Source: Negativicutes bacterium | GTDB taxonomy: Bacteria; Bacillota; Negativicutes; Anaeromusales; Anaeromusaceae | DNA: 64,000 nucleotides | NCBI GenBank assembly: GCA_009929485.1 | Contig: SAAJ01000006.1 | Span: 1-64,000 of the forward strand | Direction of reading: 5' to 3' | Shown: piece after piece, positions 1 to 64,000 of the stretch | How positions within the stretch are numbered: position 1 is the stretch's first letter | Layout of the letters: each line of letters starts with the position of its first letter | Translations under genes and position numbers: made by a program | The notes under the pieces: model-generated | Seen by the model: only the letters and a program-made list of their open reading frames with translations | The model's database searches: none | Told to the model about the DNA's origin: nothing

Positions 1-93
1 TAATTGGACTTGCTTTGGATTAGATTTTCAAAATGCCCGTGCCAAGGTTTAGTTGTGGAATTTTATTCGATGGATTTAAGGACTTTATGAGAA

Positions 94-168
94 CACTCCT
101 GTTTATAATCCGTTACCTGGTTCTTCTCATGCATACCCTCACGTGACTCCCGCGACTCTTGTTCAATC
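94..168 (-). repeat. dispersed purine-rich repeat, copy A (after hslO)
   Basis: Read on the minus strand, the stretch starting at the hslO stop codon reads ATTGAACAAGAG, then a GGAGTCACGTGAGGGTA core, and ends with an ATTATAAACAGGAGT tail. The same three blocks occur near 20907 (plus) and in part near 28630 (plus) and 28790 (minus). No T-tract or strong hairpin is visible, so it is not an ordinary terminator. No gene is visible in bases 1-162. Confidence 0.6.
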
Positions 169-1062
169 TTCTCCGCGATCTTCTCCGTGGCCTTCCCCTG
201 CAGCCTCAAGGCGCAGCTCTGCTAAAGCCTTGCTGTCAAAACTATATTTTTCCGTACAAAAATGGCAGACAATCTCGGTTTTCCCTTCTTGCTCCATAGA
301 CGCCAATTCTTCAGGTCCCAAGCTGATCAGCATAGCTTCCACTTTCTCGCGGGAACAAGGGCAGGAAAACTGCAGTTCCTGGCGGTCATGAATTTTTAAA
401 GGCATTCCTTCCGTCAAGGCTTGCAACAACTTTTCCGCTCCTTCTTCTTGGAGCAGCACTGTCGATACCGGCGGCAACTTGCGCAGATTTTCTTCTAATT
501 GGGAAATTTCCTCATCCGTCGCTTCCGGCATCGGCTCTACAAAAAAACCTCCTGCCGCTTCCACTTTTAAGTCCTTCTGGATACGCACGCCCAAGGCTAC
601 ACTAGAAGGCGTCTGTTCCGAAATATACAAATACTCGGTAATGTCTTCCGCGATTTCGCCGCTAACCAAAGGACTGGTACCCGTAAAAAGCTGCTTCAAA
701 TTAGTAAACCGGGTCACAAACAACTGCCCCTGACCTACGCCAGCCCCTACCGGCAGTTTACCTTGCTCGTTTAAAGGAAGATCCGCCTGCGGATGAGTCA
801 CATAACCGCGAACAGTGCCATTGCCATAAGCATCAGCCACTAACTCGCCCAACAGACCGTCTCCTTGCACACGCACGGTAATGGCTTCGTTGGTTTTTAG
901 TTTGGCCGCCAAAAGCAAGCCGCCTGTCATCAAGCGTCCCAATGCGGCCGTAGCTAACGGAGACAATTGATGGCGACGTCTTGCTTCCTCTGTCAGTTCC
1001 GTCGTTACTGCCGCAAAAAGACGAATGCCTCCGGCGGTCGCTCGCAATAAATAATCTGTCAT
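163..1062 (-). CDS. hslO: Hsp33 redox-regulated chaperone
   Basis: A 299-residue protein with the full Hsp33 layout: an N-terminal dimerising domain to about residue 225, then a C-terminal redox switch with Cys234-x-Cys236 and Cys266-x-x-Cys269. In the family these four cysteines bind zinc when reduced; oxidation releases zinc and switches on holdase activity that protects unfolded cytoplasmic proteins. The last ten residues are acidic and glycine-rich. It lies 24 bp downstream of the phosphodiesterase gene and may be co-transcribed with it. The family assignment is secure. Confidence 0.96.
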   Translation of the reverse strand: MTDYLLRATAGGIRLFAAVTTELTEEARRRHQLSPLATAALGRLMTGGLLLAAKLKTNEAITVRVQGDGLLGELVADAYGNGTVRGYVTHPQADLPLNEQGKLPVGAGVGQGQLFVTRFTNLKQLFTGTSPLVSGEIAEDITEYLYISEQTPSSVALGVRIQKDLKVEAAGGFFVEPMPEATDEEISQLEENLRKLPPVSTVLLQEEGAEKLLQALTEGMPLKIHDRQELQFSCPCSREKVEAMLISLGPEELASMEQEGKTEIVCHFCTEKYSFDSKALAELRLEAAGEGHGEDRGED

Positions 1063-1086
1063 AACTTTTTCTGGTTCCTTTCCGGC

Positions 1087-1638
1087 TTACAAAGCCATGG
1101 TCTGATAAATTTCTCCTGAGTCCACATACCGAATCGAAAGGCTGCCATTTTCCAATACAGCAAAAGTACCGCGTTTTTCCACTGTTTTCGGCATGCATGG
1201 CGATCCTGGATTTAAGAAAATGCAAGCGTCTTTTTTCTCCAGCACCGGCAAGTGAGTATGGCCTTCAATAAAAAGATGAACTTTATATTTCTTTGCCAGC
1301 GCTTCTTTTTCCACAACAGATTGCCGATGTCCGTGAGAGAGTAAAATCCGCAGCCCTTCCCACTGGACAAACGCAAAGGGTTTTTGAATTGGCGCTTCCA
1401 ATACCATGCCATCTACTTCCGCATCACAATTTCCAGCGGCAAACACCAGCGGTACAGGGCAGGAATTTAGTTCTTTGACCAATTCCGCCGGCTGATACTC
1501 AGCAGGAATCGTATTACGCGGACCATGGTACAGTACATCGCCAGCATGAAGAATCAAGTCGGCATCCTGCAAAAATGAAAAAACTCTGCGCCATGTATGC
1601 ACACAGCCATGAGTATCACTAACTATGCCAATTTTCAT
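1087..1638 (-). CDS. YfcE/MJ0936-type metallophosphodiesterase
   Basis: A 183-residue calcineurin-like phosphoesterase. Metal ligands are visible in family order: Asp8 and His10 (SDTHG), Asp34 (HAGD), Asn70 (GNCD), His102/His104 (SHGH) and His127/His129 (GHTH). The family hydrolyses phosphodiesters with Mn2+ or similar metals in vitro; the physiological substrate is generally unknown. The ATG has a strong GGGGAGG site. It is separated from ribH by a long hairpin (1668-1707), so it probably belongs with hslO rather than the riboflavin genes. Confidence 0.9.
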   Translation of the reverse strand: MKIGIVSDTHGCVHTWRRVFSFLQDADLILHAGDVLYHGPRNTIPAEYQPAELVKELNSCPVPLVFAAGNCDAEVDGMVLEAPIQKPFAFVQWEGLRILLSHGHRQSVVEKEALAKKYKVHLFIEGHTHLPVLEKKDACIFLNPGSPCMPKTVEKRGTFAVLENGSLSIRYVDSGEIYQTMAL

Positions 1639-1667
1639 ATGCGTTCCTCCCCTCTTTTTAGGGGCAC

Positions 1668-1707
1668 GGAAGGGAAGGCAAGGGATTCACTCCCTTCCTT
1701 CCCTTCC
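1668..1707. repeat. long perfect-arm hairpin between ribH and the phosphodiesterase gene
   Basis: GGAAGGGAAGG at 1668-1678 pairs with CCTTCCCTTCC at 1697-1707. Inside it AAGGGA (1680-1685) pairs with TCCCTT (1691-1696), around a 5-nt loop and one unpaired base. That makes about 17 bp of stem. Neither strand has a T-run after it, so classic intrinsic termination is not supported. It could be an RNA-stability element or a processing site downstream of the riboflavin operon. Confidence 0.55.
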
Positions 1708-1729
1708 TTTGCCATATACAGAACCTTAC

Positions 1730-2191
1730 TTAGATCGCTTTAATCAGATTAGCCATTTCCATAGCGGCCATAGCGGCATCAAAACCTTTATTGCCGGCTT
1801 TGGTTCCGGACCGCTCAATAGCCTGTTCAATAGTATCGGTCGTCAGTACGCCGAACATGGTCGGCACGCCGCTGGCAAGACCTACATGAGCCACGCCTTT
1901 GGAAACCTCGGCGCAAACATAATCATAATGGCTGGTGCTGCCGCGAATAACCGTTCCCAGGCAGATAATAGCGTCGTATTTTTTGCTTTCCGCCATTTTT
2001 TGCGCAATCATCGGAATTTCAAAGGCCCCTGGAACCCAAGCTACGTCAACAGCGTCTTCATCAGCGCCATGGCGTTTTAAAGCGTCTAACGCGCCTGCAA
2101 GGAGCTTCGAATTAATAAATTCATTAAACCGGGCTACTACAATGCCTACCCGCAGTCCTTGTGCTGAAAGCTGTCCTTCTATTGTCTTCAT
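1730..2191 (-). CDS. ribH: 6,7-dimethyl-8-ribityllumazine synthase
   Basis: A 153-residue lumazine synthase, the usual length. Family motifs are present: FNEFI near residue 22, PGAFEIP near 55, and [15 protein letters not shown] near 80-94 containing the phosphate-binding and catalytic His region. It condenses 5-amino-6-ribitylamino-uracil with 3,4-dihydroxy-2-butanone-4-phosphate, the penultimate step to riboflavin. The start overlaps the ribBA stop by 4 bp, and it is the last gene of the FMN-riboswitch-controlled ribD-ribE-ribBA-ribH operon. Confidence 0.97.
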
Positions 2192-3417
2192 GATTGTGCC
2201 TCCTCTTTCGTTTGAAATTGTTTGAGCATATGCCCTAATTTTGCTTTTTTCACAGACAAATAGCGTTTATTAAAAGGATTGGAGTGAATCTCCAAAGGAA
2301 CCCGTTCGGTGATGGTTAGACCGTAGCCTTCAAGACCAACGCGTTTGCGGGGGTTGTTGGTCAATAGGCGCATGCTGCTAAGTCCCAAATCGGACAAAAT
2401 CTGCGCTCCTACGCCGTAGTCTCGTTCGTCGGCTTTAAAGCCTAAAAGCAGATTGGCTTCCACCGTATCTTTTCCTTGATCCTGCAAGGCATAGGCTCTC
2501 ATTTTGTTAGCTAAGCCAATGCCGCGCCCTTCTTGGCGCATATAAAGCAGCACGCCTTCGCCAGCGGCTTCGATGGCTTTCATAGCGGCTCCCAGTTGGT
2601 CGCCGCAATCGCAGCGCAGCGAACCCAGCACATCTCCTGTAAGACATTCGGAATGCACCCTTACAAGCACATTTTCTTTGCCTTTAATGTCTCCCTTGAC
2701 CAGAGCCAAGTGGCACTGCTGATCCAGTGAGCTTTCGTAAGCAATCAATTGAAACTCGCCATACTTAGTAGGCATGTTCACTTCCGCTACGCGCTCCACA
2801 AAAACTTCGTTCTTTTTACGATACCGGATCATGTCTGCAATGGTGACAATTTTCAAGCCGTGCTTTTGTACAAATTCCATGAGCTGAGGCGTTCTGGCCA
2901 TAGTACCGTCTTCATTCATGATTTCACAAATTACGCCTGCAGGATATAAGCCTGCCATTTGCGCGAAATCAACGGCGGCTTCCGTATGGCCGGCACGGCG
3001 CAGTACGCCGCCGGAAACAGCCCGCAACGGGAAAATATGACCTGGACGACGCAAATCTTCCGGTTTGGTAGCCGGGTCCAGAACCTTCAAAACGGTTTGC
3101 GCCCGTTCCGGAGCAGATATGCCTGTTGTGGTCTCCACGGCGTCAATGGACACCGTAAAGGCAGTACAATGGTTATCCGTGTTTTCGGAAACCATGGCGC
3201 AAATTCCCAATTCATCCAAACGCGCACCGTGTACAGGCATGCAGATGAGTCCGCGTCCAAAGGTCGCCATAAAGTTAATGGCTTCAGGCGTAACCTTCTC
3301 GGCCGCCATCAACAGGTCGCCTTCGTTCTCTCTATCCTCGTCGTCAACAACCACCACAATTTTTCCTGCCCGGATGTCTTCAATGGCTTCTTCTACTGTA
3401 TTGAAATGAATATCCAT
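2188..3417 (-). CDS. ribBA: bifunctional DHBP synthase / GTP cyclohydrolase II
   Basis: A 409-residue fusion. The N-terminal half (about 1-200) is RibB, 3,4-dihydroxy-2-butanone-4-phosphate synthase, with the acidic DDEDREN metal/substrate motif near residue 26. The C-terminal half is RibA, GTP cyclohydrolase II, with the zinc-cysteine motif [16 protein letters not shown] and the downstream RQEGRGIGL segment. Both branches feeding riboflavin therefore start from one polypeptide. A strong GGAGGAGG site precedes the ATG. Second-to-last gene of the rib operon. Confidence 0.97.
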
Positions 3418-3434
3418 GTTTTTTCCTCCTCCGC

Positions 3435-4097
3435 TTATCCGCCAAAACCATGCTGCTGTAAAAATTCCATCGTTAACCCGGATGACGCTTGCTTTTTTTC
3501 ATCACCATTTTGCAAACCCAAGAGCTTTGCCACATACTTGCCAAGCACATCGGCCTCAAGATTGACTTTTCTGCCAGTTTCTTTTAGCCCTACGGTTGTT
3601 AAGGATGCTGTATGGGGAATTAAGGAAACGCTGAACCAGTCAGTTCCATAGTCAACAATTGTCAAACTGGTGCCATCAATAGCAATAGATCCTTTGGCAA
3701 TGATATAGCGCATTACCTCCGGCGGCGCTTCAATGGTAACCACTATCGCATTGTCGCTGCGCTCCTTGCTGCGGATTACGCCGACGCCATCGACATGGCC
3801 GCTCACAATATGACCGCCCAAACGATCCCCAAGACGCAACGTACGCTCCAGATTTACCACATCTCCAGGCTTAAGCTCCGCCAAAACGGTGCTGCGCACC
3901 GTCTCTGGCATGACATCCGCCGTAAAAGATCGCTGCGTATATTCCACAACCGTCAGGCAAGTGCCGTTAACGGCGATACTATCGCCCAGCTTTACATCCT
4001 GCAATACAACTTGTCCTTCAATCGTCAGACGCGCTGACTTGGTTCCCTTGGTAATGGATTTGATTTTACCCAATTCTTCCACAAGTCCGGTAAACAT
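3435..4097 (-). CDS. ribE: riboflavin synthase, alpha subunit
   Basis: A 220-residue protein built of two repeated lumazine-binding barrels, beginning [10 protein letters not shown]. It dismutates two lumazines to riboflavin and the pyrimidine that RibH reuses. The chosen ATG has GAGGGAGG six bases upstream; the ORF can be extended eight codons but without such a site. The start lies inside the end of ribD (32-bp overlap), indicating translational coupling. The gene is also called ribC in some species. Confidence 0.95.
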
Positions 4098-5202
4098 CGC
4101 GGCCCTCCCTCGTGGCGACATACGCGCTAATCCATAAGTCGTTGCCTATATTTTTTACAGTTAACTCTTCCAACGGCACCGCCTGATCCATTAAGGAGCA
4201 ACCCAGACCGCCGATAGGTCCAGGTGCTTCACAGCCGCCAATCAACTTGGGCGCCATGAAGAAGTGCACCTTGTCCACGACGCCGGCGCTCAGAAAAGAG
4301 CCATGCACCGCAGAACCGCCTTCTACAAAAATGCTTGTCAACTGCCGCTCCTGCCGCAAGTGAAGGCATAACGCTCGGATATCAACACCGCCTCGTTCGT
4401 CTGCAGGCAGCACGATGACCTCTGCTCGCTCCTGCAGAGCGGCTACACGCTCTTGCGGCGCTGCCTGGGTCACCGCGATCCAAGTAGGAGCTTCGCCGTC
4501 GCAAAGCAGCTTGGAATTCAGCGGCAACCGCCCTTTGGAATCAAGAACAATGCGGATCGGATTGCGTCCTCCCTCAGGCAGACGCGTCGTCAACTGCGGG
4601 TCGTCGGCAATGGCCGTACCGACGCCTACTAAAATGGCGTCGTACTCGTTACGCAGGCGATGCACCTCCAGTCGGGCCGCCTCGCCGGTAATCCATTGAG
4701 AATGACCGGTATGGCTGGCAATTTTACCGTCCAAAGTCATCGCCGCCTTCATAACCACAAAGGGCATACCTGTAGAAATCCCTTTAATGAACACTTCATT
4801 TAAAAGCGCCGCTTCACACGAAAGCAGTCCTTCTTCCACTTCCACGCCCGCCTCACGCAGACGTTGACTGCCACAGCCTGCCACAAGAGGGTTGGGGTCG
4901 GTCATGGCCATAACCACTCTACGCACGCCGGCTTGAATAATCGCTTCTGTACAAGGTCCTGTGCGGCCTTGATGGCAGCAGGGCTCCAGCGTCACGTACA
5001 AAGTGGCGCCCTTCGCCAATTCACCGGCTTGCCGCAAAGCATGAATTTCCGCATGGGGCGTGCCAGCCTGACGGTGCCAGCCTTGGCCCACAATCTCACC
5101 GTCACGCACAAGCACCGCCCCGACCATCGGGTTGGGACTTGTGCGGCCCCTGGCGTAAGAAGCCAGCATCAGCGCATGGCGCATGTATTCTTCATCTCGC
5201 AA
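4066..5202 (-). CDS. ribD: bifunctional pyrimidine deaminase / reductase
   Basis: 378 residues from a TTG start preceded by GGAGGAGGG at a 6-nt spacing. An upstream in-frame ATG at 5322 would put coding sequence through the terminator and into the riboswitch, so it is rejected. The N-terminal deaminase has the zinc motifs HAEIHAL and PCCHQGRTGPC; the C-terminal reductase carries GVGTAIADDPQLTTR and an EGG motif. It performs two successive steps on the GTP-derived pyrimidine. First gene of the rib operon. Confidence 0.94.
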   Translation of the reverse strand: MRDEEYMRHALMLASYARGRTSPNPMVGAVLVRDGEIVGQGWHRQAGTPHAEIHALRQAGELAKGATLYVTLEPCCHQGRTGPCTEAIIQAGVRRVVMAMTDPNPLVAGCGSQRLREAGVEVEEGLLSCEAALLNEVFIKGISTGMPFVVMKAAMTLDGKIASHTGHSQWITGEAARLEVHRLRNEYDAILVGVGTAIADDPQLTTRLPEGGRNPIRIVLDSKGRLPLNSKLLCDGEAPTWIAVTQAAPQERVAALQERAEVIVLPADERGGVDIRALCLHLRQERQLTSIFVEGGSAVHGSFLSAGVVDKVHFFMAPKLIGGCEAPGPIGGLGCSLMDQAVPLEELTVKNIGNDLWISAYVATREGRDVYRTCGRIG

Positions 5203-5231
5203 ATAAATCCCTCCTCCGGCGCTTCCGCACA

Positions 5232-5269
5232 GAAAAAGGCCGCAAACCGGAAACCCGGCTACGACCTTT
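5232..5269 (-). terminator. FMN-responsive attenuator terminator before ribD
   Basis: On the minus strand, AAAGGTCGTAGCCGG pairs (with G-U pairs and one bulge) with CCGGTTTGCGGCCTTT and is followed by TTTTTC. It sits between the FMN aptamer and the ribD Shine-Dalgarno, as expected for a transcriptional OFF switch when FMN is bound. Confidence 0.8.
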
Positions 5270-5323
5270 GAGCGCAGAGAACAATCCGGGAAAGAAATCA
5301 TGTCTTCTTTCCTGGAAATCATC

Positions 5324-5446
5324 GCCTTTTCTCATCCAGACTATACTGTCGGCTCCGGAATGCAACCGGATCTGCCAAAATGGCTCGCGGGCTCAACCGC
5401 CGGTCAGGAATTGAAGGAATCTTCCTTCTCACCTTGCCCCAAAGGC
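5324..5446 (-). promoter_or_regulatory. FMN riboswitch (RFN element)
   Basis: The minus strand shows the conserved RFN blocks in order: GGGGCAAGGTGA, AATTCCTGACCGGCGGT, AGCCCGCGAGCC, GATCCGGTT, ATTCCGGAGCCGACAGT and AGTCTGGATGAGA. GCCTTT at the 5' end and AAAGGC at the 3' end close P1. It precedes ribD with a terminator between them, so it should repress riboflavin synthesis when FMN is plentiful. Confidence 0.96.
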
Positions 5447-5468
5447 CTGTATGAACTTTTCTTGTCTT

Positions 5469-5497
5469 ATGGTACCACCAAATGCGTTAAGAATCAA
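5469..5497 (-). promoter_or_regulatory. sigma-A-like promoter for the rib operon
   Basis: TTGATT (5492-5497) and TACCAT (5469-5474) on the minus strand are separated by 17 bp, just upstream of the FMN aptamer. The -35 overlaps the last codons of rpe, and no terminator is visible between rpe and the riboswitch. Confidence 0.6.
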
Positions 5498-6150
5498 GCC
5501 CCTCGCAGAGAATGAATCGCATTTGCCATGTCCGGCGCCTTATATACAGCCGAACCGGCTACCAAGACGGTAGCGCCAGCCGCAATTAACTGCGCCGCAT
5601 TGTCCGGTGTTACACCGCCGTCTACTTGAATGTCAGTCTTGAGCCCTTTTGCATCCAGCATTTGCCTCAATTTGCGCACCTTCTCCAGACTGGACGGAAT
5701 AAACGCTTGACCGCCAAAGCACGGGTTGACGCTCATGAGGAGCACCATGTCTAGATCAGGCAGGATTTCCTCCAGCAGGCACAAAGGCGTGCTGGGATTG
5801 AGGGAAACCGCCGCTTTCAGGCCTGCTTCCTTAATTGCTTGAATAACGCGATGCAGATGCGGCGCCGTCTCGAGATGCACCGTCAAAATATCAGCCCCTG
5901 CCTTAGCAAAGTCGGCTATATAATTTTGCGGCGCTTCCACCATGAGATGTACGTCAAAAGGCATTTTCGTCACTTTGCGCAGGCAAGATACAACAGGCGC
6001 GCCAAAGGTCAGATTCGGCACAAAATGTCCGTCCATCACATCAATATGAACCCAGTCCGCCCCGGCCGCTTCAATGGCCGCTACTTCCTCGCCTAACTTG
6101 GAAAAGTCGGCGGACAATATCGAAGGAGCTATACGCACTGTTTGCTTCAT
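5494..6150 (-). CDS. rpe: ribulose-phosphate 3-epimerase
   Basis: A 218-residue TIM barrel starting [16 protein letters not shown]. Family residues are visible: the metal-binding [12 protein letters not shown] segment near residue 34, HLMVE near 68, and VDGGV near 174. It interconverts ribulose-5-P and xylulose-5-P in the pentose phosphate pathway. The start chosen is the ATG; a TTG three codons upstream is possible. It follows rsgA by a few bases, an arrangement conserved in Firmicutes, and is the last gene of the long priA-to-rpe block. Confidence 0.95.
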
Positions 6151-6155
6151 AATTA

Positions 6156-7043
6156 TCAATATCCCTTCTTGGCCTCGCGAATTTGGCCGAAAATTTGCTG
6201 ATACGATTCATAACGGCAGGCGGCAATAGCGCCGTCCGCCACAGCCTGCTTCACTGCGCAATCCGGTTCTGCCATATGCAGACAGCCGTTAAAGCGGCAC
6301 TGTCCCAAATACGGCTGCATCTCAGAAAAGCAAGCCTCCAATTCCCGCTCGCCAATTTGCGCAAATTCGGTTTGACTGAAACCCGGCGTATCCACTACAT
6401 AGCCGCTCCGGTCCTCAAGGGGAAGCAGCATCGCAAAGCGGGTAGTATGACGCCCCCGGGAAATTTTGCGGCTCAGTCCGCCTGTTTCCAGCGAGAAGCA
6501 CGGATAAAGGCGGTTAAGCAGTGTAGATTTGCCAACGCCGGAAGGACCGGCAAAAGCGGTAATGCGTCCCTGCAGGCATGCCATCAGCGCCTCCAGACCA
6601 TAACCGCTTTGCGCCGAAAGGGCAAACACCCGGTAGCCCACCTGTCTGGCGTATAAATCATATAGGGGCTGCAGATCCTGTTCAATATCCGAGTCATCCA
6701 CCTTGTTAAAGCATAAAAGCGGTGAAAATCCCGCATGCTCGCATAACACAAGGAAACGGTCAATCAAAACCGGGCTTGGCGCAGGATTGGTGGCTGCAAA
6801 AACAAGTACCACCTGATCTACATTGGCTATAGGCGGACGAATTAGGCAGTTGCGGCGCGGAAGAATTTCTTCGATGACGCCGCTGCCGTCTTCTAGCACA
6901 TCCTTAAATACAACATGATCGCCCACCAGGAGAGAAAAACGTCCTTTTTTAAATTTCCCCCGCAAGCGGCAAGGAACTTCCCTGCCGTCTTCCGCCTGCA
7001 CGTAATAATAACTATTGTAGGCTTTAACGACTATGCCCTTCAT
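6156..7043 (-). CDS. rsgA: small ribosomal subunit biogenesis GTPase
   Basis: 295 residues with an N-terminal OB fold, then a circularly permuted GTPase: NKVD (G4) precedes [12 protein letters not shown] (G1), followed by DTPGF (G3). A C-terminal zinc knuckle [14 protein letters not shown] completes the family architecture. RsgA matures the 30S subunit near the decoding centre. The ATG has GGAGG upstream; a TTG one codon earlier is less well placed. It directly follows the PASTA kinase, as in many Firmicutes. Confidence 0.96.
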
Positions 7044-7067
7044 CAAGCCCTCCTCATTCTGTACACC

Positions 7068-8984
7068 CTATGGAGTCTGTTCCTGCAGCAAATTACCATT
7101 TACATAAATTTGAACCTTCATTGAACCGCTGCCCTCTACGGTTTTCTCAATTCGGTCACCCGGTTTATGCACGCTTTCATAAACAATGCGCCGGCCGCTA
7201 CTGTCGGTCACTGCAATCTGCACGGCTTGACGCTGCGGCCCGCTGGGCACAGTAAACTGTACGGCGCTGCGATGGCTGCCGCCTCCGCTTCGTCCTAACG
7301 TCACATCAATATAGCTTCCTTCCGCAGCTTCGCTTCCAGGAGCCGGATTTTGCAACGTAATAACGCCGGAAGAGCCGCTTTCTTCAGCCACCTTGCCCAA
7401 GGATAATTTAACAGCACTCAACTTCGCCGTGGCATCGGGAACCGAAAGCCCTCGAATATCCGGCACGCTGACTTTCTTTTTATCATCCCCTTTGCTGACA
7501 ACGATGTCCACAGGTGTATTTTTAGCCACCTGCGCCGGCGGGCGCGGATTTTGCGAAACAACCGAGCCGGCAGGCACGTCAGTACTGGCTTGTTCGGTAA
7601 TACGCCCCACTACGAGGCCGGCGTTGCGAAGCTGCAGCTCCGCGTCGCTGCGGGATAAGCCTCGCAAATCAGGTACAATAGCCATATCGCCGCCCTTGCT
7701 GACAAGAAGCGTAACCATGCGCTGTTCCTTGACAACCGCCCCGGCTTCCGGATACTGTGAAATGACCTGCCCCGGCGGTACTTTGGGATCGTACGATTCG
7801 GAAATACTGACGCGGAGATTCAAATTCATAAGAGCGTTCTTAGCTACGTCTGCCTGTTGTCCTACTACACTAGGCACGGTAACTTCGCTACTGCTCCAAA
7901 ATTTCCCGTAAGCCATGAATGCCCCGGTGCCAAAGCCAATCAATAGCAGCATGACCAGCGCAAAGATCAGATACGGCGTCCGCTTCTTGGTCGGAGGCTT
8001 GCCGGAAGGTTCCGCAAAACCTCGTTTGAGACGCATCGTCTCATTCCGATGCAAGGCGCCCAAATCTTGTTTGACTGTGGCAGAGCGATCCTGCGGTCCC
8101 TGCCAGTCCATCGGCGTTAACAGCTGGGTAGCAAATTCATCAGCAGGACGATCTCCGTCCCGCTCCAAAAGGCCCAGGGCCAGCCGTAAGTCTGCCAGCA
8201 TATGCCCGGCGCTTTGGTAGCGTTCCGACGGCACTTTGCGCAAGGCTTTTAGGACGATGGCTTCTATCATGGGAGGCAGATCCTCGCGGCGCAAACCGGG
8301 AGAGTCCGGTTCCTGCTGTAAATGCTGCAAAGCGATGGCTACCGGCGATTCTCCTTGGAAAGGCAAGGTTCCTGTGAGCATTTCATACAAGACAACGCCC
8401 AAAGAATAAATATCCGACTGCGCGCTAACCGGCAGTCCTTTGGCCTGCTCCGGCGAGAAATAATGTACCGAACCGAATACCGTCCCAGTATGGCTCATCG
8501 TCGTCGAAGTAACCGCGCGGGCAATGCCAAAATCCGTTACCTTCACCCGGCCCCCAGGCTGAATTAGAATGTTGTGCGGCTTAATGTCGCAGTGTACTAA
8601 TTGGTGTTGGTGGGCGTGATCAAGAGCTTCGGCGATATTGGACGCCACCTGCAGCGCCTGCGCCAAAGGCAGCGGCGCATGCTGCTGAATTTCTTCTTTC
8701 AGCGTCCCGCCGGAAACGTATTCCATAACAATATAGTGAGTATCTTGGTCACATCCCACATCATACATGTTGACAATATTCGGATGGGACAGTTTAGCCG
8801 CCGCCTGCGCTTCCCTGCGAAAACGGCTGATGAATTCCTGATCGTGAGTAAATTGCTGGTGCAGCACCTTGACGGCAACAGGACGTTCCAAAAGATTGTC
8901 CTGAGCGCGATATACCGTAGCCATGCCGCCGCCGCCAATTTTCTCCAACAGTTTATAACGATGAGCCAATATGCGGTTCACCAT
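7068..8984 (-). CDS. prkC: membrane Ser/Thr kinase with three PASTA domains
   Basis: 638 residues. A cytoplasmic Hanks-type kinase domain (about 1-270) carries the glycine loop IGGGGMATVY, Lys39, an HCDIKPHN catalytic loop (His131-Cys132-Asp133), DFG at 151-153 and SPE at 177-179. A basic linker leads to one transmembrane helix near 340-367. Three extracellular PASTA repeats follow, then a C-terminal beta-rich tail of about 75 residues. PASTA domains bind muropeptides or lipid II in relatives. Cys in place of Arg in HRD is unusual. The partner phosphatase is four genes upstream in the same operon. Confidence 0.95.
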   Translation of the reverse strand: MVNRILAHRYKLLEKIGGGGMATVYRAQDNLLERPVAVKVLHQQFTHDQEFISRFRREAQAAAKLSHPNIVNMYDVGCDQDTHYIVMEYVSGGTLKEEIQQHAPLPLAQALQVASNIAEALDHAHQHQLVHCDIKPHNILIQPGGRVKVTDFGIARAVTSTTMSHTGTVFGSVHYFSPEQAKGLPVSAQSDIYSLGVVLYEMLTGTLPFQGESPVAIALQHLQQEPDSPGLRREDLPPMIEAIVLKALRKVPSERYQSAGHMLADLRLALGLLERDGDRPADEFATQLLTPMDWQGPQDRSATVKQDLGALHRNETMRLKRGFAEPSGKPPTKKRTPYLIFALVMLLLIGFGTGAFMAYGKFWSSSEVTVPSVVGQQADVAKNALMNLNLRVSISESYDPKVPPGQVISQYPEAGAVVKEQRMVTLLVSKGGDMAIVPDLRGLSRSDAELQLRNAGLVVGRITEQASTDVPAGSVVSQNPRPPAQVAKNTPVDIVVSKGDDKKKVSVPDIRGLSVPDATAKLSAVKLSLGKVAEESGSSGVITLQNPAPGSEAAEGSYIDVTLGRSGGGSHRSAVQFTVPSGPQRQAVQIAVTDSSGRRIVYESVHKPGDRIEKTVEGSGSMKVQIYVNGNLLQEQTP

Positions 8985-8999
8985 TGAAGCTCCACCTCC

Positions 9000-10412
9000 T
9001 TAGCGAAATGCAGCGCGAAATACTTGTCGCGCAATCGGTGCAGCAACAGCGCCGCCGCTGCCGCCGTTCTCTACAATTACAGCAATGGCTACGGTTCTTT
9101 TGCCTTCTTGGGCAAAACCCATAAACCATGCATGCGGTTTTCCATGAGGGTTTTCAGCCGTACCGGTCTTGCCGCCTACAACCAAGCCGCTAACAGCCGC
9201 TGCGCCGCCGGTTCCGTCTTGAACCGTCAGCAGCATCATCCGCCGCACTTCCTCGGCGGCAGCGCGTTGCTCCAGCGTCAGCCAAACCTTGTCTGTAACG
9301 AAAGACAAAGGCAAGCCATTGCGCGCAATAATCTGCGACAGCAGCCGAGGCTGCGGCAGTAAGCCCTGGTTGCTGTAGCCAGCGGCCAGCATAGCCATCC
9401 GCAGCGGCGTTACCACTAAATCTCCTTGACCGATTCCAGTTTGCGCCAGCTCTCCTGGCGTCAATTGTGAAAAATTCGGCGTTCTAGGCGCATTTTCCTC
9501 TAAAAAGCTGCCTAAAGGCCGGAAAAACCCTTGATGTTCCAATGCCTGCCGCATACCGTCCCGGCCCAAAGCAAGAGCCAGCGAGCCAAAAACCACATTG
9601 CAAGACTCCGCCATCGCCTGACGCAGCGTCAATTTGCCATGCGCCTTGCCATTGGCTTCGGTCATTTCATAATCGCTGCCAATACGCAAGTGACCATCGC
9701 ATTGAAACGTCGTATTAGCCGTCGCCTTGCCGGAAGCCAAGGCTTCGTAAGCGGTAACGGTTTTAAAAATCGATCCAGGCGGATATTGTCCATACTGGGC
9801 CCGATTTAAAAGCGGCGTCTCCTCCTGATTTTGCAGCGAACTCCATTGCGCATCTAAGCGATTCGGATTATAGGAGGGCCGACTGAGCATAACAAGAGTT
9901 TCACCGCTTTGGGCATCTAGAAGTACCACGCTGCCCCGGCGATTGCCCAGAGCTTCATAGGCCGCTTCCTGCAAGCGGGCGTCCATGGTTAAACGCACAT
10001 CATTGCCAAGCACCCCGCCGTGCTGCATCGCTTTCAACAAGCCTTCCCAACGACGGTCAGACGTCATGTGTCCAGACAGCTCGTTAGTATACTGCAGTTC
10101 CGCCCCGCTTTGTCCATAACGCGGATGCGTGTAACCGACCGCATGGGCGGTGACAGCCCCATAGGGGTAGTACCGATACCAAGAGCCGTCGTCCTGACGG
10201 CGCGATTCCGCCAGCACTTCCCCATGACGGTCCAAAATACGCCCGCGTTCTTCTAGCTGCGTTTCACCGCCGCGGCGGTTTAGCGGATGTGCGGACAATT
10301 CGTCCGCCTGAAATAACTGCACATAAGCCAAGCGTCCTAAAAGCAGCAAAAACAAAAAAAACAAAAAGAAAAACGTATTACGGATCATTCGGAACAAGTC
10401 ATCATTCATCAT
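9000..10412 (-). CDS. pbpA: class B penicillin-binding protein (PbpA/FtsI type)
   Basis: 470 residues: a very hydrophobic N-terminal anchor (about 11-32), a short pedestal, and a transpeptidase domain with Ser214-x-x-Lys217 (SIFK), Ser270-Cys-Asn272 and Lys415-Thr-Gly (KTGTA). It should cross-link peptidoglycan as the partner of the SEDS polymerase whose gene overlaps it by 11 bp. Length and lack of PASTA domains resemble actinobacterial PbpA rather than SpoVD. No other class B PBP gene is present in the window, although the dcw cluster is here, so it might serve division; that is inference. Confidence 0.92.
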   Translation of the reverse strand: MMNDDLFRMIRNTFFFLFFLFLLLLGRLAYVQLFQADELSAHPLNRRGGETQLEERGRILDRHGEVLAESRRQDDGSWYRYYPYGAVTAHAVGYTHPRYGQSGAELQYTNELSGHMTSDRRWEGLLKAMQHGGVLGNDVRLTMDARLQEAAYEALGNRRGSVVLLDAQSGETLVMLSRPSYNPNRLDAQWSSLQNQEETPLLNRAQYGQYPPGSIFKTVTAYEALASGKATANTTFQCDGHLRIGSDYEMTEANGKAHGKLTLRQAMAESCNVVFGSLALALGRDGMRQALEHQGFFRPLGSFLEENAPRTPNFSQLTPGELAQTGIGQGDLVVTPLRMAMLAAGYSNQGLLPQPRLLSQIIARNGLPLSFVTDKVWLTLEQRAAAEEVRRMMLLTVQDGTGGAAAVSGLVVGGKTGTAENPHGKPHAWFMGFAQEGKRTVAIAVIVENGGSGGAVAAPIARQVFRAAFR

Positions 10413-11664
10413 GATTGCCGCTCCTTTCCGACAGAGCGGCCAAAATGCCTAAAAGAAGGAAGTTGGAAACCATGGAACTGCCTCCGTAGCTTAAAAAGGG
10501 CAGTGTAATTCCCGTAAGCGGAAACGCTTTGATAACGCCGGCCAAGATGAGCAGCACCTGTATGGCCATATTGAAAGCTAAACCGCCTCCTAAGAGCAGC
10601 ACAAAAGGCTCCCGTGAACCGCGCACCGTCCAAAAAGCTCGAAAAATCAGCAACAGATAGACGCACAATACGCCGCCGGCGCCGACTAAGCCCCATTCTT
10701 CGCCAATGGCGGCAAAAATAAAGTCGGTATGCACTTCGGGAATCATCGCCGGGTACCCCAGAAAAAGGCCGGTTCCCAAAATATGTCCCCACCCTAAGGC
10801 AAACAAGGATTGCACAATCTGATACCCGCGCCCGGTCGCATCCACCCAAGGATCGAGCCAAATATCCACCCTCGTCTGAATGTGCCCGTAAAAAGTATAG
10901 CAGGCAACCGAGCCTAGCAGAAACAAGGCAAAGCCTACCACCAACCAGTCCCACTTGCCGCTGGCCCAATACAACATAACCAAGGCAATGCTGTAATAGA
11001 GCAGAGCGGAACCTAAATCGCGCTCCACCACCAACACCAGCATGGACATCAGCCATACGCACAGTACAGGCGCAATAAAGCGTCCCCTTGGTAGACGAAA
11101 GGGACCGATGCGAACGAAGTTTTGACAAAGCAATTCGCGCCGTTCCGATAGATAAGCAGCAAAGAAAATAATCAAAAACAGTCTGGCAAATTCTGCCGGT
11201 TGAAACCGAATAGGCCCCAAAACCACCCAACTGCGGTGCCCATTGATATCCACGCCGAAAATCACAGCTGATACCAGCAGAACCAAGCCTATCAGACCGC
11301 AGGTGTATTTGTAGCGCTTCCAAATATGAATCTTTTGAAAGCTGTAACGCGCCAAAAAGAACGCCGCCAGCCCGCAGCCAATCCATACGGCCTGAGAAGT
11401 AACCAAGGCCGGCTTGAGACGTCCCAATAAAATTAAGCCCATTGAACATAGAAAAGCAGGAAAGATGAGATATAAAGCTTCCCAAAAGCGTAATAAGCGC
11501 TGAGAAAGAAAAAAAGCGCCTGACACCGCTGCGGCGATCCCCAGCAATTGCGGCAGTTTGGCTTTACCATCAGGCCAATACAGACTGAGCAGCAAAAAGC
11601 CGCAAAGCAAAAACAGAGCGTTAAACAGCAACAACCGGCTTTCGGCCTGCATTAATCGCTTCAT
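10402..11664 (-). CDS. SEDS glycosyltransferase (FtsW/RodA family)
   Basis: A 420-residue polytopic membrane protein with about ten predicted helices and family motifs, including the GHRSWVVLGPIRFQPAEFARL loop, VERDLGSALL, GRGYQIVQS, HTDFIFAAIGEEWG and a final GITLPFLSYGGSS. SEDS proteins polymerise lipid II into glycan strands with a cognate class B PBP, here encoded immediately downstream. Whether it is FtsW (division) or RodA (elongation) cannot be settled by eye; neighbours resemble the actinobacterial rodA-pbpA pair. The start overlaps the phosphatase stop by 4 bp. Confidence 0.93.
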   Translation of the reverse strand: MKRLMQAESRLLLFNALFLLCGFLLLSLYWPDGKAKLPQLLGIAAAVSGAFFLSQRLLRFWEALYLIFPAFLCSMGLILLGRLKPALVTSQAVWIGCGLAAFFLARYSFQKIHIWKRYKYTCGLIGLVLLVSAVIFGVDINGHRSWVVLGPIRFQPAEFARLFLIIFFAAYLSERRELLCQNFVRIGPFRLPRGRFIAPVLCVWLMSMLVLVVERDLGSALLYYSIALVMLYWASGKWDWLVVGFALFLLGSVACYTFYGHIQTRVDIWLDPWVDATGRGYQIVQSLFALGWGHILGTGLFLGYPAMIPEVHTDFIFAAIGEEWGLVGAGGVLCVYLLLIFRAFWTVRGSREPFVLLLGGGLAFNMAIQVLLILAGVIKAFPLTGITLPFLSYGGSSMVSNFLLLGILAALSERSGNHDE

Positions 11665-12389
11665 GACACATCAACCTGTCCCACTTCCACTAAAATGGCG
11701 CTGATATTGTCATGGCCGCCAGCGTTATTGGCTGCAGAGATCATTAGATCCACTCTTGTTTTTAAAGACTCATCTTTATGTTCAGCCAGCAATTGCTGCA
11801 GTTGCTTTTCGTCAACTAAACCGCTAAGACCGTCGCTGCATAAAAGCAGATAGTCTCCAGCTTTTAGCTCCACCATGCCTACATCGGCTTCTATTTTCTC
11901 CTGTGTTCCCAATGCTTTTGTCAAGACATTACGCCGCGGATGATGTCGCGCTTCTTCAGCGCTAATACTGCCGGCGCGCACCAGTTCCCAGACCAAGGAG
12001 TGATCGCTCGTGATTTGCTGCAGCTGTTCCGCACGGTATAGATACAGGCGGCTATCGCCGATATGGAGCCAATACGCATGAATCCCTTCCAAATAGACAG
12101 CGCTCAGTGTTGTGCCCATGCCGGCTAAACGCTCCCTCTTGCGGGCCTCTTCATACACAGCTTCGTTAGCAGCGCAAGCTGCGGCAGTCAGTTTTTCCGG
12201 CCAAGAACCGTTGCCTTGGTCTCGATTTAAAAACTCTTGAAACGAAGCCAACGCCAGTTGGCTGGCGATTTCCCCCGCCGCATGTCCCCCCATGCCGTCG
12301 GCTACGGCAAAAAGAGGAGCGCTTACCAGCAAGCTGTCCTCGTTCTTTTCCCGTACAAGTCCGATATCGCTGTTGCCAAAAGCCTTCAC
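11661..12389 (-). CDS. prpC: PP2C-type Ser/Thr phosphatase (Stp/PrpC)
   Basis: 242 residues from a GTG with AGGTGA upstream; the ORF could be read 24 codons further but into fhaB. PP2C metal motifs are present: the NED acidic residue near 17, ADGMGGHAAGE near 32, GDSRLYLY near 116, SDGLSGL near 173 and GGHDN near 222. It is expected to dephosphorylate PASTA-kinase targets and the kinase itself. It sits in the fhaA-fhaB-phosphatase-SEDS-PBP-kinase series. Confidence 0.94.
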   Translation of the reverse strand: MKAFGNSDIGLVREKNEDSLLVSAPLFAVADGMGGHAAGEIASQLALASFQEFLNRDQGNGSWPEKLTAAACAANEAVYEEARKRERLAGMGTTLSAVYLEGIHAYWLHIGDSRLYLYRAEQLQQITSDHSLVWELVRAGSISAEEARHHPRRNVLTKALGTQEKIEADVGMVELKAGDYLLLCSDGLSGLVDEKQLQQLLAEHKDESLKTRVDLMISAANNAGGHDNISAILVEVGQVDVS

Positions 12390-12396
12390 GTCTTGC

Positions 12397-12909
12397 TCAC
12401 CTCTCAAATTGGAAGACCACGGAACCAACCTGAATCCGGTCTCCTGTTTGCAATACCACATCTCCTTGTGCGGTTTGCTCGTTCACACGCGTTTGATTTG
12501 TACTGCCTAAATCGGTTAACACATAGCGTCCTTCCGGGTAACGGGTAATGGAAGAATGCTCATAAGAGACAAAAGGATCATTTACAACAATATCGTTATG
12601 CTCGCCTCGTCCAATGGAAAGCGACGCACGAACAGGAAACACCGTTTGCCTAAGAAGCTGCTGCGCATCATCAAGAACCCGTAATTGCGCTCCGCCGGAA
12701 AACGTTTTTTCTTTTTCCAGAGGAACACCCGTACGCAGCCTGCTGCCGCGCACCAGCTCTCCCATCAGCCGGAGCAGCCGAAACAAAAAAATCAGCAGTA
12801 AAAAAAGCAAGGCGTATTGCAGCAATGTCGAAAATAGCGCTCCCCACACAGACGGCTGAAACAACGATTGCCAGTCAAATTTCAACCATGCAGGCAAATT
12901 AGCGGTCAT
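12397..12909 (-). CDS. membrane-anchored FHA-domain protein (FhaB-like)
   Basis: 170 residues: a transmembrane segment near residues 29-50, a basic linker, and a C-terminal FHA domain (about 85-170) with the phosphothreonine-binding motifs SIGRGEHNDIVV, SYEHSSI and LGSTNQTRVN. FHA domains bind phosphothreonine, so it is a plausible reader of the operon's own kinase. The ATG has GAGGTGG upstream and lies inside the last codons of fhaA. In Mycobacterium the FhaB homologue (FipA) sits in the same operon position. Confidence 0.88.
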   Translation of the reverse strand: MTANLPAWLKFDWQSLFQPSVWGALFSTLLQYALLFLLLIFLFRLLRLMGELVRGSRLRTGVPLEKEKTFSGGAQLRVLDDAQQLLRQTVFPVRASLSIGRGEHNDIVVNDPFVSYEHSSITRYPEGRYVLTDLGSTNQTRVNEQTAQGDVVLQTGDRIQVGSVVFQFER

Positions 12910-13657
12910 TGTTTTCCACCTCATAACGCAGCACCGTATGACCGATGCGAACTAAATCGTCAGGTTCCAACACTTGCCTCATAATGCGATGGCCATTAAC
13001 AAAGGTGCCATTAAGACTTTTCGCATCATAAAGAATATGACGATTATCTTCCCACTGGACATAGGCGTGCAACCGGCTGGCATTGCGATCTTCCAGCGGG
13101 ATTTCATTTTGCTCCCGCCGCCCCATATTGACGCGGCCGTCAGCGCAGAGAAACCGCTTGCCTGCGCCAGGGCCCTCATGAATGCATAAAGAAGCAAGAA
13201 GCGAAGCGCATTTTCGAGACGACAACAATGACTCCCCGGAAAGAGCTTGAAATACCCTAGTACAGCCTTCTTCCTCTTGGGTCTCTGCTTTAGGGACTTT
13301 TTGCACAACCACTTTAAACATTCCTGAAGCTAAAACCTCAACCGGATCCAAAAAAATAGGCATATCGCGCTCAACTTCCAAGCTCCTGTCGACAGCCTCC
13401 TCTAAAAGGCGCCTAGACAACCAGGCCATTACCCCTTCCGGCATTGATTTCTGGGGTTTTTGCAGCTGCTCGTAATCTTCCTGCGAAACTTGAATGTGAA
13501 TTTCTTCCAACAAAAAGCCCTGCGTCTGCTCTTCTTCCAGACGTTTAACCAGCGCCAGCAGCAATTCAGCCGGCTGCAACTGGCTGGCCAATTTGCGGTT
13601 AAAAAAACCTTCAATGCCAGTTTCCAAAAAACTTTCGAAACGGCGCATTAGTTTCAC
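12899..13657 (-). CDS. DUF3662 + FHA domain protein (FhaA-like)
   Basis: 252 residues from a GTG with AAGGAGG at 7-nt spacing. The N-terminal DUF3662 domain begins MRRFESFLETGIEGFF and runs to about residue 125. The C-terminal FHA domain (about 165-245) has NMGRREQNEIPL, RNASRLHAYV and SLNGTFVNG. The DUF3662-FHA architecture matches actinobacterial FhaA, which binds phosphorylated MviN/FtsZ regulators. GTGA overlap with rlmN shows tight coupling. Confidence 0.88.
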   Translation of the reverse strand: MKLMRRFESFLETGIEGFFNRKLASQLQPAELLLALVKRLEEEQTQGFLLEEIHIQVSQEDYEQLQKPQKSMPEGVMAWLSRRLLEEAVDRSLEVERDMPIFLDPVEVLASGMFKVVVQKVPKAETQEEEGCTRVFQALSGESLLSSRKCASLLASLCIHEGPGAGKRFLCADGRVNMGRREQNEIPLEDRNASRLHAYVQWEDNRHILYDAKSLNGTFVNGHRIMRQVLEPDDLVRIGHTVLRYEVENNDR

Positions 13658-14715
13658 GATTCTTCCTCCTTGGCGCTTTCGTTGCGATTTTGGTTGCGCA
13701 ACTGCCCGCAAGCCGCCTGAATGTCTACGCCCCGTTCCCGGCGTACCGTAACGGCAATGCCGCGAGTCTGCAAAACTTGCGCAAAGGCTTCGATACGCTG
13801 CGGCGACGGCCTAGTAATCCCTCTCTCCGCCACGGCATTGACAGGAATCAAATTCACATGACACAAGCGTCCGCGCAGCAGCATCGCCAACTCTTCCGCT
13901 TGTTGCTGCGAATCGTTCCAATCTTTCATTAGCGTATACTCATACGTAATTCGACGCCCTGTGGCTGCCGCGTACGCATCAGCCGCCGCCAGCAGCGACT
14001 GTAACGGATAGGTTCGGTTCACAGGCATGATTCGCGAGCGCAGTTCATCATTAGGCGCATGCAAGGAGATCGAAAGCGTTAACGGCAGCCCTTCTTGACA
14101 CAGCCGCTCCATCGCCGGCACAACACCGCAAGTGGAAAGAGCCATATGCCTATACCCCAGCCCCAATACTTCCGGATCATGACATAGCTGCACAAAGCGC
14201 AAAACTTCTTCATAATTGTGCAGCGGTTCGCCGGAACCCATAATAACAAAACTGTGCAGCCGTCCAGCCTGCAGCCGATTCAGCTCGCGCTGAGCAAAAA
14301 GAACCTGCGCCAGCATTTCCGCCGCTGTTAAATTGCGCTCCAACCCATGCAGGGTAGAGGCGCAGAACACACAGCCCATGGCGCAGCCCGCCTGCGAAGA
14401 AACGCAGAGGCTGTAACCGTAAGGATGGCGCATCAGCACCGTTTCCACACGAATGCCATCGGCAAAACCCAAAAGGTATTTGCGCGTTTCTCCTGCTGCA
14501 TCGGCTTGCTGCGCAACTAACTCCGGCCAGCCAATTTGAGCCTGCTCCTGCAAAAAAGCACGCTCTTTTTGTGAGATATTGGTCATCTCGGCAAAAGAAG
14601 CCGCACCTTTGTTATATATCCATTCCAGGATCTGCTTGCCTCTGTACTTTTTTAAGCCTAGGGAAAGGGCAGCCGCTTCCGCCTGCTGCCGGGACAGTCC
14701 TAAAAAAGAAATCAT
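13654..14715 (-). CDS. rlmN: 23S rRNA (A2503-C2)/tRNA (A37-C2) methyltransferase
   Basis: A 353-residue radical-SAM enzyme with the family's CxxxCxxC motif (CAMGCVFC near residue 112), the N-terminal helical domain starting MISFLGLSRQQ, and the GSGEPLHNY loop. RlmN methylates A2503 in the peptidyltransferase centre and A37 in some tRNAs through a methyl-cysteine intermediate. Start and stop both overlap neighbours by 4 bp (rsmB and fhaA), so it is translationally coupled within the operon. Confidence 0.95.
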   Translation of the reverse strand: MISFLGLSRQQAEAAALSLGLKKYRGKQILEWIYNKGAASFAEMTNISQKERAFLQEQAQIGWPELVAQQADAAGETRKYLLGFADGIRVETVLMRHPYGYSLCVSSQAGCAMGCVFCASTLHGLERNLTAAEMLAQVLFAQRELNRLQAGRLHSFVIMGSGEPLHNYEEVLRFVQLCHDPEVLGLGYRHMALSTCGVVPAMERLCQEGLPLTLSISLHAPNDELRSRIMPVNRTYPLQSLLAAADAYAAATGRRITYEYTLMKDWNDSQQQAEELAMLLRGRLCHVNLIPVNAVAERGITRPSPQRIEAFAQVLQTRGIAVTVRRERGVDIQAACGQLRNQNRNESAKEEES

Positions 14716-16058
14716 ACCGCCACATCCTTTACCTTGCGCAGCCGGCAAAGAAAGAAGCCATCCGTGCCGTCGATATGCGGCCAAAGCTGCACCATTGGTT
14801 CTCCCTGCCGCGGCACAGGCAACAACGAACCTGCGTCTTCCAGTTCAAACTCCGGATGCCGCGCCAAAAACCATTCTATAGTTTGGCGGTTTTCCGCCGG
14901 TTCCACCGTGCAGGTACTGTAAACCAAGATACCGCCTACCTTTAGGGCAGGAGCCGCACCTTCGAGAATCTCACGCTGCAATATCGTCAATTCCTCAATT
15001 TGGCTAATCTCCTTGCGCCAGCGAGCGTCCGCCCGTCGGCGCAGCACGCCGAGCCCCGAACAAGGGGCGTCCACTAACAGCCGATCCGCTTGAGCTGGCC
15101 AAGTCTTGCCAATATCCCGCGCATCCAGACAGCGAGGATGAATAACCTGCAACCCCAACCGATCGGCATTGTCTTGCAGCAAATCCATTTTATGAGCGTG
15201 AACATCGCAGGCCCAAATCGTTCCTTTATTTTGCATACGCTCCGCTAAATGCGTCGTTTTCCCGCCTGGCGCGGCACAAGCGTCAATAAGGGTCTCTCCC
15301 GGCTGCGGCGCCACTACGTGCGCTACCAGCATGGAGCTTTCATCCTGCACTTGGTATAGCCCTTCCCGAAAAGAAGCCAGCGACGTTAAAGGCGGCGCCT
15401 CTAGCAGCAACAGTCCTTCCGGCGCTAGTAAGGATGGTTCGCAGCGTACCCCTTCCTCCGCCAGACGAGATTGCAGCGCCTCGCGGCTGATGCGTTGCAG
15501 ATTGGTTCGTATCGAGAGCGGCGGCGGCTGGTTATTAAAACGGCAAAGTGCTTCTGTGGCTTCAAAGCCCAGTTGCGCCAACCAGCGTTCCACCAGCCAG
15601 CGCGGATGCAGATGCCGCAAAGACAGGTACCCAGCCGCATCATCCGCAGCGTCAGGATACGCTATTTTTTCCGGCTGCCGCAGCAAAGACCGCAACACGC
15701 CATTGACAAAACGAGCCACGCCGATGTGGCCGTTGCGTTTTGCCAGCTCCACCGCCTCATTACAAGCGGCCGAGGGAGGTATGCGGTCTAAAAACAAAAG
15801 TTGGTAAACGCCCATACGCAAAATATCCCGGATGACCGGGGTCAGTTTGCTCAAAGGACGATTCAAAAAATGACTTAACGCCCAGTCTAACGTTCCCTGG
15901 GCTTTCAGGGTCCCATACACAAGTTCTGTTACAAGACGCCGATCCGGTCCGGACAGTTCTCGCTGCTTCGCCAGTTCTTTCGCTAAAGCGATATTGGCAT
16001 AGGCGCCGCGAACCGTGACGTCTTGAATTACTTTTAAAGCAACCGCTCTGGCATTCAT
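14712..16058 (-). CDS. rsmB: 16S rRNA (C967-C5) methyltransferase
   Basis: 448 residues with an N-terminal NusB-like RNA-binding domain (about 1-135) and a C-terminal Rossmann methyltransferase. SAM-site motif DACAAPGGKTTHLAE and catalytic cysteines in VDAPCSGLG and YSTCTVEPAEN are visible. It modifies C967 in 16S rRNA. It lies between the DUF116 gene and rlmN, the usual Firmicute order downstream of fmt. Confidence 0.95.
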   Translation of the reverse strand: MNARAVALKVIQDVTVRGAYANIALAKELAKQRELSGPDRRLVTELVYGTLKAQGTLDWALSHFLNRPLSKLTPVIRDILRMGVYQLLFLDRIPPSAACNEAVELAKRNGHIGVARFVNGVLRSLLRQPEKIAYPDAADDAAGYLSLRHLHPRWLVERWLAQLGFEATEALCRFNNQPPPLSIRTNLQRISREALQSRLAEEGVRCEPSLLAPEGLLLLEAPPLTSLASFREGLYQVQDESSMLVAHVVAPQPGETLIDACAAPGGKTTHLAERMQNKGTIWACDVHAHKMDLLQDNADRLGLQVIHPRCLDARDIGKTWPAQADRLLVDAPCSGLGVLRRRADARWRKEISQIEELTILQREILEGAAPALKVGGILVYSTCTVEPAENRQTIEWFLARHPEFELEDAGSLLPVPRQGEPMVQLWPHIDGTDGFFLCRLRKVKDVAV

Positions 16059-16066
16059 GCTATCAT

Positions 16067-16852
16067 TCAGGCCTTTCTTCCATTCGTATCAATAAATTGC
16101 AGCACCGCCTGCTCAACCGCAGACATTTGCACCTTGGTATTACAGCAGGGTCCATAAGGACGCTCGTTCAAAACACCGATAACCGGCAAGGGAAACACAT
16201 CCTGGATGCCACTGGTCAAATCCCGTTCACAAGCAATAGCCAACACCGCCCGCGGCCGCAGCGTCTTAATTACTTTGCGCGCCAAGGTGCCCCCTGTAAC
16301 AATGGCTACATGAACGCCGTATTTCTGAGAAAGCCGCAGCAAATCGCCCACCTGGCAGCCGCCGCAATCCTTACAGTTGGCAATGTCGCGAGTAATCTTA
16401 TGCGGACAAGTATCCAACTGAATGCAATGAGGAGTTAGAATCAACAGCTGCTCCGGCTTAACCTTGACGTGTTTCTGACGAATCAATTGATTGCTGACTT
16501 CAATGAAGGACCGTTCCACCCGTTCCTTATTCACATCCAGCAAGCGTCCCAAAAACGTCGCCAAGGGAAAGAGCATGTTAATAACCGTCCAAGCTACGCC
16601 TTTGAAAATACCAAAGGTCGGCAGCCCCAGTAAAGCCAGAATCACGCCCATAACGCTTAAAGCCCCCACTGCCAGCACCAACAACAGCAGCGCTCCCAAA
16701 AGGAGCGGTAAATGCTGGCTGATGGACGACAGGCCCGGGGCGCTGACCTTCCACAAACCATAGGTAGAAAGAGCGGCCACAACCAGGCTGGCCAAAAGCA
16801 AGGCCAAAAACAAACGCTTTTTAGGTCTGGTCATGACTTGCATCATCTCCAT
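16067..16852 (-). CDS. DUF116 membrane protein with cysteine cluster
   Basis: 261 residues. Two hydrophobic segments lie near 14-34 and 47-78, followed by a soluble region with CxxxxxxxC and CKDCGGCQVGD, and a late GPCCNTK motif. The cysteine spacing could hold a metal or Fe-S cluster. This is the DUF116 family, widely conserved between fmt and rsmB in Clostridia and Negativicutes, with no firm function known to me. Operon position suggests a link to translation initiation or rRNA modification, but this is only context. Confidence 0.8.
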   Translation of the reverse strand: MEMMQVMTRPKKRLFLALLLASLVVAALSTYGLWKVSAPGLSSISQHLPLLLGALLLLVLAVGALSVMGVILALLGLPTFGIFKGVAWTVINMLFPLATFLGRLLDVNKERVERSFIEVSNQLIRQKHVKVKPEQLLILTPHCIQLDTCPHKITRDIANCKDCGGCQVGDLLRLSQKYGVHVAIVTGGTLARKVIKTLRPRAVLAIACERDLTSGIQDVFPLPVIGVLNERPYGPCCNTKVQMSAVEQAVLQFIDTNGRKA

Positions 16853-16864
16853 CCATCTTCCTCC

Positions 16865-17809
16865 TTATACCAGCCTGTCTCCAGGCTGCAGGGAATAACC
16901 GCAGGCGCATTCCGAAGCTTTCATGCGACGTTTATTCTCCGGCTGCACTTCCAACAATTCCAATAAACCATCGCCTGTTTCCACAACAAATCCTTCTGCA
17001 GACAAACGGGCGATACGTCCAGGAATCGCTCCCACGGCAGCAGCTTCTTCACAAACGCGGCTTTTCCATACTTTCAGCCGTCCCCCTGCATACCGGCAGT
17101 AAGCTCCCGGCCAGGGCGATAGCCCCCGAATGCGATTATGCAGTTCCTGCGCCGAACGAGTCCAGTCTAATTGCTCTATGTCGGCCTTTAAAAGCGGCGC
17201 ATACGTTGATACTGCATGATCCTGCTTGGTACGAGGCGCCTTGCCGTCCGCTATCAAAGCCAGCGTTTCCTGCAGCAAAACGGCCCCTTCTTGCATCAAC
17301 TGATCATGAATCTCTCCGGTAGAAGCATCTTTGGAAATAGCAATCTCTTTTTTGAGAATCATATCACCTGTATCCAGACCTTCATCCATATACATGGTGG
17401 TCACGCCGGTCTTCTCTTCTCCTTGCATGACCGCCCAGTGAATCGGCGCCGCTCCCCGATAATACGGCAGCAGCGAAGCATGCACATTAACACAGCCAAG
17501 AGGCGGAATTGCCAAAATGGCAGGAGAAAGAATCTGCCCAAAGGCCACAACTACCATCACATCTGGAGCTAGCTCCTGCAGAACTTGCTCAAATTCCGGC
17601 GTTTTGATTTTTTCCGGCTGCAATACTTCCAGGCCGTGTTCAACTGCGCAGGCTTTTACCGGTGAAAAAGACAACTTGCGTCCGCGTCCCCGAGGCCGGT
17701 CCGGCTGCGTGATGACCGCCGCCACTTCGTGTCCTGCCGCCAGCAGCGCTTCTAAGCAAGGCGCCGCGAAATCCGGGGTTCCCATAAAAACAACACGAAG
17801 AGACTTCAT
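16865..17809 (-). CDS. fmt: methionyl-tRNA formyltransferase
   Basis: 314 residues, normal length. The formyltransferase domain carries the folate-site segment NVHASLLPYYRGAAPIHWAV (catalytic Asn-His near 108-110, SLLP loop) and Asp near 144; a C-terminal OB-like domain follows. It formylates initiator Met-tRNA using 10-formyl-THF. The start overlaps the def stop by 4 bp, the classic def-fmt pair. Confidence 0.97.
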   Translation of the reverse strand: MKSLRVVFMGTPDFAAPCLEALLAAGHEVAAVITQPDRPRGRGRKLSFSPVKACAVEHGLEVLQPEKIKTPEFEQVLQELAPDVMVVVAFGQILSPAILAIPPLGCVNVHASLLPYYRGAAPIHWAVMQGEEKTGVTTMYMDEGLDTGDMILKKEIAISKDASTGEIHDQLMQEGAVLLQETLALIADGKAPRTKQDHAVSTYAPLLKADIEQLDWTRSAQELHNRIRGLSPWPGAYCRYAGGRLKVWKSRVCEEAAAVGAIPGRIARLSAEGFVVETGDGLLELLEVQPENKRRMKASECACGYSLQPGDRLV

Positions 17810-18270
17810 GACGAAGCCCCCTCTTTTTGCAGCGAATCTGCCTTTTCCACGAACAGCACGCCATCCAAATGGTCCATTTCATGCTGCAACGCTCTCGCCA
17901 AAAGGCCGCTGCCAGTTACGCGGATTTTCCGACCGGAGCGGTTCAATCCTTCGACTACGACCTTTTCATAGCGCTCCACTTGCCCAAAAACGCCGGGCAC
18001 GCTTAAGCAGCCCTCCAGTCCTTTCTGACAGCCTTCCTTTTCTAAAAGCACAGGATTAATCAACTCAATTAAGCCTTCGCCCACATCAATAACAACGATT
18101 CGCAATTCTACGCCCACCTGTGGCGCAGCCAAACCAACGCCATCTGCTGCATTCATGGTTTCCGCCATATCGTCCAGCAGCTTCTTGATTTTTCCGGTAA
18201 CTTTTTCCACCGCCTGGCATTGTTTTTTCAAAACAGGATCGCCAGCTCTGCGTATTTCTAGAGTAGCCAT
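17806..18270 (-). CDS. def: peptide deformylase
   Basis: 154 residues with all three metal-site motifs: GVGLAAPQVG near 43, EGCLSVPG near 86 (Cys ligand) and QHEMDHLDG near 131 (HExxH ligands). It removes the formyl group from nascent protein N-termini. The start is the ATG before MATLEIRRAGDP, with AAAGGAGG upstream; the longer ORF start has no such site. A 123-bp gap separates it from priA. Confidence 0.97.
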   Translation of the reverse strand: MATLEIRRAGDPVLKKQCQAVEKVTGKIKKLLDDMAETMNAADGVGLAAPQVGVELRIVVIDVGEGLIELINPVLLEKEGCQKGLEGCLSVPGVFGQVERYEKVVVEGLNRSGRKIRVTGSGLLARALQHEMDHLDGVLFVEKADSLQKEGASS

Positions 18271-18393
18271 TGTGGCCCCCTCCTTTTTACACTTGATAGT
18301 ACTTCGCAATATCTTATTGTATCATAATCAGGTTAAAAACTCCATGAACAGTATCTGACATCTCTGCCAAAGCGGACCGATTTCGGGCTGTTT

Positions 18394-20811
18394 CTATAAT
18401 ACATGCAACGGATCCACATCAATCGTAATCTGAGGATCCCCTTCAATGGATAATCTACATAAAACCTCTTTCACGACCTCCGGCTGCCGACACTTTAAAA
18501 ACAACTGCATACGAAACAAATTTTGAATTCTTGCCAATGGCGCCGGGCAAGGCCCCATGATATCTGCAGCCTCTTTAGGCAGCTCCGCTTTTAAAATATC
18601 CGCTACCTGCGCGGCTTTACGCTGTGCCGGCAGTTCTTCCTCCACAGCGATTGTCAAGGAAATCAAGCGCGAAAAAGGAGGATATCCCAAGGCTTTGCGA
18701 AAAGACCGTTCTTCCTGACAAAAGCGCGGAAAATCTTGCTGCTGCGCCGCTGCGACAGCATAATGCTCCGGATTATAAGTCTGCACCACTACATTGCCGG
18801 CTTTTTCTCTTCTCCCAGCCCTGCCTGCAGCCTGGGTAATCAAGGAAAACGCCCGCTCTGCAGCCCGAAAATCAGGTAAATGAAGGGAGCTGTCAGCTGC
18901 AATCACTCCTACAGCCGTTACAAAGGGCAGATCATGGCCTTTCGCCACCATTTGCGTTCCCAGTAAGATATCATAACGCCGCTCGCGAAAAGCCGTTAAA
19001 ATATCTTCGTGCGCATGTTTGCGTCCTACTGTATCCTGGTCCATACGGGCAATTCTCGCCTCCGGCCAATTGCGCCGCAATTCTTCTTCTAATTTTTGCG
19101 TACCGCTGCCAAAAAAGCGAATGTAACGGCTAGAGCAAACTGGACAAACATCGGGTACATGCTCTTGGTAATCGCAATAGTGACAGCGCAGTATTTTGGC
19201 GGATGCATGATAAACCAGCGAAACGCTGCAATGCGGGCATTCCATGGTATGGCCGCATTCTCTGCACATGACAAAAGTGGCGTAACCGCGGCGATTCAGG
19301 AGGATAATGGCCTGCTCTTGCTGCCTTAAAGCCGCATCTAAAGCCGCCTGCAGCTGACGCGAAAGAATTTTTCGGTTCCCCCTCTTCAGCTCCTGCCGCA
19401 TATCCACAATGGCCACCTGCGGCAGCGGAGCTGCCGTAGCCCGCTCCGGCAGCTCGAGCAGCATCCCTTCTTGGCTTGAAGCGCGCTCATATGTTTCCAG
19501 GGAGGGGGTTGCACTGCCCAAAAGCAAGATCGCCCCGGTCTGCCGGCAGCGCTCTCTCGCCACATCACGAGCATGGTATCTCGGTCGTTCCTCCTGTTTA
19601 TAAGCGCCGTCATGCTCTTCGTCCAAAATCACCAGTCCCAAGCGATGCGCCGGCGCAAAAACAGCCGAACGAGCGCCGATGATTACGCCTGCCTGGCCGC
19701 CGTGAATACGATCCCAGGCGTCCAGACGCTCCCCTTCGGAAAGACGGCTGTGCCAGACAACAACCTGATGTTCCCCAAGAACCGCGCGAAACCGCCGCAC
19801 TAATTGCCCTGTCAAGCCAATTTCCGGCACTAGAACAATAGCCTGCCGATTGCTGCGCAGCACCTTGCGCACCGCCTCTAAATACACCCGCGTCTTTCCG
19901 CTCCCGGTAACGCCGAAAAGCAAAAACTCCTGGCTCTCTTTTCCGTCTAGTCCCTCGGCAATCGCTGCCATCGCCTGCTGCTGCGCCTCATTCAGCGGCT
20001 CTAATTCGCTTGCGCCCTCACTCAGATAGCCGTCCTGGCGATACACACGCCGTTCCTCGCGTCGAATCAGACCTGCTTCAGTCAATGCCTTCAGCACTCC
20101 CAGACTAATGCCACTTTGAGCAAGCTGAGAACGTTGAATAAAAGGATGCTCCCACAGCCATTGCAAGGCCGCCGCTTGGGCTTTCTTGCGTTCCAAACCT
20201 CGCAGCGCCGTTTCTCGCTCCTCTGCGGAAAGTTCTTGGGCCAGCCAAAGAGACTCTGTTTTCTCCTGTGTTCGCCGCCGCCCTTGCCAATAGCTTTCCG
20301 CCAGTCCCTGACGGCACCAGCGGCGTAAAATGCGAACGCCATCTTCTCCCGCCTGTTGGCAGAAACCTTTTTCCGTCCAGGAGCTTCGCTCCTTAAACAA
20401 ATTCCAAAGCGCCAGTTCCTCTAAAGAGAAACCTTCCGGCTCCGCTTCACCGGCACAATATATTCGTTCCGTACGCACGCTGCGCTTGCCTGGCACAAAA
20501 AGGCGCAGCGCCTCGGCCAAAGTGCATAAATAATAGCGGCTGAGCCACTGAGCCGTGGACAAGGCCGCTTCATCAAACCAAGGTACTAGGTCCAGACAAG
20601 CGTTAATCTCTTTCCAGTTGCTTTCTTCTTCCTGCGGACAGCTGCGCACCTGCCACACAAATCCCTCTTCCAGCCTGGCTCCAAAAGGAACCAACACACG
20701 GCAGCCACGCTGAACTTCTTCCCTCAATGCAAGGGGAACCGCATAGGTAAAAGGTTTTTCCACCCGCCTGGCGGCAATATTCACAAGTACATCCGCCACA
20801 ACTGTTTCCAT
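18394..20811 (-). CDS. priA: primosomal replication restart helicase
   Basis: 805 residues. It has the N-terminal 3'-DNA-end binding domain (METVVADVLVNIAARRVEKPFTYAVP), Walker A GVTGSGKTRVY near 305, the DEEHD box, and an eight-cysteine zinc region (CRECGHTMECPHC ... CHYCDYQEHVPDVCPVC) inserted in the helicase domain. PriA reloads the replisome at stalled forks. The start is the ATG at 20811 with AAAGGGA upstream; two earlier in-frame ATGs give a non-homologous extension. Confidence 0.95.
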   Translation of the reverse strand: METVVADVLVNIAARRVEKPFTYAVPLALREEVQRGCRVLVPFGARLEEGFVWQVRSCPQEEESNWKEINACLDLVPWFDEAALSTAQWLSRYYLCTLAEALRLFVPGKRSVRTERIYCAGEAEPEGFSLEELALWNLFKERSSWTEKGFCQQAGEDGVRILRRWCRQGLAESYWQGRRRTQEKTESLWLAQELSAEERETALRGLERKKAQAAALQWLWEHPFIQRSQLAQSGISLGVLKALTEAGLIRREERRVYRQDGYLSEGASELEPLNEAQQQAMAAIAEGLDGKESQEFLLFGVTGSGKTRVYLEAVRKVLRSNRQAIVLVPEIGLTGQLVRRFRAVLGEHQVVVWHSRLSEGERLDAWDRIHGGQAGVIIGARSAVFAPAHRLGLVILDEEHDGAYKQEERPRYHARDVARERCRQTGAILLLGSATPSLETYERASSQEGMLLELPERATAAPLPQVAIVDMRQELKRGNRKILSRQLQAALDAALRQQEQAIILLNRRGYATFVMCRECGHTMECPHCSVSLVYHASAKILRCHYCDYQEHVPDVCPVCSSRYIRFFGSGTQKLEEELRRNWPEARIARMDQDTVGRKHAHEDILTAFRERRYDILLGTQMVAKGHDLPFVTAVGVIAADSSLHLPDFRAAERAFSLITQAAGRAGRREKAGNVVVQTYNPEHYAVAAAQQQDFPRFCQEERSFRKALGYPPFSRLISLTIAVEEELPAQRKAAQVADILKAELPKEAADIMGPCPAPLARIQNLFRMQLFLKCRQPEVVKEVLCRLSIEGDPQITIDVDPLHVL

Positions 20812-20906
20812 CGATTCATCCCTTTCACCCATTGTCATTATATATCTAGTATAGTGGAAAGCGCCTGGAGATGCCATAGAAGTACGAACAAAAACAGAAG
20901 GAGGAG

Positions 20907-20980
20907 AGATTGAACAGGAGAACAGGAGTCGCGGGAGGGTACGCAGGAGGGCTGCAAAGTACGATTTTTAACAGGAGTAT
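20907..20980 (+). repeat. dispersed purine-rich repeat, copy B
   Basis: On plus: ATTGAACAGGAGAACAGGAG, then GGAGTCGCGGGAGGGTA, a spacer, and an ACGATTTTTAACAGGAGT tail. All three blocks match copy A. It lies in the metK-priA gap in antisense orientation to both genes and is not preceded by a plus-strand gene, unlike copies A and C. Confidence 0.6.
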
Positions 20981-21021
20981 AGGGAGTAGAATGAGGGCTT
21001 AACGGGATTCTAGGATATAGA

Positions 21022-21060
21022 GAAAAACAACCCTAACCAAGCAAGCTTGATCAGGGTTGT
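21022..21060 (-). terminator. intrinsic terminator of metK
   Basis: On minus, ACAACCCTGATCAAGC pairs with GCTTGGTTAGGGTTGT and is followed by TTTTTC. It starts about 12 nt past the metK stop. Confidence 0.85.
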
Positions 21061-21071
21061 TCTTATTACTA

Positions 21072-22259
21072 TTAGATTCCAGCGTCGCTGCGAATGGCAG
21101 CGGCTTTATCTGTCTGCTCCCAAGGAAGATCGATGTCAGTACGGCCGAAATGACCGTAGGCGGCTGTCTGTCGATACAAGGGACGGCGCAAATCCAGCAT
21201 TTTGATAATGCCGGCAGGCCGCAGATCGAAGTGCTTTTTAATCAGTTCCGCAATCAATGTTTCCTCTACCTTGGCGGTGCCAAAGGTTTCCACCATGATC
21301 GATACCGGCTGAGCTACGCCAATGGCGTAAGCCAGCTGAATTTCACATTTGTCCGCCAAGCCGGCAGCTACGATGTTTTTAGCAACATACCGTGCTGCAT
21401 AAGCACCGGAACGGTCAACTTTTGTCGGATCCTTACCGGAGAATGCGCCGCCGCCATGGCGAGCCATGCCGCCATAGGTATCAACGATAATCTTCCGTCC
21501 CGTCAAGCCGGCGTCGCCTTGAGGGCCGCCCACCACAAAACGTCCGGTGGGGTTGATATAATACTTGGTCTTGTCATCCAAGAACTTAGCGGGCACAACC
21601 GGTGCAATGACATGCTTGCGCAGGTCTGCTTCAATTTGCTCGCGTGTTACATCAGGACCGTGCTGTGTGGAAATAACGATAGCGTCAATGCGTACAGGTA
21701 CGCCGTCTTCGTATTCCACGGTGACTTGGGTTTTGCCGTCCGGACGCAAATAGTCCACTACGTCGGTTTTGCGGATTTCTGCAAGGCGGCGGGACAGCCG
21801 ATGCGCCAAAGCAATCGGCAGAGGCATAAATTCTGGAGTTTCGTTCGTGGCATAGCCGAACATCATGCCCTGGTCGCCAGCGCCAATGGCTTCCATTAAA
21901 TCGGTATTACCTTGTTTAGCTTCTAAGGCTTCATTAACGCCCATGGCAATATCCGGCGATTGCTCGTCAATGGATACCATTACGCCGCAGGTTTCGCCGT
22001 CAAAGCCGAACTTGGCGCGGGTATAGCCGATTTCCTTAACCGTCTCCCGGACAATATGCGGAATATCCACATAGCAAGAAGTGGTGATTTCACCAACCAC
22101 ATGAACCAGGCCGGTCGTTACTAAGGTCTCGCAAGCCACGCGAGCCTGAGGATCCTTAGCCAGAATGGCGTCCAAAATAGCGTCAGATACTTGGTCCGCC
22201 AGCTTATCCGGATGTCCTTCTGTTACTGATTCCGATGTAAATAATACTCGTTTCTTCAA
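21072..22259 (-). CDS. metK: S-adenosylmethionine synthetase
   Basis: 395 residues from a TTG with AGGAGG upstream; an ATG at 22445 would translate the riboswitch and is rejected. Family motifs: GHPDK near 14, [12 protein letters not shown] near 117 and [19 protein letters not shown] near 257. It makes SAM from methionine and ATP. The leader carries a SAM-I aptamer and terminator, giving feedback control. Monocistronic with its own terminator. Confidence 0.97.
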
Positions 22260-22284
22260 GAATGCTTCGCCTCCTATTTTTCGA

Positions 22285-22321
22285 CTAAAAAAGAAACCCT
22301 CCCTAAAAAGGGAGGGAACTT
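22285..22321 (-). terminator. SAM-responsive terminator before metK
   Basis: On minus, TTCCCTCCC pairs with GGGAGGG across a short T-rich loop and is followed by TTTCTTTTTT. It lies between the SAM-I aptamer and the metK ribosome binding site, the position of an attenuator. Confidence 0.88.
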
Positions 22322-22330
22322 GGTCCTTAC

Positions 22331-22434
22331 TCCCATCTCGCATCAATAGATGCAGGAATTGGCACCGTTTTGCTTCAATAGCAATGGTTGCCGCAGCTTC
22401 ATCGGGCCAGTCCCTCAGCCAACTCTGGATGGTT
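22331..22434 (-). promoter_or_regulatory. SAM-I (S-box) riboswitch
   Basis: Conserved S-box blocks on minus: CCATCCAGAG (P1 5' strand), GAGGGACTGGCCCGATGAAG, CGGCAACC, GGTGCCAATTCCTGC and a 3' GATGGGAG that closes P1 with CCATC. It precedes metK and should terminate transcription when SAM is bound. Confidence 0.96.
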
Positions 22435-22467
22435 TGCTTATACAATTGTAGAGAAAATACAAATTAA

Positions 22468-22496
22468 ATTATATAGACTGCATCAAGAAAAAGCAA
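22468..22496 (-). promoter_or_regulatory. promoter of metK
   Basis: TTGCTT (22491-22496) and TATAAT (22468-22473) on minus, 17-bp spacer. The -35 lies in the last codons of coaBC, so metK is transcribed separately though close behind it. Confidence 0.75.
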
Positions 22497-23697
22497 CTGT
22501 ATCAGCCAACATTTTTTCAAGCAGATCCCATAAGCGGGCGGCTACTTCCTCTTTGGACAGCTGCGGCCACTCCTCCATGGCGCCATCGCGACGCAAAATC
22601 TTGACAATATTTGTATCGCTTTGAAAACCAGCGCCAGGCATGGTCACATCATTAGCCACAATCAAATCCAAATTCTTCTTTTCCAGTTTTTCTCTGGCAT
22701 GAGCCAGAAGCTCCCTGGTTTCCGCCGCAAAACCTACTAAAAGCTGGCCCTGCTTTTTCTCACCCAATTCTTTGAGTATATCCGGGTTTTTCTTCAGAAC
22801 CAAGGTGAGCGGCTCGTCATTTTTTTTAATCTTATGCTCTGCCGGATGCTCAACAGCATAGTCGGCAACGGCAGCCGCCTTTACTACTACCTGCACCTGC
22901 GGAAATTCGCGCAGCACCGCTTCTCGCATCTGCGCCGCTGATTCCACATTGATGCGCGTTACCCCCGCGGGCGTCTCAAGCGCTACCGGACCGGAAACAA
23001 GCACGACCTCCGCGCCGCGCCGCGCTGCTTGAGCGGCAATGGCATAACCCATTTTACCGCTGGAGCGATTGCCTAAATAACGCACCGGATCAATCGGCTC
23101 TCTTGTGCCGCCAGCAGTTACCAGCACCCTCACGCCTTGAAGGCTTTGCCGTTCCTGCAGCACAGCCTCTGCGGCTTCAACAATTTCCACCGGCTCCGGC
23201 AAACGCCCAGGACCTTCGGTGCCGCAGGCCAGCAGGCCGCAGGCCGGCGGCAAAATGCGGTACCCTAGTTCCGCCAGCGACCGCAGGTTTTTCTGCACAA
23301 CCGGGTTGAGATACATATTGGTATTCATCGCCGGCGCCAACAAAACAGGAGCTTTGGTCGCCATAAGCGTCGTTGAAAGCATATCGTCGGCAATGCCTGC
23401 AGCCAGTTTGCCCAACATGTTGGCAGTAGCTGGCGCCACAATAAATAAATCTGCCGCCGTTGCCAGAGCAATATGCTCTACATGCCAGTTTTTAGGCTCA
23501 TCCCACATGCTGACAACCACCGGCTGGCCGCTCAATTCCCGAAACGTCAACGGCGTCACAAATTCAGCGGCATGCTGCGTCATAACCACATGCACCGTCG
23601 CCTTTTGCTTGCGTAGCCGGCTGACAAGCTCCACCGCCTTATAGGCGGCTATCCCGCCGCACACGCCTACCACAACAGTCTTTCCCGTAAACGGCAT
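22483..23697 (-). CDS. coaBC: phosphopantothenoylcysteine synthetase/decarboxylase
   Basis: 404 residues. The N-terminal flavoprotein decarboxylase CoaC (about 1-185) has PAMNTNMYLNP and an ACG-containing substrate flap; the C-terminal synthetase CoaB has NRSSGKMGYAIA and KKNPDIL. It performs two consecutive CoA biosynthesis steps. The start is the ATG with AAAGGGGG upstream. It follows rpoZ and gmk, the usual Firmicute order. Confidence 0.95.
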   Translation of the reverse strand: MPFTGKTVVVGVCGGIAAYKAVELVSRLRKQKATVHVVMTQHAAEFVTPLTFRELSGQPVVVSMWDEPKNWHVEHIALATAADLFIVAPATANMLGKLAAGIADDMLSTTLMATKAPVLLAPAMNTNMYLNPVVQKNLRSLAELGYRILPPACGLLACGTEGPGRLPEPVEIVEAAEAVLQERQSLQGVRVLVTAGGTREPIDPVRYLGNRSSGKMGYAIAAQAARRGAEVVLVSGPVALETPAGVTRINVESAAQMREAVLREFPQVQVVVKAAAVADYAVEHPAEHKIKKNDEPLTLVLKKNPDILKELGEKKQGQLLVGFAAETRELLAHAREKLEKKNLDLIVANDVTMPGAGFQSDTNIVKILRRDGAMEEWPQLSKEEVAARLWDLLEKMLADTVAFS

Positions 23698-23710
23698 GGT
23701 AGAGCCCCCT

Positions 23711-23917
23711 TTACTTGATTCCGTGTTTCGTCCGTTCATAGGTAATGCGATCACTAGCAATTTCCTCTAGCGCCACGGTTACTTGCTTCTTAGCGCGTCC
23801 TTCTAAGGTTCCTGGTTCTTCATCCAGCAAGGTCCGGGCCCGCTTGGCCGCCAAGACTACCAACGTATATTTGCTGTCCACTTTTGTCATCAATACATCT
23901 AGAGACGGTTTTATCAT
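23711..23917 (-). CDS. rpoZ: RNA polymerase omega subunit
   Basis: 68 residues starting MIKPSLDVLMTKVDSKYTLVVLAAKRAR, with the conserved SKY and AAKRAR segments that wrap the beta-prime C-terminus. The ATG overlaps the gmk stop by 4 bp and has GGGGGAA upstream; the longer ORF would overlap gmk and is rejected. Confidence 0.93.
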   Translation of the reverse strand: MIKPSLDVLMTKVDSKYTLVVLAAKRARTLLDEEPGTLEGRAKKQVTVALEEIASDRITYERTKHGIK

Positions 23918-24555
23918 ATCAATTCCCCCGTATGTGAAATATCCCCAAATTTTTGCATACTTGCAATCAAGCCAGCGTTGCGCCGCACCCGGCATTTTTC
24001 AGCCATAACAATGCCCTTAACTTTGGCAACGGCATCGGCCACTATATCATTAACCAGTACGTAGTCGTATTTAGAAGCCAAGGTTACTTCATGTTCCGCC
24101 GCTTGCAAGCGACGTTCAATTACATCCGCTGTTTCCGTACCGCGGCCGGCGATGCGCCGTCTTAATTCGGTCAGCGACGGCGGCATCAAAAAGACAAAAA
24201 CGCCATCCGGATAGCTTTCCTTTACCTGCAGGGCGCCTTGCGTGTCAATTTCCAGCAAAACATCGCTCCCTGCCTCTAAACGCTCCAGTACATAGTTTCG
24301 CGGCGTGCCATAATAATTCCCGTATACTTCCGCCCATTCCAACATGGCTTTTTCTTGAATCATCTCCTGAAAACGGTCTTTCGGCATAAACCAGTAATTC
24401 ACGCCATGCACTTCCCCTTCCCTGGGGAGCCTGGTCGTAGCGGAAATAGAAAATTCAAGATAAGGCAGTTGTTGCAGCAGTTCTTTGCAGACTGTGCCTT
24501 TACCGGTTCCGGAAGGCCCGGAGATTACAATTAAAATCCCTTTGGCTTGCGCCAT
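23914..24555 (-). CDS. gmk: guanylate kinase
   Basis: 213 residues with P-loop GPSGTGKGT near 13, the GMP-binding segment SISATTRLPREGEVHGVNYWF and the lid arginines. It converts GMP to GDP. A 22-bp gap separates it from remA upstream. The remA-gmk-rpoZ-coaBC order is typical of Firmicutes. Confidence 0.96.
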   Translation of the reverse strand: MAQAKGILIVISGPSGTGKGTVCKELLQQLPYLEFSISATTRLPREGEVHGVNYWFMPKDRFQEMIQEKAMLEWAEVYGNYYGTPRNYVLERLEAGSDVLLEIDTQGALQVKESYPDGVFVFLMPPSLTELRRRIAGRGTETADVIERRLQAAEHEVTLASKYDYVLVNDIVADAVAKVKGIVMAEKCRVRRNAGLIASMQKFGDISHTGELI

Positions 24556-24577
24556 AGCTGCTTACCTCGTTTCTGTT

Positions 24578-24844
24578 TTAGTCTTGAGGATCGCTGCCGC
24601 TATCCTTGTTCACCAAGCGATGCGCCACCGTTTCCGGCTGTACCGCGGACAAAATAACATGATCGCTGTCGGCAATGATGACCGCCCTGGTGCGACGTCC
24701 GTACGTGGCGTCAATCAGCATACCCCTGTCGCGGGCTTCTTGAATAATACGTTTGATAGGCGCTGATTCAGGGCTGACAATCGAAATAATCCGATTGGCA
24801 GAGACAATATTACCAAATCCAATATTGATCAACTTGATATCCAT
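24578..24844 (-). CDS. remA: RemA/DUF370 DNA-binding regulator
   Basis: 88 residues starting [20 protein letters not shown], matching the RemA family, including the [17 protein letters not shown] segment. In Bacillus RemA forms an oligomeric ring that activates matrix and osmoprotection genes; it is also common in species without such a biofilm programme, where its role is not settled. TAGGAGG precedes the ATG. Confidence 0.9.
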
Positions 24845-24887
24845 AAATACATCCTCCTATACGCTAATCCTACCGTACCGTCCTAGC

Positions 24888-25787
24888 TCACTCTACGTTT
24901 TGCACTTGCTCGCGCATTTTTTCCAGCTCGCTTTTCATTTCCACGACGATTTTTCCCAATTCAAAATCATTGGCCTTCGAAGCCATGGTATTGGCTTCTC
25001 GATTGAGCTCTTGCAGTAAAAAATCAAGTTTCCGTCCCACCGGTTCCGGTACAGACAAGGTAGTGGAAAACTGATCTAAGTGGCTGCGGAAACGAACGAT
25101 TTCTTCTACGATGCCGATACGGTCGGCAAAGAGCGCGGCTTCCTGGAGCACTCTGCTTTCATCGGGAGCCGTTCCTGCCGCCGCCAAAAGTTCCCTCAGC
25201 TTAAGGAGCAATTTTTCTTGATACTCACAGGCTACTTGGGGCGCCCGCGCTTCCACCGTCTGCAACCGCTCCAGAAGCAAGGCAATGCGCCGCGCAAAAT
25301 CCTCTTGTAAATTACAGCCTTCCTGGCGTCGCATCGCTAGAAGCTGGGCCAAAGCCGCCTCTAACGCCTCCTGCAGCACAGGCCAACGGTTCTCAGCGTC
25401 TTCTTGCACTTCACTAACCTTGATAATATCCGGATAACGTAAGAGCTGCTCCACCGTCAATGTTTGCGGCAAGCCCAATTGCGCTGCCAGCTCCCGGCCC
25501 GCTTGAAAATAGGTTTTAGCCAATTCATAATTCACCTGCACATTAGCAGCCCTAGAACCAACTTCATCAAAAGAAATAAAGACATCTACCCGGCCGCGCT
25601 GCAGCTTTGCAGACACAAGGCGTCGTACGCGCTCTTCCAGCACCAACAGCGCTTTAGGCATACGTACGACTACTTCGCCATAGCGATGATTAACCGACTT
25701 AATCTCTACTTGCATGCGAAAGCTAGCGCCTTCTTGCACGGAAGAGGCCGCTTCACCGCGCCCAAAACCGGTCATGCTTTGTATCAC
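24888..25787 (-). CDS. yicC: YicC/YloC-family endoribonuclease
   Basis: 299 residues from GTG (GGAGGCGATACA upstream), starting VIQSMTGFGRGE. It has the N-terminal YicC domain and the C-terminal DUF1732 segment ending VEMKSELEKMREQVQNVE. Relatives in E. coli and Bacillus are reported to be endoribonucleases. The start overlaps the dapF stop by 4 bp; it leads into the remA-gmk-rpoZ-coaBC run. Confidence 0.92.
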   Translation of the reverse strand: MIQSMTGFGRGEAASSVQEGASFRMQVEIKSVNHRYGEVVVRMPKALLVLEERVRRLVSAKLQRGRVDVFISFDEVGSRAANVQVNYELAKTYFQAGRELAAQLGLPQTLTVEQLLRYPDIIKVSEVQEDAENRWPVLQEALEAALAQLLAMRRQEGCNLQEDFARRIALLLERLQTVEARAPQVACEYQEKLLLKLRELLAAAGTAPDESRVLQEAALFADRIGIVEEIVRFRSHLDQFSTTLSVPEPVGRKLDFLLQELNREANTMASKANDFELGKIVVEMKSELEKMREQVQNVE

Positions 25788-26632
25788 TGTATCGCCTCCT
25801 GTCCGCGCAGGCGGCAGGTCCCGCGAAACACCTCTGTCGCCGGCCCCGTCAGATACACATGATTATCTTCTTCCGACCATTCCACTTCCAATACGCCGCC
25901 GTCGAGAGCCACTTTACAGCGTCTCTCCGTCAATCCATTCAACACAGCTGCCGTTACGGTTGCGCAGGAACCGGTGCCGCAAGCCAAGGTAACGCCAGCG
26001 CCGCGTTCCCATACGCGCATGCGCAACGCTTGACGATTGACAACTTGGACAAATTCCACATTGGTCTTGCGTGGGAAAAAGGCGTGCGTTTCCAGTCCTG
26101 GTCCCCAAAGCTCCAACGGAACGGACTCCGCATTATCTACAAAGATTACCGCATGAGGATTGCCCATGGATACGCAAGTAACCGCAAAATCTCCATGCTC
26201 TGTATGCAAGGTTTTTTTGATAATCTGCTCGCCGCCCTCGCTGACAGGGATGTCCTGCGCCGCCAATTTGGGTTCTCCCATATCCACCCGCACCTGTCCG
26301 TCATCCAGCAGCTTCGGACGAATCAAGCCGGCTTTCGTTTTAAAAGTCATTTCTTTTTTTTCCGTCAGACCGTTTTCATAAGCAAAACGAGCCATGCAGC
26401 GCGTCACATTGCCGCACATTTCCGCTTCACTGCCGTCGGAATTAAAAATCCTCATTTCAAAGTCAGCTTCCTGTGACGGCAAAAGCAGTACCAGGCCATC
26501 GGCGCCAATGCCGAAATGCCTGTCGCATACAGCAATAGCCGCTTGTGCATTATCAGGGAAGGCGTACTTGCTTCCATCCACTAAGACAAAATCATTTCCG
26601 CAACCATGCCATTTGCTAAAAGAAAACTGCAT
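25784..26632 (-). CDS. dapF: diaminopimelate epimerase
   Basis: 282 residues beginning MQFSFSKWHGCGNDFVLVDG. The two catalytic cysteines are visible in EMCGN (near 80) and ACGTGSCA (near 225). It converts LL-DAP to meso-DAP for lysine and peptidoglycan synthesis. The first loop reads CGNVTR where many homologues have CGNGxR. It is the first gene of its operon, behind a good promoter divergent from rqcH. Confidence 0.95.
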   Translation of the reverse strand: MQFSFSKWHGCGNDFVLVDGSKYAFPDNAQAAIAVCDRHFGIGADGLVLLLPSQEADFEMRIFNSDGSEAEMCGNVTRCMARFAYENGLTEKKEMTFKTKAGLIRPKLLDDGQVRVDMGEPKLAAQDIPVSEGGEQIIKKTLHTEHGDFAVTCVSMGNPHAVIFVDNAESVPLELWGPGLETHAFFPRKTNVEFVQVVNRQALRMRVWERGAGVTLACGTGSCATVTAAVLNGLTERRCKVALDGGVLEVEWSEEDNHVYLTGPATEVFRGTCRLRGQEAIQ

Positions 26633-26718
26633 TCTTATCCCTTCTTTCCTTAAGCCGCGTCCATTCCCTTCAGTAACGGCGCTACAGCTGCCAAAAACAG
26701 CGTCATCCATTGCTACTT

Positions 26719-26747
26719 ATTGTACTGGCAGAAGCTGTTCTTGGCAA
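26719..26747 (-). promoter_or_regulatory. promoter of the dapF operon
   Basis: TTGCCA (26742-26747) and TACAAT (26719-26724) on minus with a 17-bp spacer, about 85 bp upstream of the dapF start. Confidence 0.75.
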
Positions 26748-26795
26748 GTAAAAAACCCGATAAATCTCCGTTTTACTCCCGAAATCGCTCTAAAA

Positions 26796-26824
26796 TTGAC
26801 CCGTACGCCCTTGAATGCTATACT
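26796..26824 (+). promoter_or_regulatory. promoter of rqcH
   Basis: TTGACC (26796-26801) and TATACT (26819-26824) with a 17-bp spacer, about 36 bp upstream of the rqcH start. Confidence 0.8.
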
Positions 26825-26859
26825 GAGTTCAACCTTTTATTATGCAAGGAGGAACGCAC

Positions 26860-28623
26860 ATGGCTAGTATCGACGGCCTTACCTGGTGCGCCGTTGCCGC
26901 GGAGCTTGCCGCTAAGTTAATTGGCAGCCGCGTAGACAAGGTGTTCCAACCCCATTCCCATACCATCGTTTTGTCCCTGCGCCAGCCGGGACATTCTTAT
27001 TTTCTTTCTCTTTGCGGCCTGCCTAATTCGGCAGCCGTCCTGCTTCTTGAAGAACGCCCGGAAACCCCCTCCCAAGCGCCTGCGTTCTGCATGTTGCTGC
27101 GTAAGCATTTAGAGGGCGCTCGTTTACTGAACATCAGCCAGCCAGGCTTCGATAGATTGCTGATTTTTAATTTCGCCGCCCGGGAAGAAGGCGGGCAACT
27201 TAGTGAAAAAGAGCTTGTCCTAGAAGTTGCAGGGCGTCACAGCAATTTAATCTTTCTTCGCAATGGCCTTATTGCGGATGCCGTACGGCGCGTCGGCCCC
27301 GAAGACAGCCGTTTACGGCAAATTCTACCCAATATTCCTTATGAAACGCCCCCTTTAGAGGGAAAATTGAATCTTGCAACTCTCAAGCAGGAATTGTTTG
27401 AGCAACGTTTCAACTTGCAAGCAGATCAAGGCGCCACAACAACCGCCTCGCTAATGGCCACTTTGGCTGGCGTTGGTCCTTATACAGCTGAAGCTTGCCT
27501 AGCAGCCGCAGCAGAGCTCAGCACTGAAAAACCTCTGACGCAACGTCTTTGGCAGGTTCTAGCAAACTGGCAAGAGCAGCTGCAAAACCCACAGTTTTGG
27601 CACGCCCATGCAGTGTTGCGTCCTAATGGCAAAGTCCAAGCTCTGCTTCCTTTTATACCGTCAGCGCTTCCTGACGGTTTCACTGCCCTAGCTTGCTCCT
27701 CCCTGCTTGACGCTTTAGCCTTGCTGCATCGGCGTGAAGCACAGCAGCAACTGCCGCAGCAGCAAGAGCTCCAACGGTTTGTGCAAACCGAGCTGACAAA
27801 ATTATCTCGCAAAAAGCATATTTTAGAGGAAGAATGCCAAGAAGCCTCCTTAGCCGATCATTGGCGCCTTTATGGCGACCTACTGATGGCGCAGCTGCAT
27901 CTAGTAGCCAAAGGAGCTTCTGAGGCCACGCTCCCCAATCTATTTGAACCGGATGCGCCAACCATTCAAATTCCGTTGGATCCTTCGCGCACGCCTGCTG
28001 AAAACGCCCAGCATTGCTATCGACAATATAATAAGAGCAAGCGGCGTCAGATCGTTTTAGTCGAACAAATCCAGCAAACAACTAATACGCTTTCTTATTT
28101 GGACAGCGTAGAAACTATGCTGCAAACGGCAGCGACAACCGCTGAAATCCAAGAAATACGGCAGGAATTGACAAGCACAGGTTTTTTGGCGGCTCCCAAG
28201 AAAAAGCAAGCCGCCCTTCCGCTGAGCCAGCCGCTGCAGGTGCAAGGACCAGAGCAAAGTCTGATCTGGGTGGGACGCAATAACCGACAAAACGACGAAC
28301 TGACCTTCCGCCGCGGCAAACCCGGCGATTTATGGTTTCATGCTAAAGACATGCCTGGGTCGCATGTGCTGCTGCAAATGCCTCCAGGCCTAACAGCCAG
28401 CAAAGAAGCTATCGAACTTGCGGCGTCTTTGGCTGCTCATTTCAGCAAGGGAGCTGCTTCCAGCCGCGTGGCCGTCGACTATACGGACCGCAAACAGGTC
28501 AAAAAACCTTCCGGCTCCAAACCCGGTTTTGTTATTTATTTCCAGCAAACCACATTATATGTCTCACCCGACCCAGAACATCTTAAGCCTTATCTGGAAA
28601 ACAAGAGAGCGAAAACAAAGTAA
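26860..28623 (+). CDS. rqcH: RqcH/NFACT-family ribosome quality control factor
   Basis: 587 residues from the ATG with AAGGAGG upstream. The layout is NFACT-N (1-about 200) with the conserved Asp98-Arg99 (GFDR), HhH, a long coiled-coil middle (about 280-420), and NFACT-R near 470 (GDLWFHAKDMPGSHVLL). In Bacillus RqcH recruits Ala-tRNA to stalled 50S subunits and builds poly-alanine degrons; older literature calls it a fibronectin-binding protein. It is alone on plus, divergent from dapF and convergent with pyrR. YlmH, another RQC-linked protein, is encoded about 6 kb away. Confidence 0.94.
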   Translation: MASIDGLTWCAVAAELAAKLIGSRVDKVFQPHSHTIVLSLRQPGHSYFLSLCGLPNSAAVLLLEERPETPSQAPAFCMLLRKHLEGARLLNISQPGFDRLLIFNFAAREEGGQLSEKELVLEVAGRHSNLIFLRNGLIADAVRRVGPEDSRLRQILPNIPYETPPLEGKLNLATLKQELFEQRFNLQADQGATTTASLMATLAGVGPYTAEACLAAAAELSTEKPLTQRLWQVLANWQEQLQNPQFWHAHAVLRPNGKVQALLPFIPSALPDGFTALACSSLLDALALLHRREAQQQLPQQQELQRFVQTELTKLSRKKHILEEECQEASLADHWRLYGDLLMAQLHLVAKGASEATLPNLFEPDAPTIQIPLDPSRTPAENAQHCYRQYNKSKRRQIVLVEQIQQTTNTLSYLDSVETMLQTAATTAEIQEIRQELTSTGFLAAPKKKQAALPLSQPLQVQGPEQSLIWVGRNNRQNDELTFRRGKPGDLWFHAKDMPGSHVLLQMPPGLTASKEAIELAASLAAHFSKGAASSRVAVDYTDRKQVKKPSGSKPGFVIYFQQTTLYVSPDPEHLKPYLENKRAKTK

Positions 28624-28629
28624 CAGTAA

Positions 28630-28690
28630 GGATTGAACAAGATTCGAGGGAGTCACGGGAGGGTACCACAGAGGGTTACGTTGTATTATA
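28630..28690 (+). repeat. dispersed purine-rich repeat, copy C (after rqcH)
   Basis: Seven bases past the rqcH stop: GATTGAACAAGA, then GGGAGTCACGGGAGGGTAC, CAGAGGGTTACG and an ATTATA-containing tail. Same orientation as the gene it follows, like copy A after hslO. Confidence 0.6.
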
Positions 28691-28738
28691 TTTCTTAAAA
28701 CTTGATGCATCTGCTTTTTCAGCTGCAAAAACCATTCA

Positions 28739-28776
28739 AAAAAGCTGCCCGGCACAAAAACCGGACAGCTTTTTCC
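28739..28776. terminator. bidirectional terminator, rqcH / pyrR
   Basis: AAAAGCTGCCCGG and CCGGACAGCTTTTT form a stem with one mismatch, with A-run before and T-run after on both strands. It lies between the convergent genes and can serve both. Confidence 0.85.
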
Positions 28777-28789
28777 ATTTAACGCTCTA

Positions 28790-28826
28790 TTGTTCCCTCT
28801 GGCCACTCCGGTTCTCTTGTTCGTCC
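28790..28826 (-). repeat. dispersed purine-rich repeat, copy D (after pyrR)
   Basis: On minus, GAACAAGAGAACCGGAGT followed by GGCCAGAGGG, about 20 nt past the pyrR stop and before the shared terminator. It aligns best with copy B but lacks the tail block, so it is a shorter or decayed copy. Confidence 0.45.
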
Positions 28827-28845
28827 TTCGTGCCCAGCAGTTTTC

Positions 28846-30346
<1,501 letters not shown>

Positions 30347-30350
<4 letters not shown>

Positions 30351-30814
30351 TCTGACGTTTCCCGTCCTTCCTCCCGTAGCAAGCCCCAAACAATTAGAGT
30401 CGCCCCCAGGCAAATACCAATATCCGCTAAATTAAAAATGGGCCAGATACGAAAATCCAAATAGTCAATAACAGCCCCCAAACGAACTCGATCCAGCAGG
30501 TTTCCTACCGCACCGCCAGCCAGCAAACTCATGCCGTACCGAACCCATATTCCCTGCGCCGCCAGCTCTTTATAGGCAAAGGCCAGAAAAGCCAGCAAAA
30601 AAGCGGCGATAGCAATAAAGAACAAAGTCTGATTTTCAAAAAGACCAAAAGCAGCCCCTGGATTTTGAATATACGTTAAATGAAAAATACCAGGCAGCAC
30701 GGGAATGGATTCCCCTAACTGCATAGTCCCGGAAAATAACTTTTTCAGCAATTGATCGGCAATAGCCAGCGCTACGCCCCAAACAAACACCTTCAATACA
30801 TTCTCTCCTGCCAC
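30347..30814 (-). CDS. lspA: lipoprotein signal peptidase II
   Basis: 155 residues, four hydrophobic segments, and the two catalytic aspartates in GNLLDRV (near 107) and FNLADIGI (near 127). It cleaves prolipoprotein signal peptides at the membrane. First gene of lspA-rluD-pyrR, with its own promoter just after the ileS terminator. Confidence 0.96.
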
Positions 30815-30843
30815 TCAAAACCACTTGGTTCCTTAATTATTTT

Positions 30844-30872
30844 ATTGTACAGGGAAATCAAGCAAAAGGCAA
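30844..30872 (-). promoter_or_regulatory. promoter of lspA-rluD-pyrR
   Basis: TTGCCT (30867-30872) and TACAAT (30844-30849) on minus, 17-bp spacer. It abuts the ileS terminator. Confidence 0.7.
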
Positions 30873-30909
30873 AGAAAAAGAGGTCCGGCTGAGCCAGACT
30901 CTCTTTTTC
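30873..30909 (-). terminator. intrinsic terminator of ileS
   Basis: On minus, AAAAAGAGAGTCTGGC pairs with GCCGGACCTCTTTTT around a TCA loop, followed by T-rich sequence. Confidence 0.82.
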
Positions 30910-30940
30910 AAGGCTTTCGCTTTTTCTAGTTAACCCTAGT

Positions 30941-33733
30941 TTATTTGCTTAATACCGCAGCGCAACGCGCGCACAAAGTCGGATGTTCTTCATTTTGTCC
31001 GACTGACTGGCTGTAAATCCAGCAACGCTCACATTTTTCACCTTTAGCTGCCTGCACAAGCACCGCCATATCACCAGTTTCGTTCCGCACGGCGTTATCC
31101 GGAGCTTCTGCCAAAGGCAGTACTTCCGCGCCGGAGGTGATGGTCAAGGAAGCCAGTTCCCCTGCAGTCAGACCGGAAAGAAGCGCCAGATTTTCTTCTG
31201 CCGTATACACAACCAGGTTGGCATCCAACGAATGACCGATATCCTTATTGCGGCGAGCCTGTTCCAGAGCCTTCATAATATCGCCACGCACCGCCAAAAG
31301 CTTAGTCCATTTAGCGTCCAAAGCCTCATCCAAATACTGCGGGCAGGCTTCCGGCCACTCGCTCAATTGAATGCTCTCCAAATGTTCCTGGCCGCTTTGC
31401 TGGGGCAGGTACCGCCAAATTTCTTCACTGGTAAAGGTAAGAACTGGTGCCAGTAGTGACAGCAAGGTCATGGTTATTTTATGCATCACCGTTTGCGCCG
31501 CCCGACGCCGCTGATCATCCGGAAGTTCCGCATAGAGGCGATCTTTAATGATATCCAGATATACGGCGCTGAGATCAATGGTGCAGAAATTATGAATGGT
31601 GTGATACAGCGTATGGAATTCATACCGATCATACGCTGCTGTCACTTTTTCCCGCACTTGTTCCAAACGCAAAAGCGCCCAACGATCCAACTCGCTCAGC
31701 TGCTCATAAGCAACTGCATGCTGATTTGCATCAAAATCATTAAGATTGCTCAGCATATAGCGGAAAGTATTGCGGATTTTGCGATAAATTTCCGCCAATT
31801 GCTTGAGAATGTCATTGGAAATGCGTACATCTCCCTGGTAGTCGGCGGAAACCACCCACAGACGCAGAATATCCGCGCCGTATTGTTTGATGACCTGTTC
31901 CGGGAAAATAACGTTACCCACAGACTTACTCATTTTGCGGCCTTCGCCGTCCACAACAAAGCCATGCGTCAATACGGCCTTATAGGGAGCTCGTCCCCGC
32001 GTAGCTACAGAAGTGAGTAAGGAAGACTGGAACCAACCGCGATGCTGATCGCTTCCTTCCAAGTACATGTCCGCCGGCCAAGCAAGCTCTTCACGCTGCT
32101 CCAATACCGCTGCATGGCTAGAGCCGCTGTCAAACCAAACATCCATAATGTCCGATTCCTTACGGAAATGGTCATGTCCGCATTTGGGGCAAGTCGTTCC
32201 TGATGGCAAAATATCTTCAGCGTCATATTTCCACCAAGCATCAGAGCCTTCCCGTCCGAAAAGCGCCGCCACAGCCTGAATGGTATCATCATTAATCAGC
32301 GGTTCATTACACTCGCGGCAATAGAAAATCGGGATTGGCACGCCCCAAACCCGCTGCCGGGAAATACACCAGTCTTGACGATCCGCCACCATGTTGTGAA
32401 TGCGTTCTTCGCCCCAGCCTGGGTACCATTTGACGTCGCGAATGGCGGCCAGCGCTTCTTCCCGATAACCGGCTACCGAAGAAAACCACTGCTCTGTAGC
32501 CCGATAGATTACCGGATTTTTACAGCGCCAGCAGTGAGCGTACTGGTGGCGAATCGAACCTTTGGCCAAAAGCAAGCCGCGGCTTGCCAATTCCTTGATA
32601 ATGGGCACATTGGCGTCTTCAATTTGCATGCCCGCAAAAGGACCGGCTTCTTCCGTGAATACGCCGCTGGGATTCACCGGGTTGATAACCGGCAAACCGT
32701 ATTTCTTGCCGACTTCAAAGTCTTCCGGACCATGTCCCGGCGCCGTGTGCACGCAGCCGGTGCCTTGCTCTAACGTGACGTGCTCGCCCAGTACGATCGG
32801 AGCTTGCCGTTCCAAGAAGGGATGATGAAAGACCAAGCCTTCCACATCGCTGCCTTTAAAGCGCTCCAAGATGGTAAAGTTCTCTTTCTTAGCTGCTTGA
32901 ACTACCTGTTCCGCCAATTCCGCAGCCAACAGATATACTTCTTCATCCACTTTCACCCAGGCATACTCGATTTCCGGATGAAGGGCAATCCCGGCATTAG
33001 CCGGCAGCGTCCAGGTCGTCGTCGTCCAAATGACCGCATACGTTTTAGAGGCATCCACACCAGCAGGCAGCTTCCCTTTAGCATCGACCAAGGGAAATTT
33101 CACGAAAATAGAGTGCGATTTTTTTTCGGCATACTCAATTTCCGCTTCCGCCAGCGCCGTTTCGCAGGATACGCACCAATATACGGTTTTAAGGCCTTTA
33201 TAAATATGACCTTTTTTCGCCATTTCTCCAAACACTTCGATCTGTTTGGCTTCATAAGAGGGTTTCAGGGTCACATAAGGATTATCCCAGTCGCCGCAAA
33301 CTCCCAAGCGTTTGAAGTCGCTGCGCTGGGCGTCAATCCATTTGTGAGCGTATGCATTACATTCCTGACGCAGCTGCAGCGGGTCCAGCTCATGACGGTT
33401 TAAGCCCAAATTTTTAATAGCTGCATGCTCAATCGGCAGGCCATGGGTATCCCAGCCAGGCACATAGGGCGCCTGAAAGCCGCGCAGCGTCTTATATTTG
33501 ATAATGATATCCTTCAAGACTTTATTAATGGTATGGCCAATGTGAATGTTACCGTTAGCATAGGGAGGTCCATCATGCAAAATGAACTTTTCCTTGCTGG
33601 CGCGCCGCGCCACGCGCTTTTTATCAATATCGTTCTTTTGCCAGAAATCAATGATTTCCGGCTCGCGCTGAGGCAGATTGCCTCGCATAGGAAATTGAGT
33701 TTCCGGTAAATTAAGAGTTTTGCTATAATCCAC
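30941..33733 (-). CDS. ileS: isoleucyl-tRNA synthetase
   Basis: 930 residues from a GTG (VDYSKTLNLPET) with GGAGG upstream; the upstream ATG at 33913 would translate the T-box and is rejected. HIGH is seen as HIGHTIN near 65 and KMSKS as GRKMSKSVGN near 600; the editing (CP1) domain lies between. A C-terminal zinc site CERCW ... CARC is present, typical of the eubacterial IleS1 form. Controlled by a T-box leader. Confidence 0.97.
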   Translation of the reverse strand: MDYSKTLNLPETQFPMRGNLPQREPEIIDFWQKNDIDKKRVARRASKEKFILHDGPPYANGNIHIGHTINKVLKDIIIKYKTLRGFQAPYVPGWDTHGLPIEHAAIKNLGLNRHELDPLQLRQECNAYAHKWIDAQRSDFKRLGVCGDWDNPYVTLKPSYEAKQIEVFGEMAKKGHIYKGLKTVYWCVSCETALAEAEIEYAEKKSHSIFVKFPLVDAKGKLPAGVDASKTYAVIWTTTTWTLPANAGIALHPEIEYAWVKVDEEVYLLAAELAEQVVQAAKKENFTILERFKGSDVEGLVFHHPFLERQAPIVLGEHVTLEQGTGCVHTAPGHGPEDFEVGKKYGLPVINPVNPSGVFTEEAGPFAGMQIEDANVPIIKELASRGLLLAKGSIRHQYAHCWRCKNPVIYRATEQWFSSVAGYREEALAAIRDVKWYPGWGEERIHNMVADRQDWCISRQRVWGVPIPIFYCRECNEPLINDDTIQAVAALFGREGSDAWWKYDAEDILPSGTTCPKCGHDHFRKESDIMDVWFDSGSSHAAVLEQREELAWPADMYLEGSDQHRGWFQSSLLTSVATRGRAPYKAVLTHGFVVDGEGRKMSKSVGNVIFPEQVIKQYGADILRLWVVSADYQGDVRISNDILKQLAEIYRKIRNTFRYMLSNLNDFDANQHAVAYEQLSELDRWALLRLEQVREKVTAAYDRYEFHTLYHTIHNFCTIDLSAVYLDIIKDRLYAELPDDQRRRAAQTVMHKITMTLLSLLAPVLTFTSEEIWRYLPQQSGQEHLESIQLSEWPEACPQYLDEALDAKWTKLLAVRGDIMKALEQARRNKDIGHSLDANLVVYTAEENLALLSGLTAGELASLTITSGAEVLPLAEAPDNAVRNETGDMAVLVQAAKGEKCERCWIYSQSVGQNEEHPTLCARCAAVLSK

Positions 33734-33761
33734 TGTTTCCTGCACCTCCAAAAATACATAA

Positions 33762-33795
33762 AAGCCCCCCGTCCCGAAAAAGGGACGAGAGGCTA
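33762..33795 (-). terminator. T-box terminator of ileS
   Basis: On minus, a CGTCCC...GGGACG hairpin inside a longer AGCCTCTCGTCCC / GGGACGGGGGGCT stem, followed by TTTT. The antiterminator uses the T-box sequence just before it. Confidence 0.85.
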
Positions 33796-34003
33796 TTTTC
33801 CCGTGGTACCACCCTTGTGACCGCCATGGCGGCCGCTTGTGGACACAGTAACGCGTGTCATACGGAAAGCGACTCATTATAGCCGTTTTCAGCTCCAGAG
33901 TGATCTTCCGCACACTGCTTCAGCCGGGCTTCCACCCTTCCCGGTTCGCTGTTTTCCACCTGCGCGCGTACTTTTTCCTTCATTGCCTATGTCCATATTT
34001 GAA
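33796..34003 (-). promoter_or_regulatory. T-box leader, isoleucine specific
   Basis: The T-box core GGGTGGTACCACGGG (33799-33813) precedes the terminator. Upstream is a Stem I with GGGAAGGGTGGAAGCCCGG distal sequence. In the likely specifier loop the minus strand reads GAAGATCACTC, giving an in-register AUC (Ile) codon at 33902-33904. Uncharged tRNA-Ile binding should favour antitermination and ileS expression. The exact Stem I fold is inferred. Confidence 0.9.
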
Positions 34004-34007
34004 ACAA

Positions 34008-34036
34008 ATTATACACAAGTTTTATCAAAAAAGCAA
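34008..34036 (-). promoter_or_regulatory. promoter of ileS
   Basis: TTGCTT (34031-34036) and TATAAT (34008-34013) on minus with a 17-bp spacer, just upstream of the T-box. Confidence 0.8.
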
Positions 34037-34057
34037 TGTGCCTGTTGGAAAGGAGCC

Positions 34058-34519
34058 TTATTCAACGATTTCTCTTCTCAGTTCCTTTTCCTCCAAAAGC
34101 TCCAATTGGGATTGAGCCAGCATGCGCATGCGCGAACGGAAGAGCTGCCCTTGCGCACGCAGTTCATCGCATTCGGCCTGGATACGTTGCAATTGGGCAT
34201 TAGCCTCATCAACAATCCGCCGGCTTTCTACTTCCGCTTCCTTACGAAGCAAATCCGCTTCTTTTCTAGCGTTAACCTTGACTTCTTCCGCCGCTTCCTG
34301 CGCTACAACCAACGTATTATGCAATGTATTTTCCAGGTTTTGAAAATACTGTATCTGCGACTTCAAGCGCTCTGTTGTTTCACGCAGATCTATATTGGTT
34401 CGATACAGTTCTTCATAGTCATGAAGAACTTGCTCGAGAAACTCATCGACTTCAGCTTCGTTATAACCTCTAAAAGCTTTGCGAAACTCCTGATTCTGAA
34501 TATCCAACGGCGTAAGCAT
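34058..34519 (-). CDS. divIVA: DivIVA/GpsB-family cell division protein
   Basis: 153 residues beginning MLTPLDIQNQEFRKAFRGYNEAEVDEFLEQV, the membrane-curvature-binding N-terminus of DivIVA. A long coiled coil (about 30-145) follows. It marks poles and septa and recruits morphogenesis factors. It closes the yggS-sepF-proC-ylmH-divIVA run upstream of the ileS T-box, a conserved Firmicute arrangement. Confidence 0.94.
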   Translation of the reverse strand: MLTPLDIQNQEFRKAFRGYNEAEVDEFLEQVLHDYEELYRTNIDLRETTERLKSQIQYFQNLENTLHNTLVVAQEAAEEVKVNARKEADLLRKEAEVESRRIVDEANAQLQRIQAECDELRAQGQLFRSRMRMLAQSQLELLEEKELRREIVE

Positions 34520-34545
34520 GATTCCTGTCCCCCTAATTGCTGCAT

Positions 34546-35334
34546 TCATAAATATCGTCGCAACAGCAGACTCAAACGACCCTTTTTCGTCTCCCCTAGG
34601 ATTTCAACAATTTCTACACGGCCCCGACCGCGCAAGGAGAGGATATCCCCCTGTTGCACGCTCTGCGAACCGCCTTTGGCCGGCTGCCAGTTAACTCGCA
34701 GCTTATCGGCCTTAATCTCTTCCGCCATCCGGCTCCTGGATACGCCATACCCGGAAGCTGCCACCACATCCAGACGCAAAGAAGGAACCGTCGTCTTAAT
34801 TTCTTTGACGGTTTCCTCTTTAGGTTCAAGCTCTGCTAAAGAAATTTCCTTGGTGCTCACCTGAGCGCCGCCTAAATAAGACAACTGCTGTAAGAGATAG
34901 TCTCCTAACGGCGCATCGGTTAATACCTGACAACCTTCGCTGGTCATCAAGATATCCCCCAGAACCTCGCGCTCAATGCCTACTCCCAGTAAGCCTCCTA
35001 AAACATCCCTGTGTGAAAGGCGCTCATAACGCTTGTCCCAAGAAACGGCAATCGCCCGCAGGCCAAAATCGACTGCACCGTAATACTCGGCAGATACAAA
35101 GGCAGCCTTAACTCGTTCCGCTCGTTCATAACCGCCTTGCAGCTCAAGGCGTACTTTACCATCCCACTGGGCAGCCACCGTTTCCGCCACGGAAATTCCA
35201 GCTGGATCCAAAAAATCACTGACTCGAAACCGGCGCGAACGCAGGGCTTGTTCGGCTAAATCGAGCAGCCTGGCTGCCAAAATATCCTGGCCGCTGCTTT
35301 TATAATACCGTAAAATTTTTTCCCGATTATTCAC
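34546..35334 (-). CDS. ylmH: YlmH, S4-domain RNA-binding protein
   Basis: 262 residues from GTG overlapping the proC stop. The N-terminal two thirds is the YlmH domain (GVGIEREVLGDI motif); the C-terminal S4 domain begins near 180 (LRLDVVAASGYGVSRSRMAEEIKADKLRVNW). Its relatives were tied to the division cluster by position; work in Bacillus shows YlmH can act on stalled 50S subunits like RqcP. rqcH is also in this window. Confidence 0.92.
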   Translation of the reverse strand: MNNREKILRYYKSSGQDILAARLLDLAEQALRSRRFRVSDFLDPAGISVAETVAAQWDGKVRLELQGGYERAERVKAAFVSAEYYGAVDFGLRAIAVSWDKRYERLSHRDVLGGLLGVGIEREVLGDILMTSEGCQVLTDAPLGDYLLQQLSYLGGAQVSTKEISLAELEPKEETVKEIKTTVPSLRLDVVAASGYGVSRSRMAEEIKADKLRVNWQPAKGGSQSVQQGDILSLRGRGRVEIVEILGETKKGRLSLLLRRYL

Positions 35335-36170
35335 GAATTGCCTTTCCCCATTTCCTTGGAACGCTCCGTTGCCGCCACTACAGCATCGATTAAAGCGGCG
35401 CGTACATTGTGACTTTCCAGCGCATGCAAGCCGGCAATGGAAGTTCCCCCAGGCGAAGCAACCATGTCACGCAAAATAGCCGGATGCTGTCCGGTTTGCA
35501 CTACCATCTTCGCTGCACCCAATAAAGTCTGCGCCGCCATGAGAATGGCGTTTTTCCGAGAAAGTCCAACGCGTACGCCAGCATCCGCTAAGGCGTCAAT
35601 CATAAGAAATGCATACGAAGGGCCGCTGCCAGACAAGCCCGTAATGGCATCCAACAAGTTTTCATCCACTTTTTCCACGCGCCCTACGGCGGAAAATACG
35701 GCTCTAGCCGCCTGGTCCGCCTCTTGGTCTGCACGGCTGCCTAAGGCAAAAGCAGTCATGCCTTCCCCTACCGCTACAGGAGTGTTAGGCATGACACGAA
35801 CAACGCGATGCTTGCGAAAATGGCTTTCTAAGAAATCTAACGGAATCCCGGCCGCCACGGATAAGATCAACGTTGTCGGTTTAGTCGCCAAAGCCAAGGT
35901 AGAGATGATTTGTTTCAAGACCTGCGGTTTAACGGTTAAAAACAAAATATCTGCTGCGCCGGTCAAAGCCGAGGCGCTTTCACTGCGCCGCACGCCATAG
36001 GTTTGTTCCAAAACCTGCAAGCGCTCTTCCGAGGTGTCAAATACCAACAGATTTTCTTGCGTCGTCATTTTCTTGTCCAACAGGCCGCGCAGCAGAGCCT
36101 CAGCGATAGCTCCGCCCCCCAAAAAGCCTATGATCTTACCCTGTAAAACTTGTTTCAATTGTTCATCCAT
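35331..36170 (-). CDS. proC: pyrroline-5-carboxylate reductase
   Basis: 279 residues with the N-terminal dinucleotide fold GFLGGGAIAEALLRGLL and the C-terminal GLSGSGPSYAFLMIDALADAGVRVGL and SPGGTSIAGLHALE motifs. It makes proline from P5C with NAD(P)H. The start overlaps sepF by 16 bp, within the division operon, as in several Firmicutes. Confidence 0.95.
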   Translation of the reverse strand: MDEQLKQVLQGKIIGFLGGGAIAEALLRGLLDKKMTTQENLLVFDTSEERLQVLEQTYGVRRSESASALTGAADILFLTVKPQVLKQIISTLALATKPTTLILSVAAGIPLDFLESHFRKHRVVRVMPNTPVAVGEGMTAFALGSRADQEADQAARAVFSAVGRVEKVDENLLDAITGLSGSGPSYAFLMIDALADAGVRVGLSRKNAILMAAQTLLGAAKMVVQTGQHPAILRDMVASPGGTSIAGLHALESHNVRAALIDAVVAATERSKEMGKGNS

Positions 36171-36625
36171 GGTACAACCGTCCTGTCCTGATCATCGTAG
36201 GTGTAAGCAACATCCACATTCGCAGGAGCACAAAGAAAAATATGATGCCCCACTTTTTGAATACTGCCTCCCAAGGCATAGGTGGTGCCGCTCATAAAAT
36301 CAATCATGCGTTTAGCCACTTCTTTGTCCGTGCCTTCAAAATTCACGACTACAGGCTTGCGGTTTTTTAAATAATCCGCCACATGCTGCACATCGTCAAA
36401 GTTAGCCGGCTCTACCACCATGACCTTCATCTGCTTAGAAGCAGCCGTTGCGCCCCCCGTGGCGGCATTCGGCAAATTGACCACATTATTCTGTACCGCA
36501 GAAGGTCTGGCGCTGCGCGGCGCACGTTCTTCAGCCGCAGGCTGCTGCGATTGTTGTTCTTGTTCCTTAGCATCTCCCGGCTCGATCAATCCCAATGTGC
36601 CGCACACTTTTTCTATAAATTTCAT
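36155..36625 (-). CDS. sepF: SepF, FtsZ membrane anchor
   Basis: 156 residues: an N-terminal amphipathic helix (MKFIEKVCGTLGL), a Gln/Ala-rich linker, and the C-terminal SepF domain (about 66-150) with KPVVVNFEGTDKEVAKRMIDFMSGTTYALGG. SepF anchors and bundles FtsZ. No ftsA is visible in the window, so SepF may be the main anchor here; that is inference. Confidence 0.95.
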   Translation of the reverse strand: MKFIEKVCGTLGLIEPGDAKEQEQQSQQPAAEERAPRSARPSAVQNNVVNLPNAATGGATAASKQMKVMVVEPANFDDVQHVADYLKNRKPVVVNFEGTDKEVAKRMIDFMSGTTYALGGSIQKVGHHIFLCAPANVDVAYTYDDQDRTVVPWMNN

Positions 36626-37345
36626 CTAACCTTCCTCCTTTGGAGCATATTGTCTAGCTCCGAATAACGCCGTACCGACACGCACCATATTGGCGCCTTC
36701 TTGAATAGCAACCTCAAAATCATTGCTCATCCCCATAGAAAGCCACTGCCACTCGCATTGCGGCAAAGCCGCCTCCCGTAAAGCCGCAAATAAGCTGTAA
36801 GCTTCCTGAAACACAGGCCTCACCGACTCAGCGTCCTCCATTAAGGGAGCAATTGTCATTAAGCCTTTTATTCTCACATGCGGCCATTGAGCTGCCTGTC
36901 GTGACAATGTCCAGACTGCATCCGGATCCATACCGAATTTGCTTTCTTCGCCTGAAACGTTCACCTGCAACAGTACTTCCTGAGAAATTCCTTGTTTGGC
37001 TGCTTCCTGCTCAATTTGCTGCAAAAGTCGTTCACTATCCACTGAGTGAATCAAAGCAACCTTGCCTACGATTTGCTTCGCCTTGTTAGTCTGTAAATGA
37101 CCAATCAAATGCCATTTCGCTTTAACGCCGATATGCTCTATTTTAGGCAAAGCTTCTTGAACCCGATTTTCGCCAAACACAGTAAGTCCCGCTTCCAAGG
37201 CTTCTTCGACTACCTCTGCAGCATGATTTTTACTCACCGCAATCAAACAAATGGGCCCTGGCTGTTCAATTTCGGATTTGCGAGAGGCCAAAGCCTTCGC
37301 GATTCTCCCTTCCACCGCCTGCAGGCGTTCTGAAATCGAAGACAT
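36626..37345 (-). CDS. yggS: YggS/PLPBP-family PLP homeostasis protein
   Basis: 239 residues with the PLP-lysine segment LIAVSKNH near 34-41, FGENRVQEA near 75, and C-terminal LSMGMSNDFEVAI and VRVGTALFG. A single-domain alanine racemase fold without racemase activity; it buffers PLP and affects amino-acid metabolism. First gene of the sepF-proC-ylmH-divIVA operon. Confidence 0.95.
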   Translation of the reverse strand: MSSISERLQAVEGRIAKALASRKSEIEQPGPICLIAVSKNHAAEVVEEALEAGLTVFGENRVQEALPKIEHIGVKAKWHLIGHLQTNKAKQIVGKVALIHSVDSERLLQQIEQEAAKQGISQEVLLQVNVSGEESKFGMDPDAVWTLSRQAAQWPHVRIKGLMTIAPLMEDAESVRPVFQEAYSLFAALREAALPQCEWQWLSMGMSNDFEVAIQEGANMVRVGTALFGARQYAPKEEG

Positions 37346-37393
37346 ATTTTGTTCCCCCTAGCATATACCTGCCTTTGCAGTGGCTCTTTTAAG

Positions 37394-37424
37394 AAAAAAG
37401 AGCATGGGCGTCCCATGCTCTTTG
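37394..37424 (-). terminator. intrinsic terminator of ftsZ
   Basis: On minus, AAAGAGCATGGG and CCCATGCTCTTT form a perfect stem with a 3-nt loop followed by a T-run, a few bases past the ftsZ stop. Confidence 0.9.
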
Positions 37425-37428
37425 CGAA

Positions 37429-38487
37429 TTACCTCTTGTGCATGAAGACCGGCACATCCAGGCTAAAGTCAGGAACCTGTCCTACACGTTCCTTTTTGCC
37501 TTCATTGCCGCCAACTTGTACAGACCGCGCCGAGCGTTGATCGAAACCGGTCGCAATAACCGTAACCCTGACCTCGTCCTGCAAGGTTTCGTCAATGACA
37601 GCACCAAAAATCAAGTTCACTTCCGGGTCTGCAGCCTGTTCAATAATGGCCGCCGCCTCGTTCACCTCAAATAAACTCAAGTTAGTACCGCCGGTGATAT
37701 TTAGCAGCACCCCTTTAGCTCCATCAATGGAGGTTTCCAACAGCGGACTCTTGATAGCCGCTTCCGCCGCCGCAATGGCCCGTCCCTCGCCTGCAGCAAC
37801 GCCTACTCCCATCAGAGCCGAACCGGTATCGCTCATAATCGTTTTTACATCGGCAAAATCCAAATTAATCAGACCAGGAACGGCAATCAAATCGGAAATG
37901 CCTTGAACGCCTTGACGCAGTACATCATCAGCTATCCGAAACGCTTCCATGATGGGCGTTCTCTTGTCCACGACCTGCATCAAACGATCATTAGGAATGG
38001 TAATCAGCGTATCCACGCGTTCTTTCAAATTGGCAATCCCTTTTTCCGCTTGCTTAAAACGGCGCTTTCCTTCAAAAGAAAACGGCTTAGTGACTACGCC
38101 AACTGTAAGGGCCCCTACTTCGCGAGCGCATTCGGCAACAACCGGCGCCGCACCAGTCCCTGTGCCTCCGCCCATGCCCGCGGTTACAAACACCATATCG
38201 GCGCCCCGCAAAGCCTTAATCAGTTCTTCACGACTTTCCTGAGCGGCTAAATCTCCAACCTCCGGGTTAGCGCCGGCCCCTAGACCTTTTGTTAGCTTTT
38301 CTCCGATTTGGATGCGATAAGGAGCCTGTGCCTGCAGCAACGCTTGAGCATCGGTATTTACGGAAATAAACTCCACGCCCTTTAATCCTGCTGCAATCAT
38401 GCGATTGACGGCATTGTTGCCGCCACCGCCTACCCCTACTACTTTAATGGTTGCCAGATGCTCCAACTCCATGTCAAATTCCAACAT
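37429..38487 (-). CDS. ftsZ: cell division GTPase FtsZ
   Basis: 352 residues. GTP-binding signatures are complete: [11 protein letters not shown] near 19, [14 protein letters not shown] near 105 and the synergy loop [11 protein letters not shown] near 206. The C-terminal linker is very short: after the globular domain ends near 315, about 20 residues lead to the terminal peptide [11 protein letters not shown], which should bind SepF or other partners. Strong GGAGGA site. Last gene of ftsQ-DUF881-sbp-ftsZ. Confidence 0.97.
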
Positions 38488-38587
38488 GAACGAAAATCCT
38501 CCTTACGTCAAGGCTAAACGCCCTGCTGCATGCGAAAAAACTTATAATTACTTCCACGCGCCATTTCCATTTTCCTCTTTACAGAAC

Positions 38588-38917
38588 CTATTTTTTCAGA
38601 AAATAGCGGCGTAATATCGCCAAATTTTGAAAAATACGCAACCCAAAGGCCAATAATGCTACATAATACAAGTCAATTCCTAAGCGTTCGCCGCTATAAA
38701 CCAAACCAGCCGCCATTAACGCATTAGTAAAAAAACCGGTTACAAATACGCTATTGTCGAATTTCTCATCCGCTCCGGCGCGCAACCCGCCAAAAACAGT
38801 ATCTAAGCAAGCCAAAAGAGCAATCGACATATACTTGGCATACTCAACCGGAACGGTTCCAGGAAGCAGAGAACCCACAAATAACCCCAAACATAAGCCT
38901 GCAATCGGAAGGTACAT
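38588..38917 (-). CDS. sbp: small basic protein, DUF1290 (Sbp)
   Basis: 109 residues, about three hydrophobic segments, starting MYLPIAGLCLGLFVG, with the YMSIALLACLDTVFGGLRAG motif typical of DUF1290 membrane proteins. The family sits between DUF881 proteins and ftsZ in Bacillus and Clostridia; no function is established. The start overlaps the preceding stop (TAATG). Confidence 0.85.
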   Translation of the reverse strand: MYLPIAGLCLGLFVGSLLPGTVPVEYAKYMSIALLACLDTVFGGLRAGADEKFDNSVFVTGFFTNALMAAGLVYSGERLGIDLYYVALLAFGLRIFQNLAILRRYFLKK

Positions 38918-39612
38918 TACTGTGCGCCCCCTTCCTTAGCCGGTTTGGCGTATTCAAACCGGAAAGCGCCTTTATAAGCGGGAACTGCTACGCGATCCGT
39001 CTGCTTGATGGTCACCTGAATACCCCAGAACTGCAAGGTTTCAACAACGCCGCCGCGCATGCGCAAAGCGTTTTCCAATGTTTTAGGTTCGCCTATGGCA
39101 ATGATCTCATAGGGCGCCGACGAACGGGTATTATTCACCGACAATGTCGGACCGGCGCAGCGTATTTCCGACGAAGCGATAAGCCGCTGCTCATTAATTG
39201 ACATGGCTTCCGCTCCAGCAGCCCAAAGTTCATTAATTACTTTAAGGATATCATCATCATGAATAACATATAAGTTCGGATTTTCCCCCGGCTTGGATGG
39301 CCGTTTGCTGTCATTGATCGTTACCACAACACCAGGGCCTGTCAAATCAACGACGCCTGCCCCCATCTGAATCAGCTGCATTTCTTTCGAAGTCCGCCCA
39401 CCTAGGGCCTGTTCGCGCAACTCTTTTACCTGGTTGTTCAACGAGTCTCGTTCCTTTTCCGTTTGCAGCAGTCGTTGCGACAAATCCTCCACTCGCTGCA
39501 CTGACAACGCTGACCGCATATCTTCTGTTGTTTTAAACTGCACCGCCAGCATAATCCCCAAGATAAAACAAACCAAAGCAATGGCCCATTGCCCTTGTTT
39601 AATCGACAACAC
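38917..39612 (-). CDS. DUF881-family membrane-anchored protein
   Basis: 231 residues from a GTG with GAAGGGAG upstream. One N-terminal transmembrane helix (about 10-25), a coiled coil (about 35-75), and a globular extracytoplasmic DUF881 domain with VVVTINDSKRP and IHDDDILKVINELWAAGAEAMSIN. Commonly found downstream of ftsQ in Firmicutes; function unknown. A TTG 12 codons upstream lacks a ribosome binding site. Confidence 0.85.
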   Translation of the reverse strand: MLSIKQGQWAIALVCFILGIMLAVQFKTTEDMRSALSVQRVEDLSQRLLQTEKERDSLNNQVKELREQALGGRTSKEMQLIQMGAGVVDLTGPGVVVTINDSKRPSKPGENPNLYVIHDDDILKVINELWAAGAEAMSINEQRLIASSEIRCAGPTLSVNNTRSSAPYEIIAIGEPKTLENALRMRGGVVETLQFWGIQVTIKQTDRVAVPAYKGAFRFEYAKPAKEGGAQ

Positions 39613-39651
39613 CGTTCTTGACTCCCTTCTTGTGTTTCCTCTTTTCAAGCT

Positions 39652-40395
39652 TTAAGGCTTGAATTTGATTACCGGTGTCGCAAAACTGACATCGAAATAA
39701 TCCACTCGTTCTAACTTATCTCCCAATTGTTCCACAAGTTCTTGTACTTTCTGAGCTTTTTCCGCCATTTTCGTTCCATCACCCAAGCGAACCTTCGCTC
39801 CAGAAAGCAAATATAACTGCATTTTCTCGGAAGTTACAAAGTGCACTTCCGATACTTTTTCTAACGTTTTCGCGTCCAAACGGTCTAAAAACTGCAGCGC
39901 CATGATCACCTGCGGCTGGCTCAGCTTATCGCCAATATACTCTTGCCCCGCGGAAATGCCAGTAATAAAGGGCCATCGCATATCTTTAAGATAACGCTGC
40001 ACATTGAGTACCGTACCGTCACGATCTATTGCTAAAATACCATACGCTGCCGTTACATACGCTAACGGACGCCTTTCTTCCACAGCAATGCGCAAATTCC
40101 AGGGAAATTTCCTCTCCACTTCAGCCCGGCGAATGCGCAAATCCTGCTCTAAACGATGTTGCAGAAGTTCCGGTCTCACTCGCAGCAAATTGACCGGTTC
40201 TCCAATCCCTGCAATCACCAAAAGCTCCTCCTTGGAAAGTTCCTGCAACCCTTCGACTTCTACATGTCCCAGGGCCAACCAAGAAGAGCCGCTGAGCCAC
40301 AAGCCGCCAAAGCCGAGAAAGCAAAAAAGCAAGCCCAAAAGCAGCAGCGGCCAAAAGCGAAACCTTCTTTTAGGAGAAATAGCCCCTGCGCCCAT
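39652..40395 (-). CDS. ftsQ: cell division protein FtsQ/DivIB
   Basis: 247 residues: a cytoplasmic N-terminus, a transmembrane helix (about 14-36), a POTRA domain (HVEVEGLQELSKEELL) and the FtsQ beta domain (RKFPWNLRIAVEERRPLAYV). It connects the divisome to septal wall synthesis. First gene of the ftsQ-to-ftsZ unit, with its own promoter. Confidence 0.93.
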   Translation of the reverse strand: MGAGAISPKRRFRFWPLLLLGLLFCFLGFGGLWLSGSSWLALGHVEVEGLQELSKEELLVIAGIGEPVNLLRVRPELLQHRLEQDLRIRRAEVERKFPWNLRIAVEERRPLAYVTAAYGILAIDRDGTVLNVQRYLKDMRWPFITGISAGQEYIGDKLSQPQVIMALQFLDRLDAKTLEKVSEVHFVTSEKMQLYLLSGAKVRLGDGTKMAEKAQKVQELVEQLGDKLERVDYFDVSFATPVIKFKP

Positions 40396-40432
40396 AGCAT
40401 CGACTCCTACTCTAATTTATCATTTTATAAAG

Positions 40433-40461
40433 ATTATACCATTAGCAAAGTCATTCGTCAC
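40433..40461 (-). promoter_or_regulatory. promoter of ftsQ-ftsZ unit
   Basis: GTGACG (40456-40461) and TATAAT (40433-40438) on minus, 17-bp spacer, about 40 bp upstream of the ftsQ start. The -35 is imperfect. Confidence 0.6.
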
Positions 40462-40510
40462 ACCAGACCTTATGCCCAAAGATGAGCGCTAAACATCACG
40501 TATTGGTGCA

Positions 40511-40559
40511 GCAAGAGGACAAGCGCGCCTCTGTTTGGAAGCGCAGCTTGTCCTCTTGC
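40511..40559. repeat. strong hairpin after ddl
   Basis: GCAAGAGGACAAGC (40511-40524) is the exact reverse complement of 40546-40559, starting directly after the ddl stop, with extra GCGC pairing inside. No T-run follows on either strand. It could halt exonucleases or act as a factor-dependent or weak terminator between the mur block and ftsQ. Confidence 0.65.
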
Positions 40560-41498
40560 TTATTTCCGCGTCAACGCTTGCAATAAAATGCGCTCGCACA
40601 GCGCTTCAAAAGAATGGCCTTCAGCCGCTGCCGCTTTAGGCACCAAGCTGGTTTCCGTCATGCCGGGAACGGTATTAACTTCCAATACATAGGGGCGCAG
40701 TTTTTCATCCAGCATAATGTCCGCTCTGGCAACGCCAAAACACCCTAAAACCTGGCAAGCCTGCACTGCCGCCTGTTGGACCATCAGCGTCACATGCGGC
40801 GGCAATTGGGCGGGGACAATATATTCCGAGGCTCCCTTAGTATATTTGGATTGATAATCATATACGCCGGATTTCGGAGCAATCTCAATAACCGGCATAG
40901 CCTCGGCGCCTGCAGTATCACACCACACAGGGACCGTAATTTCTCGACCGATAATGCACTCTTCCAATAATGCAGTTTTTCCGTACCGGAACACTTCTTC
41001 CAAGGCGGCCTGCACATCTTCCGCTTTGTGTACCATGCACACGCCAATGCTGGATCCTTGGGCAGCCGATTTAATAACCACAGGCAAGCCAAATTGTTTG
41101 ATAACTGCTTGGGCCAAAGCCGCCTTGTCCTCTTGCTCTTGCAGCACCGCAAACCGCGGTGTTGGCACATCAGCGCCTTGAAACATCATTTTAGACGCCA
41201 CCTTGTCCATAGCCAGCGCACTAGCCAATACGCCAGAGCCAGTATAAGGCAGCTGCTTTAATTCCAGAAGCCCTTGCAGCGTCCCGTCTTCGCCATACTT
41301 GCCGTGAACGGCGACAAAAACTACTTCCGCGCCGCAATCGGCCAATTGTTTTTCGATCCGCGCCGGTTCCAGATCAATTCCCACTGCTTGATACCCCAAG
41401 CGCTGTAACGCCGTCAAAATAGCATTGCCAGTCCGCAGCGAAACCTCACGCTCCGTGGATGGACCTCCCATGACTACGGCAATCTTCTTTTCCTTCAT
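40560..41498 (-). CDS. ddl: D-alanine--D-alanine ligase
   Basis: 312 residues, ATP-grasp enzyme. It begins KKIAVVMGGPSTEREVSLRTG; the central KSAAQGSSIGVCMV loop, EVNTVPGMTE near the C-terminus and ARADIMLDE are family residues. It makes the D-Ala-D-Ala dipeptide for peptidoglycan. The start is the ATG before KEKKIAV (AAAGGA upstream), not the longer charged extension. It ends the murE-to-ddl block. Confidence 0.95.
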   Translation of the reverse strand: MKEKKIAVVMGGPSTEREVSLRTGNAILTALQRLGYQAVGIDLEPARIEKQLADCGAEVVFVAVHGKYGEDGTLQGLLELKQLPYTGSGVLASALAMDKVASKMMFQGADVPTPRFAVLQEQEDKAALAQAVIKQFGLPVVIKSAAQGSSIGVCMVHKAEDVQAALEEVFRYGKTALLEECIIGREITVPVWCDTAGAEAMPVIEIAPKSGVYDYQSKYTKGASEYIVPAQLPPHVTLMVQQAAVQACQVLGCFGVARADIMLDEKLRPYVLEVNTVPGMTETSLVPKAAAAEGHSFEALCERILLQALTRK

Positions 41499-41534
41499 TT
41501 TCCTTTGCCTTCTTTCCTTGGGATCCTTCATTCA

Positions 41535-42917
41535 TTAGCACTTATGGTTTTTCAACAAAGCCGCCAATTCTTCTCCTGCGCGCCAAATATCGCCGGCTCC
41601 CATGGTCATAATCAAATCACCCTGCTGCATATGTTTCATGGCAAACTCAGCCAACGCAGCTTTATCCTGCACATAATAAACTTCTTGACCTTCTTTAGGC
41701 ACAACCGCTTGGAACAGCATTTCTCCGTTTACCCCTTGAAGCGGCGCTTCACCTGCCGAATACACGTCGGTCAGCACCAATACGTCCGCTGCGCCAAAGG
41801 CCGCGCCAAATTCGCGATATAACAGCTGCGTCCGGGAATACCGATGCGGCTGGAATAAACAAACCAGCCGTTTCGGCTGGGTTTGTCGCGCCGCAACGAG
41901 AGTCGTCGCCACCTCGGTAGGATGATGTGCATAATCGTCCACAATCCAGACGTTTTCATCGCGGTATTTTGTCTGAAAACGCCGTTTCGCACCTCGAAAC
42001 TCCAGCAAAGCAGCTGCAACGCCCGCAAAAGGCAAGCCAGCTTCTAACGCAACGATAATAGACGCCAATGCATTAGAAACATTGTGTCGTCCCGGTACCG
42101 TCAACGTCACCTCGCCTAAGCAGTTTTCCTTATGCCATACTTCAAAAGTAGTGCAACCAGTTTCCATGCGAATATGTAAGGCTCGGTATTCTGCATCAGA
42201 ACGTTCCAGACCATACGTAACTACTTGTCGGTTCAAGCGGGGCAAAATCATTTGTATATTTTCATTATCCAGGCAAACCACGGCTTTGCCAGTTTCAGGC
42301 AAGCGCTCTACAAAATCAACAAACGCCTGCAATACATTTTCCATTGTGCCGTAGTGATCCATATGATCATTTTCTATATTGGTAATGACAGCCATCTGCG
42401 GCGAAAGTTTGAGGAACGAACCGTCGCTTTCATCCGCTTCCGCCAACAAATAACGTCCGCGGCCCCATTTGGCATTACTCGCCAGATAATCCACATCGCC
42501 GCCAATAATCACCGTGGGATCTGCGCCGCAACGCTCAAAGATCAACCCCAGCATGGAAGTTGTTGTCGTTTTGCCGTGAGCTCCGGCTACGCCGACTCCA
42601 TCTTGTTCCAGCATAAATGCCGCTAATACATCGGCTCGATGCAACACCGAAAGCCCCTGTCTAAGGGCAGCCGCAAGCTCCGGATTATCGGCATGAATGG
42701 CCGTAGATACGACCACTGCGCCTGCACCGGCTATATGTTCTTCCTTATGACCAATATGCACAACAGCTCCAGCCGCGCGCAAGCGAGCCAAGGTAGCTGA
42801 ATCCTGCGCATCCGAACCGGATACTTGCATTCCTTTTTCCAAGGCAATAGTGGCCAAAGCGCTCATGCCTGCGCCGCCAATGCCGATAAAATGATACTTA
42901 GTTGTTGATGAAAGCAA
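41535..42917 (-). CDS. murC: UDP-N-acetylmuramate--L-alanine ligase
   Basis: 460 residues from TTG (AGGAGG upstream). Motifs: YHFIGIGGAGMSALA, the ATP loop GAHGKTTTTSML, and DDYAHHPTEV near 300. It adds L-Ala to UDP-MurNAc. It follows murG and precedes ddl; murB, which often follows murC, is not seen here. Confidence 0.96.
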   Translation of the reverse strand: MLSSTTKYHFIGIGGAGMSALATIALEKGMQVSGSDAQDSATLARLRAAGAVVHIGHKEEHIAGAGAVVVSTAIHADNPELAAALRQGLSVLHRADVLAAFMLEQDGVGVAGAHGKTTTTSMLGLIFERCGADPTVIIGGDVDYLASNAKWGRGRYLLAEADESDGSFLKLSPQMAVITNIENDHMDHYGTMENVLQAFVDFVERLPETGKAVVCLDNENIQMILPRLNRQVVTYGLERSDAEYRALHIRMETGCTTFEVWHKENCLGEVTLTVPGRHNVSNALASIIVALEAGLPFAGVAAALLEFRGAKRRFQTKYRDENVWIVDDYAHHPTEVATTLVAARQTQPKRLVCLFQPHRYSRTQLLYREFGAAFGAADVLVLTDVYSAGEAPLQGVNGEMLFQAVVPKEGQEVYYVQDKAALAEFAMKHMQQGDLIMTMGAGDIWRAGEELAALLKNHKC

Positions 42918-42950
42918 CGTTATTCTTCCTCCTTGCCGCTCTAGGCAGCG

Positions 42951-44054
42951 CTACTTAACCAATTTAACAGCCCATTCGGCAATATCCCTGGCCGCTTGCG
43001 GGCGTCCCAACGCCCTGCTGGCTTCCGCCATGGCGGTCAATTGCTGCGAATCGTCCAACAAGGCCAGCACGGTTTCTTGCAAAAGGCCTTCTTCCAATTG
43101 TGCGTCGCCCAACACTTTAGCTGCTCCGGCATTAGCCAGTACACGAGCATTCCACTCTTGATGATTTTCCGCCGCATACGGGTACGGCACTAAAATTGCC
43201 GGTACGCCGCGCACGGTCAACTCCGCAATTCCCAGCGCCCCAGCACGAAACACGGCTAAATCCGCTACCGCCAAGGCCGCCGGCATTTCATGCAAATACG
43301 GACGAACAAAAAGGCGCGGAGCTTCTTCCAGCCCACGTCGCCGCAGTTCGTCAACTACGTTATTATACTCGTTTTTCCCTGTGATGTGCAACACTTGCAC
43401 ATCCTCCCGCATCGCCAAGGCAGCGTGTACTTCAATCATCGCCTGGTTAATGCTGCGGGCGCCCCGGCTGCCGCCGGCAACTAGGAGGGTCTTGCAAGAA
43501 CTGCTCAGTCCCAATTGTTTCAAGCTTTCCTCCCGCTGCGCTGTCAGCACTTCGCGGCGCACCGGATTGCCTGTCACCGCCTGGCGGCAACGGCCGGAAA
43601 AACGGCTGGAAGCCTCGGCATAACCCAAAGCCACGCCATCGACAACATGCGAAAGAAGTCGATTGGTAATGCCTGCAATGGCGTTCTGTTCCTGAATCAA
43701 CGTCGGAATTCCCAACAAAAATGCAGCCAACAACACCGGTCCGCAGACATAGCCCCCAGTCCCCACGACCACTTGCGGCCGAAATTGACGCAATAAGCCT
43801 ATCGACTGCCATACGCCGCCCAAAGCGGTTGCTGCCGCCTGCATACTTGCAAGCAAATTTTTCCGGTTCAACCCGCGGGAAGCTACAGTAGCAAAGGGAA
43901 TTCCAGCCTTAGGAACCAGCTCCGCTTCCAAACCGCTTGCTGTACCAATGTATAAAAGCTCGGTTCCCGGATGCAAATGGCAAATTTCTTCGCCAATCGT
44001 CAGCGCCGGATAAATATGTCCGCCGGTTCCACCGCCGGACAATACTACCTTCAT
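42951..44054 (-). CDS. murG: UDP-GlcNAc:lipid I N-acetylglucosaminyltransferase
   Basis: 367 residues, starting MKVVLSGGGTGGHIYPAL, a glycine-rich donor loop. Other motifs: GGYVCGPVLLA, GGSRGARSIN and the PYPYAAENHQEWNA sugar-nucleotide site. It makes lipid II at the inner membrane face. The ATG has AGGAGG upstream and overlaps the murD stop by 4 bp. Usually ftsW lies between murD and murG; here there is no gap. Confidence 0.96.
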   Translation of the reverse strand: MKVVLSGGGTGGHIYPALTIGEEICHLHPGTELLYIGTASGLEAELVPKAGIPFATVASRGLNRKNLLASMQAAATALGGVWQSIGLLRQFRPQVVVGTGGYVCGPVLLAAFLLGIPTLIQEQNAIAGITNRLLSHVVDGVALGYAEASSRFSGRCRQAVTGNPVRREVLTAQREESLKQLGLSSSCKTLLVAGGSRGARSINQAMIEVHAALAMREDVQVLHITGKNEYNNVVDELRRRGLEEAPRLFVRPYLHEMPAALAVADLAVFRAGALGIAELTVRGVPAILVPYPYAAENHQEWNARVLANAGAAKVLGDAQLEEGLLQETVLALLDDSQQLTAMAEASRALGRPQAARDIAEWAVKLVK

Positions 44055-45427
44055 GCTTGTCCTCCTGTTGCCGCCTCCAGCGCCGCAACACATTCTTTAA
44101 AAAAGCGTCCGCGCTCTTCAAAACTAGAAAATTGATCGAAACTGGCACAAGCCGGCGACAACAACACCACTTCCGCAGGTTGCGCCAGAGCTTTGGCTAC
44201 TTGTATCGCCTCTTCAACGCCAGAAACAAGACGAATCTGCTGCACTCCCGCTTGCCGGGCCGCCGCTTCAAAACGTTCCGCCGCCGCGCCAAACAAAAGC
44301 AAGTAACGAGCCTTATCCTTAACAAGCTTCATCATGGTCTGTAAATCTGTATTCTTATCCTTGCCTCCCGCCAGAAGAATAATGCCGGTATCAAAGGCTT
44401 CCAGAGCCTTAATGGTCGATTCTGGATTGGTAGCCTTAGAGTCGTTATAATATTTTACATTATCAATTTCAGCCACTAATTCAATGCGATGCTCCACACC
44501 TTCAAAGGAGCGCAGCACTTCACAAATCACCTGCGGAGTCACGCCTGCCACATACGCCATAGCCGCCGCAGCCAGCACATTTTCCACATTATGAGCTCCA
44601 GGAAGGCCCAACTCCGCTGCATCCAGCAACGATATTTCCGCCCCTTGCCAACGAATCACCATTTTCCCAGCGCGAACAAAGGCGCCTTCAGGCAATACTT
44701 CCAAACGACTGAAAAAAAGCACCCGTCCCGGGGCTCGTTTAGCCATATCACGCGTGATCGGGTCATCATAATTAAGAACAACAACGTCTTCGGCGCCTTG
44801 TTTATTAAAGACCCGCTCTTTGACACTGCTATACTGCTCCACTGTACCGTGGCGTTCCAAATGGTCCGGCGTCACATTCAATACAGCTGCCACATACGGG
44901 CGAAACTCCTGTACGCTTTCCAATTGATAACTGGAAATTTCAGCTACTGCCATGTCATTAGCGCCCAAGTCCAGCACCTGTTCCGAAAGGCCTGCGCCAA
45001 TATTTCCGCCTACAGCCGTTTTAAAGCCGCTGGCCTTGATCATTTCTCCTAAAAGAGTGGTCGTCGTAGTCTTACCGTTTGTTCCTGTGATAGCCAGCAT
45101 AGGCGCCTTGCAAAGCTGATACGCAATCTCCACTTCGCTAACTACCGGAATCCCTCTTTGCTGCGCCTTACCCACGTACGCCGCTTTCAATGGAATTCCA
45201 GGAGACACTACTAGAAAATCAGCGTCTTCCAGGCACTCTTCCGCTTCCGCACCTAGTTGCAGGTGAATTCCTTCATTCGCCAGATTCAACACCTGCAGTG
45301 GCAGCTGCTCCGCTTCCTTGCCGTCCACCAATGTCACATCCGCCTGTACACGCCGTAACGCTTTGGCCACCGTTACGCCACTCACGCCTGCACCTAATAC
45401 AACAGCCTTCTTTGCTGCTATTTCCAT
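44051..45427 (-). CDS. murD: UDP-MurNAc-L-Ala--D-Glu ligase
   Basis: 458 residues with VVLGAGVSGVTVAKAL, the ATP loop ITGTNGKTTTTTLLGE and the KATNPESTIKALEAF segment. It adds D-Glu to UDP-MurNAc-L-Ala. It sits between mraY and murG with a 4-bp overlap into murG. Confidence 0.96.
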   Translation of the reverse strand: MEIAAKKAVVLGAGVSGVTVAKALRRVQADVTLVDGKEAEQLPLQVLNLANEGIHLQLGAEAEECLEDADFLVVSPGIPLKAAYVGKAQQRGIPVVSEVEIAYQLCKAPMLAITGTNGKTTTTTLLGEMIKASGFKTAVGGNIGAGLSEQVLDLGANDMAVAEISSYQLESVQEFRPYVAAVLNVTPDHLERHGTVEQYSSVKERVFNKQGAEDVVVLNYDDPITRDMAKRAPGRVLFFSRLEVLPEGAFVRAGKMVIRWQGAEISLLDAAELGLPGAHNVENVLAAAAMAYVAGVTPQVICEVLRSFEGVEHRIELVAEIDNVKYYNDSKATNPESTIKALEAFDTGIILLAGGKDKNTDLQTMMKLVKDKARYLLLFGAAAERFEAAARQAGVQQIRLVSGVEEAIQVAKALAQPAEVVLLSPACASFDQFSSFEERGRFFKECVAALEAATGGQA

Positions 45428-45455
45428 ACGTCTTCCTCCTACCTGCTCCTGTTTA

Positions 45456-46424
45456 TCAACGCAAGCCGCTCATCCACAAAACGCCCAACGCCGCCAAAGC
45501 AGCGCCTACGCCGCTTAACCAAAACACCAGAACCACCTTGCGCTCCGACCAGCCTCCCAATTCGAAGTGATGATGCAAGGGACTCATCCGAAAAATGCGC
45601 TTCCCTGTCGTTTTAAAGGAAAACACTTGCAAAATAACAGATAAAGCCTCCGCTACAAAAACAAGGCCCACAATACCCAACAGCAGTTCTGTCTTAGTCA
45701 ATACCGCCAGAGCCGCCAAGGCGCCTCCCAAAGCCAATGAGCCAGTGTCGCCCATGAAAATCTTCGCCGGATACGCATTGAACCACAAAAATCCTAAGCA
45801 GGATCCCGCCAGAGCCACCGCAAATGCGCCAAGCCCTTCGTGCCCAAAGTAAGCGGCAATAACCGCATAGCAAACACTGGCAACCGTCATGGTTCCCGCC
45901 GCTAAACCATCCAAGCCATCCGTCAAATTCACAGCATTGCTGGCGCCAACAAGAATAAAGAATAAAAAAGCATAATAACCCCAGCCTAAATCAAGCATTT
46001 GCGAAGTTCCCGGAAGCCATACTTCCGTGCCTCGCTGCAAATAGACCTGTGCTACATACGCCAGCACTAGCGCCAGCGCCGCCTGTCCCAAAAGCTTCTG
46101 TTTGGCAGTCAGCCCTAGATTTCGCTTCAAGACCACTTTAATATAATCATCACTAAAACCAATCAAGCCATGCCCTACAAAAACCAAGTACACTACCAGC
46201 ACTTCCGGACGCCAACCGCCAAAAAGCAAGGTAGCTACCGTCATGGACAAAAGCATCAGCAAACCGCCCATCGTGGGCGTTCCCGCTTTGGCCAAATGAC
46301 GCTGGGGTCCTTCTTCGCGAATACTCTGTCCGAATTTCAGCTTATGTAAAATCGGTATTAAAATCGGCCCTGCCGCCAAAACAACTGCCATGCCGGCAAG
46401 GCCCGGCAAAATCCACTCCATCAT
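45456..46424 (-). CDS. mraY: phospho-MurNAc-pentapeptide transferase
   Basis: 322 residues, about ten membrane segments. Family motifs: [11 protein letters not shown] near 49, [23 protein letters not shown] near 88, [13 protein letters not shown] near 161, [12 protein letters not shown] near 222 and [11 protein letters not shown] near 281. It forms lipid I on undecaprenyl phosphate. The start may be the first or second Met. Confidence 0.96.
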
Positions 46425-46459
46425 CTTTCAAAGACTCCCTGTTTTTGTTATTTAGATTT

Positions 46460-47833
46460 TCAACGCAAGCGCTCCAGAATCGCTTCCATATGCATCCCGC
46501 GCGAGCCTTTCACAAGCACCGTATCACCCTTGCGCAAAATGCTTCGCAAGGCGTATTGCGCCTCGCCATGATCATTGCAGGCCAAAGCAATTTCCGCTCC
46601 TGCCAGCCTGGCTGCTTCCGCAATATAGCCAGCCAAAGGGCCTACGGTCACAACATGACGTATGCCGGAAGTAACCAAATGAATACCGATAGCTCGATGC
46701 GCTTCAATAGCAGCATCCCCCAATTCCAGCATATCTCCTAAAACAGCCACAACCCGTCCCTGGGCGATGGCAGCCACGGTGTCAATAGCCGCTCGCATCG
46801 AGAGCGGACTGGCGTTATAGGCGTCATTCACCAAAAGATACCGCGGCGTCTGTTCAAATTCGAAGCGCATGCCGCTCGGCTCATATTGCTGCAGCGCGGC
46901 AGCAATATCCGCCAGCGACAATCCCGCCGCTTCTCTCGCTATCGCAACAGCAGCCAAGCTGTTATATACATTGTGTACACCTACCGCAGGAATCTCCATT
47001 ACTTGCCGCTCATCTTTATAGCAGCATACATAACGAATACCTTGGGCTGAATAATGGACATTCTCCGCCCACACGTCCGCCTTTTCATTCAAGCCATAAG
47101 AAACTACACGGCAGGGAGCTTGCGCCGCCATAGACCTCACCAGAGCATCATCCTGGTTCAATACGGCTATGCCGTCATTGGGAAGCGCCTGCACCAGCTC
47201 CGCCTTTGCTTTAGCAATATTGGCCACAGACCCGAGAAGTTCCAAATGCGTTTCTCCTACATTGGTTACAATGCCCTGTGTCGGCCGGGCAATATCCGCT
47301 AGTTCCGCGATCTGCCCCAAGCCTCTCATGCCCATTTCTACTACAGCCGCTTCATGAGAAGGTTCCAACGATAACAATGTTAGGGGCAGGCCAATTTCGT
47401 TATTGAAATTTCCCTTTGTTTTCAATACATTAAACCGAGCCCCTAAGGCTGCAGCCACCATATCCTTCGTACTGGTCTTCCCATTAGAGCCAGTTACGGC
47501 AATAACAGGAATGGCAAAACGCAGCCGATGAAAGCGCGCTAAATCCTGCAACGCTTTACGCGTATCGGCAACCAGTACAACCGGGAGAGATACGTCTTCT
47601 AACAATGCATCTTCACGCTGCACCACCAGAGCCGCCGCGCCAGCCTGTATCGCGTCAGCCAAAAAATGATGGGCGTCAAAGGACTCCCCGGCCAAGGCTA
47701 CAAAAAGCTCGCCCGGCTGCAACGCGCGCGTATCGGTTGCAACCCCTTCGCAAGGCTGTTGCTCACCTTTTCCCCGTACTACCTTGCCGCCTGTGGCCTC
47801 CACTATCTCCGCTAATGTAAACCGTGCACTCAT
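46460..47833 (-). CDS. murF: UDP-MurNAc-tripeptide--D-Ala-D-Ala ligase
   Basis: 457 residues from the ATG with AAAAGGAGG upstream. ATP loop AVTGSNGKTSTKDMVAA; NDAYNASPLSMRAAID and VLGDMLELG are the ligase motifs. It adds D-Ala-D-Ala to complete the pentapeptide. It follows murE by 2 bp. Confidence 0.96.
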   Translation of the reverse strand: MSARFTLAEIVEATGGKVVRGKGEQQPCEGVATDTRALQPGELFVALAGESFDAHHFLADAIQAGAAALVVQREDALLEDVSLPVVLVADTRKALQDLARFHRLRFAIPVIAVTGSNGKTSTKDMVAAALGARFNVLKTKGNFNNEIGLPLTLLSLEPSHEAAVVEMGMRGLGQIAELADIARPTQGIVTNVGETHLELLGSVANIAKAKAELVQALPNDGIAVLNQDDALVRSMAAQAPCRVVSYGLNEKADVWAENVHYSAQGIRYVCCYKDERQVMEIPAVGVHNVYNSLAAVAIAREAAGLSLADIAAALQQYEPSGMRFEFEQTPRYLLVNDAYNASPLSMRAAIDTVAAIAQGRVVAVLGDMLELGDAAIEAHRAIGIHLVTSGIRHVVTVGPLAGYIAEAARLAGAEIALACNDHGEAQYALRSILRKGDTVLVKGSRGMHMEAILERLR

Positions 47834-47835
47834 CT

Positions 47836-49326
47836 TTATGCCTCCTTTTGCCGCAGCCATTCCTGAATTATTTCCTTATCATCAAAATGAATTGTCTTGT
47901 CTTTTAAAATTTGATAGTTTTCATGTCCTTTGCCAGCTACTAAAATAATATCGCCTGGCTGAGCCAATTCCAAGGCCCGTCCAATGCCTTGCCGGCGATC
48001 CACTATCTTTTCATATTGCACCTCCGGGCGCAACTCTTGTAAAATGCCCACTTCGATTTCACTCAAAATGGTTTCCGGCTCTTCCGAACGAGGATTGTCC
48101 GAAGTGGCGATGACCACATCGCTATACTTTGCAGCCAGCGCCCCCATCAAAGGACGTTTCGTGCGATCCCGGTCGCCGCCGCAGCCAAATACGGTCACCA
48201 CTCTGGCAGGCTTCATCTCCCTGGCTGTACGTAAAATATTTTCCAACCCGTCCGGAGTATGCGCATAATCAACAATAACAGCAAATTCCTTACCGCCGTC
48301 TACCCGTTCAAAGCGCCCAGGCACGCCGGGAAAGGAAGCCAAGGCTTCTTGGATTACCGGCCAAGACACGCCTTCGCTTAAAGCCGCTCCTATGGCTCCT
48401 AATGCATTGTAAACATTAAATCGTCCCGTGAGAAGCAGTTTAACCGGCCATGCTTCGCCTTTTCGTTGCAACAGGAAGCGCGCACCTTCCGGCGTCACCT
48501 GAACATTTTTAGCCAGCAAGTCCGCTTGGGCATCCTCAATCCCATACGTAAGTATGTCACACGCAGCCGCGTCCCGCATGACATCCGCCGCTGGATCATC
48601 CGCGTTGATTACCGCATGCTTGCCTGTTTTAGAACCAGCCTGCGAGGCAAGAGAAAACAAGCGAGCCTTAGCTTCTGCATACTCGCCAAGAGTTTTATGA
48701 AAATCCAAATGATCTTGAGTCATATTGGTAAACATAGCCATATCAAATTCACAGCCGGCAATACGGTCCAGGGCTAAAGCATGTGAAGATACTTCCATGA
48801 CGACATAATCCATGCCGGCTTCCGCCATACGCCACAGCAACGCCTGAAGTTCCACTACATCAGGCGTCGTATTCTTCGCAGGAACCTTTTCATCGCCTAT
48901 GAGCGACTGAATCGTTCCAATCAAGCCTACTCGATAGCCAGCCGCCTCCAAAATAGCTTTTAATAAATAGGTTGTCGTAGTTTTGCCGTTTGTACCGGTA
49001 ACTCCCAACAAACGCAGTTTTTGTGTCGGCCTATCATAAAAAAAAGGAACAATGCGTCCCATCGCTTCACGTACATCCGGAACCACGAGCACAGCAGCTC
49101 CTGAAACCGTTAGCGGCCTTTCCGCCAAAAGAGCCACAGCCCCTTCAGCTACTGCCTTTTCGGCAAAATCATGCCCATCTACTTTACTGCCCGGCAAACA
49201 AATAAAAAGGCTTCCCTGTGTTACTTGTCTGGAGTCCTGCGTAATGCCAGTGATTGCAGCCTCACAAATCCCTTGGTATTGGACTTCCGGCAATAGCGCT
49301 ATAATTTCTGACAGCATCTTTTGCAT
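47836..49326 (-). CDS. murE: UDP-MurNAc-L-Ala-D-Glu--meso-DAP ligase
   Basis: 496 residues. ATP loop GVTGTNGKTTTTYLL near 110 and the DNPRSEEP motif near 403, which in the family reads diaminopimelate, fitting the presence of dapF. It starts its own unit: a terminator and promoter separate it from ftsL, where ftsI/spoVD usually lies. GAGGAG precedes the ATG. Confidence 0.96.
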   Translation of the reverse strand: MQKMLSEIIALLPEVQYQGICEAAITGITQDSRQVTQGSLFICLPGSKVDGHDFAEKAVAEGAVALLAERPLTVSGAAVLVVPDVREAMGRIVPFFYDRPTQKLRLLGVTGTNGKTTTTYLLKAILEAAGYRVGLIGTIQSLIGDEKVPAKNTTPDVVELQALLWRMAEAGMDYVVMEVSSHALALDRIAGCEFDMAMFTNMTQDHLDFHKTLGEYAEAKARLFSLASQAGSKTGKHAVINADDPAADVMRDAAACDILTYGIEDAQADLLAKNVQVTPEGARFLLQRKGEAWPVKLLLTGRFNVYNALGAIGAALSEGVSWPVIQEALASFPGVPGRFERVDGGKEFAVIVDYAHTPDGLENILRTAREMKPARVVTVFGCGGDRDRTKRPLMGALAAKYSDVVIATSDNPRSEEPETILSEIEVGILQELRPEVQYEKIVDRRQGIGRALELAQPGDIILVAGKGHENYQILKDKTIHFDDKEIIQEWLRQKEA

Positions 49327-49358
49327 CAGTACATCTCCTCTGCATTTACTTGCTATTA

Positions 49359-49388
49359 ATTGTAACGATTACTATAAAAAAAGTCCAA
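49359..49388 (-). promoter_or_regulatory. promoter of the murE-ddl block
   Basis: TTGGAC (49383-49388) and TACAAT (49359-49364) on minus, 18-bp spacer, about 33 bp before the murE start and right after a terminator. Confidence 0.7.
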
Positions 49389-49410
49389 TCACGAAAGTAT
49401 GACAAAATAC

Positions 49411-49438
49411 GAAAAAGCAACCGTACTGGCTGCTTTTC
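49411..49438 (-). terminator. terminator after ftsL
   Basis: On minus, AAAAGCAGCC and GGTTGCTTTTT (one G-U pair) form a stem with a 5-nt loop ending in a T-run, about 30 nt past the ftsL stop. Confidence 0.72.
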
Positions 49439-49467
49439 ATAACTCTATTAATAAAAAATATAATAGC

Positions 49468-49923
49468 TTAGCGATTAGTACCTGCTTGCGCTGTCGCTCC
49501 CTTTAAGTTAGCTTTTACACGATCCCAAAGATTGTCCTGTGCTTCCACTGAAACGGCACTCGGAGCCGTCTGAGGATTAATACAGTACAAGTTTTGCGGC
49601 GTTACCATGCCTAACTCACGCGTAGCTACGGCTTGAATACGCTGTGGCGCTTTGAGTTGGGCAATTTCCAACTGCAATTGTTCGTTCTCTTTTTCCAATG
49701 ACATAATTTGGGATTTTGTCTTTACAACCGAATAGCCGGTCGTAACGACGAATTCACTGCAAACTGCACCAACAATGGCCAACACTGCTATGCCGCAAAC
49801 AAGCAAGCCTACTCTCGCTCGCAAACGAACATCGCATTGCGGTTGCTTACGAAAGGTTTTTGCAGGTGTATGTTGCTGTTCTTCTACAGGATGTTTCCAC
49901 TCCTGTCTTTGTTGAGCCAACAT
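49468..49923 (-). CDS. ftsL: FtsL-like septum protein
   Basis: 151 residues: a charged cytoplasmic tail, one transmembrane helix (about 35-57), then a coiled coil with leucine heptads (SQIMSLEKENEQLQLEIAQLKAPQRIQAVA). This is the bitopic FtsL/DivIC topology, and the position right after rsmH is the FtsL position. Sequence divergence in this family makes the name rest on topology and context. Confidence 0.82.
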   Translation of the reverse strand: MLAQQRQEWKHPVEEQQHTPAKTFRKQPQCDVRLRARVGLLVCGIAVLAIVGAVCSEFVVTTGYSVVKTKSQIMSLEKENEQLQLEIAQLKAPQRIQAVATRELGMVTPQNLYCINPQTAPSAVSVEAQDNLWDRVKANLKGATAQAGTNR

Positions 49924-49945
49924 GCAAGTCCCTCCTTGGATCTGA

Positions 49946-50887
49946 TTACCTGCCCAGTTTTTCAGCTATACGTAATTTGGCGCTTCTCGCCCTGGGATTG
50001 TTCTCCAGTTCCTGCTCTGAAGGCGTAACTGCCTTGCCTAGCAACCGCACTTGCGGCTGGTGGCCGCACATGCATATAGGAAGCTTAGGCGGACAAATAC
50101 ATCCTTTCGCCGCCGCAGCCAACGCCTGTTTCGCTGCACGGTCTTCTAGCGAATGAAAGGTAATAATGGCCAATCTCCCGCCAGGGAGTAAATGTTCAAT
50201 AGCAGTACGAAACGCCCCCTGCAAAATTTCCAGTTCTTGATTTACTTCAATCCGAATAGCCTGGAAAGTGCGTTTAGCCGGGTGCGGCCCGTCTCGCCGG
50301 GCGGCGGCTGGAATCGCTCGTTTGATAATGTCCACTAATTGACCGGTTGTCTCTATAGGGGCCGTCTGCCGAGCGGTTGCAACAAAGGAAGCAATTCGCT
50401 TAGCCCAACGCTCTTCCCCAAACTCTTTAATAATGCGCGCCAATTCCTCTTCCTCATACGTATTGACCACATCATAAGCGCTGCGCGCCTGCTGCGGATT
50501 CATCCGCATATCGAGAGGCGCATCCTGTTGATATGAAAAACCACGCTCTGCAACGTCTAACTGATGCGAAGAAACACCGAGGTCAAAAACAATGCCATTG
50601 ACCTTTTCTACGCCTAATTCCGCTAAAACATCGCCGAGACGAGAAAAATTACTGTGTATTAAATCCACTTGACATGGCACACCGCTCAGTTTTTCTCTGC
50701 CGGCCGCCAACGCCGCCGGATCTTGATCAATACCTATGAAGCGACCTTGTGCGCTCAATTGGTCCGCCAAGTATTTGGCGTGGCCAGCTCCGCCCAAGGT
50801 GCAATCTACATAAATTCCTGCAGGATCCTGCATTACCGCCTGCACGGTCTTTTCTAGCAATACGCTGACATGGTGAAACTCTTGCAA
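49946..50887 (-). CDS. rsmH: 16S rRNA (C1402-N4) methyltransferase
   Basis: 313 residues from TTG with AGGAGG at 6-nt spacing, giving LQEFHHVSVLLEKTV; an ATG 7 codons upstream overlaps the mraZ stop but has a poorer site. SAM motif DCTLGGAGHAKYL, GIVFDLGVSSHQLD and HSLEDRAAKQ are present. It modifies the ribosomal P site. Second gene of the dcw cluster. Confidence 0.95.
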   Translation of the reverse strand: MQEFHHVSVLLEKTVQAVMQDPAGIYVDCTLGGAGHAKYLADQLSAQGRFIGIDQDPAALAAGREKLSGVPCQVDLIHSNFSRLGDVLAELGVEKVNGIVFDLGVSSHQLDVAERGFSYQQDAPLDMRMNPQQARSAYDVVNTYEEEELARIIKEFGEERWAKRIASFVATARQTAPIETTGQLVDIIKRAIPAAARRDGPHPAKRTFQAIRIEVNQELEILQGAFRTAIEHLLPGGRLAIITFHSLEDRAAKQALAAAAKGCICPPKLPICMCGHQPQVRLLGKAVTPSEQELENNPRARSAKLRIAEKLGR

Positions 50888-50904
50888 AACGAACCTCCTC
50901 GTCA

Positions 50905-51336
50905 TCAAATCCCCAGATCAATCAACTCCTGGGTCAAATCCGATACGATCGGAGCCAAGGCCTCATTATAGGCCTGCCACGCATCTTGACTCCAAATTTC
51001 GATACGATTTGATACACCGATGACGACAACTTCTTTTTCTAAGCGTGCGTGTTCACGCAACACGGGCGGAAGTAAAATTCTTCCTTGTTTATCATACCCT
51101 ATTTCGGCGGCGCCTGCAAAGAAAAATCGCGCAAAAGCTCGGGCTTCCGGCTTAGCTAAGGGTAATTTTTTCAATTTTTCTTCTAAAACACTCCATTCAG
51201 ACAAGGAATAACCAAACAAGCAGGCATCAAGTCCCTTGGTAAAAACAACGGTTTCTCCCAGTTCTTCGCGGAATTTAGCAGGTAAAAACAGGCGACCTTT
51301 GGTATCTACAGTATGTTGATACTCTCCCAAAAGCAC
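50905..51336 (-). CDS. mraZ: MraZ transcriptional regulator
   Basis: 143 residues from a GTG (VLLGEYQHTVDTKGRL), matching the usual MraZ start and length; a GTG three codons upstream lies inside the operator. Two AbrB-like repeats carry DTKGRLFLPAKFRE and DKQGRILLPPVLRE. MraZ binds spaced GTGG repeats before its own gene and controls the dcw cluster; such repeats are seen here. Confidence 0.95.
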   Translation of the reverse strand: MLLGEYQHTVDTKGRLFLPAKFREELGETVVFTKGLDACLFGYSLSEWSVLEEKLKKLPLAKPEARAFARFFFAGAAEIGYDKQGRILLPPVLREHARLEKEVVVIGVSNRIEIWSQDAWQAYNEALAPIVSDLTQELIDLGI

Positions 51337-51344
51337 CTTTATCA

Positions 51345-51369
51345 CCCACTTTCCACCACTTTAACCCAC
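51345..51369 (-). promoter_or_regulatory. MraZ operator (three GTGG boxes)
   Basis: On minus, GTGGG (51365-51369), GTGGT (51355-51359) and GTGGG (51345-51349) recur at exact 10-bp intervals immediately before the mraZ start. This matches the known MraZ binding pattern. I could not fix the promoter itself; the remaining AT-rich gap to 51560 shows no clear gene. Confidence 0.85.
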
Positions 51370-51574
51370 ATTTATGGATATTCGGATTTATTCGAAAAAA
51401 TCCTGCTGATTTTTCCAAGTTTTTTACATTTTAATAAAAAGAGAGCAAACGCCCCAGACAGCGAGACTTTTGGCCTATTTTTATTCTTTTTGCGAAATTA
51501 GCTTATTTTTCCGCCTTGACTTGCGCTCTAACAGAAAAAATTTCTTTCAGCGTGTGCTCCATGCAGATCAATGT

Positions 51575-51583
51575 TATAATAAA
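51575..51583 (+). promoter_or_regulatory. extended -10 promoter of the DUF1858 gene
   Basis: TGTTATAAT on plus gives an extended -10 element (TGnTATAAT) about 45 bp before the start; the -35 region is weak. Confidence 0.5.
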
Positions 51584-51627
51584 CCATAGAATCAGTTCTA
51601 CAACAACAGAGCACTAGGAGGAAAATC

Positions 51628-51828
51628 ATGAAAAACATCACCAAAGAAATGAGCATTATCGAAGTAGTCCAACAGCACCCGGAAACGGTAGACGTATTCC
51701 GCAATTTCGGCATGGGCTGCCTAGGCTGCGCCGCCGCCCGCTTTGAAAACATCGAGCAAGGCGCCAGCGCACACGGTATTGACATCGACGCGCTGATTAC
51801 CTCGTTAAATCAAGCGATTGCACAGTAA
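51628..51828 (+). CDS. DUF1858-family small protein
   Basis: 66 residues with the DUF1858 signature: TKEMSIIEVVQQHPETVDVFRNFGMGCLGCAAARFENIEQGASAHGID, including the GMGCLGC cysteine pair. These small proteins are common in anaerobes, alone or fused to Fe-S or ScdA-like proteins; a redox or metal role is suspected, unproven. ACTAGGAGG precedes the ATG. Convergent with a thioredoxin, sharing a palindromic terminator that begins inside its stop codon. Confidence 0.85.
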   Translation: MKNITKEMSIIEVVQQHPETVDVFRNFGMGCLGCAAARFENIEQGASAHGIDIDALITSLNQAIAQ

Positions 51829-51880
51829 AAGAAGGCATAAGGAAAGCCGCCCGCGGGCGGCTTTCCTTATGCCTTCTTTT
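51827..51880. terminator. perfect 54-bp palindrome, bidirectional terminator
   Basis: Bases 51827-51853 are the exact reverse complement of 51854-51880: no loop and no mismatch. It begins AAAAGAAGG, has GCCGCCCGCGGGCGGC at its centre and ends CCTTCTTTT. It lies between the convergent DUF1858 and thioredoxin genes, with T-rich ends on both strands. Confidence 0.85.
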
Positions 51881-51891
51881 AGCGACAACGT

Positions 51892-52215
51892 TTAAAGCAA
51901 AGGCTCTATCTTTCCCAAAATAGACGTTTTCGGCAAAAAGCCGACGATTTTTTCCGCTACTTCGCCATCTTTTACCAACATCATCGTCGGCAGACCTTTA
52001 ATATCATAGCGTTGAGCTAAAGAGCGATTTTCATCTACATTGATTTTTACGATTTTCAATTTACCTGCCAGTTCTGCGGACACTTCTTCCAAAACAGGAG
52101 TCAGTTTGTTGCAATAGCTGCACCAGGGCGCCCAAAAATCAACCAACACCGGTTGCTTCTCGTCCAATACTTCCTCCTGGTACATTGCATCGTTCACTTC
52201 TTTCAAAGCAGCCAT
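51892..52215 (-). CDS. trxA: thioredoxin with WCSYC active site
   Basis: 107 residues, thioredoxin fold with FWAPWCSYCNKLTP; active-site Cys32 and Cys35 enclose Ser-Tyr rather than Gly-Pro. The cis-proline is in GLPTMMLV. The length is that of TrxA, but the changed dipeptide should shift redox potential and partner choice, so it may be a specialised thioredoxin. GGAGG precedes the ATG. Last of a CoA-binding protein-trx pair. Confidence 0.9.
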   Translation of the reverse strand: MAALKEVNDAMYQEEVLDEKQPVLVDFWAPWCSYCNKLTPVLEEVSAELAGKLKIVKINVDENRSLAQRYDIKGLPTMMLVKDGEVAEKIVGFLPKTSILGKIEPLL

Positions 52216-52614
52216 TCATACTCCTCCTTTATGTCTCAACTCGATCATTATACACGCGTCATACACTACCTGCAAGCCTAATTCTTTAGCTTTTTCCACC
52301 ACTTCCGCCGTATCAGCTCCCGGTTGCAGCCAGACCTTGGAGATATTTAAACGTTGGCATTCCTCTAAAATTCCCAAAGCAACTTTAGGAGGTACTACGA
52401 CATTTACCGCTTCAACCGGTTCCGGCAAGTCCGCTAAGGAAGCGTAGCACGTTTGGTCGTCAATTTCTTGCAATCCCGGATTGACGGGCAATACATGCAA
52501 CCCATTATTTCGCATCACTTGAAAAATTTTATAGCCAAATTTCCCCTTGTTGGATGTCGCCCCCACTAACGCCCAATTTTTACATTGCAGCAACGCTGCC
52601 ATTGTTTCTTTCAT
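52216..52614 (-). CDS. CoA-binding domain protein (YccU family)
   Basis: 132 residues with a Rossmann-like CoA-binding domain: KNWALVGATSNKGKFGYKIFQVMRNNGLHVLPVNPG, then a PEPVEAVNVVVPP and WLQPGAD segment typical of YccU/YneT. Function unknown; it resembles the N-terminal part of succinyl-CoA ligases. AAAGGAGGG precedes the ATG. Directly upstream of trxA. Confidence 0.87.
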   Translation of the reverse strand: MKETMAALLQCKNWALVGATSNKGKFGYKIFQVMRNNGLHVLPVNPGLQEIDDQTCYASLADLPEPVEAVNVVVPPKVALGILEECQRLNISKVWLQPGADTAEVVEKAKELGLQVVYDACIMIELRHKGGV

Positions 52615-52670
52615 GCGATTCCCTCCTTTAAGAAATATATTCTTTTCAGAACGCCAAAGTCCTTCCTCAA

Positions 52671-53267
52671 TCAACGCTTACCCGAACGAATCTTTGACTC
52701 TTCGCCTTTCAGCAGTCGCTGAATATTAGGGCGATGGCGCACAATGACAAAGACTGCCGCCAAAACGCCAAACGCCAAAACAGCCGGCTCTTCTCCTAAA
52801 AACCACATGCACACAGGCACCAATGCCGCTGCTACGATGGAAGCCAGCGACACATAGCGGGTCAGCCAAACAATCAGCGCCCAAACCGCAAAAACAATCA
52901 AGGTCACCTTAGGCACCAAAAAAGCAATAACTCCCAAGCCGGTCGCCACACCGCGCCCGCCTTTGAAACCCAGGAAAACAGACCAATTATGTCCGGCAAT
53001 AGCAGCAATGCCCGCTGCCACCAACCAAAGAGACGGCGCCGCCATTTGGCTGGCCAGCCAGACGCCAAAAACACCTTTGGCGGCATCCGTCAAGAACACC
53101 CAAAAAGCAGGCCAAGGTCCCAGCACCCGAAAGGCATTGGTCGCCCCAATATTACAGCTGCCCAGTTGCCGCAAATCCGTATGCCAAAACGTTTTTCCCA
53201 ACAGCAAGCCATTGGGAACAGATCCCACCAAATAGCTCACAGCGACAATCCAAAGAAACTCCACCAT
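52671..53267 (-). CDS. plsY: acyl-phosphate glycerol-3-phosphate acyltransferase
   Basis: 198 residues, five membrane segments. PlsY motifs: GSVPNGLLLGK near 16, GSCNIGATNAFRVLG near 36, and GHNWSVFLGFKGGRGVATGLG near 92. It makes lysophosphatidate from acyl-phosphate, starting phospholipid synthesis. It follows der, a common Firmicute neighbour. Confidence 0.95.
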   Translation of the reverse strand: MVEFLWIVAVSYLVGSVPNGLLLGKTFWHTDLRQLGSCNIGATNAFRVLGPWPAFWVFLTDAAKGVFGVWLASQMAAPSLWLVAAGIAAIAGHNWSVFLGFKGGRGVATGLGVIAFLVPKVTLIVFAVWALIVWLTRYVSLASIVAAALVPVCMWFLGEEPAVLAFGVLAAVFVIVRHRPNIQRLLKGEESKIRSGKR

Positions 53268-53279
53268 GCAGCCTCCTTT

Positions 53280-54611
53280 TTACGCATCTTCCTTTTCCTT
53301 GCGGTTACGCACTACCAGCTTCAGCGGCGTACCTTCAAAGCCGAAGCTTTCACGCAAGCGATTTTCCAGAAAGCGCAGATACGAAAAATGCATCAATTCC
53401 GCTTCGTTAACAAAAAAGACAAACGTCGGCGGCTGCACATCCGCCTGAGTAGCAAAATAAATACGAAGCCGCTTGCCATGTCCTGTGGGCGGCGGGTTTA
53501 TCGCTACCGCATCCTCTAGGACTTGGTTCAAAACGCTGGTTTTCACACGCATGTTGTGCTGCTCCGCCACATATTTAACAAGCTCCGTTACTCGCGGCAC
53601 CCGCTGTTTAGTCAAAGCTGACAAATACACAACCGGCGCGTACTGCAAAAAGGCCAGTTCGCTGCGAATGGCTTCGGTATAGCGCAAGGAGGTCTTGCTG
53701 TCTTTTTCCACCAAGTCCCATTTATTGACGACAATCACGCAAGCCCTGCCTGCTTCATGAGCATAACCGGCAATCTTCTTATCCTGCTCGGTTACGCCTT
53801 CTTCGGCGTCAATCACCATTAACACCACATCCGCCCGGTCCACCGCTCGCAGAGCGCGAACAACACTATAACGCTCGACCGGCAGTTCAATCTTCGCTTT
53901 ACGGCGCATTCCCGCCGTATCGATCAACATAAATTTTTGCCCGTCTTTAGTAAAATGCGTATCAATAGCGTCCCGTGTCGTACCGGGAATATCACTGACA
54001 ATAACCCTGTCTTCACCGATCATGGCGTTGACCAAGGACGATTTGCCAACATTAGGCCGACCAATTACGGCCACCTTGATTACGTCTTCTTCAACCGCTT
54101 CCGTCTCTGCGTCCGCCGGGAACGAGGCAACCACCGCATCCAGCAGATCCCCCAGCCCCATGGCGTTGGCGGCAGAAATACCGACGGGATCTCCCAAGCC
54201 CAAGTTATAGAACTCATAAATAGCCAGTTCTTGATTGATATGGTCTACCTTATTCACGGCCAGCACTACTGGTTTTCTTGTGCCGCGCAGCATATGAGCT
54301 ACTTCTTCATCCGCATTGGTCGCTCCAGTTTTGCCGTCGACCACAAATACAATAACATCCGCCTCTTCCATAGCCAAGCGAGCCTGGTGACGCATTTGGC
54401 TCAAGATTTTATCTTCTGTCTCAATCTCAATCCCGCCGGTGTCGATCATGGTGAATTCTTTTCCCAGCCACTCGCCGTCCATATAAATACGGTCCCTGGT
54501 TACTCCCGGCATGTCCTCCACAATGGATACTCTCTTCTTGCCTATCTTGTTAAACAAAGTTGATTTGCCAACATTCGGCCGGCCAACAATGGCCACAATC
54601 GGTTTGCTCAA
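53280..54611 (-). CDS. der: double GTPase Der (EngA), 50S assembly
   Basis: 443 residues from TTG ([17 protein letters not shown]) with AAGGTG seven bases upstream; the earlier ATG overlaps cobO. Two GTPase domains, each with GRPNVGKS (near 10 and 180), NKVD/NKWD and DTxG, then a KH-like domain (about 355-435). Der matures the large ribosomal subunit. Confidence 0.96.
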
Positions 54612-54651
54612 TGTCTCGCACCTTCTTTCCGCCGCAACCCTGCAGTCCGGC

Positions 54652-55188
54652 TCAATGGTCAATTCCTTCGCGCATTTCAATTCCTTGCGCAAAAGGATGA
54701 CGCAGTTCCTTCATCTCCGTAATCAAGTCCGCCTCCGCCAATACGCCTGGCGTAGCGTAGCGTCCGGTCATCACAATTTCCGCGCGCGGCTGCGGCCGCT
54801 TCTTGTGCTGCCGCAAAGCGGCGATAACTTCCGCTTCCGCCAGCAAGCCGCAAGCAATGGCGATATTGATTTCATCCAAGATAACCATATCATAGACGCC
54901 TTCTGCTAAAAAGGACTGAACCAATTCCCAGCCTTGCCGCGCCAGACGGCAATCGATTTCCTCGGGTTGGTCCAAATTGACAAAATCGTTTCTCCCTGCA
55001 GGAAACAAGTCAATCCCGTCTAACTCTTGGAGCGCCTTTACCTCGCCATACCCCGGGTCATCCTTCATGAATTGCACAATCGCAATCTTCCAGCCTTTTC
55101 CCCAGGCCCTTAGGGCCAAACCCAAAGCCGCTGTCGTCTTCCCTTTGCCATCGCCGGTATACACCTGAATCAAGCCCAAGCGCTTCAA
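54652..55188 (-). CDS. cobO: cob(I)alamin adenosyltransferase, CobO/BtuR type
   Basis: 178 residues with P-loop [26 protein letters not shown] and [13 protein letters not shown]. It adenosylates corrinoids. Its start overlaps the DUF512 stop by 4 bp, so it is translated with that radical-SAM protein. No other cobalamin gene is in the window. Confidence 0.93.
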
Positions 55189-56492
55189 AGGTTCCGCCCC
55201 CTCAACAAGTCAAACAGATCTTCCGCTCCATGAGCAATACGCACATCGCAGCCGGCTTGTTCACTCACCTGGTCCAGCGTCATATCGTCGAGGAATATCT
55301 CCTCGCCCTTGCGCAGAGCCACTCCCGGCAGAATCAAGCGCTGCGGTCGCGCGTCTTCGCGTTGCAGCGCTTTTAAAATATCGCCGCCAGTCAAAAGGCC
55401 TGTCACCGTAATGGCTGGGCCGAAAAACTCATTTGCTACCTCTATTATGCGCACATGCTGCCATAAAGGTCCTGCCAGCAACGGCGCCAGCACCTTAGCC
55501 GCCGATGTTCCCGCTACAATCCAGGCAGTCTCTGCCGCAGGCTGCGTAGTTTGCACATCCTGCAGCTGCCGCGCCCAGTCCGTTAAGAAATCGCGCACCA
55601 TGCCGACGCCGTTTTCCAATTGCGGAAACCCTTCATAGGCCTCTTCTGTCGGCCAAGACCGACCTGCCGCCAAATAGAACTCATCTCCCAGAAAGACAAA
55701 CCGTGTTTGCGCCTCCTGGAGGAAACGCTCTTGACAACGAGCGACCTCATCAATAATCCTTCCTGCCTCTTCCGGCGTAAAGCCGCGCAGCTCCGCACAG
55801 CCCTGACGATGCTGCGTCAACCCTACCGGTACAATAGCCAGAGATTGCACGGCTGGATGCAAAGCATATAAATCAGCAATCGTTTTTTGCAGAACCTCTC
55901 CATCGTTGTATCCGGGACATAAAACCACCTGTGTATGCATTTCAATGCCAGCCTCCGCCAGCCGCTGCAGCTGCGGTAAAATTTCAGCCGCTTTCGGCTG
56001 ATTCAACATAGCGGCGCGCACGGCGCCGTCAGTAGCATGCACGGAAATATAAAGAGGAGACAAATGCAGGCGAAAAATACGCTCCCAGTCAGCCTGACGC
56101 ACATTGGTCAGGGTGATAAAATTACCATACAAAAAAGACATCCGGTAATCATCGTCTTTTACATAGAGGCTTTGACGCATCCCCGACGGCATTTGGTCAA
56201 CAAAGCAAAAAATGCAGCGATTGCCGCAACGCCGAATGCCGTCAAAAACAGCTTCATCAAACTCAATTCCCAGTTCTTCATTGTATTCTTTTTCAATCTC
56301 TACGACTTCATCTCCGTCTCCTGTCCGCACCGTCAGCACAACTTCTTCGTCGGCCACGGCAAAACTCCAATCGATAACATCCTCCATCGCCTGGCCGTTC
56401 ACCAAAAGAATTTCATGACCTGGCTGCAGGCCAATTTCTTCGGCAATGCTGCCGGGCTGAATCGAGGAAATGATGGCCCTGCGCTGTCCCAA
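55185..56492 (-). CDS. DUF512 family PDZ/radical-SAM protein
   Basis: 435 residues. An N-terminal PDZ-like domain (about 5-55, SIAEEIGLQPGHEILLVNG), a radical-SAM CxxxCxxC site (CGNRCIFC near 92), and a C-terminal DUF512 region with FLGDEFYLAAG and a TGGDILKAL segment. The reaction is unknown. The family is frequently near der in Clostridia. Its overlap with cobO hints at a corrinoid link, unproven. Confidence 0.85.
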   Translation of the reverse strand: MGQRRAIISSIQPGSIAEEIGLQPGHEILLVNGQAMEDVIDWSFAVADEEVVLTVRTGDGDEVVEIEKEYNEELGIEFDEAVFDGIRRCGNRCIFCFVDQMPSGMRQSLYVKDDDYRMSFLYGNFITLTNVRQADWERIFRLHLSPLYISVHATDGAVRAAMLNQPKAAEILPQLQRLAEAGIEMHTQVVLCPGYNDGEVLQKTIADLYALHPAVQSLAIVPVGLTQHRQGCAELRGFTPEEAGRIIDEVARCQERFLQEAQTRFVFLGDEFYLAAGRSWPTEEAYEGFPQLENGVGMVRDFLTDWARQLQDVQTTQPAAETAWIVAGTSAAKVLAPLLAGPLWQHVRIIEVANEFFGPAITVTGLLTGGDILKALQREDARPQRLILPGVALRKGEEIFLDDMTLDQVSEQAGCDVRIAHGAEDLFDLLRGRNL

Positions 56493-56591
56493 AGCCTTTC
56501 ACCTCTCCTTATTGCTGCGCTTTATCGTGCAACACATATTTATTAATAATACCGTGTTCCAAGCATCCTTTCAAGTGCCGAAAAGCCATTG

Positions 56592-56625
56592 AAAAGACCA
56601 TGAACGCAACGCTTCATGGTCTTTA
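56592..56625 (-). terminator. terminator after the VOC gene region
   Basis: On minus, AAAGACCATGAA and TTCATGGTCTTT form a perfect 12-bp stem with an 8-nt loop, followed by TC and weak T content. It lies upstream of the DUF512 gene. Confidence 0.7.
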
Positions 56626-56659
56626 TCTCAAGCCTTTTCTAACAACACCCAGGCGCTGC

Positions 56660-56687
56660 GCGCCAAGATAGCCGCTCCGCTTGGCGC
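56660..56687. repeat. small inverted repeat downstream of the VOC gene
   Basis: GCGCCAAG (56660-56667) and CTTGGCGC (56680-56687) with a 12-nt GC-rich loop, in a GC-rich pocket (56650-56700). It resembles a REP-type hairpin but no second copy was found here. Confidence 0.4.
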
Positions 56688-56729
56688 CGCTGCCTCCTCA
56701 AAATCAAACCTCGGATAATGCTTTGCGCC

Positions 56730-57149
56730 TCACCGAGCCTGTCGAAAGGAATCATAGATTTTTTGATACTCCGGCGTAGCTGGAATAGTTTCATAAATAT
56801 AAAGATGAATTCCATTTGGATCATCCACGACAAAACTGCGCTCTCCCCAAGGCTTATCTTGCAGCGATTGCACAAGGGACAAGCCAGCTTCTTTTAAGCG
56901 CTGATACTCCGCCTGCACATCCGGCACTTCAAATGAAAGAATTGTACCGGTGCCGCAAAAGAATTCTCCTTCATCTCGGCGCGGCAAGGTAAAGCTCAAG
57001 CCGCTGGTCGGCATGCCTGGAACCATCATTTCCAAATACCAATCGCTTTCATACACTAATTCAAAATCAAAATAGTTCATATAAAATTCTTTAGATTCTT
57101 GCAGTTTATCAGTACAAAACGTTGCGTCCACCCGCGTAATTTTCATCAT
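56730..57149 (-). CDS. VOC-superfamily (glyoxalase/bleomycin resistance-like) protein
   Basis: 139 residues, one vicinal oxygen chelate domain: TRVDATFCTDKLQESKEFYMNYFDFELVYES, a central GTILSFEVPDV and C-terminal PWGERSFVVDDPNGIHLYIYE, the last holding the usual metal Glu/His positions. Substrate unknown. The start is taken as the ATG with AGGGGG nine bases upstream; a longer ORF reading back through the tRNA gene is rejected. Monocistronic. Confidence 0.85.
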   Translation of the reverse strand: MMKITRVDATFCTDKLQESKEFYMNYFDFELVYESDWYLEMMVPGMPTSGLSFTLPRRDEGEFFCGTGTILSFEVPDVQAEYQRLKEAGLSLVQSLQDKPWGERSFVVDDPNGIHLYIYETIPATPEYQKIYDSFRQAR

Positions 57150-57223
57150 ATCCGTTCGCCCCCTGGAATATTGTTTCTTATCTTTTATGAATTCCCTATG
57201 CACTGTCGTTTTCCCTGCCACGA

Positions 57224-57252
57224 CAAAAAAAAGCTCCCGTACACGGGAGCTT
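57224..57252 (-). terminator. terminator after tRNA-Val
   Basis: On minus, AGCTCCCGTGTACGGGAGCT is a perfect stem followed by TTTTTTTT, 12 nt after the tRNA 3' end. Confidence 0.88.
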
Positions 57253-57263
57253 ACTTTGTTAAT

Positions 57264-57340
57264 TGGTGGGGTTAAACGGGCTCGAACCGCTGACCTCATG
57301 CATGTCAAGCATGCGCTCTAACCAACTGAGCTATAACCCC
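57264..57340 (-). tRNA. tRNA-Val (GAC)
   Basis: On minus: acceptor GGGGTTA with TAACCCC, D arm GCTC/GAGC, anticodon stem CATGC/GCATG with loop TTGACAT (anticodon GAC), T arm with TTCGAGC, and an encoded ACCA end. All cloverleaf stems pair. Confidence 0.97.
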
Positions 57341-57353
57341 TAGGACAGTGGTA

Positions 57354-57383
57354 ATTATAATACGTGCAGCCCTTAAAAGTCAA
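57354..57383 (-). promoter_or_regulatory. promoter of tRNA-Val
   Basis: TTGACT (57378-57383) and TATAAT (57354-57359) on minus, 18-bp spacer. The -35 covers the stop codon of the YibE/F gene. Confidence 0.75.
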
Positions 57384-58519
57384 GGCTTTTTTGTTGATAA
57401 TTCGCACGCCATCACAGACGAAGGTTCTACAAGGAGAACGCCCGCCAACAAGGCCGTACATGGAGCGACCAGCACCACACCGATACTGCCTGTTAACGTG
57501 TGCAGTATTTCCGCCGCCACGTAGGTCAAGTTTAAAATATTAACCACCGGCGTCCCTTGGGCGATAAAAACCATCATCAACGCCATAAAGGAACCGCTGT
57601 AAGCCAAAAGCAGCGTTGTGGTCATCGTGCCGACTACAGCACGCCCGATATGCATGCCCGAGGCAATAGCCTCCCCGCGCTTCAAGTCCGGCCGCTTACA
57701 TTTCAATTCACCAACAGCTACGGCAATATCAACAGCCACGTCCATCATTGCCCCGGAAGAAGCCAGCATAATTCCCGCCAGAAACATTCTGGTCAGATCT
57801 AGCTGGGCATATCCCAGATGCAGTAAGGTCTCGGCATAAGGCAAAACCGCGCCGTGAACGCGAAAAAGCTGTCCGAATAAAAAAGCCAGCACTACAGCCC
57901 CCAACGCTCCCCCTAAGGTGCCGCAAAAAGCCGCTAAGGCAATGCGGTTAAAGCCGATAACCAATAGCGTAACCGTACCGACAATAGCCGCTACAACCAA
58001 GATGGATACAAATACCGGATCCCAACCAAGCAAGAACAGCGGCCACAGCACTTTCCACAAAGCTAAAACGGTAAATACAAAGGAAAGAAGAGCTTTCAGT
58101 CCTGTCCAGCGGGCATACCAGCATAAAAGCGCGGCAAAGAGGAAAAAGAGCAACCCTTCTGCATACAGGCGGTAATGATCCACCACGTTGGCGACCTGAA
58201 TTTCGCCTGCCGTCCCCTTCACAGCCACCAGAGCCGTATCGCCTAGAGCAAATATCTTATCCATTTCCAGCTTTCCCAACAGCGTATTGCTGCAAGTAAT
58301 GGTCTTGCCTTCATACGGACCGTCAGCTATTTGCAGCACAACCTCCTGCACGCCTGTGCGAACTACGCCTCGGGCGTATACGTGTTCATTATCAACGGAG
58401 AGCACGGCGCCCTTGGCCCGTATATAGCCGTCATCCTCCGGCGTAAACTGACTTGGCAGCCAGTATAAACCGAGGGACAGTAATAAAATAACGAAAACAA
58501 CCATGCGATCCCGTTTCAT
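57380..58519 (-). CDS. YibE/F-family membrane protein
   Basis: 379 residues. An N-terminal anchor, an extracytoplasmic beta-rich region (about 30-115) and then about seven to eight membrane segments. The YibE/F core is seen in ASSGAMMDVAVDIAVAVGEL, GMHIGRAVVGTMTTTLLLAYSG and TLTGSIGVVLVAPCTALLAG. Function unknown. Its start overlaps the alkaline phosphatase stop by 1 bp (TAATG), so the two are translationally coupled; a role in phosphate-related transport is only suggested by this. Confidence 0.85.
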   Translation of the reverse strand: MKRDRMVVFVILLLSLGLYWLPSQFTPEDDGYIRAKGAVLSVDNEHVYARGVVRTGVQEVVLQIADGPYEGKTITCSNTLLGKLEMDKIFALGDTALVAVKGTAGEIQVANVVDHYRLYAEGLLFFLFAALLCWYARWTGLKALLSFVFTVLALWKVLWPLFLLGWDPVFVSILVVAAIVGTVTLLVIGFNRIALAAFCGTLGGALGAVVLAFLFGQLFRVHGAVLPYAETLLHLGYAQLDLTRMFLAGIMLASSGAMMDVAVDIAVAVGELKCKRPDLKRGEAIASGMHIGRAVVGTMTTTLLLAYSGSFMALMMVFIAQGTPVVNILNLTYVAAEILHTLTGSIGVVLVAPCTALLAGVLLVEPSSVMACELSTKKP

Positions 58520-59997
58520 TATTTAGAAACACCCATAATATTCATCATTTTTTTCGCCACATCTGTATTATCATAATACCCGTCAAAAACGCCGCTGCCG
58601 GTTCCTTGGGCATACACAGGCACAGCCACGCCAGTATGAGCATAGGTGGTCCAGCCAATCCCCGCGCGCTGATTCAACAGATGAGTCACCGTTACAGAGA
58701 AGGGCTCGTAGGGTCCGTATGCCAAGGTAGTTTCTTCGTCAGCAGGACGTTTTTTGGGATCGATCATGCTGAAAGCCAACGCTTGAGCCAAACGATTTTT
58801 CTCGTAGGCAGTCAATTCATTCATGCCAAATTGGTTGGCCAACGCAGGCAGCCAGTCATCCAAATTGGCATTAGAAGCGCCTACTTGATCGCGGTAGGTT
58901 TTGATCTGTTTGTCAAATTCTTCATAAGACAAGGTCTGTCCGCCCAATTTACTGAAGAACGTCTTGTAACCAGTACCGGCAAAGCCAATGGTCATGCCGC
59001 CGGTCTCATGGTCGCCAGTAACGACAATCAATGTTTCATCCGGATGTTTGGCATAGAACTTCAGCGCTTCTGCAATGGCTTCTTCAAATGCCATGACATC
59101 CTTTACAGTTGTCGCCGCATCATTAGCATGGCAAGCCCAATCGACCTTGCCGCCTTCCACCATCATGAAAAAGCCGTTCTGATTATCCAGCACCTCAATG
59201 CCTTTGCGGGTAAACTCAGCTAAAGACACTTTTTCGCCACGGTCAATTTCATAGGACATGGCTTCTTCCGCCGCCAGGTTTGGAGCAATGGCAATCGTTT
59301 TGCCGCTGCCGCGGCCAATCTTCTGGATTTCTTCGATCGAAAGAGCTACTTGATAGCCTTTTTGTTTGGCAATATCCAGCAAATTAGGCTGGTCTTTTTT
59401 CTTGCCTGTAGGCGCCAACAGACCGCCGCCGGCAAAATAATCAAAATTGCTGTTAATCATTTCCTGACCAATTTCATAATAGTTTTTGCGAGTCGGTTGA
59501 TGCGCATAAAAAGCGCCTGGAGTTGCATGGTCCAAGGACACACTAGAGACAATGCCTACTTTCATGCCTTTTTCCTTGGCCATTTCCGCCATGGTTTTAA
59601 ACTTCACACTCTTTGTAGGATCCATGCCCAAAATGTCATTATTGGTTTTGTTGCCAGTCGCCAGTGCCGTTCCTGCGGCAGCTGATTCCGTAATGAATGT
59701 ATCCGCCGACTGCGTCCGCTGCACGCCCTGATGAGAAAAGGCGGTAAAATTCATAGGCTGCCTGCCCATAGGTCCGTTGCCATTCTGAGTCCCTTTGAAG
59801 ATTTCCGTAGAGTTAATCTGGCTCAATGCCATACCGTCGCCAATAAAGTAAAATACGTATTTCGCTTTTTTCCCATAGTAAGCCTGGTCATTGGCCGCGT
59901 CAGCCACTGCGTTAGTCTGCGGCATAACCAATGCCACCAAAATCGCCACCATCACCGCCAGCGCAGCACAGGGCATCAGCCATTTTTTCTTATTCAC
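58519..59997 (-). CDS. phoA: secreted alkaline phosphatase
   Basis: 492 residues with a signal peptide (KKK, hydrophobic 6-24, small-residue cleavage near 33). Alkaline phosphatase motifs: FYFIGDGMALSQI metal site, TESAAAGTALATG with the nucleophilic Ser, and VTGDHETGG. It hydrolyses phosphomonoesters outside the cytoplasm. The Ser-containing loop reads ESAAAGT, normal for the family. It is first of the pair with the YibE/F protein. Confidence 0.93.
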   Translation of the reverse strand: MNKKKWLMPCAALAVMVAILVALVMPQTNAVADAANDQAYYGKKAKYVFYFIGDGMALSQINSTEIFKGTQNGNGPMGRQPMNFTAFSHQGVQRTQSADTFITESAAAGTALATGNKTNNDILGMDPTKSVKFKTMAEMAKEKGMKVGIVSSVSLDHATPGAFYAHQPTRKNYYEIGQEMINSNFDYFAGGGLLAPTGKKKDQPNLLDIAKQKGYQVALSIEEIQKIGRGSGKTIAIAPNLAAEEAMSYEIDRGEKVSLAEFTRKGIEVLDNQNGFFMMVEGGKVDWACHANDAATTVKDVMAFEEAIAEALKFYAKHPDETLIVVTGDHETGGMTIGFAGTGYKTFFSKLGGQTLSYEEFDKQIKTYRDQVGASNANLDDWLPALANQFGMNELTAYEKNRLAQALAFSMIDPKKRPADEETTLAYGPYEPFSVTVTHLLNQRAGIGWTTYAHTGVAVPVYAQGTGSGVFDGYYDNTDVAKKMMNIMGVSK

Positions 59998-60035
59998 ATA
60001 ATCTCCTCCTACTATGTATTTTTTCTACCTCCTCT

Positions 60036-60078
60036 AGTATAAAAATTCTATGTAAAGTTCACGCTATGAAATTGTTAA
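60036..60078 (-). promoter_or_regulatory. phoA promoter with possible PhoP sites
   Basis: On minus, TATACT (60036-60041) has no good -35 at the usual distance. Upstream are TTTACA (60051-60056) and TTAACA (60073-60078), 22 bp apart start to start, matching Gram-positive PhoP half-site spacing (two helical turns). An activated, phosphate-controlled promoter would fit. Confidence 0.4.
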
Positions 60079-60088
60079 TTTTTAGTAA

Positions 60089-60121
60089 ATAAAAAAGCCT
60101 CCGTCAAAACGGAAGCTTTTC
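60089..60121 (-). terminator. terminator of the acyl-CoA dehydrogenase gene
   Basis: On minus, AAGCTTCCG and CGGAGGCTT pair around TTTTGA and are followed by TTTT. Confidence 0.82.
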
Positions 60122-60135
60122 TGCTGCCTATTGGG

Positions 60136-61269
60136 TCAATACAAAACCGCATTAGCAATAACTAAGCGCTGAATCTGGTTGGTCCCTTCATAGATCTGCA
60201 TAATCTTCGCATCACGCATATATTTTTCCGCCGGGTACTCTTTCGAGTAGCCATAGCCGCCCATAACCTGCACGGCATCCACGGTCACTTTCATAGCTAC
60301 ATCAGAAGCAAAGCATTTGGCCATTGCCGCTTCCTTGGAGTAAGGCATCCCCTGATCTTTGAGCCAGCAAGCCTTGTGCACTAACAGCCGCGCCGCCTCG
60401 ATTTGCATAGCCATATCGGCCACCATCGCCTGCACCAGTTGAAAAGAAGCCACTGGCTTATTGAACTGCTGGCGCTCTTTGGCGTATTTCACTGCGCAGT
60501 CCAAAGCCGCCTGTGAGATTCCTACAGATACGGCTCCCACCAAAGGGCGGGCCGCATCGAGCGTTTTCATAGCGAGTTTAAAGCCTTCGCCTTCCCGACC
60601 GATGCGTTGTTCTTCCGGTACTCGCACGCCGTCGAGAATCAACTCGCAAGTATCTGACGCGCATATCCCCATTTTTTCTTCTTTTTTCCCTACGGAAAAG
60701 CCTGGAGTTCCTTTTTCTAAAACGAAAGCTGTCAAACCGCGAATGCCAGCCGCTTTGCGTGTATTAGCAAAAACAACAAATATCTCAGCGTTGGAAGCAT
60801 TGGTAATAAAGCATTTATTGCCATTTAAGACATATTCATTGCCGTCCTTTACAGCCGACGTAACAACGCCCCCCGCATCAGAACCTGCATTGGGCTCTGT
60901 CAGCGCAAATGCCGCCAGCTTTCCTTCGTTCAATTTGTCAAAAAAGAACTTCTTTTGCGCATCCGTCCCTAACAGCAATACCGGATACGCCGCCAATGCA
61001 TTGGCAGCAATACTGGTAGCCACGCCAGCGCAGCCTTTGCCGATTTCCTCGTACAGCAGCGCTACTGTCATCGCGTCAAGTCCAGGACCGCCGTATTCTT
61101 CAGGAACAATCAAGTTCAACAGGCCCATTTCATGAAATTTTTCCTGCAAGCCTGGACGCATACCGCCTGCGGCGTCCATCTCTCCAGCGTATGGCGCAAC
61201 TTCTTTTGCAATGAATTCTTGGGTCATGTTTTTCAAGTCCACTTGATCCTGGGTCCATTGAAAACCCAT
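60136..61269 (-). CDS. acyl-CoA dehydrogenase
   Basis: 377 residues with the three-domain fold. Signatures: AFALTEPNAGSDAGGV near 120 and the C-terminal QVMGGYGYSKEYPAEKYMRDAKIMQIYEGTNQIQR, whose YEG Glu is the catalytic base. It oxidises acyl-CoA to enoyl-CoA with electrons to ETF. Chain length is not clear; short-chain (butyryl-CoA-like) is likely for an anaerobe. No etfAB next to it. AAGGAGGG precedes the ATG. Confidence 0.93.
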   Translation of the reverse strand: MGFQWTQDQVDLKNMTQEFIAKEVAPYAGEMDAAGGMRPGLQEKFHEMGLLNLIVPEEYGGPGLDAMTVALLYEEIGKGCAGVATSIAANALAAYPVLLLGTDAQKKFFFDKLNEGKLAAFALTEPNAGSDAGGVVTSAVKDGNEYVLNGNKCFITNASNAEIFVVFANTRKAAGIRGLTAFVLEKGTPGFSVGKKEEKMGICASDTCELILDGVRVPEEQRIGREGEGFKLAMKTLDAARPLVGAVSVGISQAALDCAVKYAKERQQFNKPVASFQLVQAMVADMAMQIEAARLLVHKACWLKDQGMPYSKEAAMAKCFASDVAMKVTVDAVQVMGGYGYSKEYPAEKYMRDAKIMQIYEGTNQIQRLVIANAVLY

Positions 61270-61364
61270 AAATACCCTCCTTGCCTGCCCGGCACGACGC
61301 TCCCCTCAGCAAGAGATTCAACCGTCTCTTCCGGCAATTGCCGCAATAGTATCTTTTTTCTTAC

Positions 61365-61393
61365 AGTATACATTAATTGGATATTTTTGTATA
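61365..61393 (-). promoter_or_regulatory. possible promoter of the acyl-CoA dehydrogenase gene
   Basis: TATACA (61388-61393) and TATACT (61365-61370) on minus with 17-bp spacing; the -35 matches only 4 of 6. Confidence 0.4.
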
Positions 61394-62140
61394 CCATGCC
61401 CCCAGCCAGGCCACTACCGCCGCTGCGCTTTCCTTAAAATGCTCGCTAAAACGATGATCCGCTCCTTCTAAAACCACTAGTTTACAGGGACCCTTGGCAA
61501 CATCCGCATAAGCGCAAGCCTGCTCTGCCGAAGCCAATTCGTCCTCTGTTCCATGCAAAACGAGCAAGGGCAATGAGCCCAACGCCGCCAACTTTGCCAG
61601 CAAGTTCAGCGTTGCAAAGCCGCCAATAAAATCCGGTTCCAAATGAAGGCTGCCCCATTCGTCCTGCAAATTCACGCTGCTTCCTTGCTGCAACTGCCTA
61701 TAAACTGCCAGGCCCAAAGCATTTTGAAAGGTCGCCTGCAAATCACTAGGAGTCGCCCATAAGCAAAGCCCCTTCACCCGCTTTCCCAGCTTGCTGGCTG
61801 CCAGAAGAGAGGCACAACCGCCCATACTGCGGCCTAAAAGAACCAATGACATCCAGCCTTGGCGCTGCATCCACCCGGTTACGCAAAGAAGTTCTTCTAC
61901 CTGCCTGTCCAAAGACTCACACGGCGTAAAATCAAAGCGAACTACGCCCATGCCTCTGGCGCTCACCTGCTCAGCCAATTCCACAGCCCGGCCATGTCCG
62001 TCCTTAGAACCGCGAAAGCCATGGCTCATTACCAGCCAAGAAGCCTCTTGCGCGGCTACGCCTTGCGGATAATGTACAACCGCCTGCAGCTCACGCCGCG
62101 GTCCGACAATACCTACTTCTTCCAATAACCTATTTTTCAT
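61373..62140 (-). CDS. alpha/beta hydrolase
   Basis: 255 residues. Nucleophile elbow LGRSMGGCAS (Ser near 108), Asp in VLHGTEDELASA (near 203) and His in GADHRFSEH (near 231) form the triad. An SHGFRGSKDGHGRAVELAEQ segment near 40 resembles oxyanion-loop positions of serine esterases of the FrsA/BAAT-like group. Cytosolic; substrate unknown. GAGAGGTG precedes the ATG. Confidence 0.85.
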   Translation of the reverse strand: MKNRLLEEVGIVGPRRELQAVVHYPQGVAAQEASWLVMSHGFRGSKDGHGRAVELAEQVSARGMGVVRFDFTPCESLDRQVEELLCVTGWMQRQGWMSLVLLGRSMGGCASLLAASKLGKRVKGLCLWATPSDLQATFQNALGLAVYRQLQQGSSVNLQDEWGSLHLEPDFIGGFATLNLLAKLAALGSLPLLVLHGTEDELASAEQACAYADVAKGPCKLVVLEGADHRFSEHFKESAAAVVAWLGAWYTKISN

Positions 62141-62188
62141 AGCACACCTCTCAAGCGCTTTCCTTACGGCAAAACGTATAAATTCTAA

Positions 62189-62213
62189 AAGGCAGGCCTA
62201 AGCCTGCCTTTAG
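62189..62213 (-). terminator. terminator after the 3D-domain gene
   Basis: On minus, AAAGGCAGGC and GCCTGCCTTT form a perfect stem with loop TTAG, followed by T-rich sequence. Confidence 0.85.
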
Positions 62214-62223
62214 TAAGTACTTC

Positions 62224-62829
62224 TTATAAAATGTACACCGTAATATGTCTGACGCCAAAATTGATAGCTTCTTGATGGCTGTCAAAAGCCAAGTCAATAA
62301 CATGGCCTTTAATGGCGCCGCCGGTATCATCGGCTATGGCAAAGCCGTATCCGGGAATATACAGTCTAGTCCCCAATGGAATTACATGCGGATCTACCGC
62401 CACTAAGCCCTTGTGCAGCAGATTACCGCGAGCTGTATAGCTGCCGCAGCCAGGGTCGAACCGTGAATACGCTGTAGCCTTCATATGCATAGACCGACCA
62501 AAACGCCCCGGCTGGTCTTGAGCCCTTTCAAGGGCGCTCAGCGTACCTGCATCAACCACTCCGGTCACTCCCAGGCCGCTCATGCTTTGAAAATCAGCAA
62601 CCGCCTGCCAAGTTTGCGGACCGAATACGCCATCCACAGCCGCAGCATAAAATCCCTGATTGGCTAAAAAATGCTGTATTCGCATGACATTTTCCCCGCG
62701 CATACCCTGCTGTACAACCTGGTGTTCTTGGCGCACCACAGGCGGCGCCGCCGTTGCCGCAAATACCGACGACAACATGCAGAAGAAGCCGCAGAACGCA
62801 AAAAACACAATTTGCTTTAAAAACCTCAA
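62224..62829 (-). CDS. secreted wall protein, PG-binding + 3D domain
   Basis: 201 residues from TTG (AGAGGTGA upstream). A signal peptide (about 1-25), a PG_binding_1 repeat (about 42-95: GMRGENVMRIQHFLANQGFYAAAVDGVFGPQT) and a C-terminal 3D domain with three key aspartates in IADDTGGAIKGHVIDLAF. The 3D domain is a double-psi beta-barrel like that of lytic transglycosylases (MltA, RpfB, SpoIID-linked YuiC). It probably remodels peptidoglycan. It is controlled by a c-di-AMP aptamer. Confidence 0.92.
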   Translation of the reverse strand: MRFLKQIVFFAFCGFFCMLSSVFAATAAPPVVRQEHQVVQQGMRGENVMRIQHFLANQGFYAAAVDGVFGPQTWQAVADFQSMSGLGVTGVVDAGTLSALERAQDQPGRFGRSMHMKATAYSRFDPGCGSYTARGNLLHKGLVAVDPHVIPLGTRLYIPGYGFAIADDTGGAIKGHVIDLAFDSHQEAINFGVRHITVYIL

Positions 62830-62853
62830 GCTGAATCACCTCTCTTTAAACTC

Positions 62854-62970
62854 CTGCCTCCGAGGTTAGCTGTCGGGTTCGGGTTGAAAAAGAGAGAGAA
62901 AATACCCTTCCGCCTAGGCGGATTCACCCCATAAGTTGGTTCCCCCGTACCATTACGATGGATTCGGCAG
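62854..62970 (-). promoter_or_regulatory. c-di-AMP riboswitch (ydaO/yuaA)
   Basis: Conserved blocks on minus: GCCGAATCC, GGTACGGGGGAACC, GGGGTGAATCCG, GGGT, CCCGAACCCG and CAGCTAACCTCGGAGGC. The family senses cyclic di-AMP and usually shuts off wall-hydrolase and osmolyte genes. The 3' end lies about 10 nt from the Shine-Dalgarno of the 3D-domain gene. Confidence 0.95.
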
Positions 62971-62979
62971 TACATTGTT

Positions 62980-63009
62980 ATCTTACTCCATTTCTTACCG
63001 CTCCGTCAA
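62980..63009 (-). promoter_or_regulatory. promoter upstream of the c-di-AMP riboswitch
   Basis: TTGACG (63004-63009) and TAAGAT (62980-62985) on minus, 18-bp spacer, just before the aptamer. Confidence 0.6.
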
Positions 63010-63052
63010 GGCTTGCTACTAGACACCCGCGTTGCGAAGCCGCCTTCGTCTT

Positions 63053-64000
63053 TTAGGCAAGCAGCCGGCGCAGCATAACCGTAAGCACCTGCACACCAGC
63101 CTCAATATCTTCAGGAGCTGCGTATTCATCAGGATGATGGCTGACGCCATCGCGGGAGCGCACGAAAAGCATGCCGGCCGGTGTAATCTTAGCCATATTC
63201 ATAGCGTCGTGTCCGGCGCCGCTGACTGAACGCATCCACTCAACGCCCACTTCTTCCGCCGCTTTTTCCGCTAACGCAACCAATTCCTCATCCATCGCTA
63301 CCGGTTTGTCCGCCGAAAGCATTTCAATGGTCACTGGCGTTTCGTAATCTTCCGCGATAGAAAGAGCCGCGTCTTTTATTTCCTGAAGACTTTCCACAAT
63401 GTATTCGTAATCAGTTCCGCGCAAATCCACCCACAATTCCGCCTTGCCCGGCACTACATTCATCGCGCCAGGATAGACTTTGAGATTTCCAACAGTCGCC
63501 ACTATATCATCTTCCGCATGATCATTAGCAATATTACGGATAGCCAGCACCAACTCCGACGCACTAACCAACGCATCATATCGATCATGCATAGGCGTAG
63601 TGCCCGAATGACCGGCCATACCGGTCACCGTCATTTTAAAGCGCGTCGGCGCGGCAATAGCCTCCACAACGCCCACAGCAGCGCCGCGTTCCTCAAGCTG
63701 CTTGCTTTGATCAATATGCAGTTCCAAATAAGCTTGATAGGTTTGCTCCGCTATAACACATTGCTTTAAATTTTCAAAAGAGAGCCCTTCCGCTGCTAAC
63801 GCCGCAGGAAAGGTAACCCCTTGACTATCTACAGCTCGCTCCCAAGCGTTCAAATTAGCACTGCCTGTCATCGCCTTGCTGCCCATTGTCGAGTGAGAAA
63901 ACCGGCTAGACTCTTCCGCAACAAAGACAATCACTTCCACCGTGCGGCGCAGCGGGCCTGCCGCCTTCAACCGTCCTACCGCGGCAAGAGCGCCCACAAC
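63053..64000 (-). CDS. M20-family amidohydrolase (N-carbamoyl/allantoate-like), 5' end cut off
   Basis: The C-terminal 314 residues; the reading frame runs open to the window edge, so the real start lies beyond 64000. FVAEESSRFSHSTMGSKAM near the beginning contains the metal-ligand Glu pair. ELHIDQSKQLEERGAAVGVVEAIA, GHSGTTPMHDRYDAL and GAGHDAMNMAKITPAGMLFVRSRDGVSHHPDE are hallmarks of the HyuC/AllC/beta-ureidopropionase branch. Substrate cannot be fixed; N-carbamoyl amino acids are likely. The leader of the next gene follows. Confidence 0.9.
   Translation of the reverse strand, partial: VVGALAAVGRLKAAGPLRRTVEVIVFVAEESSRFSHSTMGSKAMTGSANLNAWERAVDSQGVTFPAALAAEGLSFENLKQCVIAEQTYQAYLELHIDQSKQLEERGAAVGVVEAIAAPTRFKMTVTGMAGHSGTTPMHDRYDALVSASELVLAIRNIANDHAEDDIVATVGNLKVYPGAMNVVPGKAELWVDLRGTDYEYIVESLQEIKDAALSIAEDYETPVTIEMLSADKPVAMDEELVALAEKAAEEVGVEWMRSVSGAGHDAMNMAKITPAGMLFVRSRDGVSHHPDEYAAPEDIEAGVQVLTVMLRRLLA

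Follow-up and report, generated by a model that had tools for sequence, protein, structure and literature searches.

The dcw cluster of Firmicutes has been surveyed in 494 genomes by Shrestha et al. 2023 (PMC10693644), who state that the Firmicutes ancestor sporulated and, for Negativicutes, that loss of the SEDS and class B PBP (bPBP) genes from this cluster is correlated with loss of sporulation. As for MurA, previous studies reported that murA lies within the dcw cluster in 5 of the 9 Firmicutes treated in PMC8871954, that MurAB supplies precursors for the spore cortex of B. subtilis (PMC12251134), and that the number of MurA paralogues is not correlated with Spo0A across Firmicutes, Negativicutes having mainly MurAA (PMC9600426). 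The core finding reported below is already known from the survey of Shrestha et al., and we add two small features to it: the murA of the dcw cluster is absent wherever the SEDS/bPBP pair is absent, and a terminator after ftsL occurs mainly in pair-less clusters.

The window (the whole stretch of DNA analysed, 64,000 nucleotides) carries a dcw cluster on the minus strand in the order mraZ, rsmH, ftsL, a gap, murE, murF, mraY, murD, murG, murC, ddl, ftsQ, DUF881 and ftsZ, with sepF downstream (Table 1); the gene names rest on family scans, except that of ftsL, which was named by position. No bPBP or SEDS gene is present from mraZ to ftsZ, as in the non-sporulating type of dcw cluster without SpoVD/SpoVE, and none of the matches of the genome to PF00905, PF01098, MurB_C, murA or ftsA falls inside the cluster in the family scans. 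The cluster thus lacks ftsI, ftsW, murA, murB and ftsA. Apart from murA, these absences had been listed in the earlier note together with the preserved order of the remaining genes, and family scans and gene order agree with it on both points. No scar was seen at the SEDS site or the murA site of the cluster: with its start at MKVV, murG shares 4 bp with murD, and murC and ddl are spaced by 3 bp. Elsewhere in the window, a tRNA-Val (gac) gene at 57264-57340 (minus strand) is the sole tRNA gene reported by ARAGORN.

Table 1. Features of the window, in the order of the minus strand.
Feature	Position	Strand	Remark
mraZ	50905..51345	-	family scan
rsmH (mraW)	49946..50908	-	family scan
ftsL	49468..49923	-	named by position; just below family cut-offs
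gap ftsL-murE, the spoVD place in spore-forming relatives	49327..49467	-	141 bp
terminator-like hairpin, 11 pairs, loop 5, T-rich tail	49412..49438	-	kept in 4/4 genomes of the genus
promoter-like site for murE, 9/12 match, spacer 17	49359..49387	-	count alone not above chance
murE	47836..49326	-	family scan
murF	46460..47860	-	family scan
mraY	45456..46424	-	family scan
murD	44051..45427	-	family scan
murD/murG overlap, the spoVE place in spore-forming relatives	44051..44054	-	scar-free
murG	42951..44054	-	family scan
murC	41535..42917	-	family scan
murC/ddl junction, the second-murA place in spore-forming relatives	41532..41534	-	scar-free
ddl	40560..41531	-	family scan
ftsQ	39652..40395	-	family scan
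DUF881 protein	38917..39648	-	family scan
ftsZ	37429..38487	-	family scan
sepF	36155..36625	-	family scan
another class B PBP (9000-10412) and SEDS (10402-11664)	9000..11664	-	FHA-PP2C-SEDS-PBP-PASTA kinase block

The gap runs from the end of ftsL to the beginning of murE, two minus-strand genes, and the claim that it lies exactly where ftsI/spoVD should be is borne out, as no class B PBP is present between the two genes. A terminator-like hairpin and a promoter-like site for murE are found in it, and over the scan as a whole both kinds of element occur at chance level (2 promoters vs 2.3 expected; 4 terminators vs 2.3, sd about 1.5). An element like the murE promoter occurs at 7 of the 81 dcw loci counted below, 4 of the 7 coming from the genus of the window, and 13 times in 1.6 Mb. 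It is also present in the spoVD-murE spacer of three spore-former loci (L048, L053, L054), which weakly suggests that the murE promoter is old rather than new. Hence, of the new murE promoter proposed in the earlier note, the promoter-like site stands, while its newness is weakly disfavoured.

Searching the rest of the genome, we found seven matches to PF00905, namely an FtsI-type bPBP (contig C58), MrdA (C36), the class B PBP of the window and four others, and three to PF01098, namely FtsW (C119), RodA (C36) and the SEDS protein of the window. An FtsW-type SEDS outside the cluster, characteristic of the non-sporulating dcw type, is therefore present on C119, and MurB and MurA are encoded on C51 and C9. 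Of the four proteins for which a genome-wide search had been proposed (class B PBP, FtsW, MurB and FtsA), only FtsA is missing. The genome has no match to TIGR01174 (ftsA) at 1e-40, and FtsA under another name was sought among the four PF14450 matches above cut-off, which comprise EutJ, two MreB and a distantly related protein of 716 aa; this last, the best candidate, scores 89 bits vs the TIGR01174 cut-off of 175.85. With ftsA absent, the sepF product may serve as the membrane anchor of FtsZ. Across the class, 35 of 200 genomes match TIGR01174 at 1e-40, and at the counted dcw loci 25 of 31 with the SEDS/bPBP pair do so and 1 of 50 without it; a divergent FtsA may escape this model, G020 having a 392-aa open reading frame before ftsZ with no match. 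The ftsI and ftsW genes lie on different contigs, ftsI adjoining hypB and alr and ftsW adjoining trmB. Five of the 30 genomes searched (G019, G066, G106, G120, G135) have the dispersed ftsW and ftsI side by side, and in a sixth (G012) one 92-aa open reading frame separates them. The observation named beforehand as speaking against a lost pair, an ftsI/ftsW pair elsewhere with conserved division neighbours, was thus made only loosely, the two genes being on separate contigs here and adjacent in the five genomes.

Outside the cluster, the window itself holds another SEDS/class B PBP pair (Table 1). In the trees described below, this pair stands apart from both the dcw pair and the dispersed FtsI/FtsW. 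It belongs to a minus-strand block at 7068-13711 that encodes an FHA-like open reading frame, FHA, PP2C, SEDS, class B PBP and a PASTA Ser/Thr kinase; the pair is possibly under phospho-control. Similar blocks are present in G007 (L126) and G016 (L133).

To name the copies, we relied on trees of bPBP and SEDS proteins (54 rows each, quick method, SH-aLRT support), from the first of which the broken FtsI of G187 was omitted. In the bPBP tree, the 16 dcw proteins fall into a single clade (support 100) and 28 dispersed FtsI into another (99), 15 of them from spore-formers and 13 from the others, including the genome of the window; in the SEDS tree, 16 dcw and 31 dispersed proteins likewise form separate clades (99 and 100). 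Both FtsI (C58) and FtsW (C119) group with the second, non-dcw copies of spore-formers. Therefore the statement that this bacterium has lost its septal synthase pair is not supported. Among single loci, L120 (G187) has FtsI as two consecutive open reading frames, each matching (a frameshift, a split gene or a sequencing error), L118 and L119 are two FtsW-type paralogues of one genome (G020) that stand together in the SEDS tree, and L129 (G007) and L131 (G018) are further class B PBPs of about 560 aa in a clade of their own (2 rows), matches with open frames like these being found mostly in spore-forming genomes. The matches of G063 include no dispersed FtsI.

Family scores point the same way without splitting the copies cleanly, so that the names of FtsI and FtsW rest on the trees. 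Two dcw bPBPs of spore-forming relatives score 750 and 748 vs the TIGR02214 (SpoVD) cut-off of 688, and two dcw SEDS score 479 and 496 vs the TIGR02615 (SpoVE) cut-off of 448.8, both of the latter exceeding the ftsW cut-off as well (422, 421). FtsI (C58) stays below the SpoVD cut-off (567), yet spoVD is its best model; FtsW (C119) scores 285 with the spoVE model, under its cut-off, and 319 with TIGR02614 (FtsW), its best model, whose cut-off is 337.5. The dispersed copies of one spore-former are also below the SpoVD/SpoVE cut-offs. Since the dcw proteins scored pass the SpoVD/SpoVE cut-offs, and FtsI and FtsW of the window's genome do not and group with the second copies of spore-formers, we conclude that what left the cluster was most likely spoVD and spoVE.

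These trees also bear on how the cluster came to its present state. If the dcw ftsI and ftsW had simply moved out, the former cluster genes would be those found today on C58 and C119, and one FtsI-type and one FtsW-type copy outside the cluster is what such a move would leave; however, both fall with the second copies of spore-formers and outside the dcw clades, as does MurA, which makes relocation extremely unlikely. It also seems very unlikely that the septal pair was truly lost and that the septum is built either by the other pair of the window or by a class A PBP. That such a third SEDS/bPBP pair is present, and that Clostridioides difficile uses a class A PBP according to PMC10693644, would favour this account, but the genome has an FtsI and an FtsW that belong to the dispersed clades. 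Moreover, in 9 of 30 genomes no more than two SEDS match at 1e-40 (G187, G008, G013, G106, G048, G064, G066, G135, G181), and since each of these nine has one SEDS in the dispersed FtsW clade, the dispersed type persists in genomes that lack the window-type SEDS.

An assembly gap or misassembly between ftsL and murE might be suspected of an assembly in 134 contigs, but we give it practically no weight: the three other genomes of the genus share the ftsL-murE junction, which in one case lies on a single 3.5-Mb contig, and G003 (L027) shows this junction in a complete genome of the genus. We therefore return to the loss of spoVD and spoVE from the cluster and to its relation to sporulation.

The comparison of dcw order across Negativicutes, which the earlier note had suggested, proved to be the right check. 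We located rsmH in all 200 genomes of the class, picked loci by family from a part of those places, and read 84 loci including those of the genus and the window, of which 81 were countable: 31 with the pair (15 families) and 50 without it (12 families), no family occurring in both groups. In the loci with the pair, bPBP comes after ftsL and SEDS after murD (one locus stops short of the SEDS site), and the pair-less loci gave no bPBP or SEDS call within the stretches read. The pair is present in 31/31 loci with SpoIVA and in 0/50 without. SpoIVA was found in 40 of the 200 genomes and in none of the four of the genus, and Spo0A in 16/16 SpoIVA-bearing genomes among 33 searched; both markers, the two on which sporulation was judged, are absent from the genome of the window. 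Outside the 81 loci, G008, whose cluster is split over contigs, agrees with this match, and G026 (92% complete) and G032 (93%) disagree in having dcw spoVD and Spo0A with no SpoIVA match, which may be due to missing contigs. Spo0A tracks the pair less tightly, being kept in three genomes that lack both SpoIVA and the pair (G009, G013 and G016); sporulation may have been lost more recently in these three. Mapped on trees of seven dcw proteins, the state of the pair changes four times (45 rows; at least three changes forced by well-supported branches) or three times (80 rows).

Further, murA follows the pair. Where murC was read, murA comes after it in 30/30 loci with the pair and 0/49 without. 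The MurA tree separates 21 dcw from 20 dispersed copies (support 100), with MurA of the window's genome among the dispersed ones. At 1e-60, two MurA copies were found in 15 of 16 genomes with SpoIVA and one in 14/14 without; the sole exception among the 16 spore-formers, G014, has a single MurA at 1e-60, which is the dcw copy. In the open-licence papers searched, we found no statement that Negativicutes lose the dcw murA along with spoVD/spoVE.

The strict terminator scan (within 120 nt; 3.8% of 479 coding windows called in calibration) gave a terminator after ftsL in 37/50 loci without the pair vs 4/31 with it, and after spoVD in 1/31. With terminators of 11 kcal or stronger the counts after ftsL are 37/50 and 0/31. 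These 37 loci span 11 of the 12 pair-less families, and the 13 misses belong to f9 (7), f13 (4), f28 (1) and f30 (1). The hairpin of the window gains weight from this frequency, far above that in coding windows, and from its being common to all four genomes of the genus, so that the terminator claimed after ftsL is upheld. A scan between genes gave 19/21 after ftsL in the first set, which includes the window, and by the same rule 20/29 in the later loci, where 4.8 were expected from shuffles; several of the nine misses look as if the murE start had been placed too far upstream. A scan over a fixed 180 nt was dropped as too lax, since in spore-formers it called a terminator after ftsL in 23/31 loci and after murE in 14/31. 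After ddl, the pattern is reversed and the difference weak (strict scan: 11/27 with the pair vs 6/44 without; between genes: 13/18 with 6.5 from shuffles, and 5/8 with 2.8). The test for independence has only three independent pairs with lax and strict calls alike, and fewer than six pairs cannot reach 0.05. A repeated, separate gain of the terminator after ftsL is nevertheless suggested, in that some terminators may have arisen separately because the state of the pair changes at least three times on the dcw trees. Nothing was found in the open-licence papers on a terminator after ftsL in pair-less clusters.

Gene presence and order, the trees, the family scores and the match with SpoIVA were observed directly; the enzyme roles in this organism and the direction of change are what we infer from them, with loss as the direction following the published view of a sporulating Firmicutes ancestor (PMC10693644). 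The gap is very probably a remnant of sporulation loss, the dcw spoVD and spoVE having been lost and dispersed FtsI/FtsW serving division. In the dcw cluster of spore-forming Negativicutes, SpoVD follows ftsL, SpoVE follows murD and a second MurA follows murC, and septal synthesis in growing cells would fall to the separate dispersed FtsW/FtsI pair. The lineage of the window, which presumably no longer sporulates given the absence of SpoIVA and Spo0A, would have lost all three dcw genes and kept the rest of the order, and its division synthases would be the dispersed FtsI (C58) and FtsW (C119), together with FtsL, FtsQ and FtsZ of the dcw cluster. As a more tentative extension, possible but somewhat doubtful, each loss of sporulation might edit the dcw cluster alike: spoVD, spoVE and the dcw-specific murA would go as a module, a terminator would be gained after ftsL, and murE onward would run on its own promoter, partly the one from the former spoVD-murE spacer. 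On this reading, the dcw murA would encode an enzyme dedicated to making precursors of spore peptidoglycan. The main account guards against the wrong, if tempting, inference that this bacterium has no septal synthase. Pending tests, genes named 'ftsI/ftsW' in the dcw cluster of Negativicutes are best taken as spoVD/spoVE. In addition, the dcw murA that goes with the pair and the terminator that marks the place of the lost gene lead to a simple genetic test of the role of this MurA in spore wall synthesis.

Among known systems, the MurAA/MurAB/MurAC paralogues of Firmicutes (PMC9600426) are comparable as a second MurA that comes and goes, but unlike the pattern given there, in every counted locus of Negativicutes the presence of the dcw murA coincides with that of the pair and SpoIVA. 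The main text of PMC10693644 has no words beginning with 'murA' or 'terminator', and both features are described here. The genes missing here correspond to the dcw SpoVD/SpoVE of sporulating Firmicutes in their place in relatives, in the trees and in family score; these SpoVD/SpoVE are absent from the window's genome. The closest likeness is to the dcw cluster of non-sporulating Firmicutes, Negativicutes included, described in PMC10693644: a cluster without SEDS/bPBP, an FtsW type outside it, and a loss tied to the loss of sporulation.
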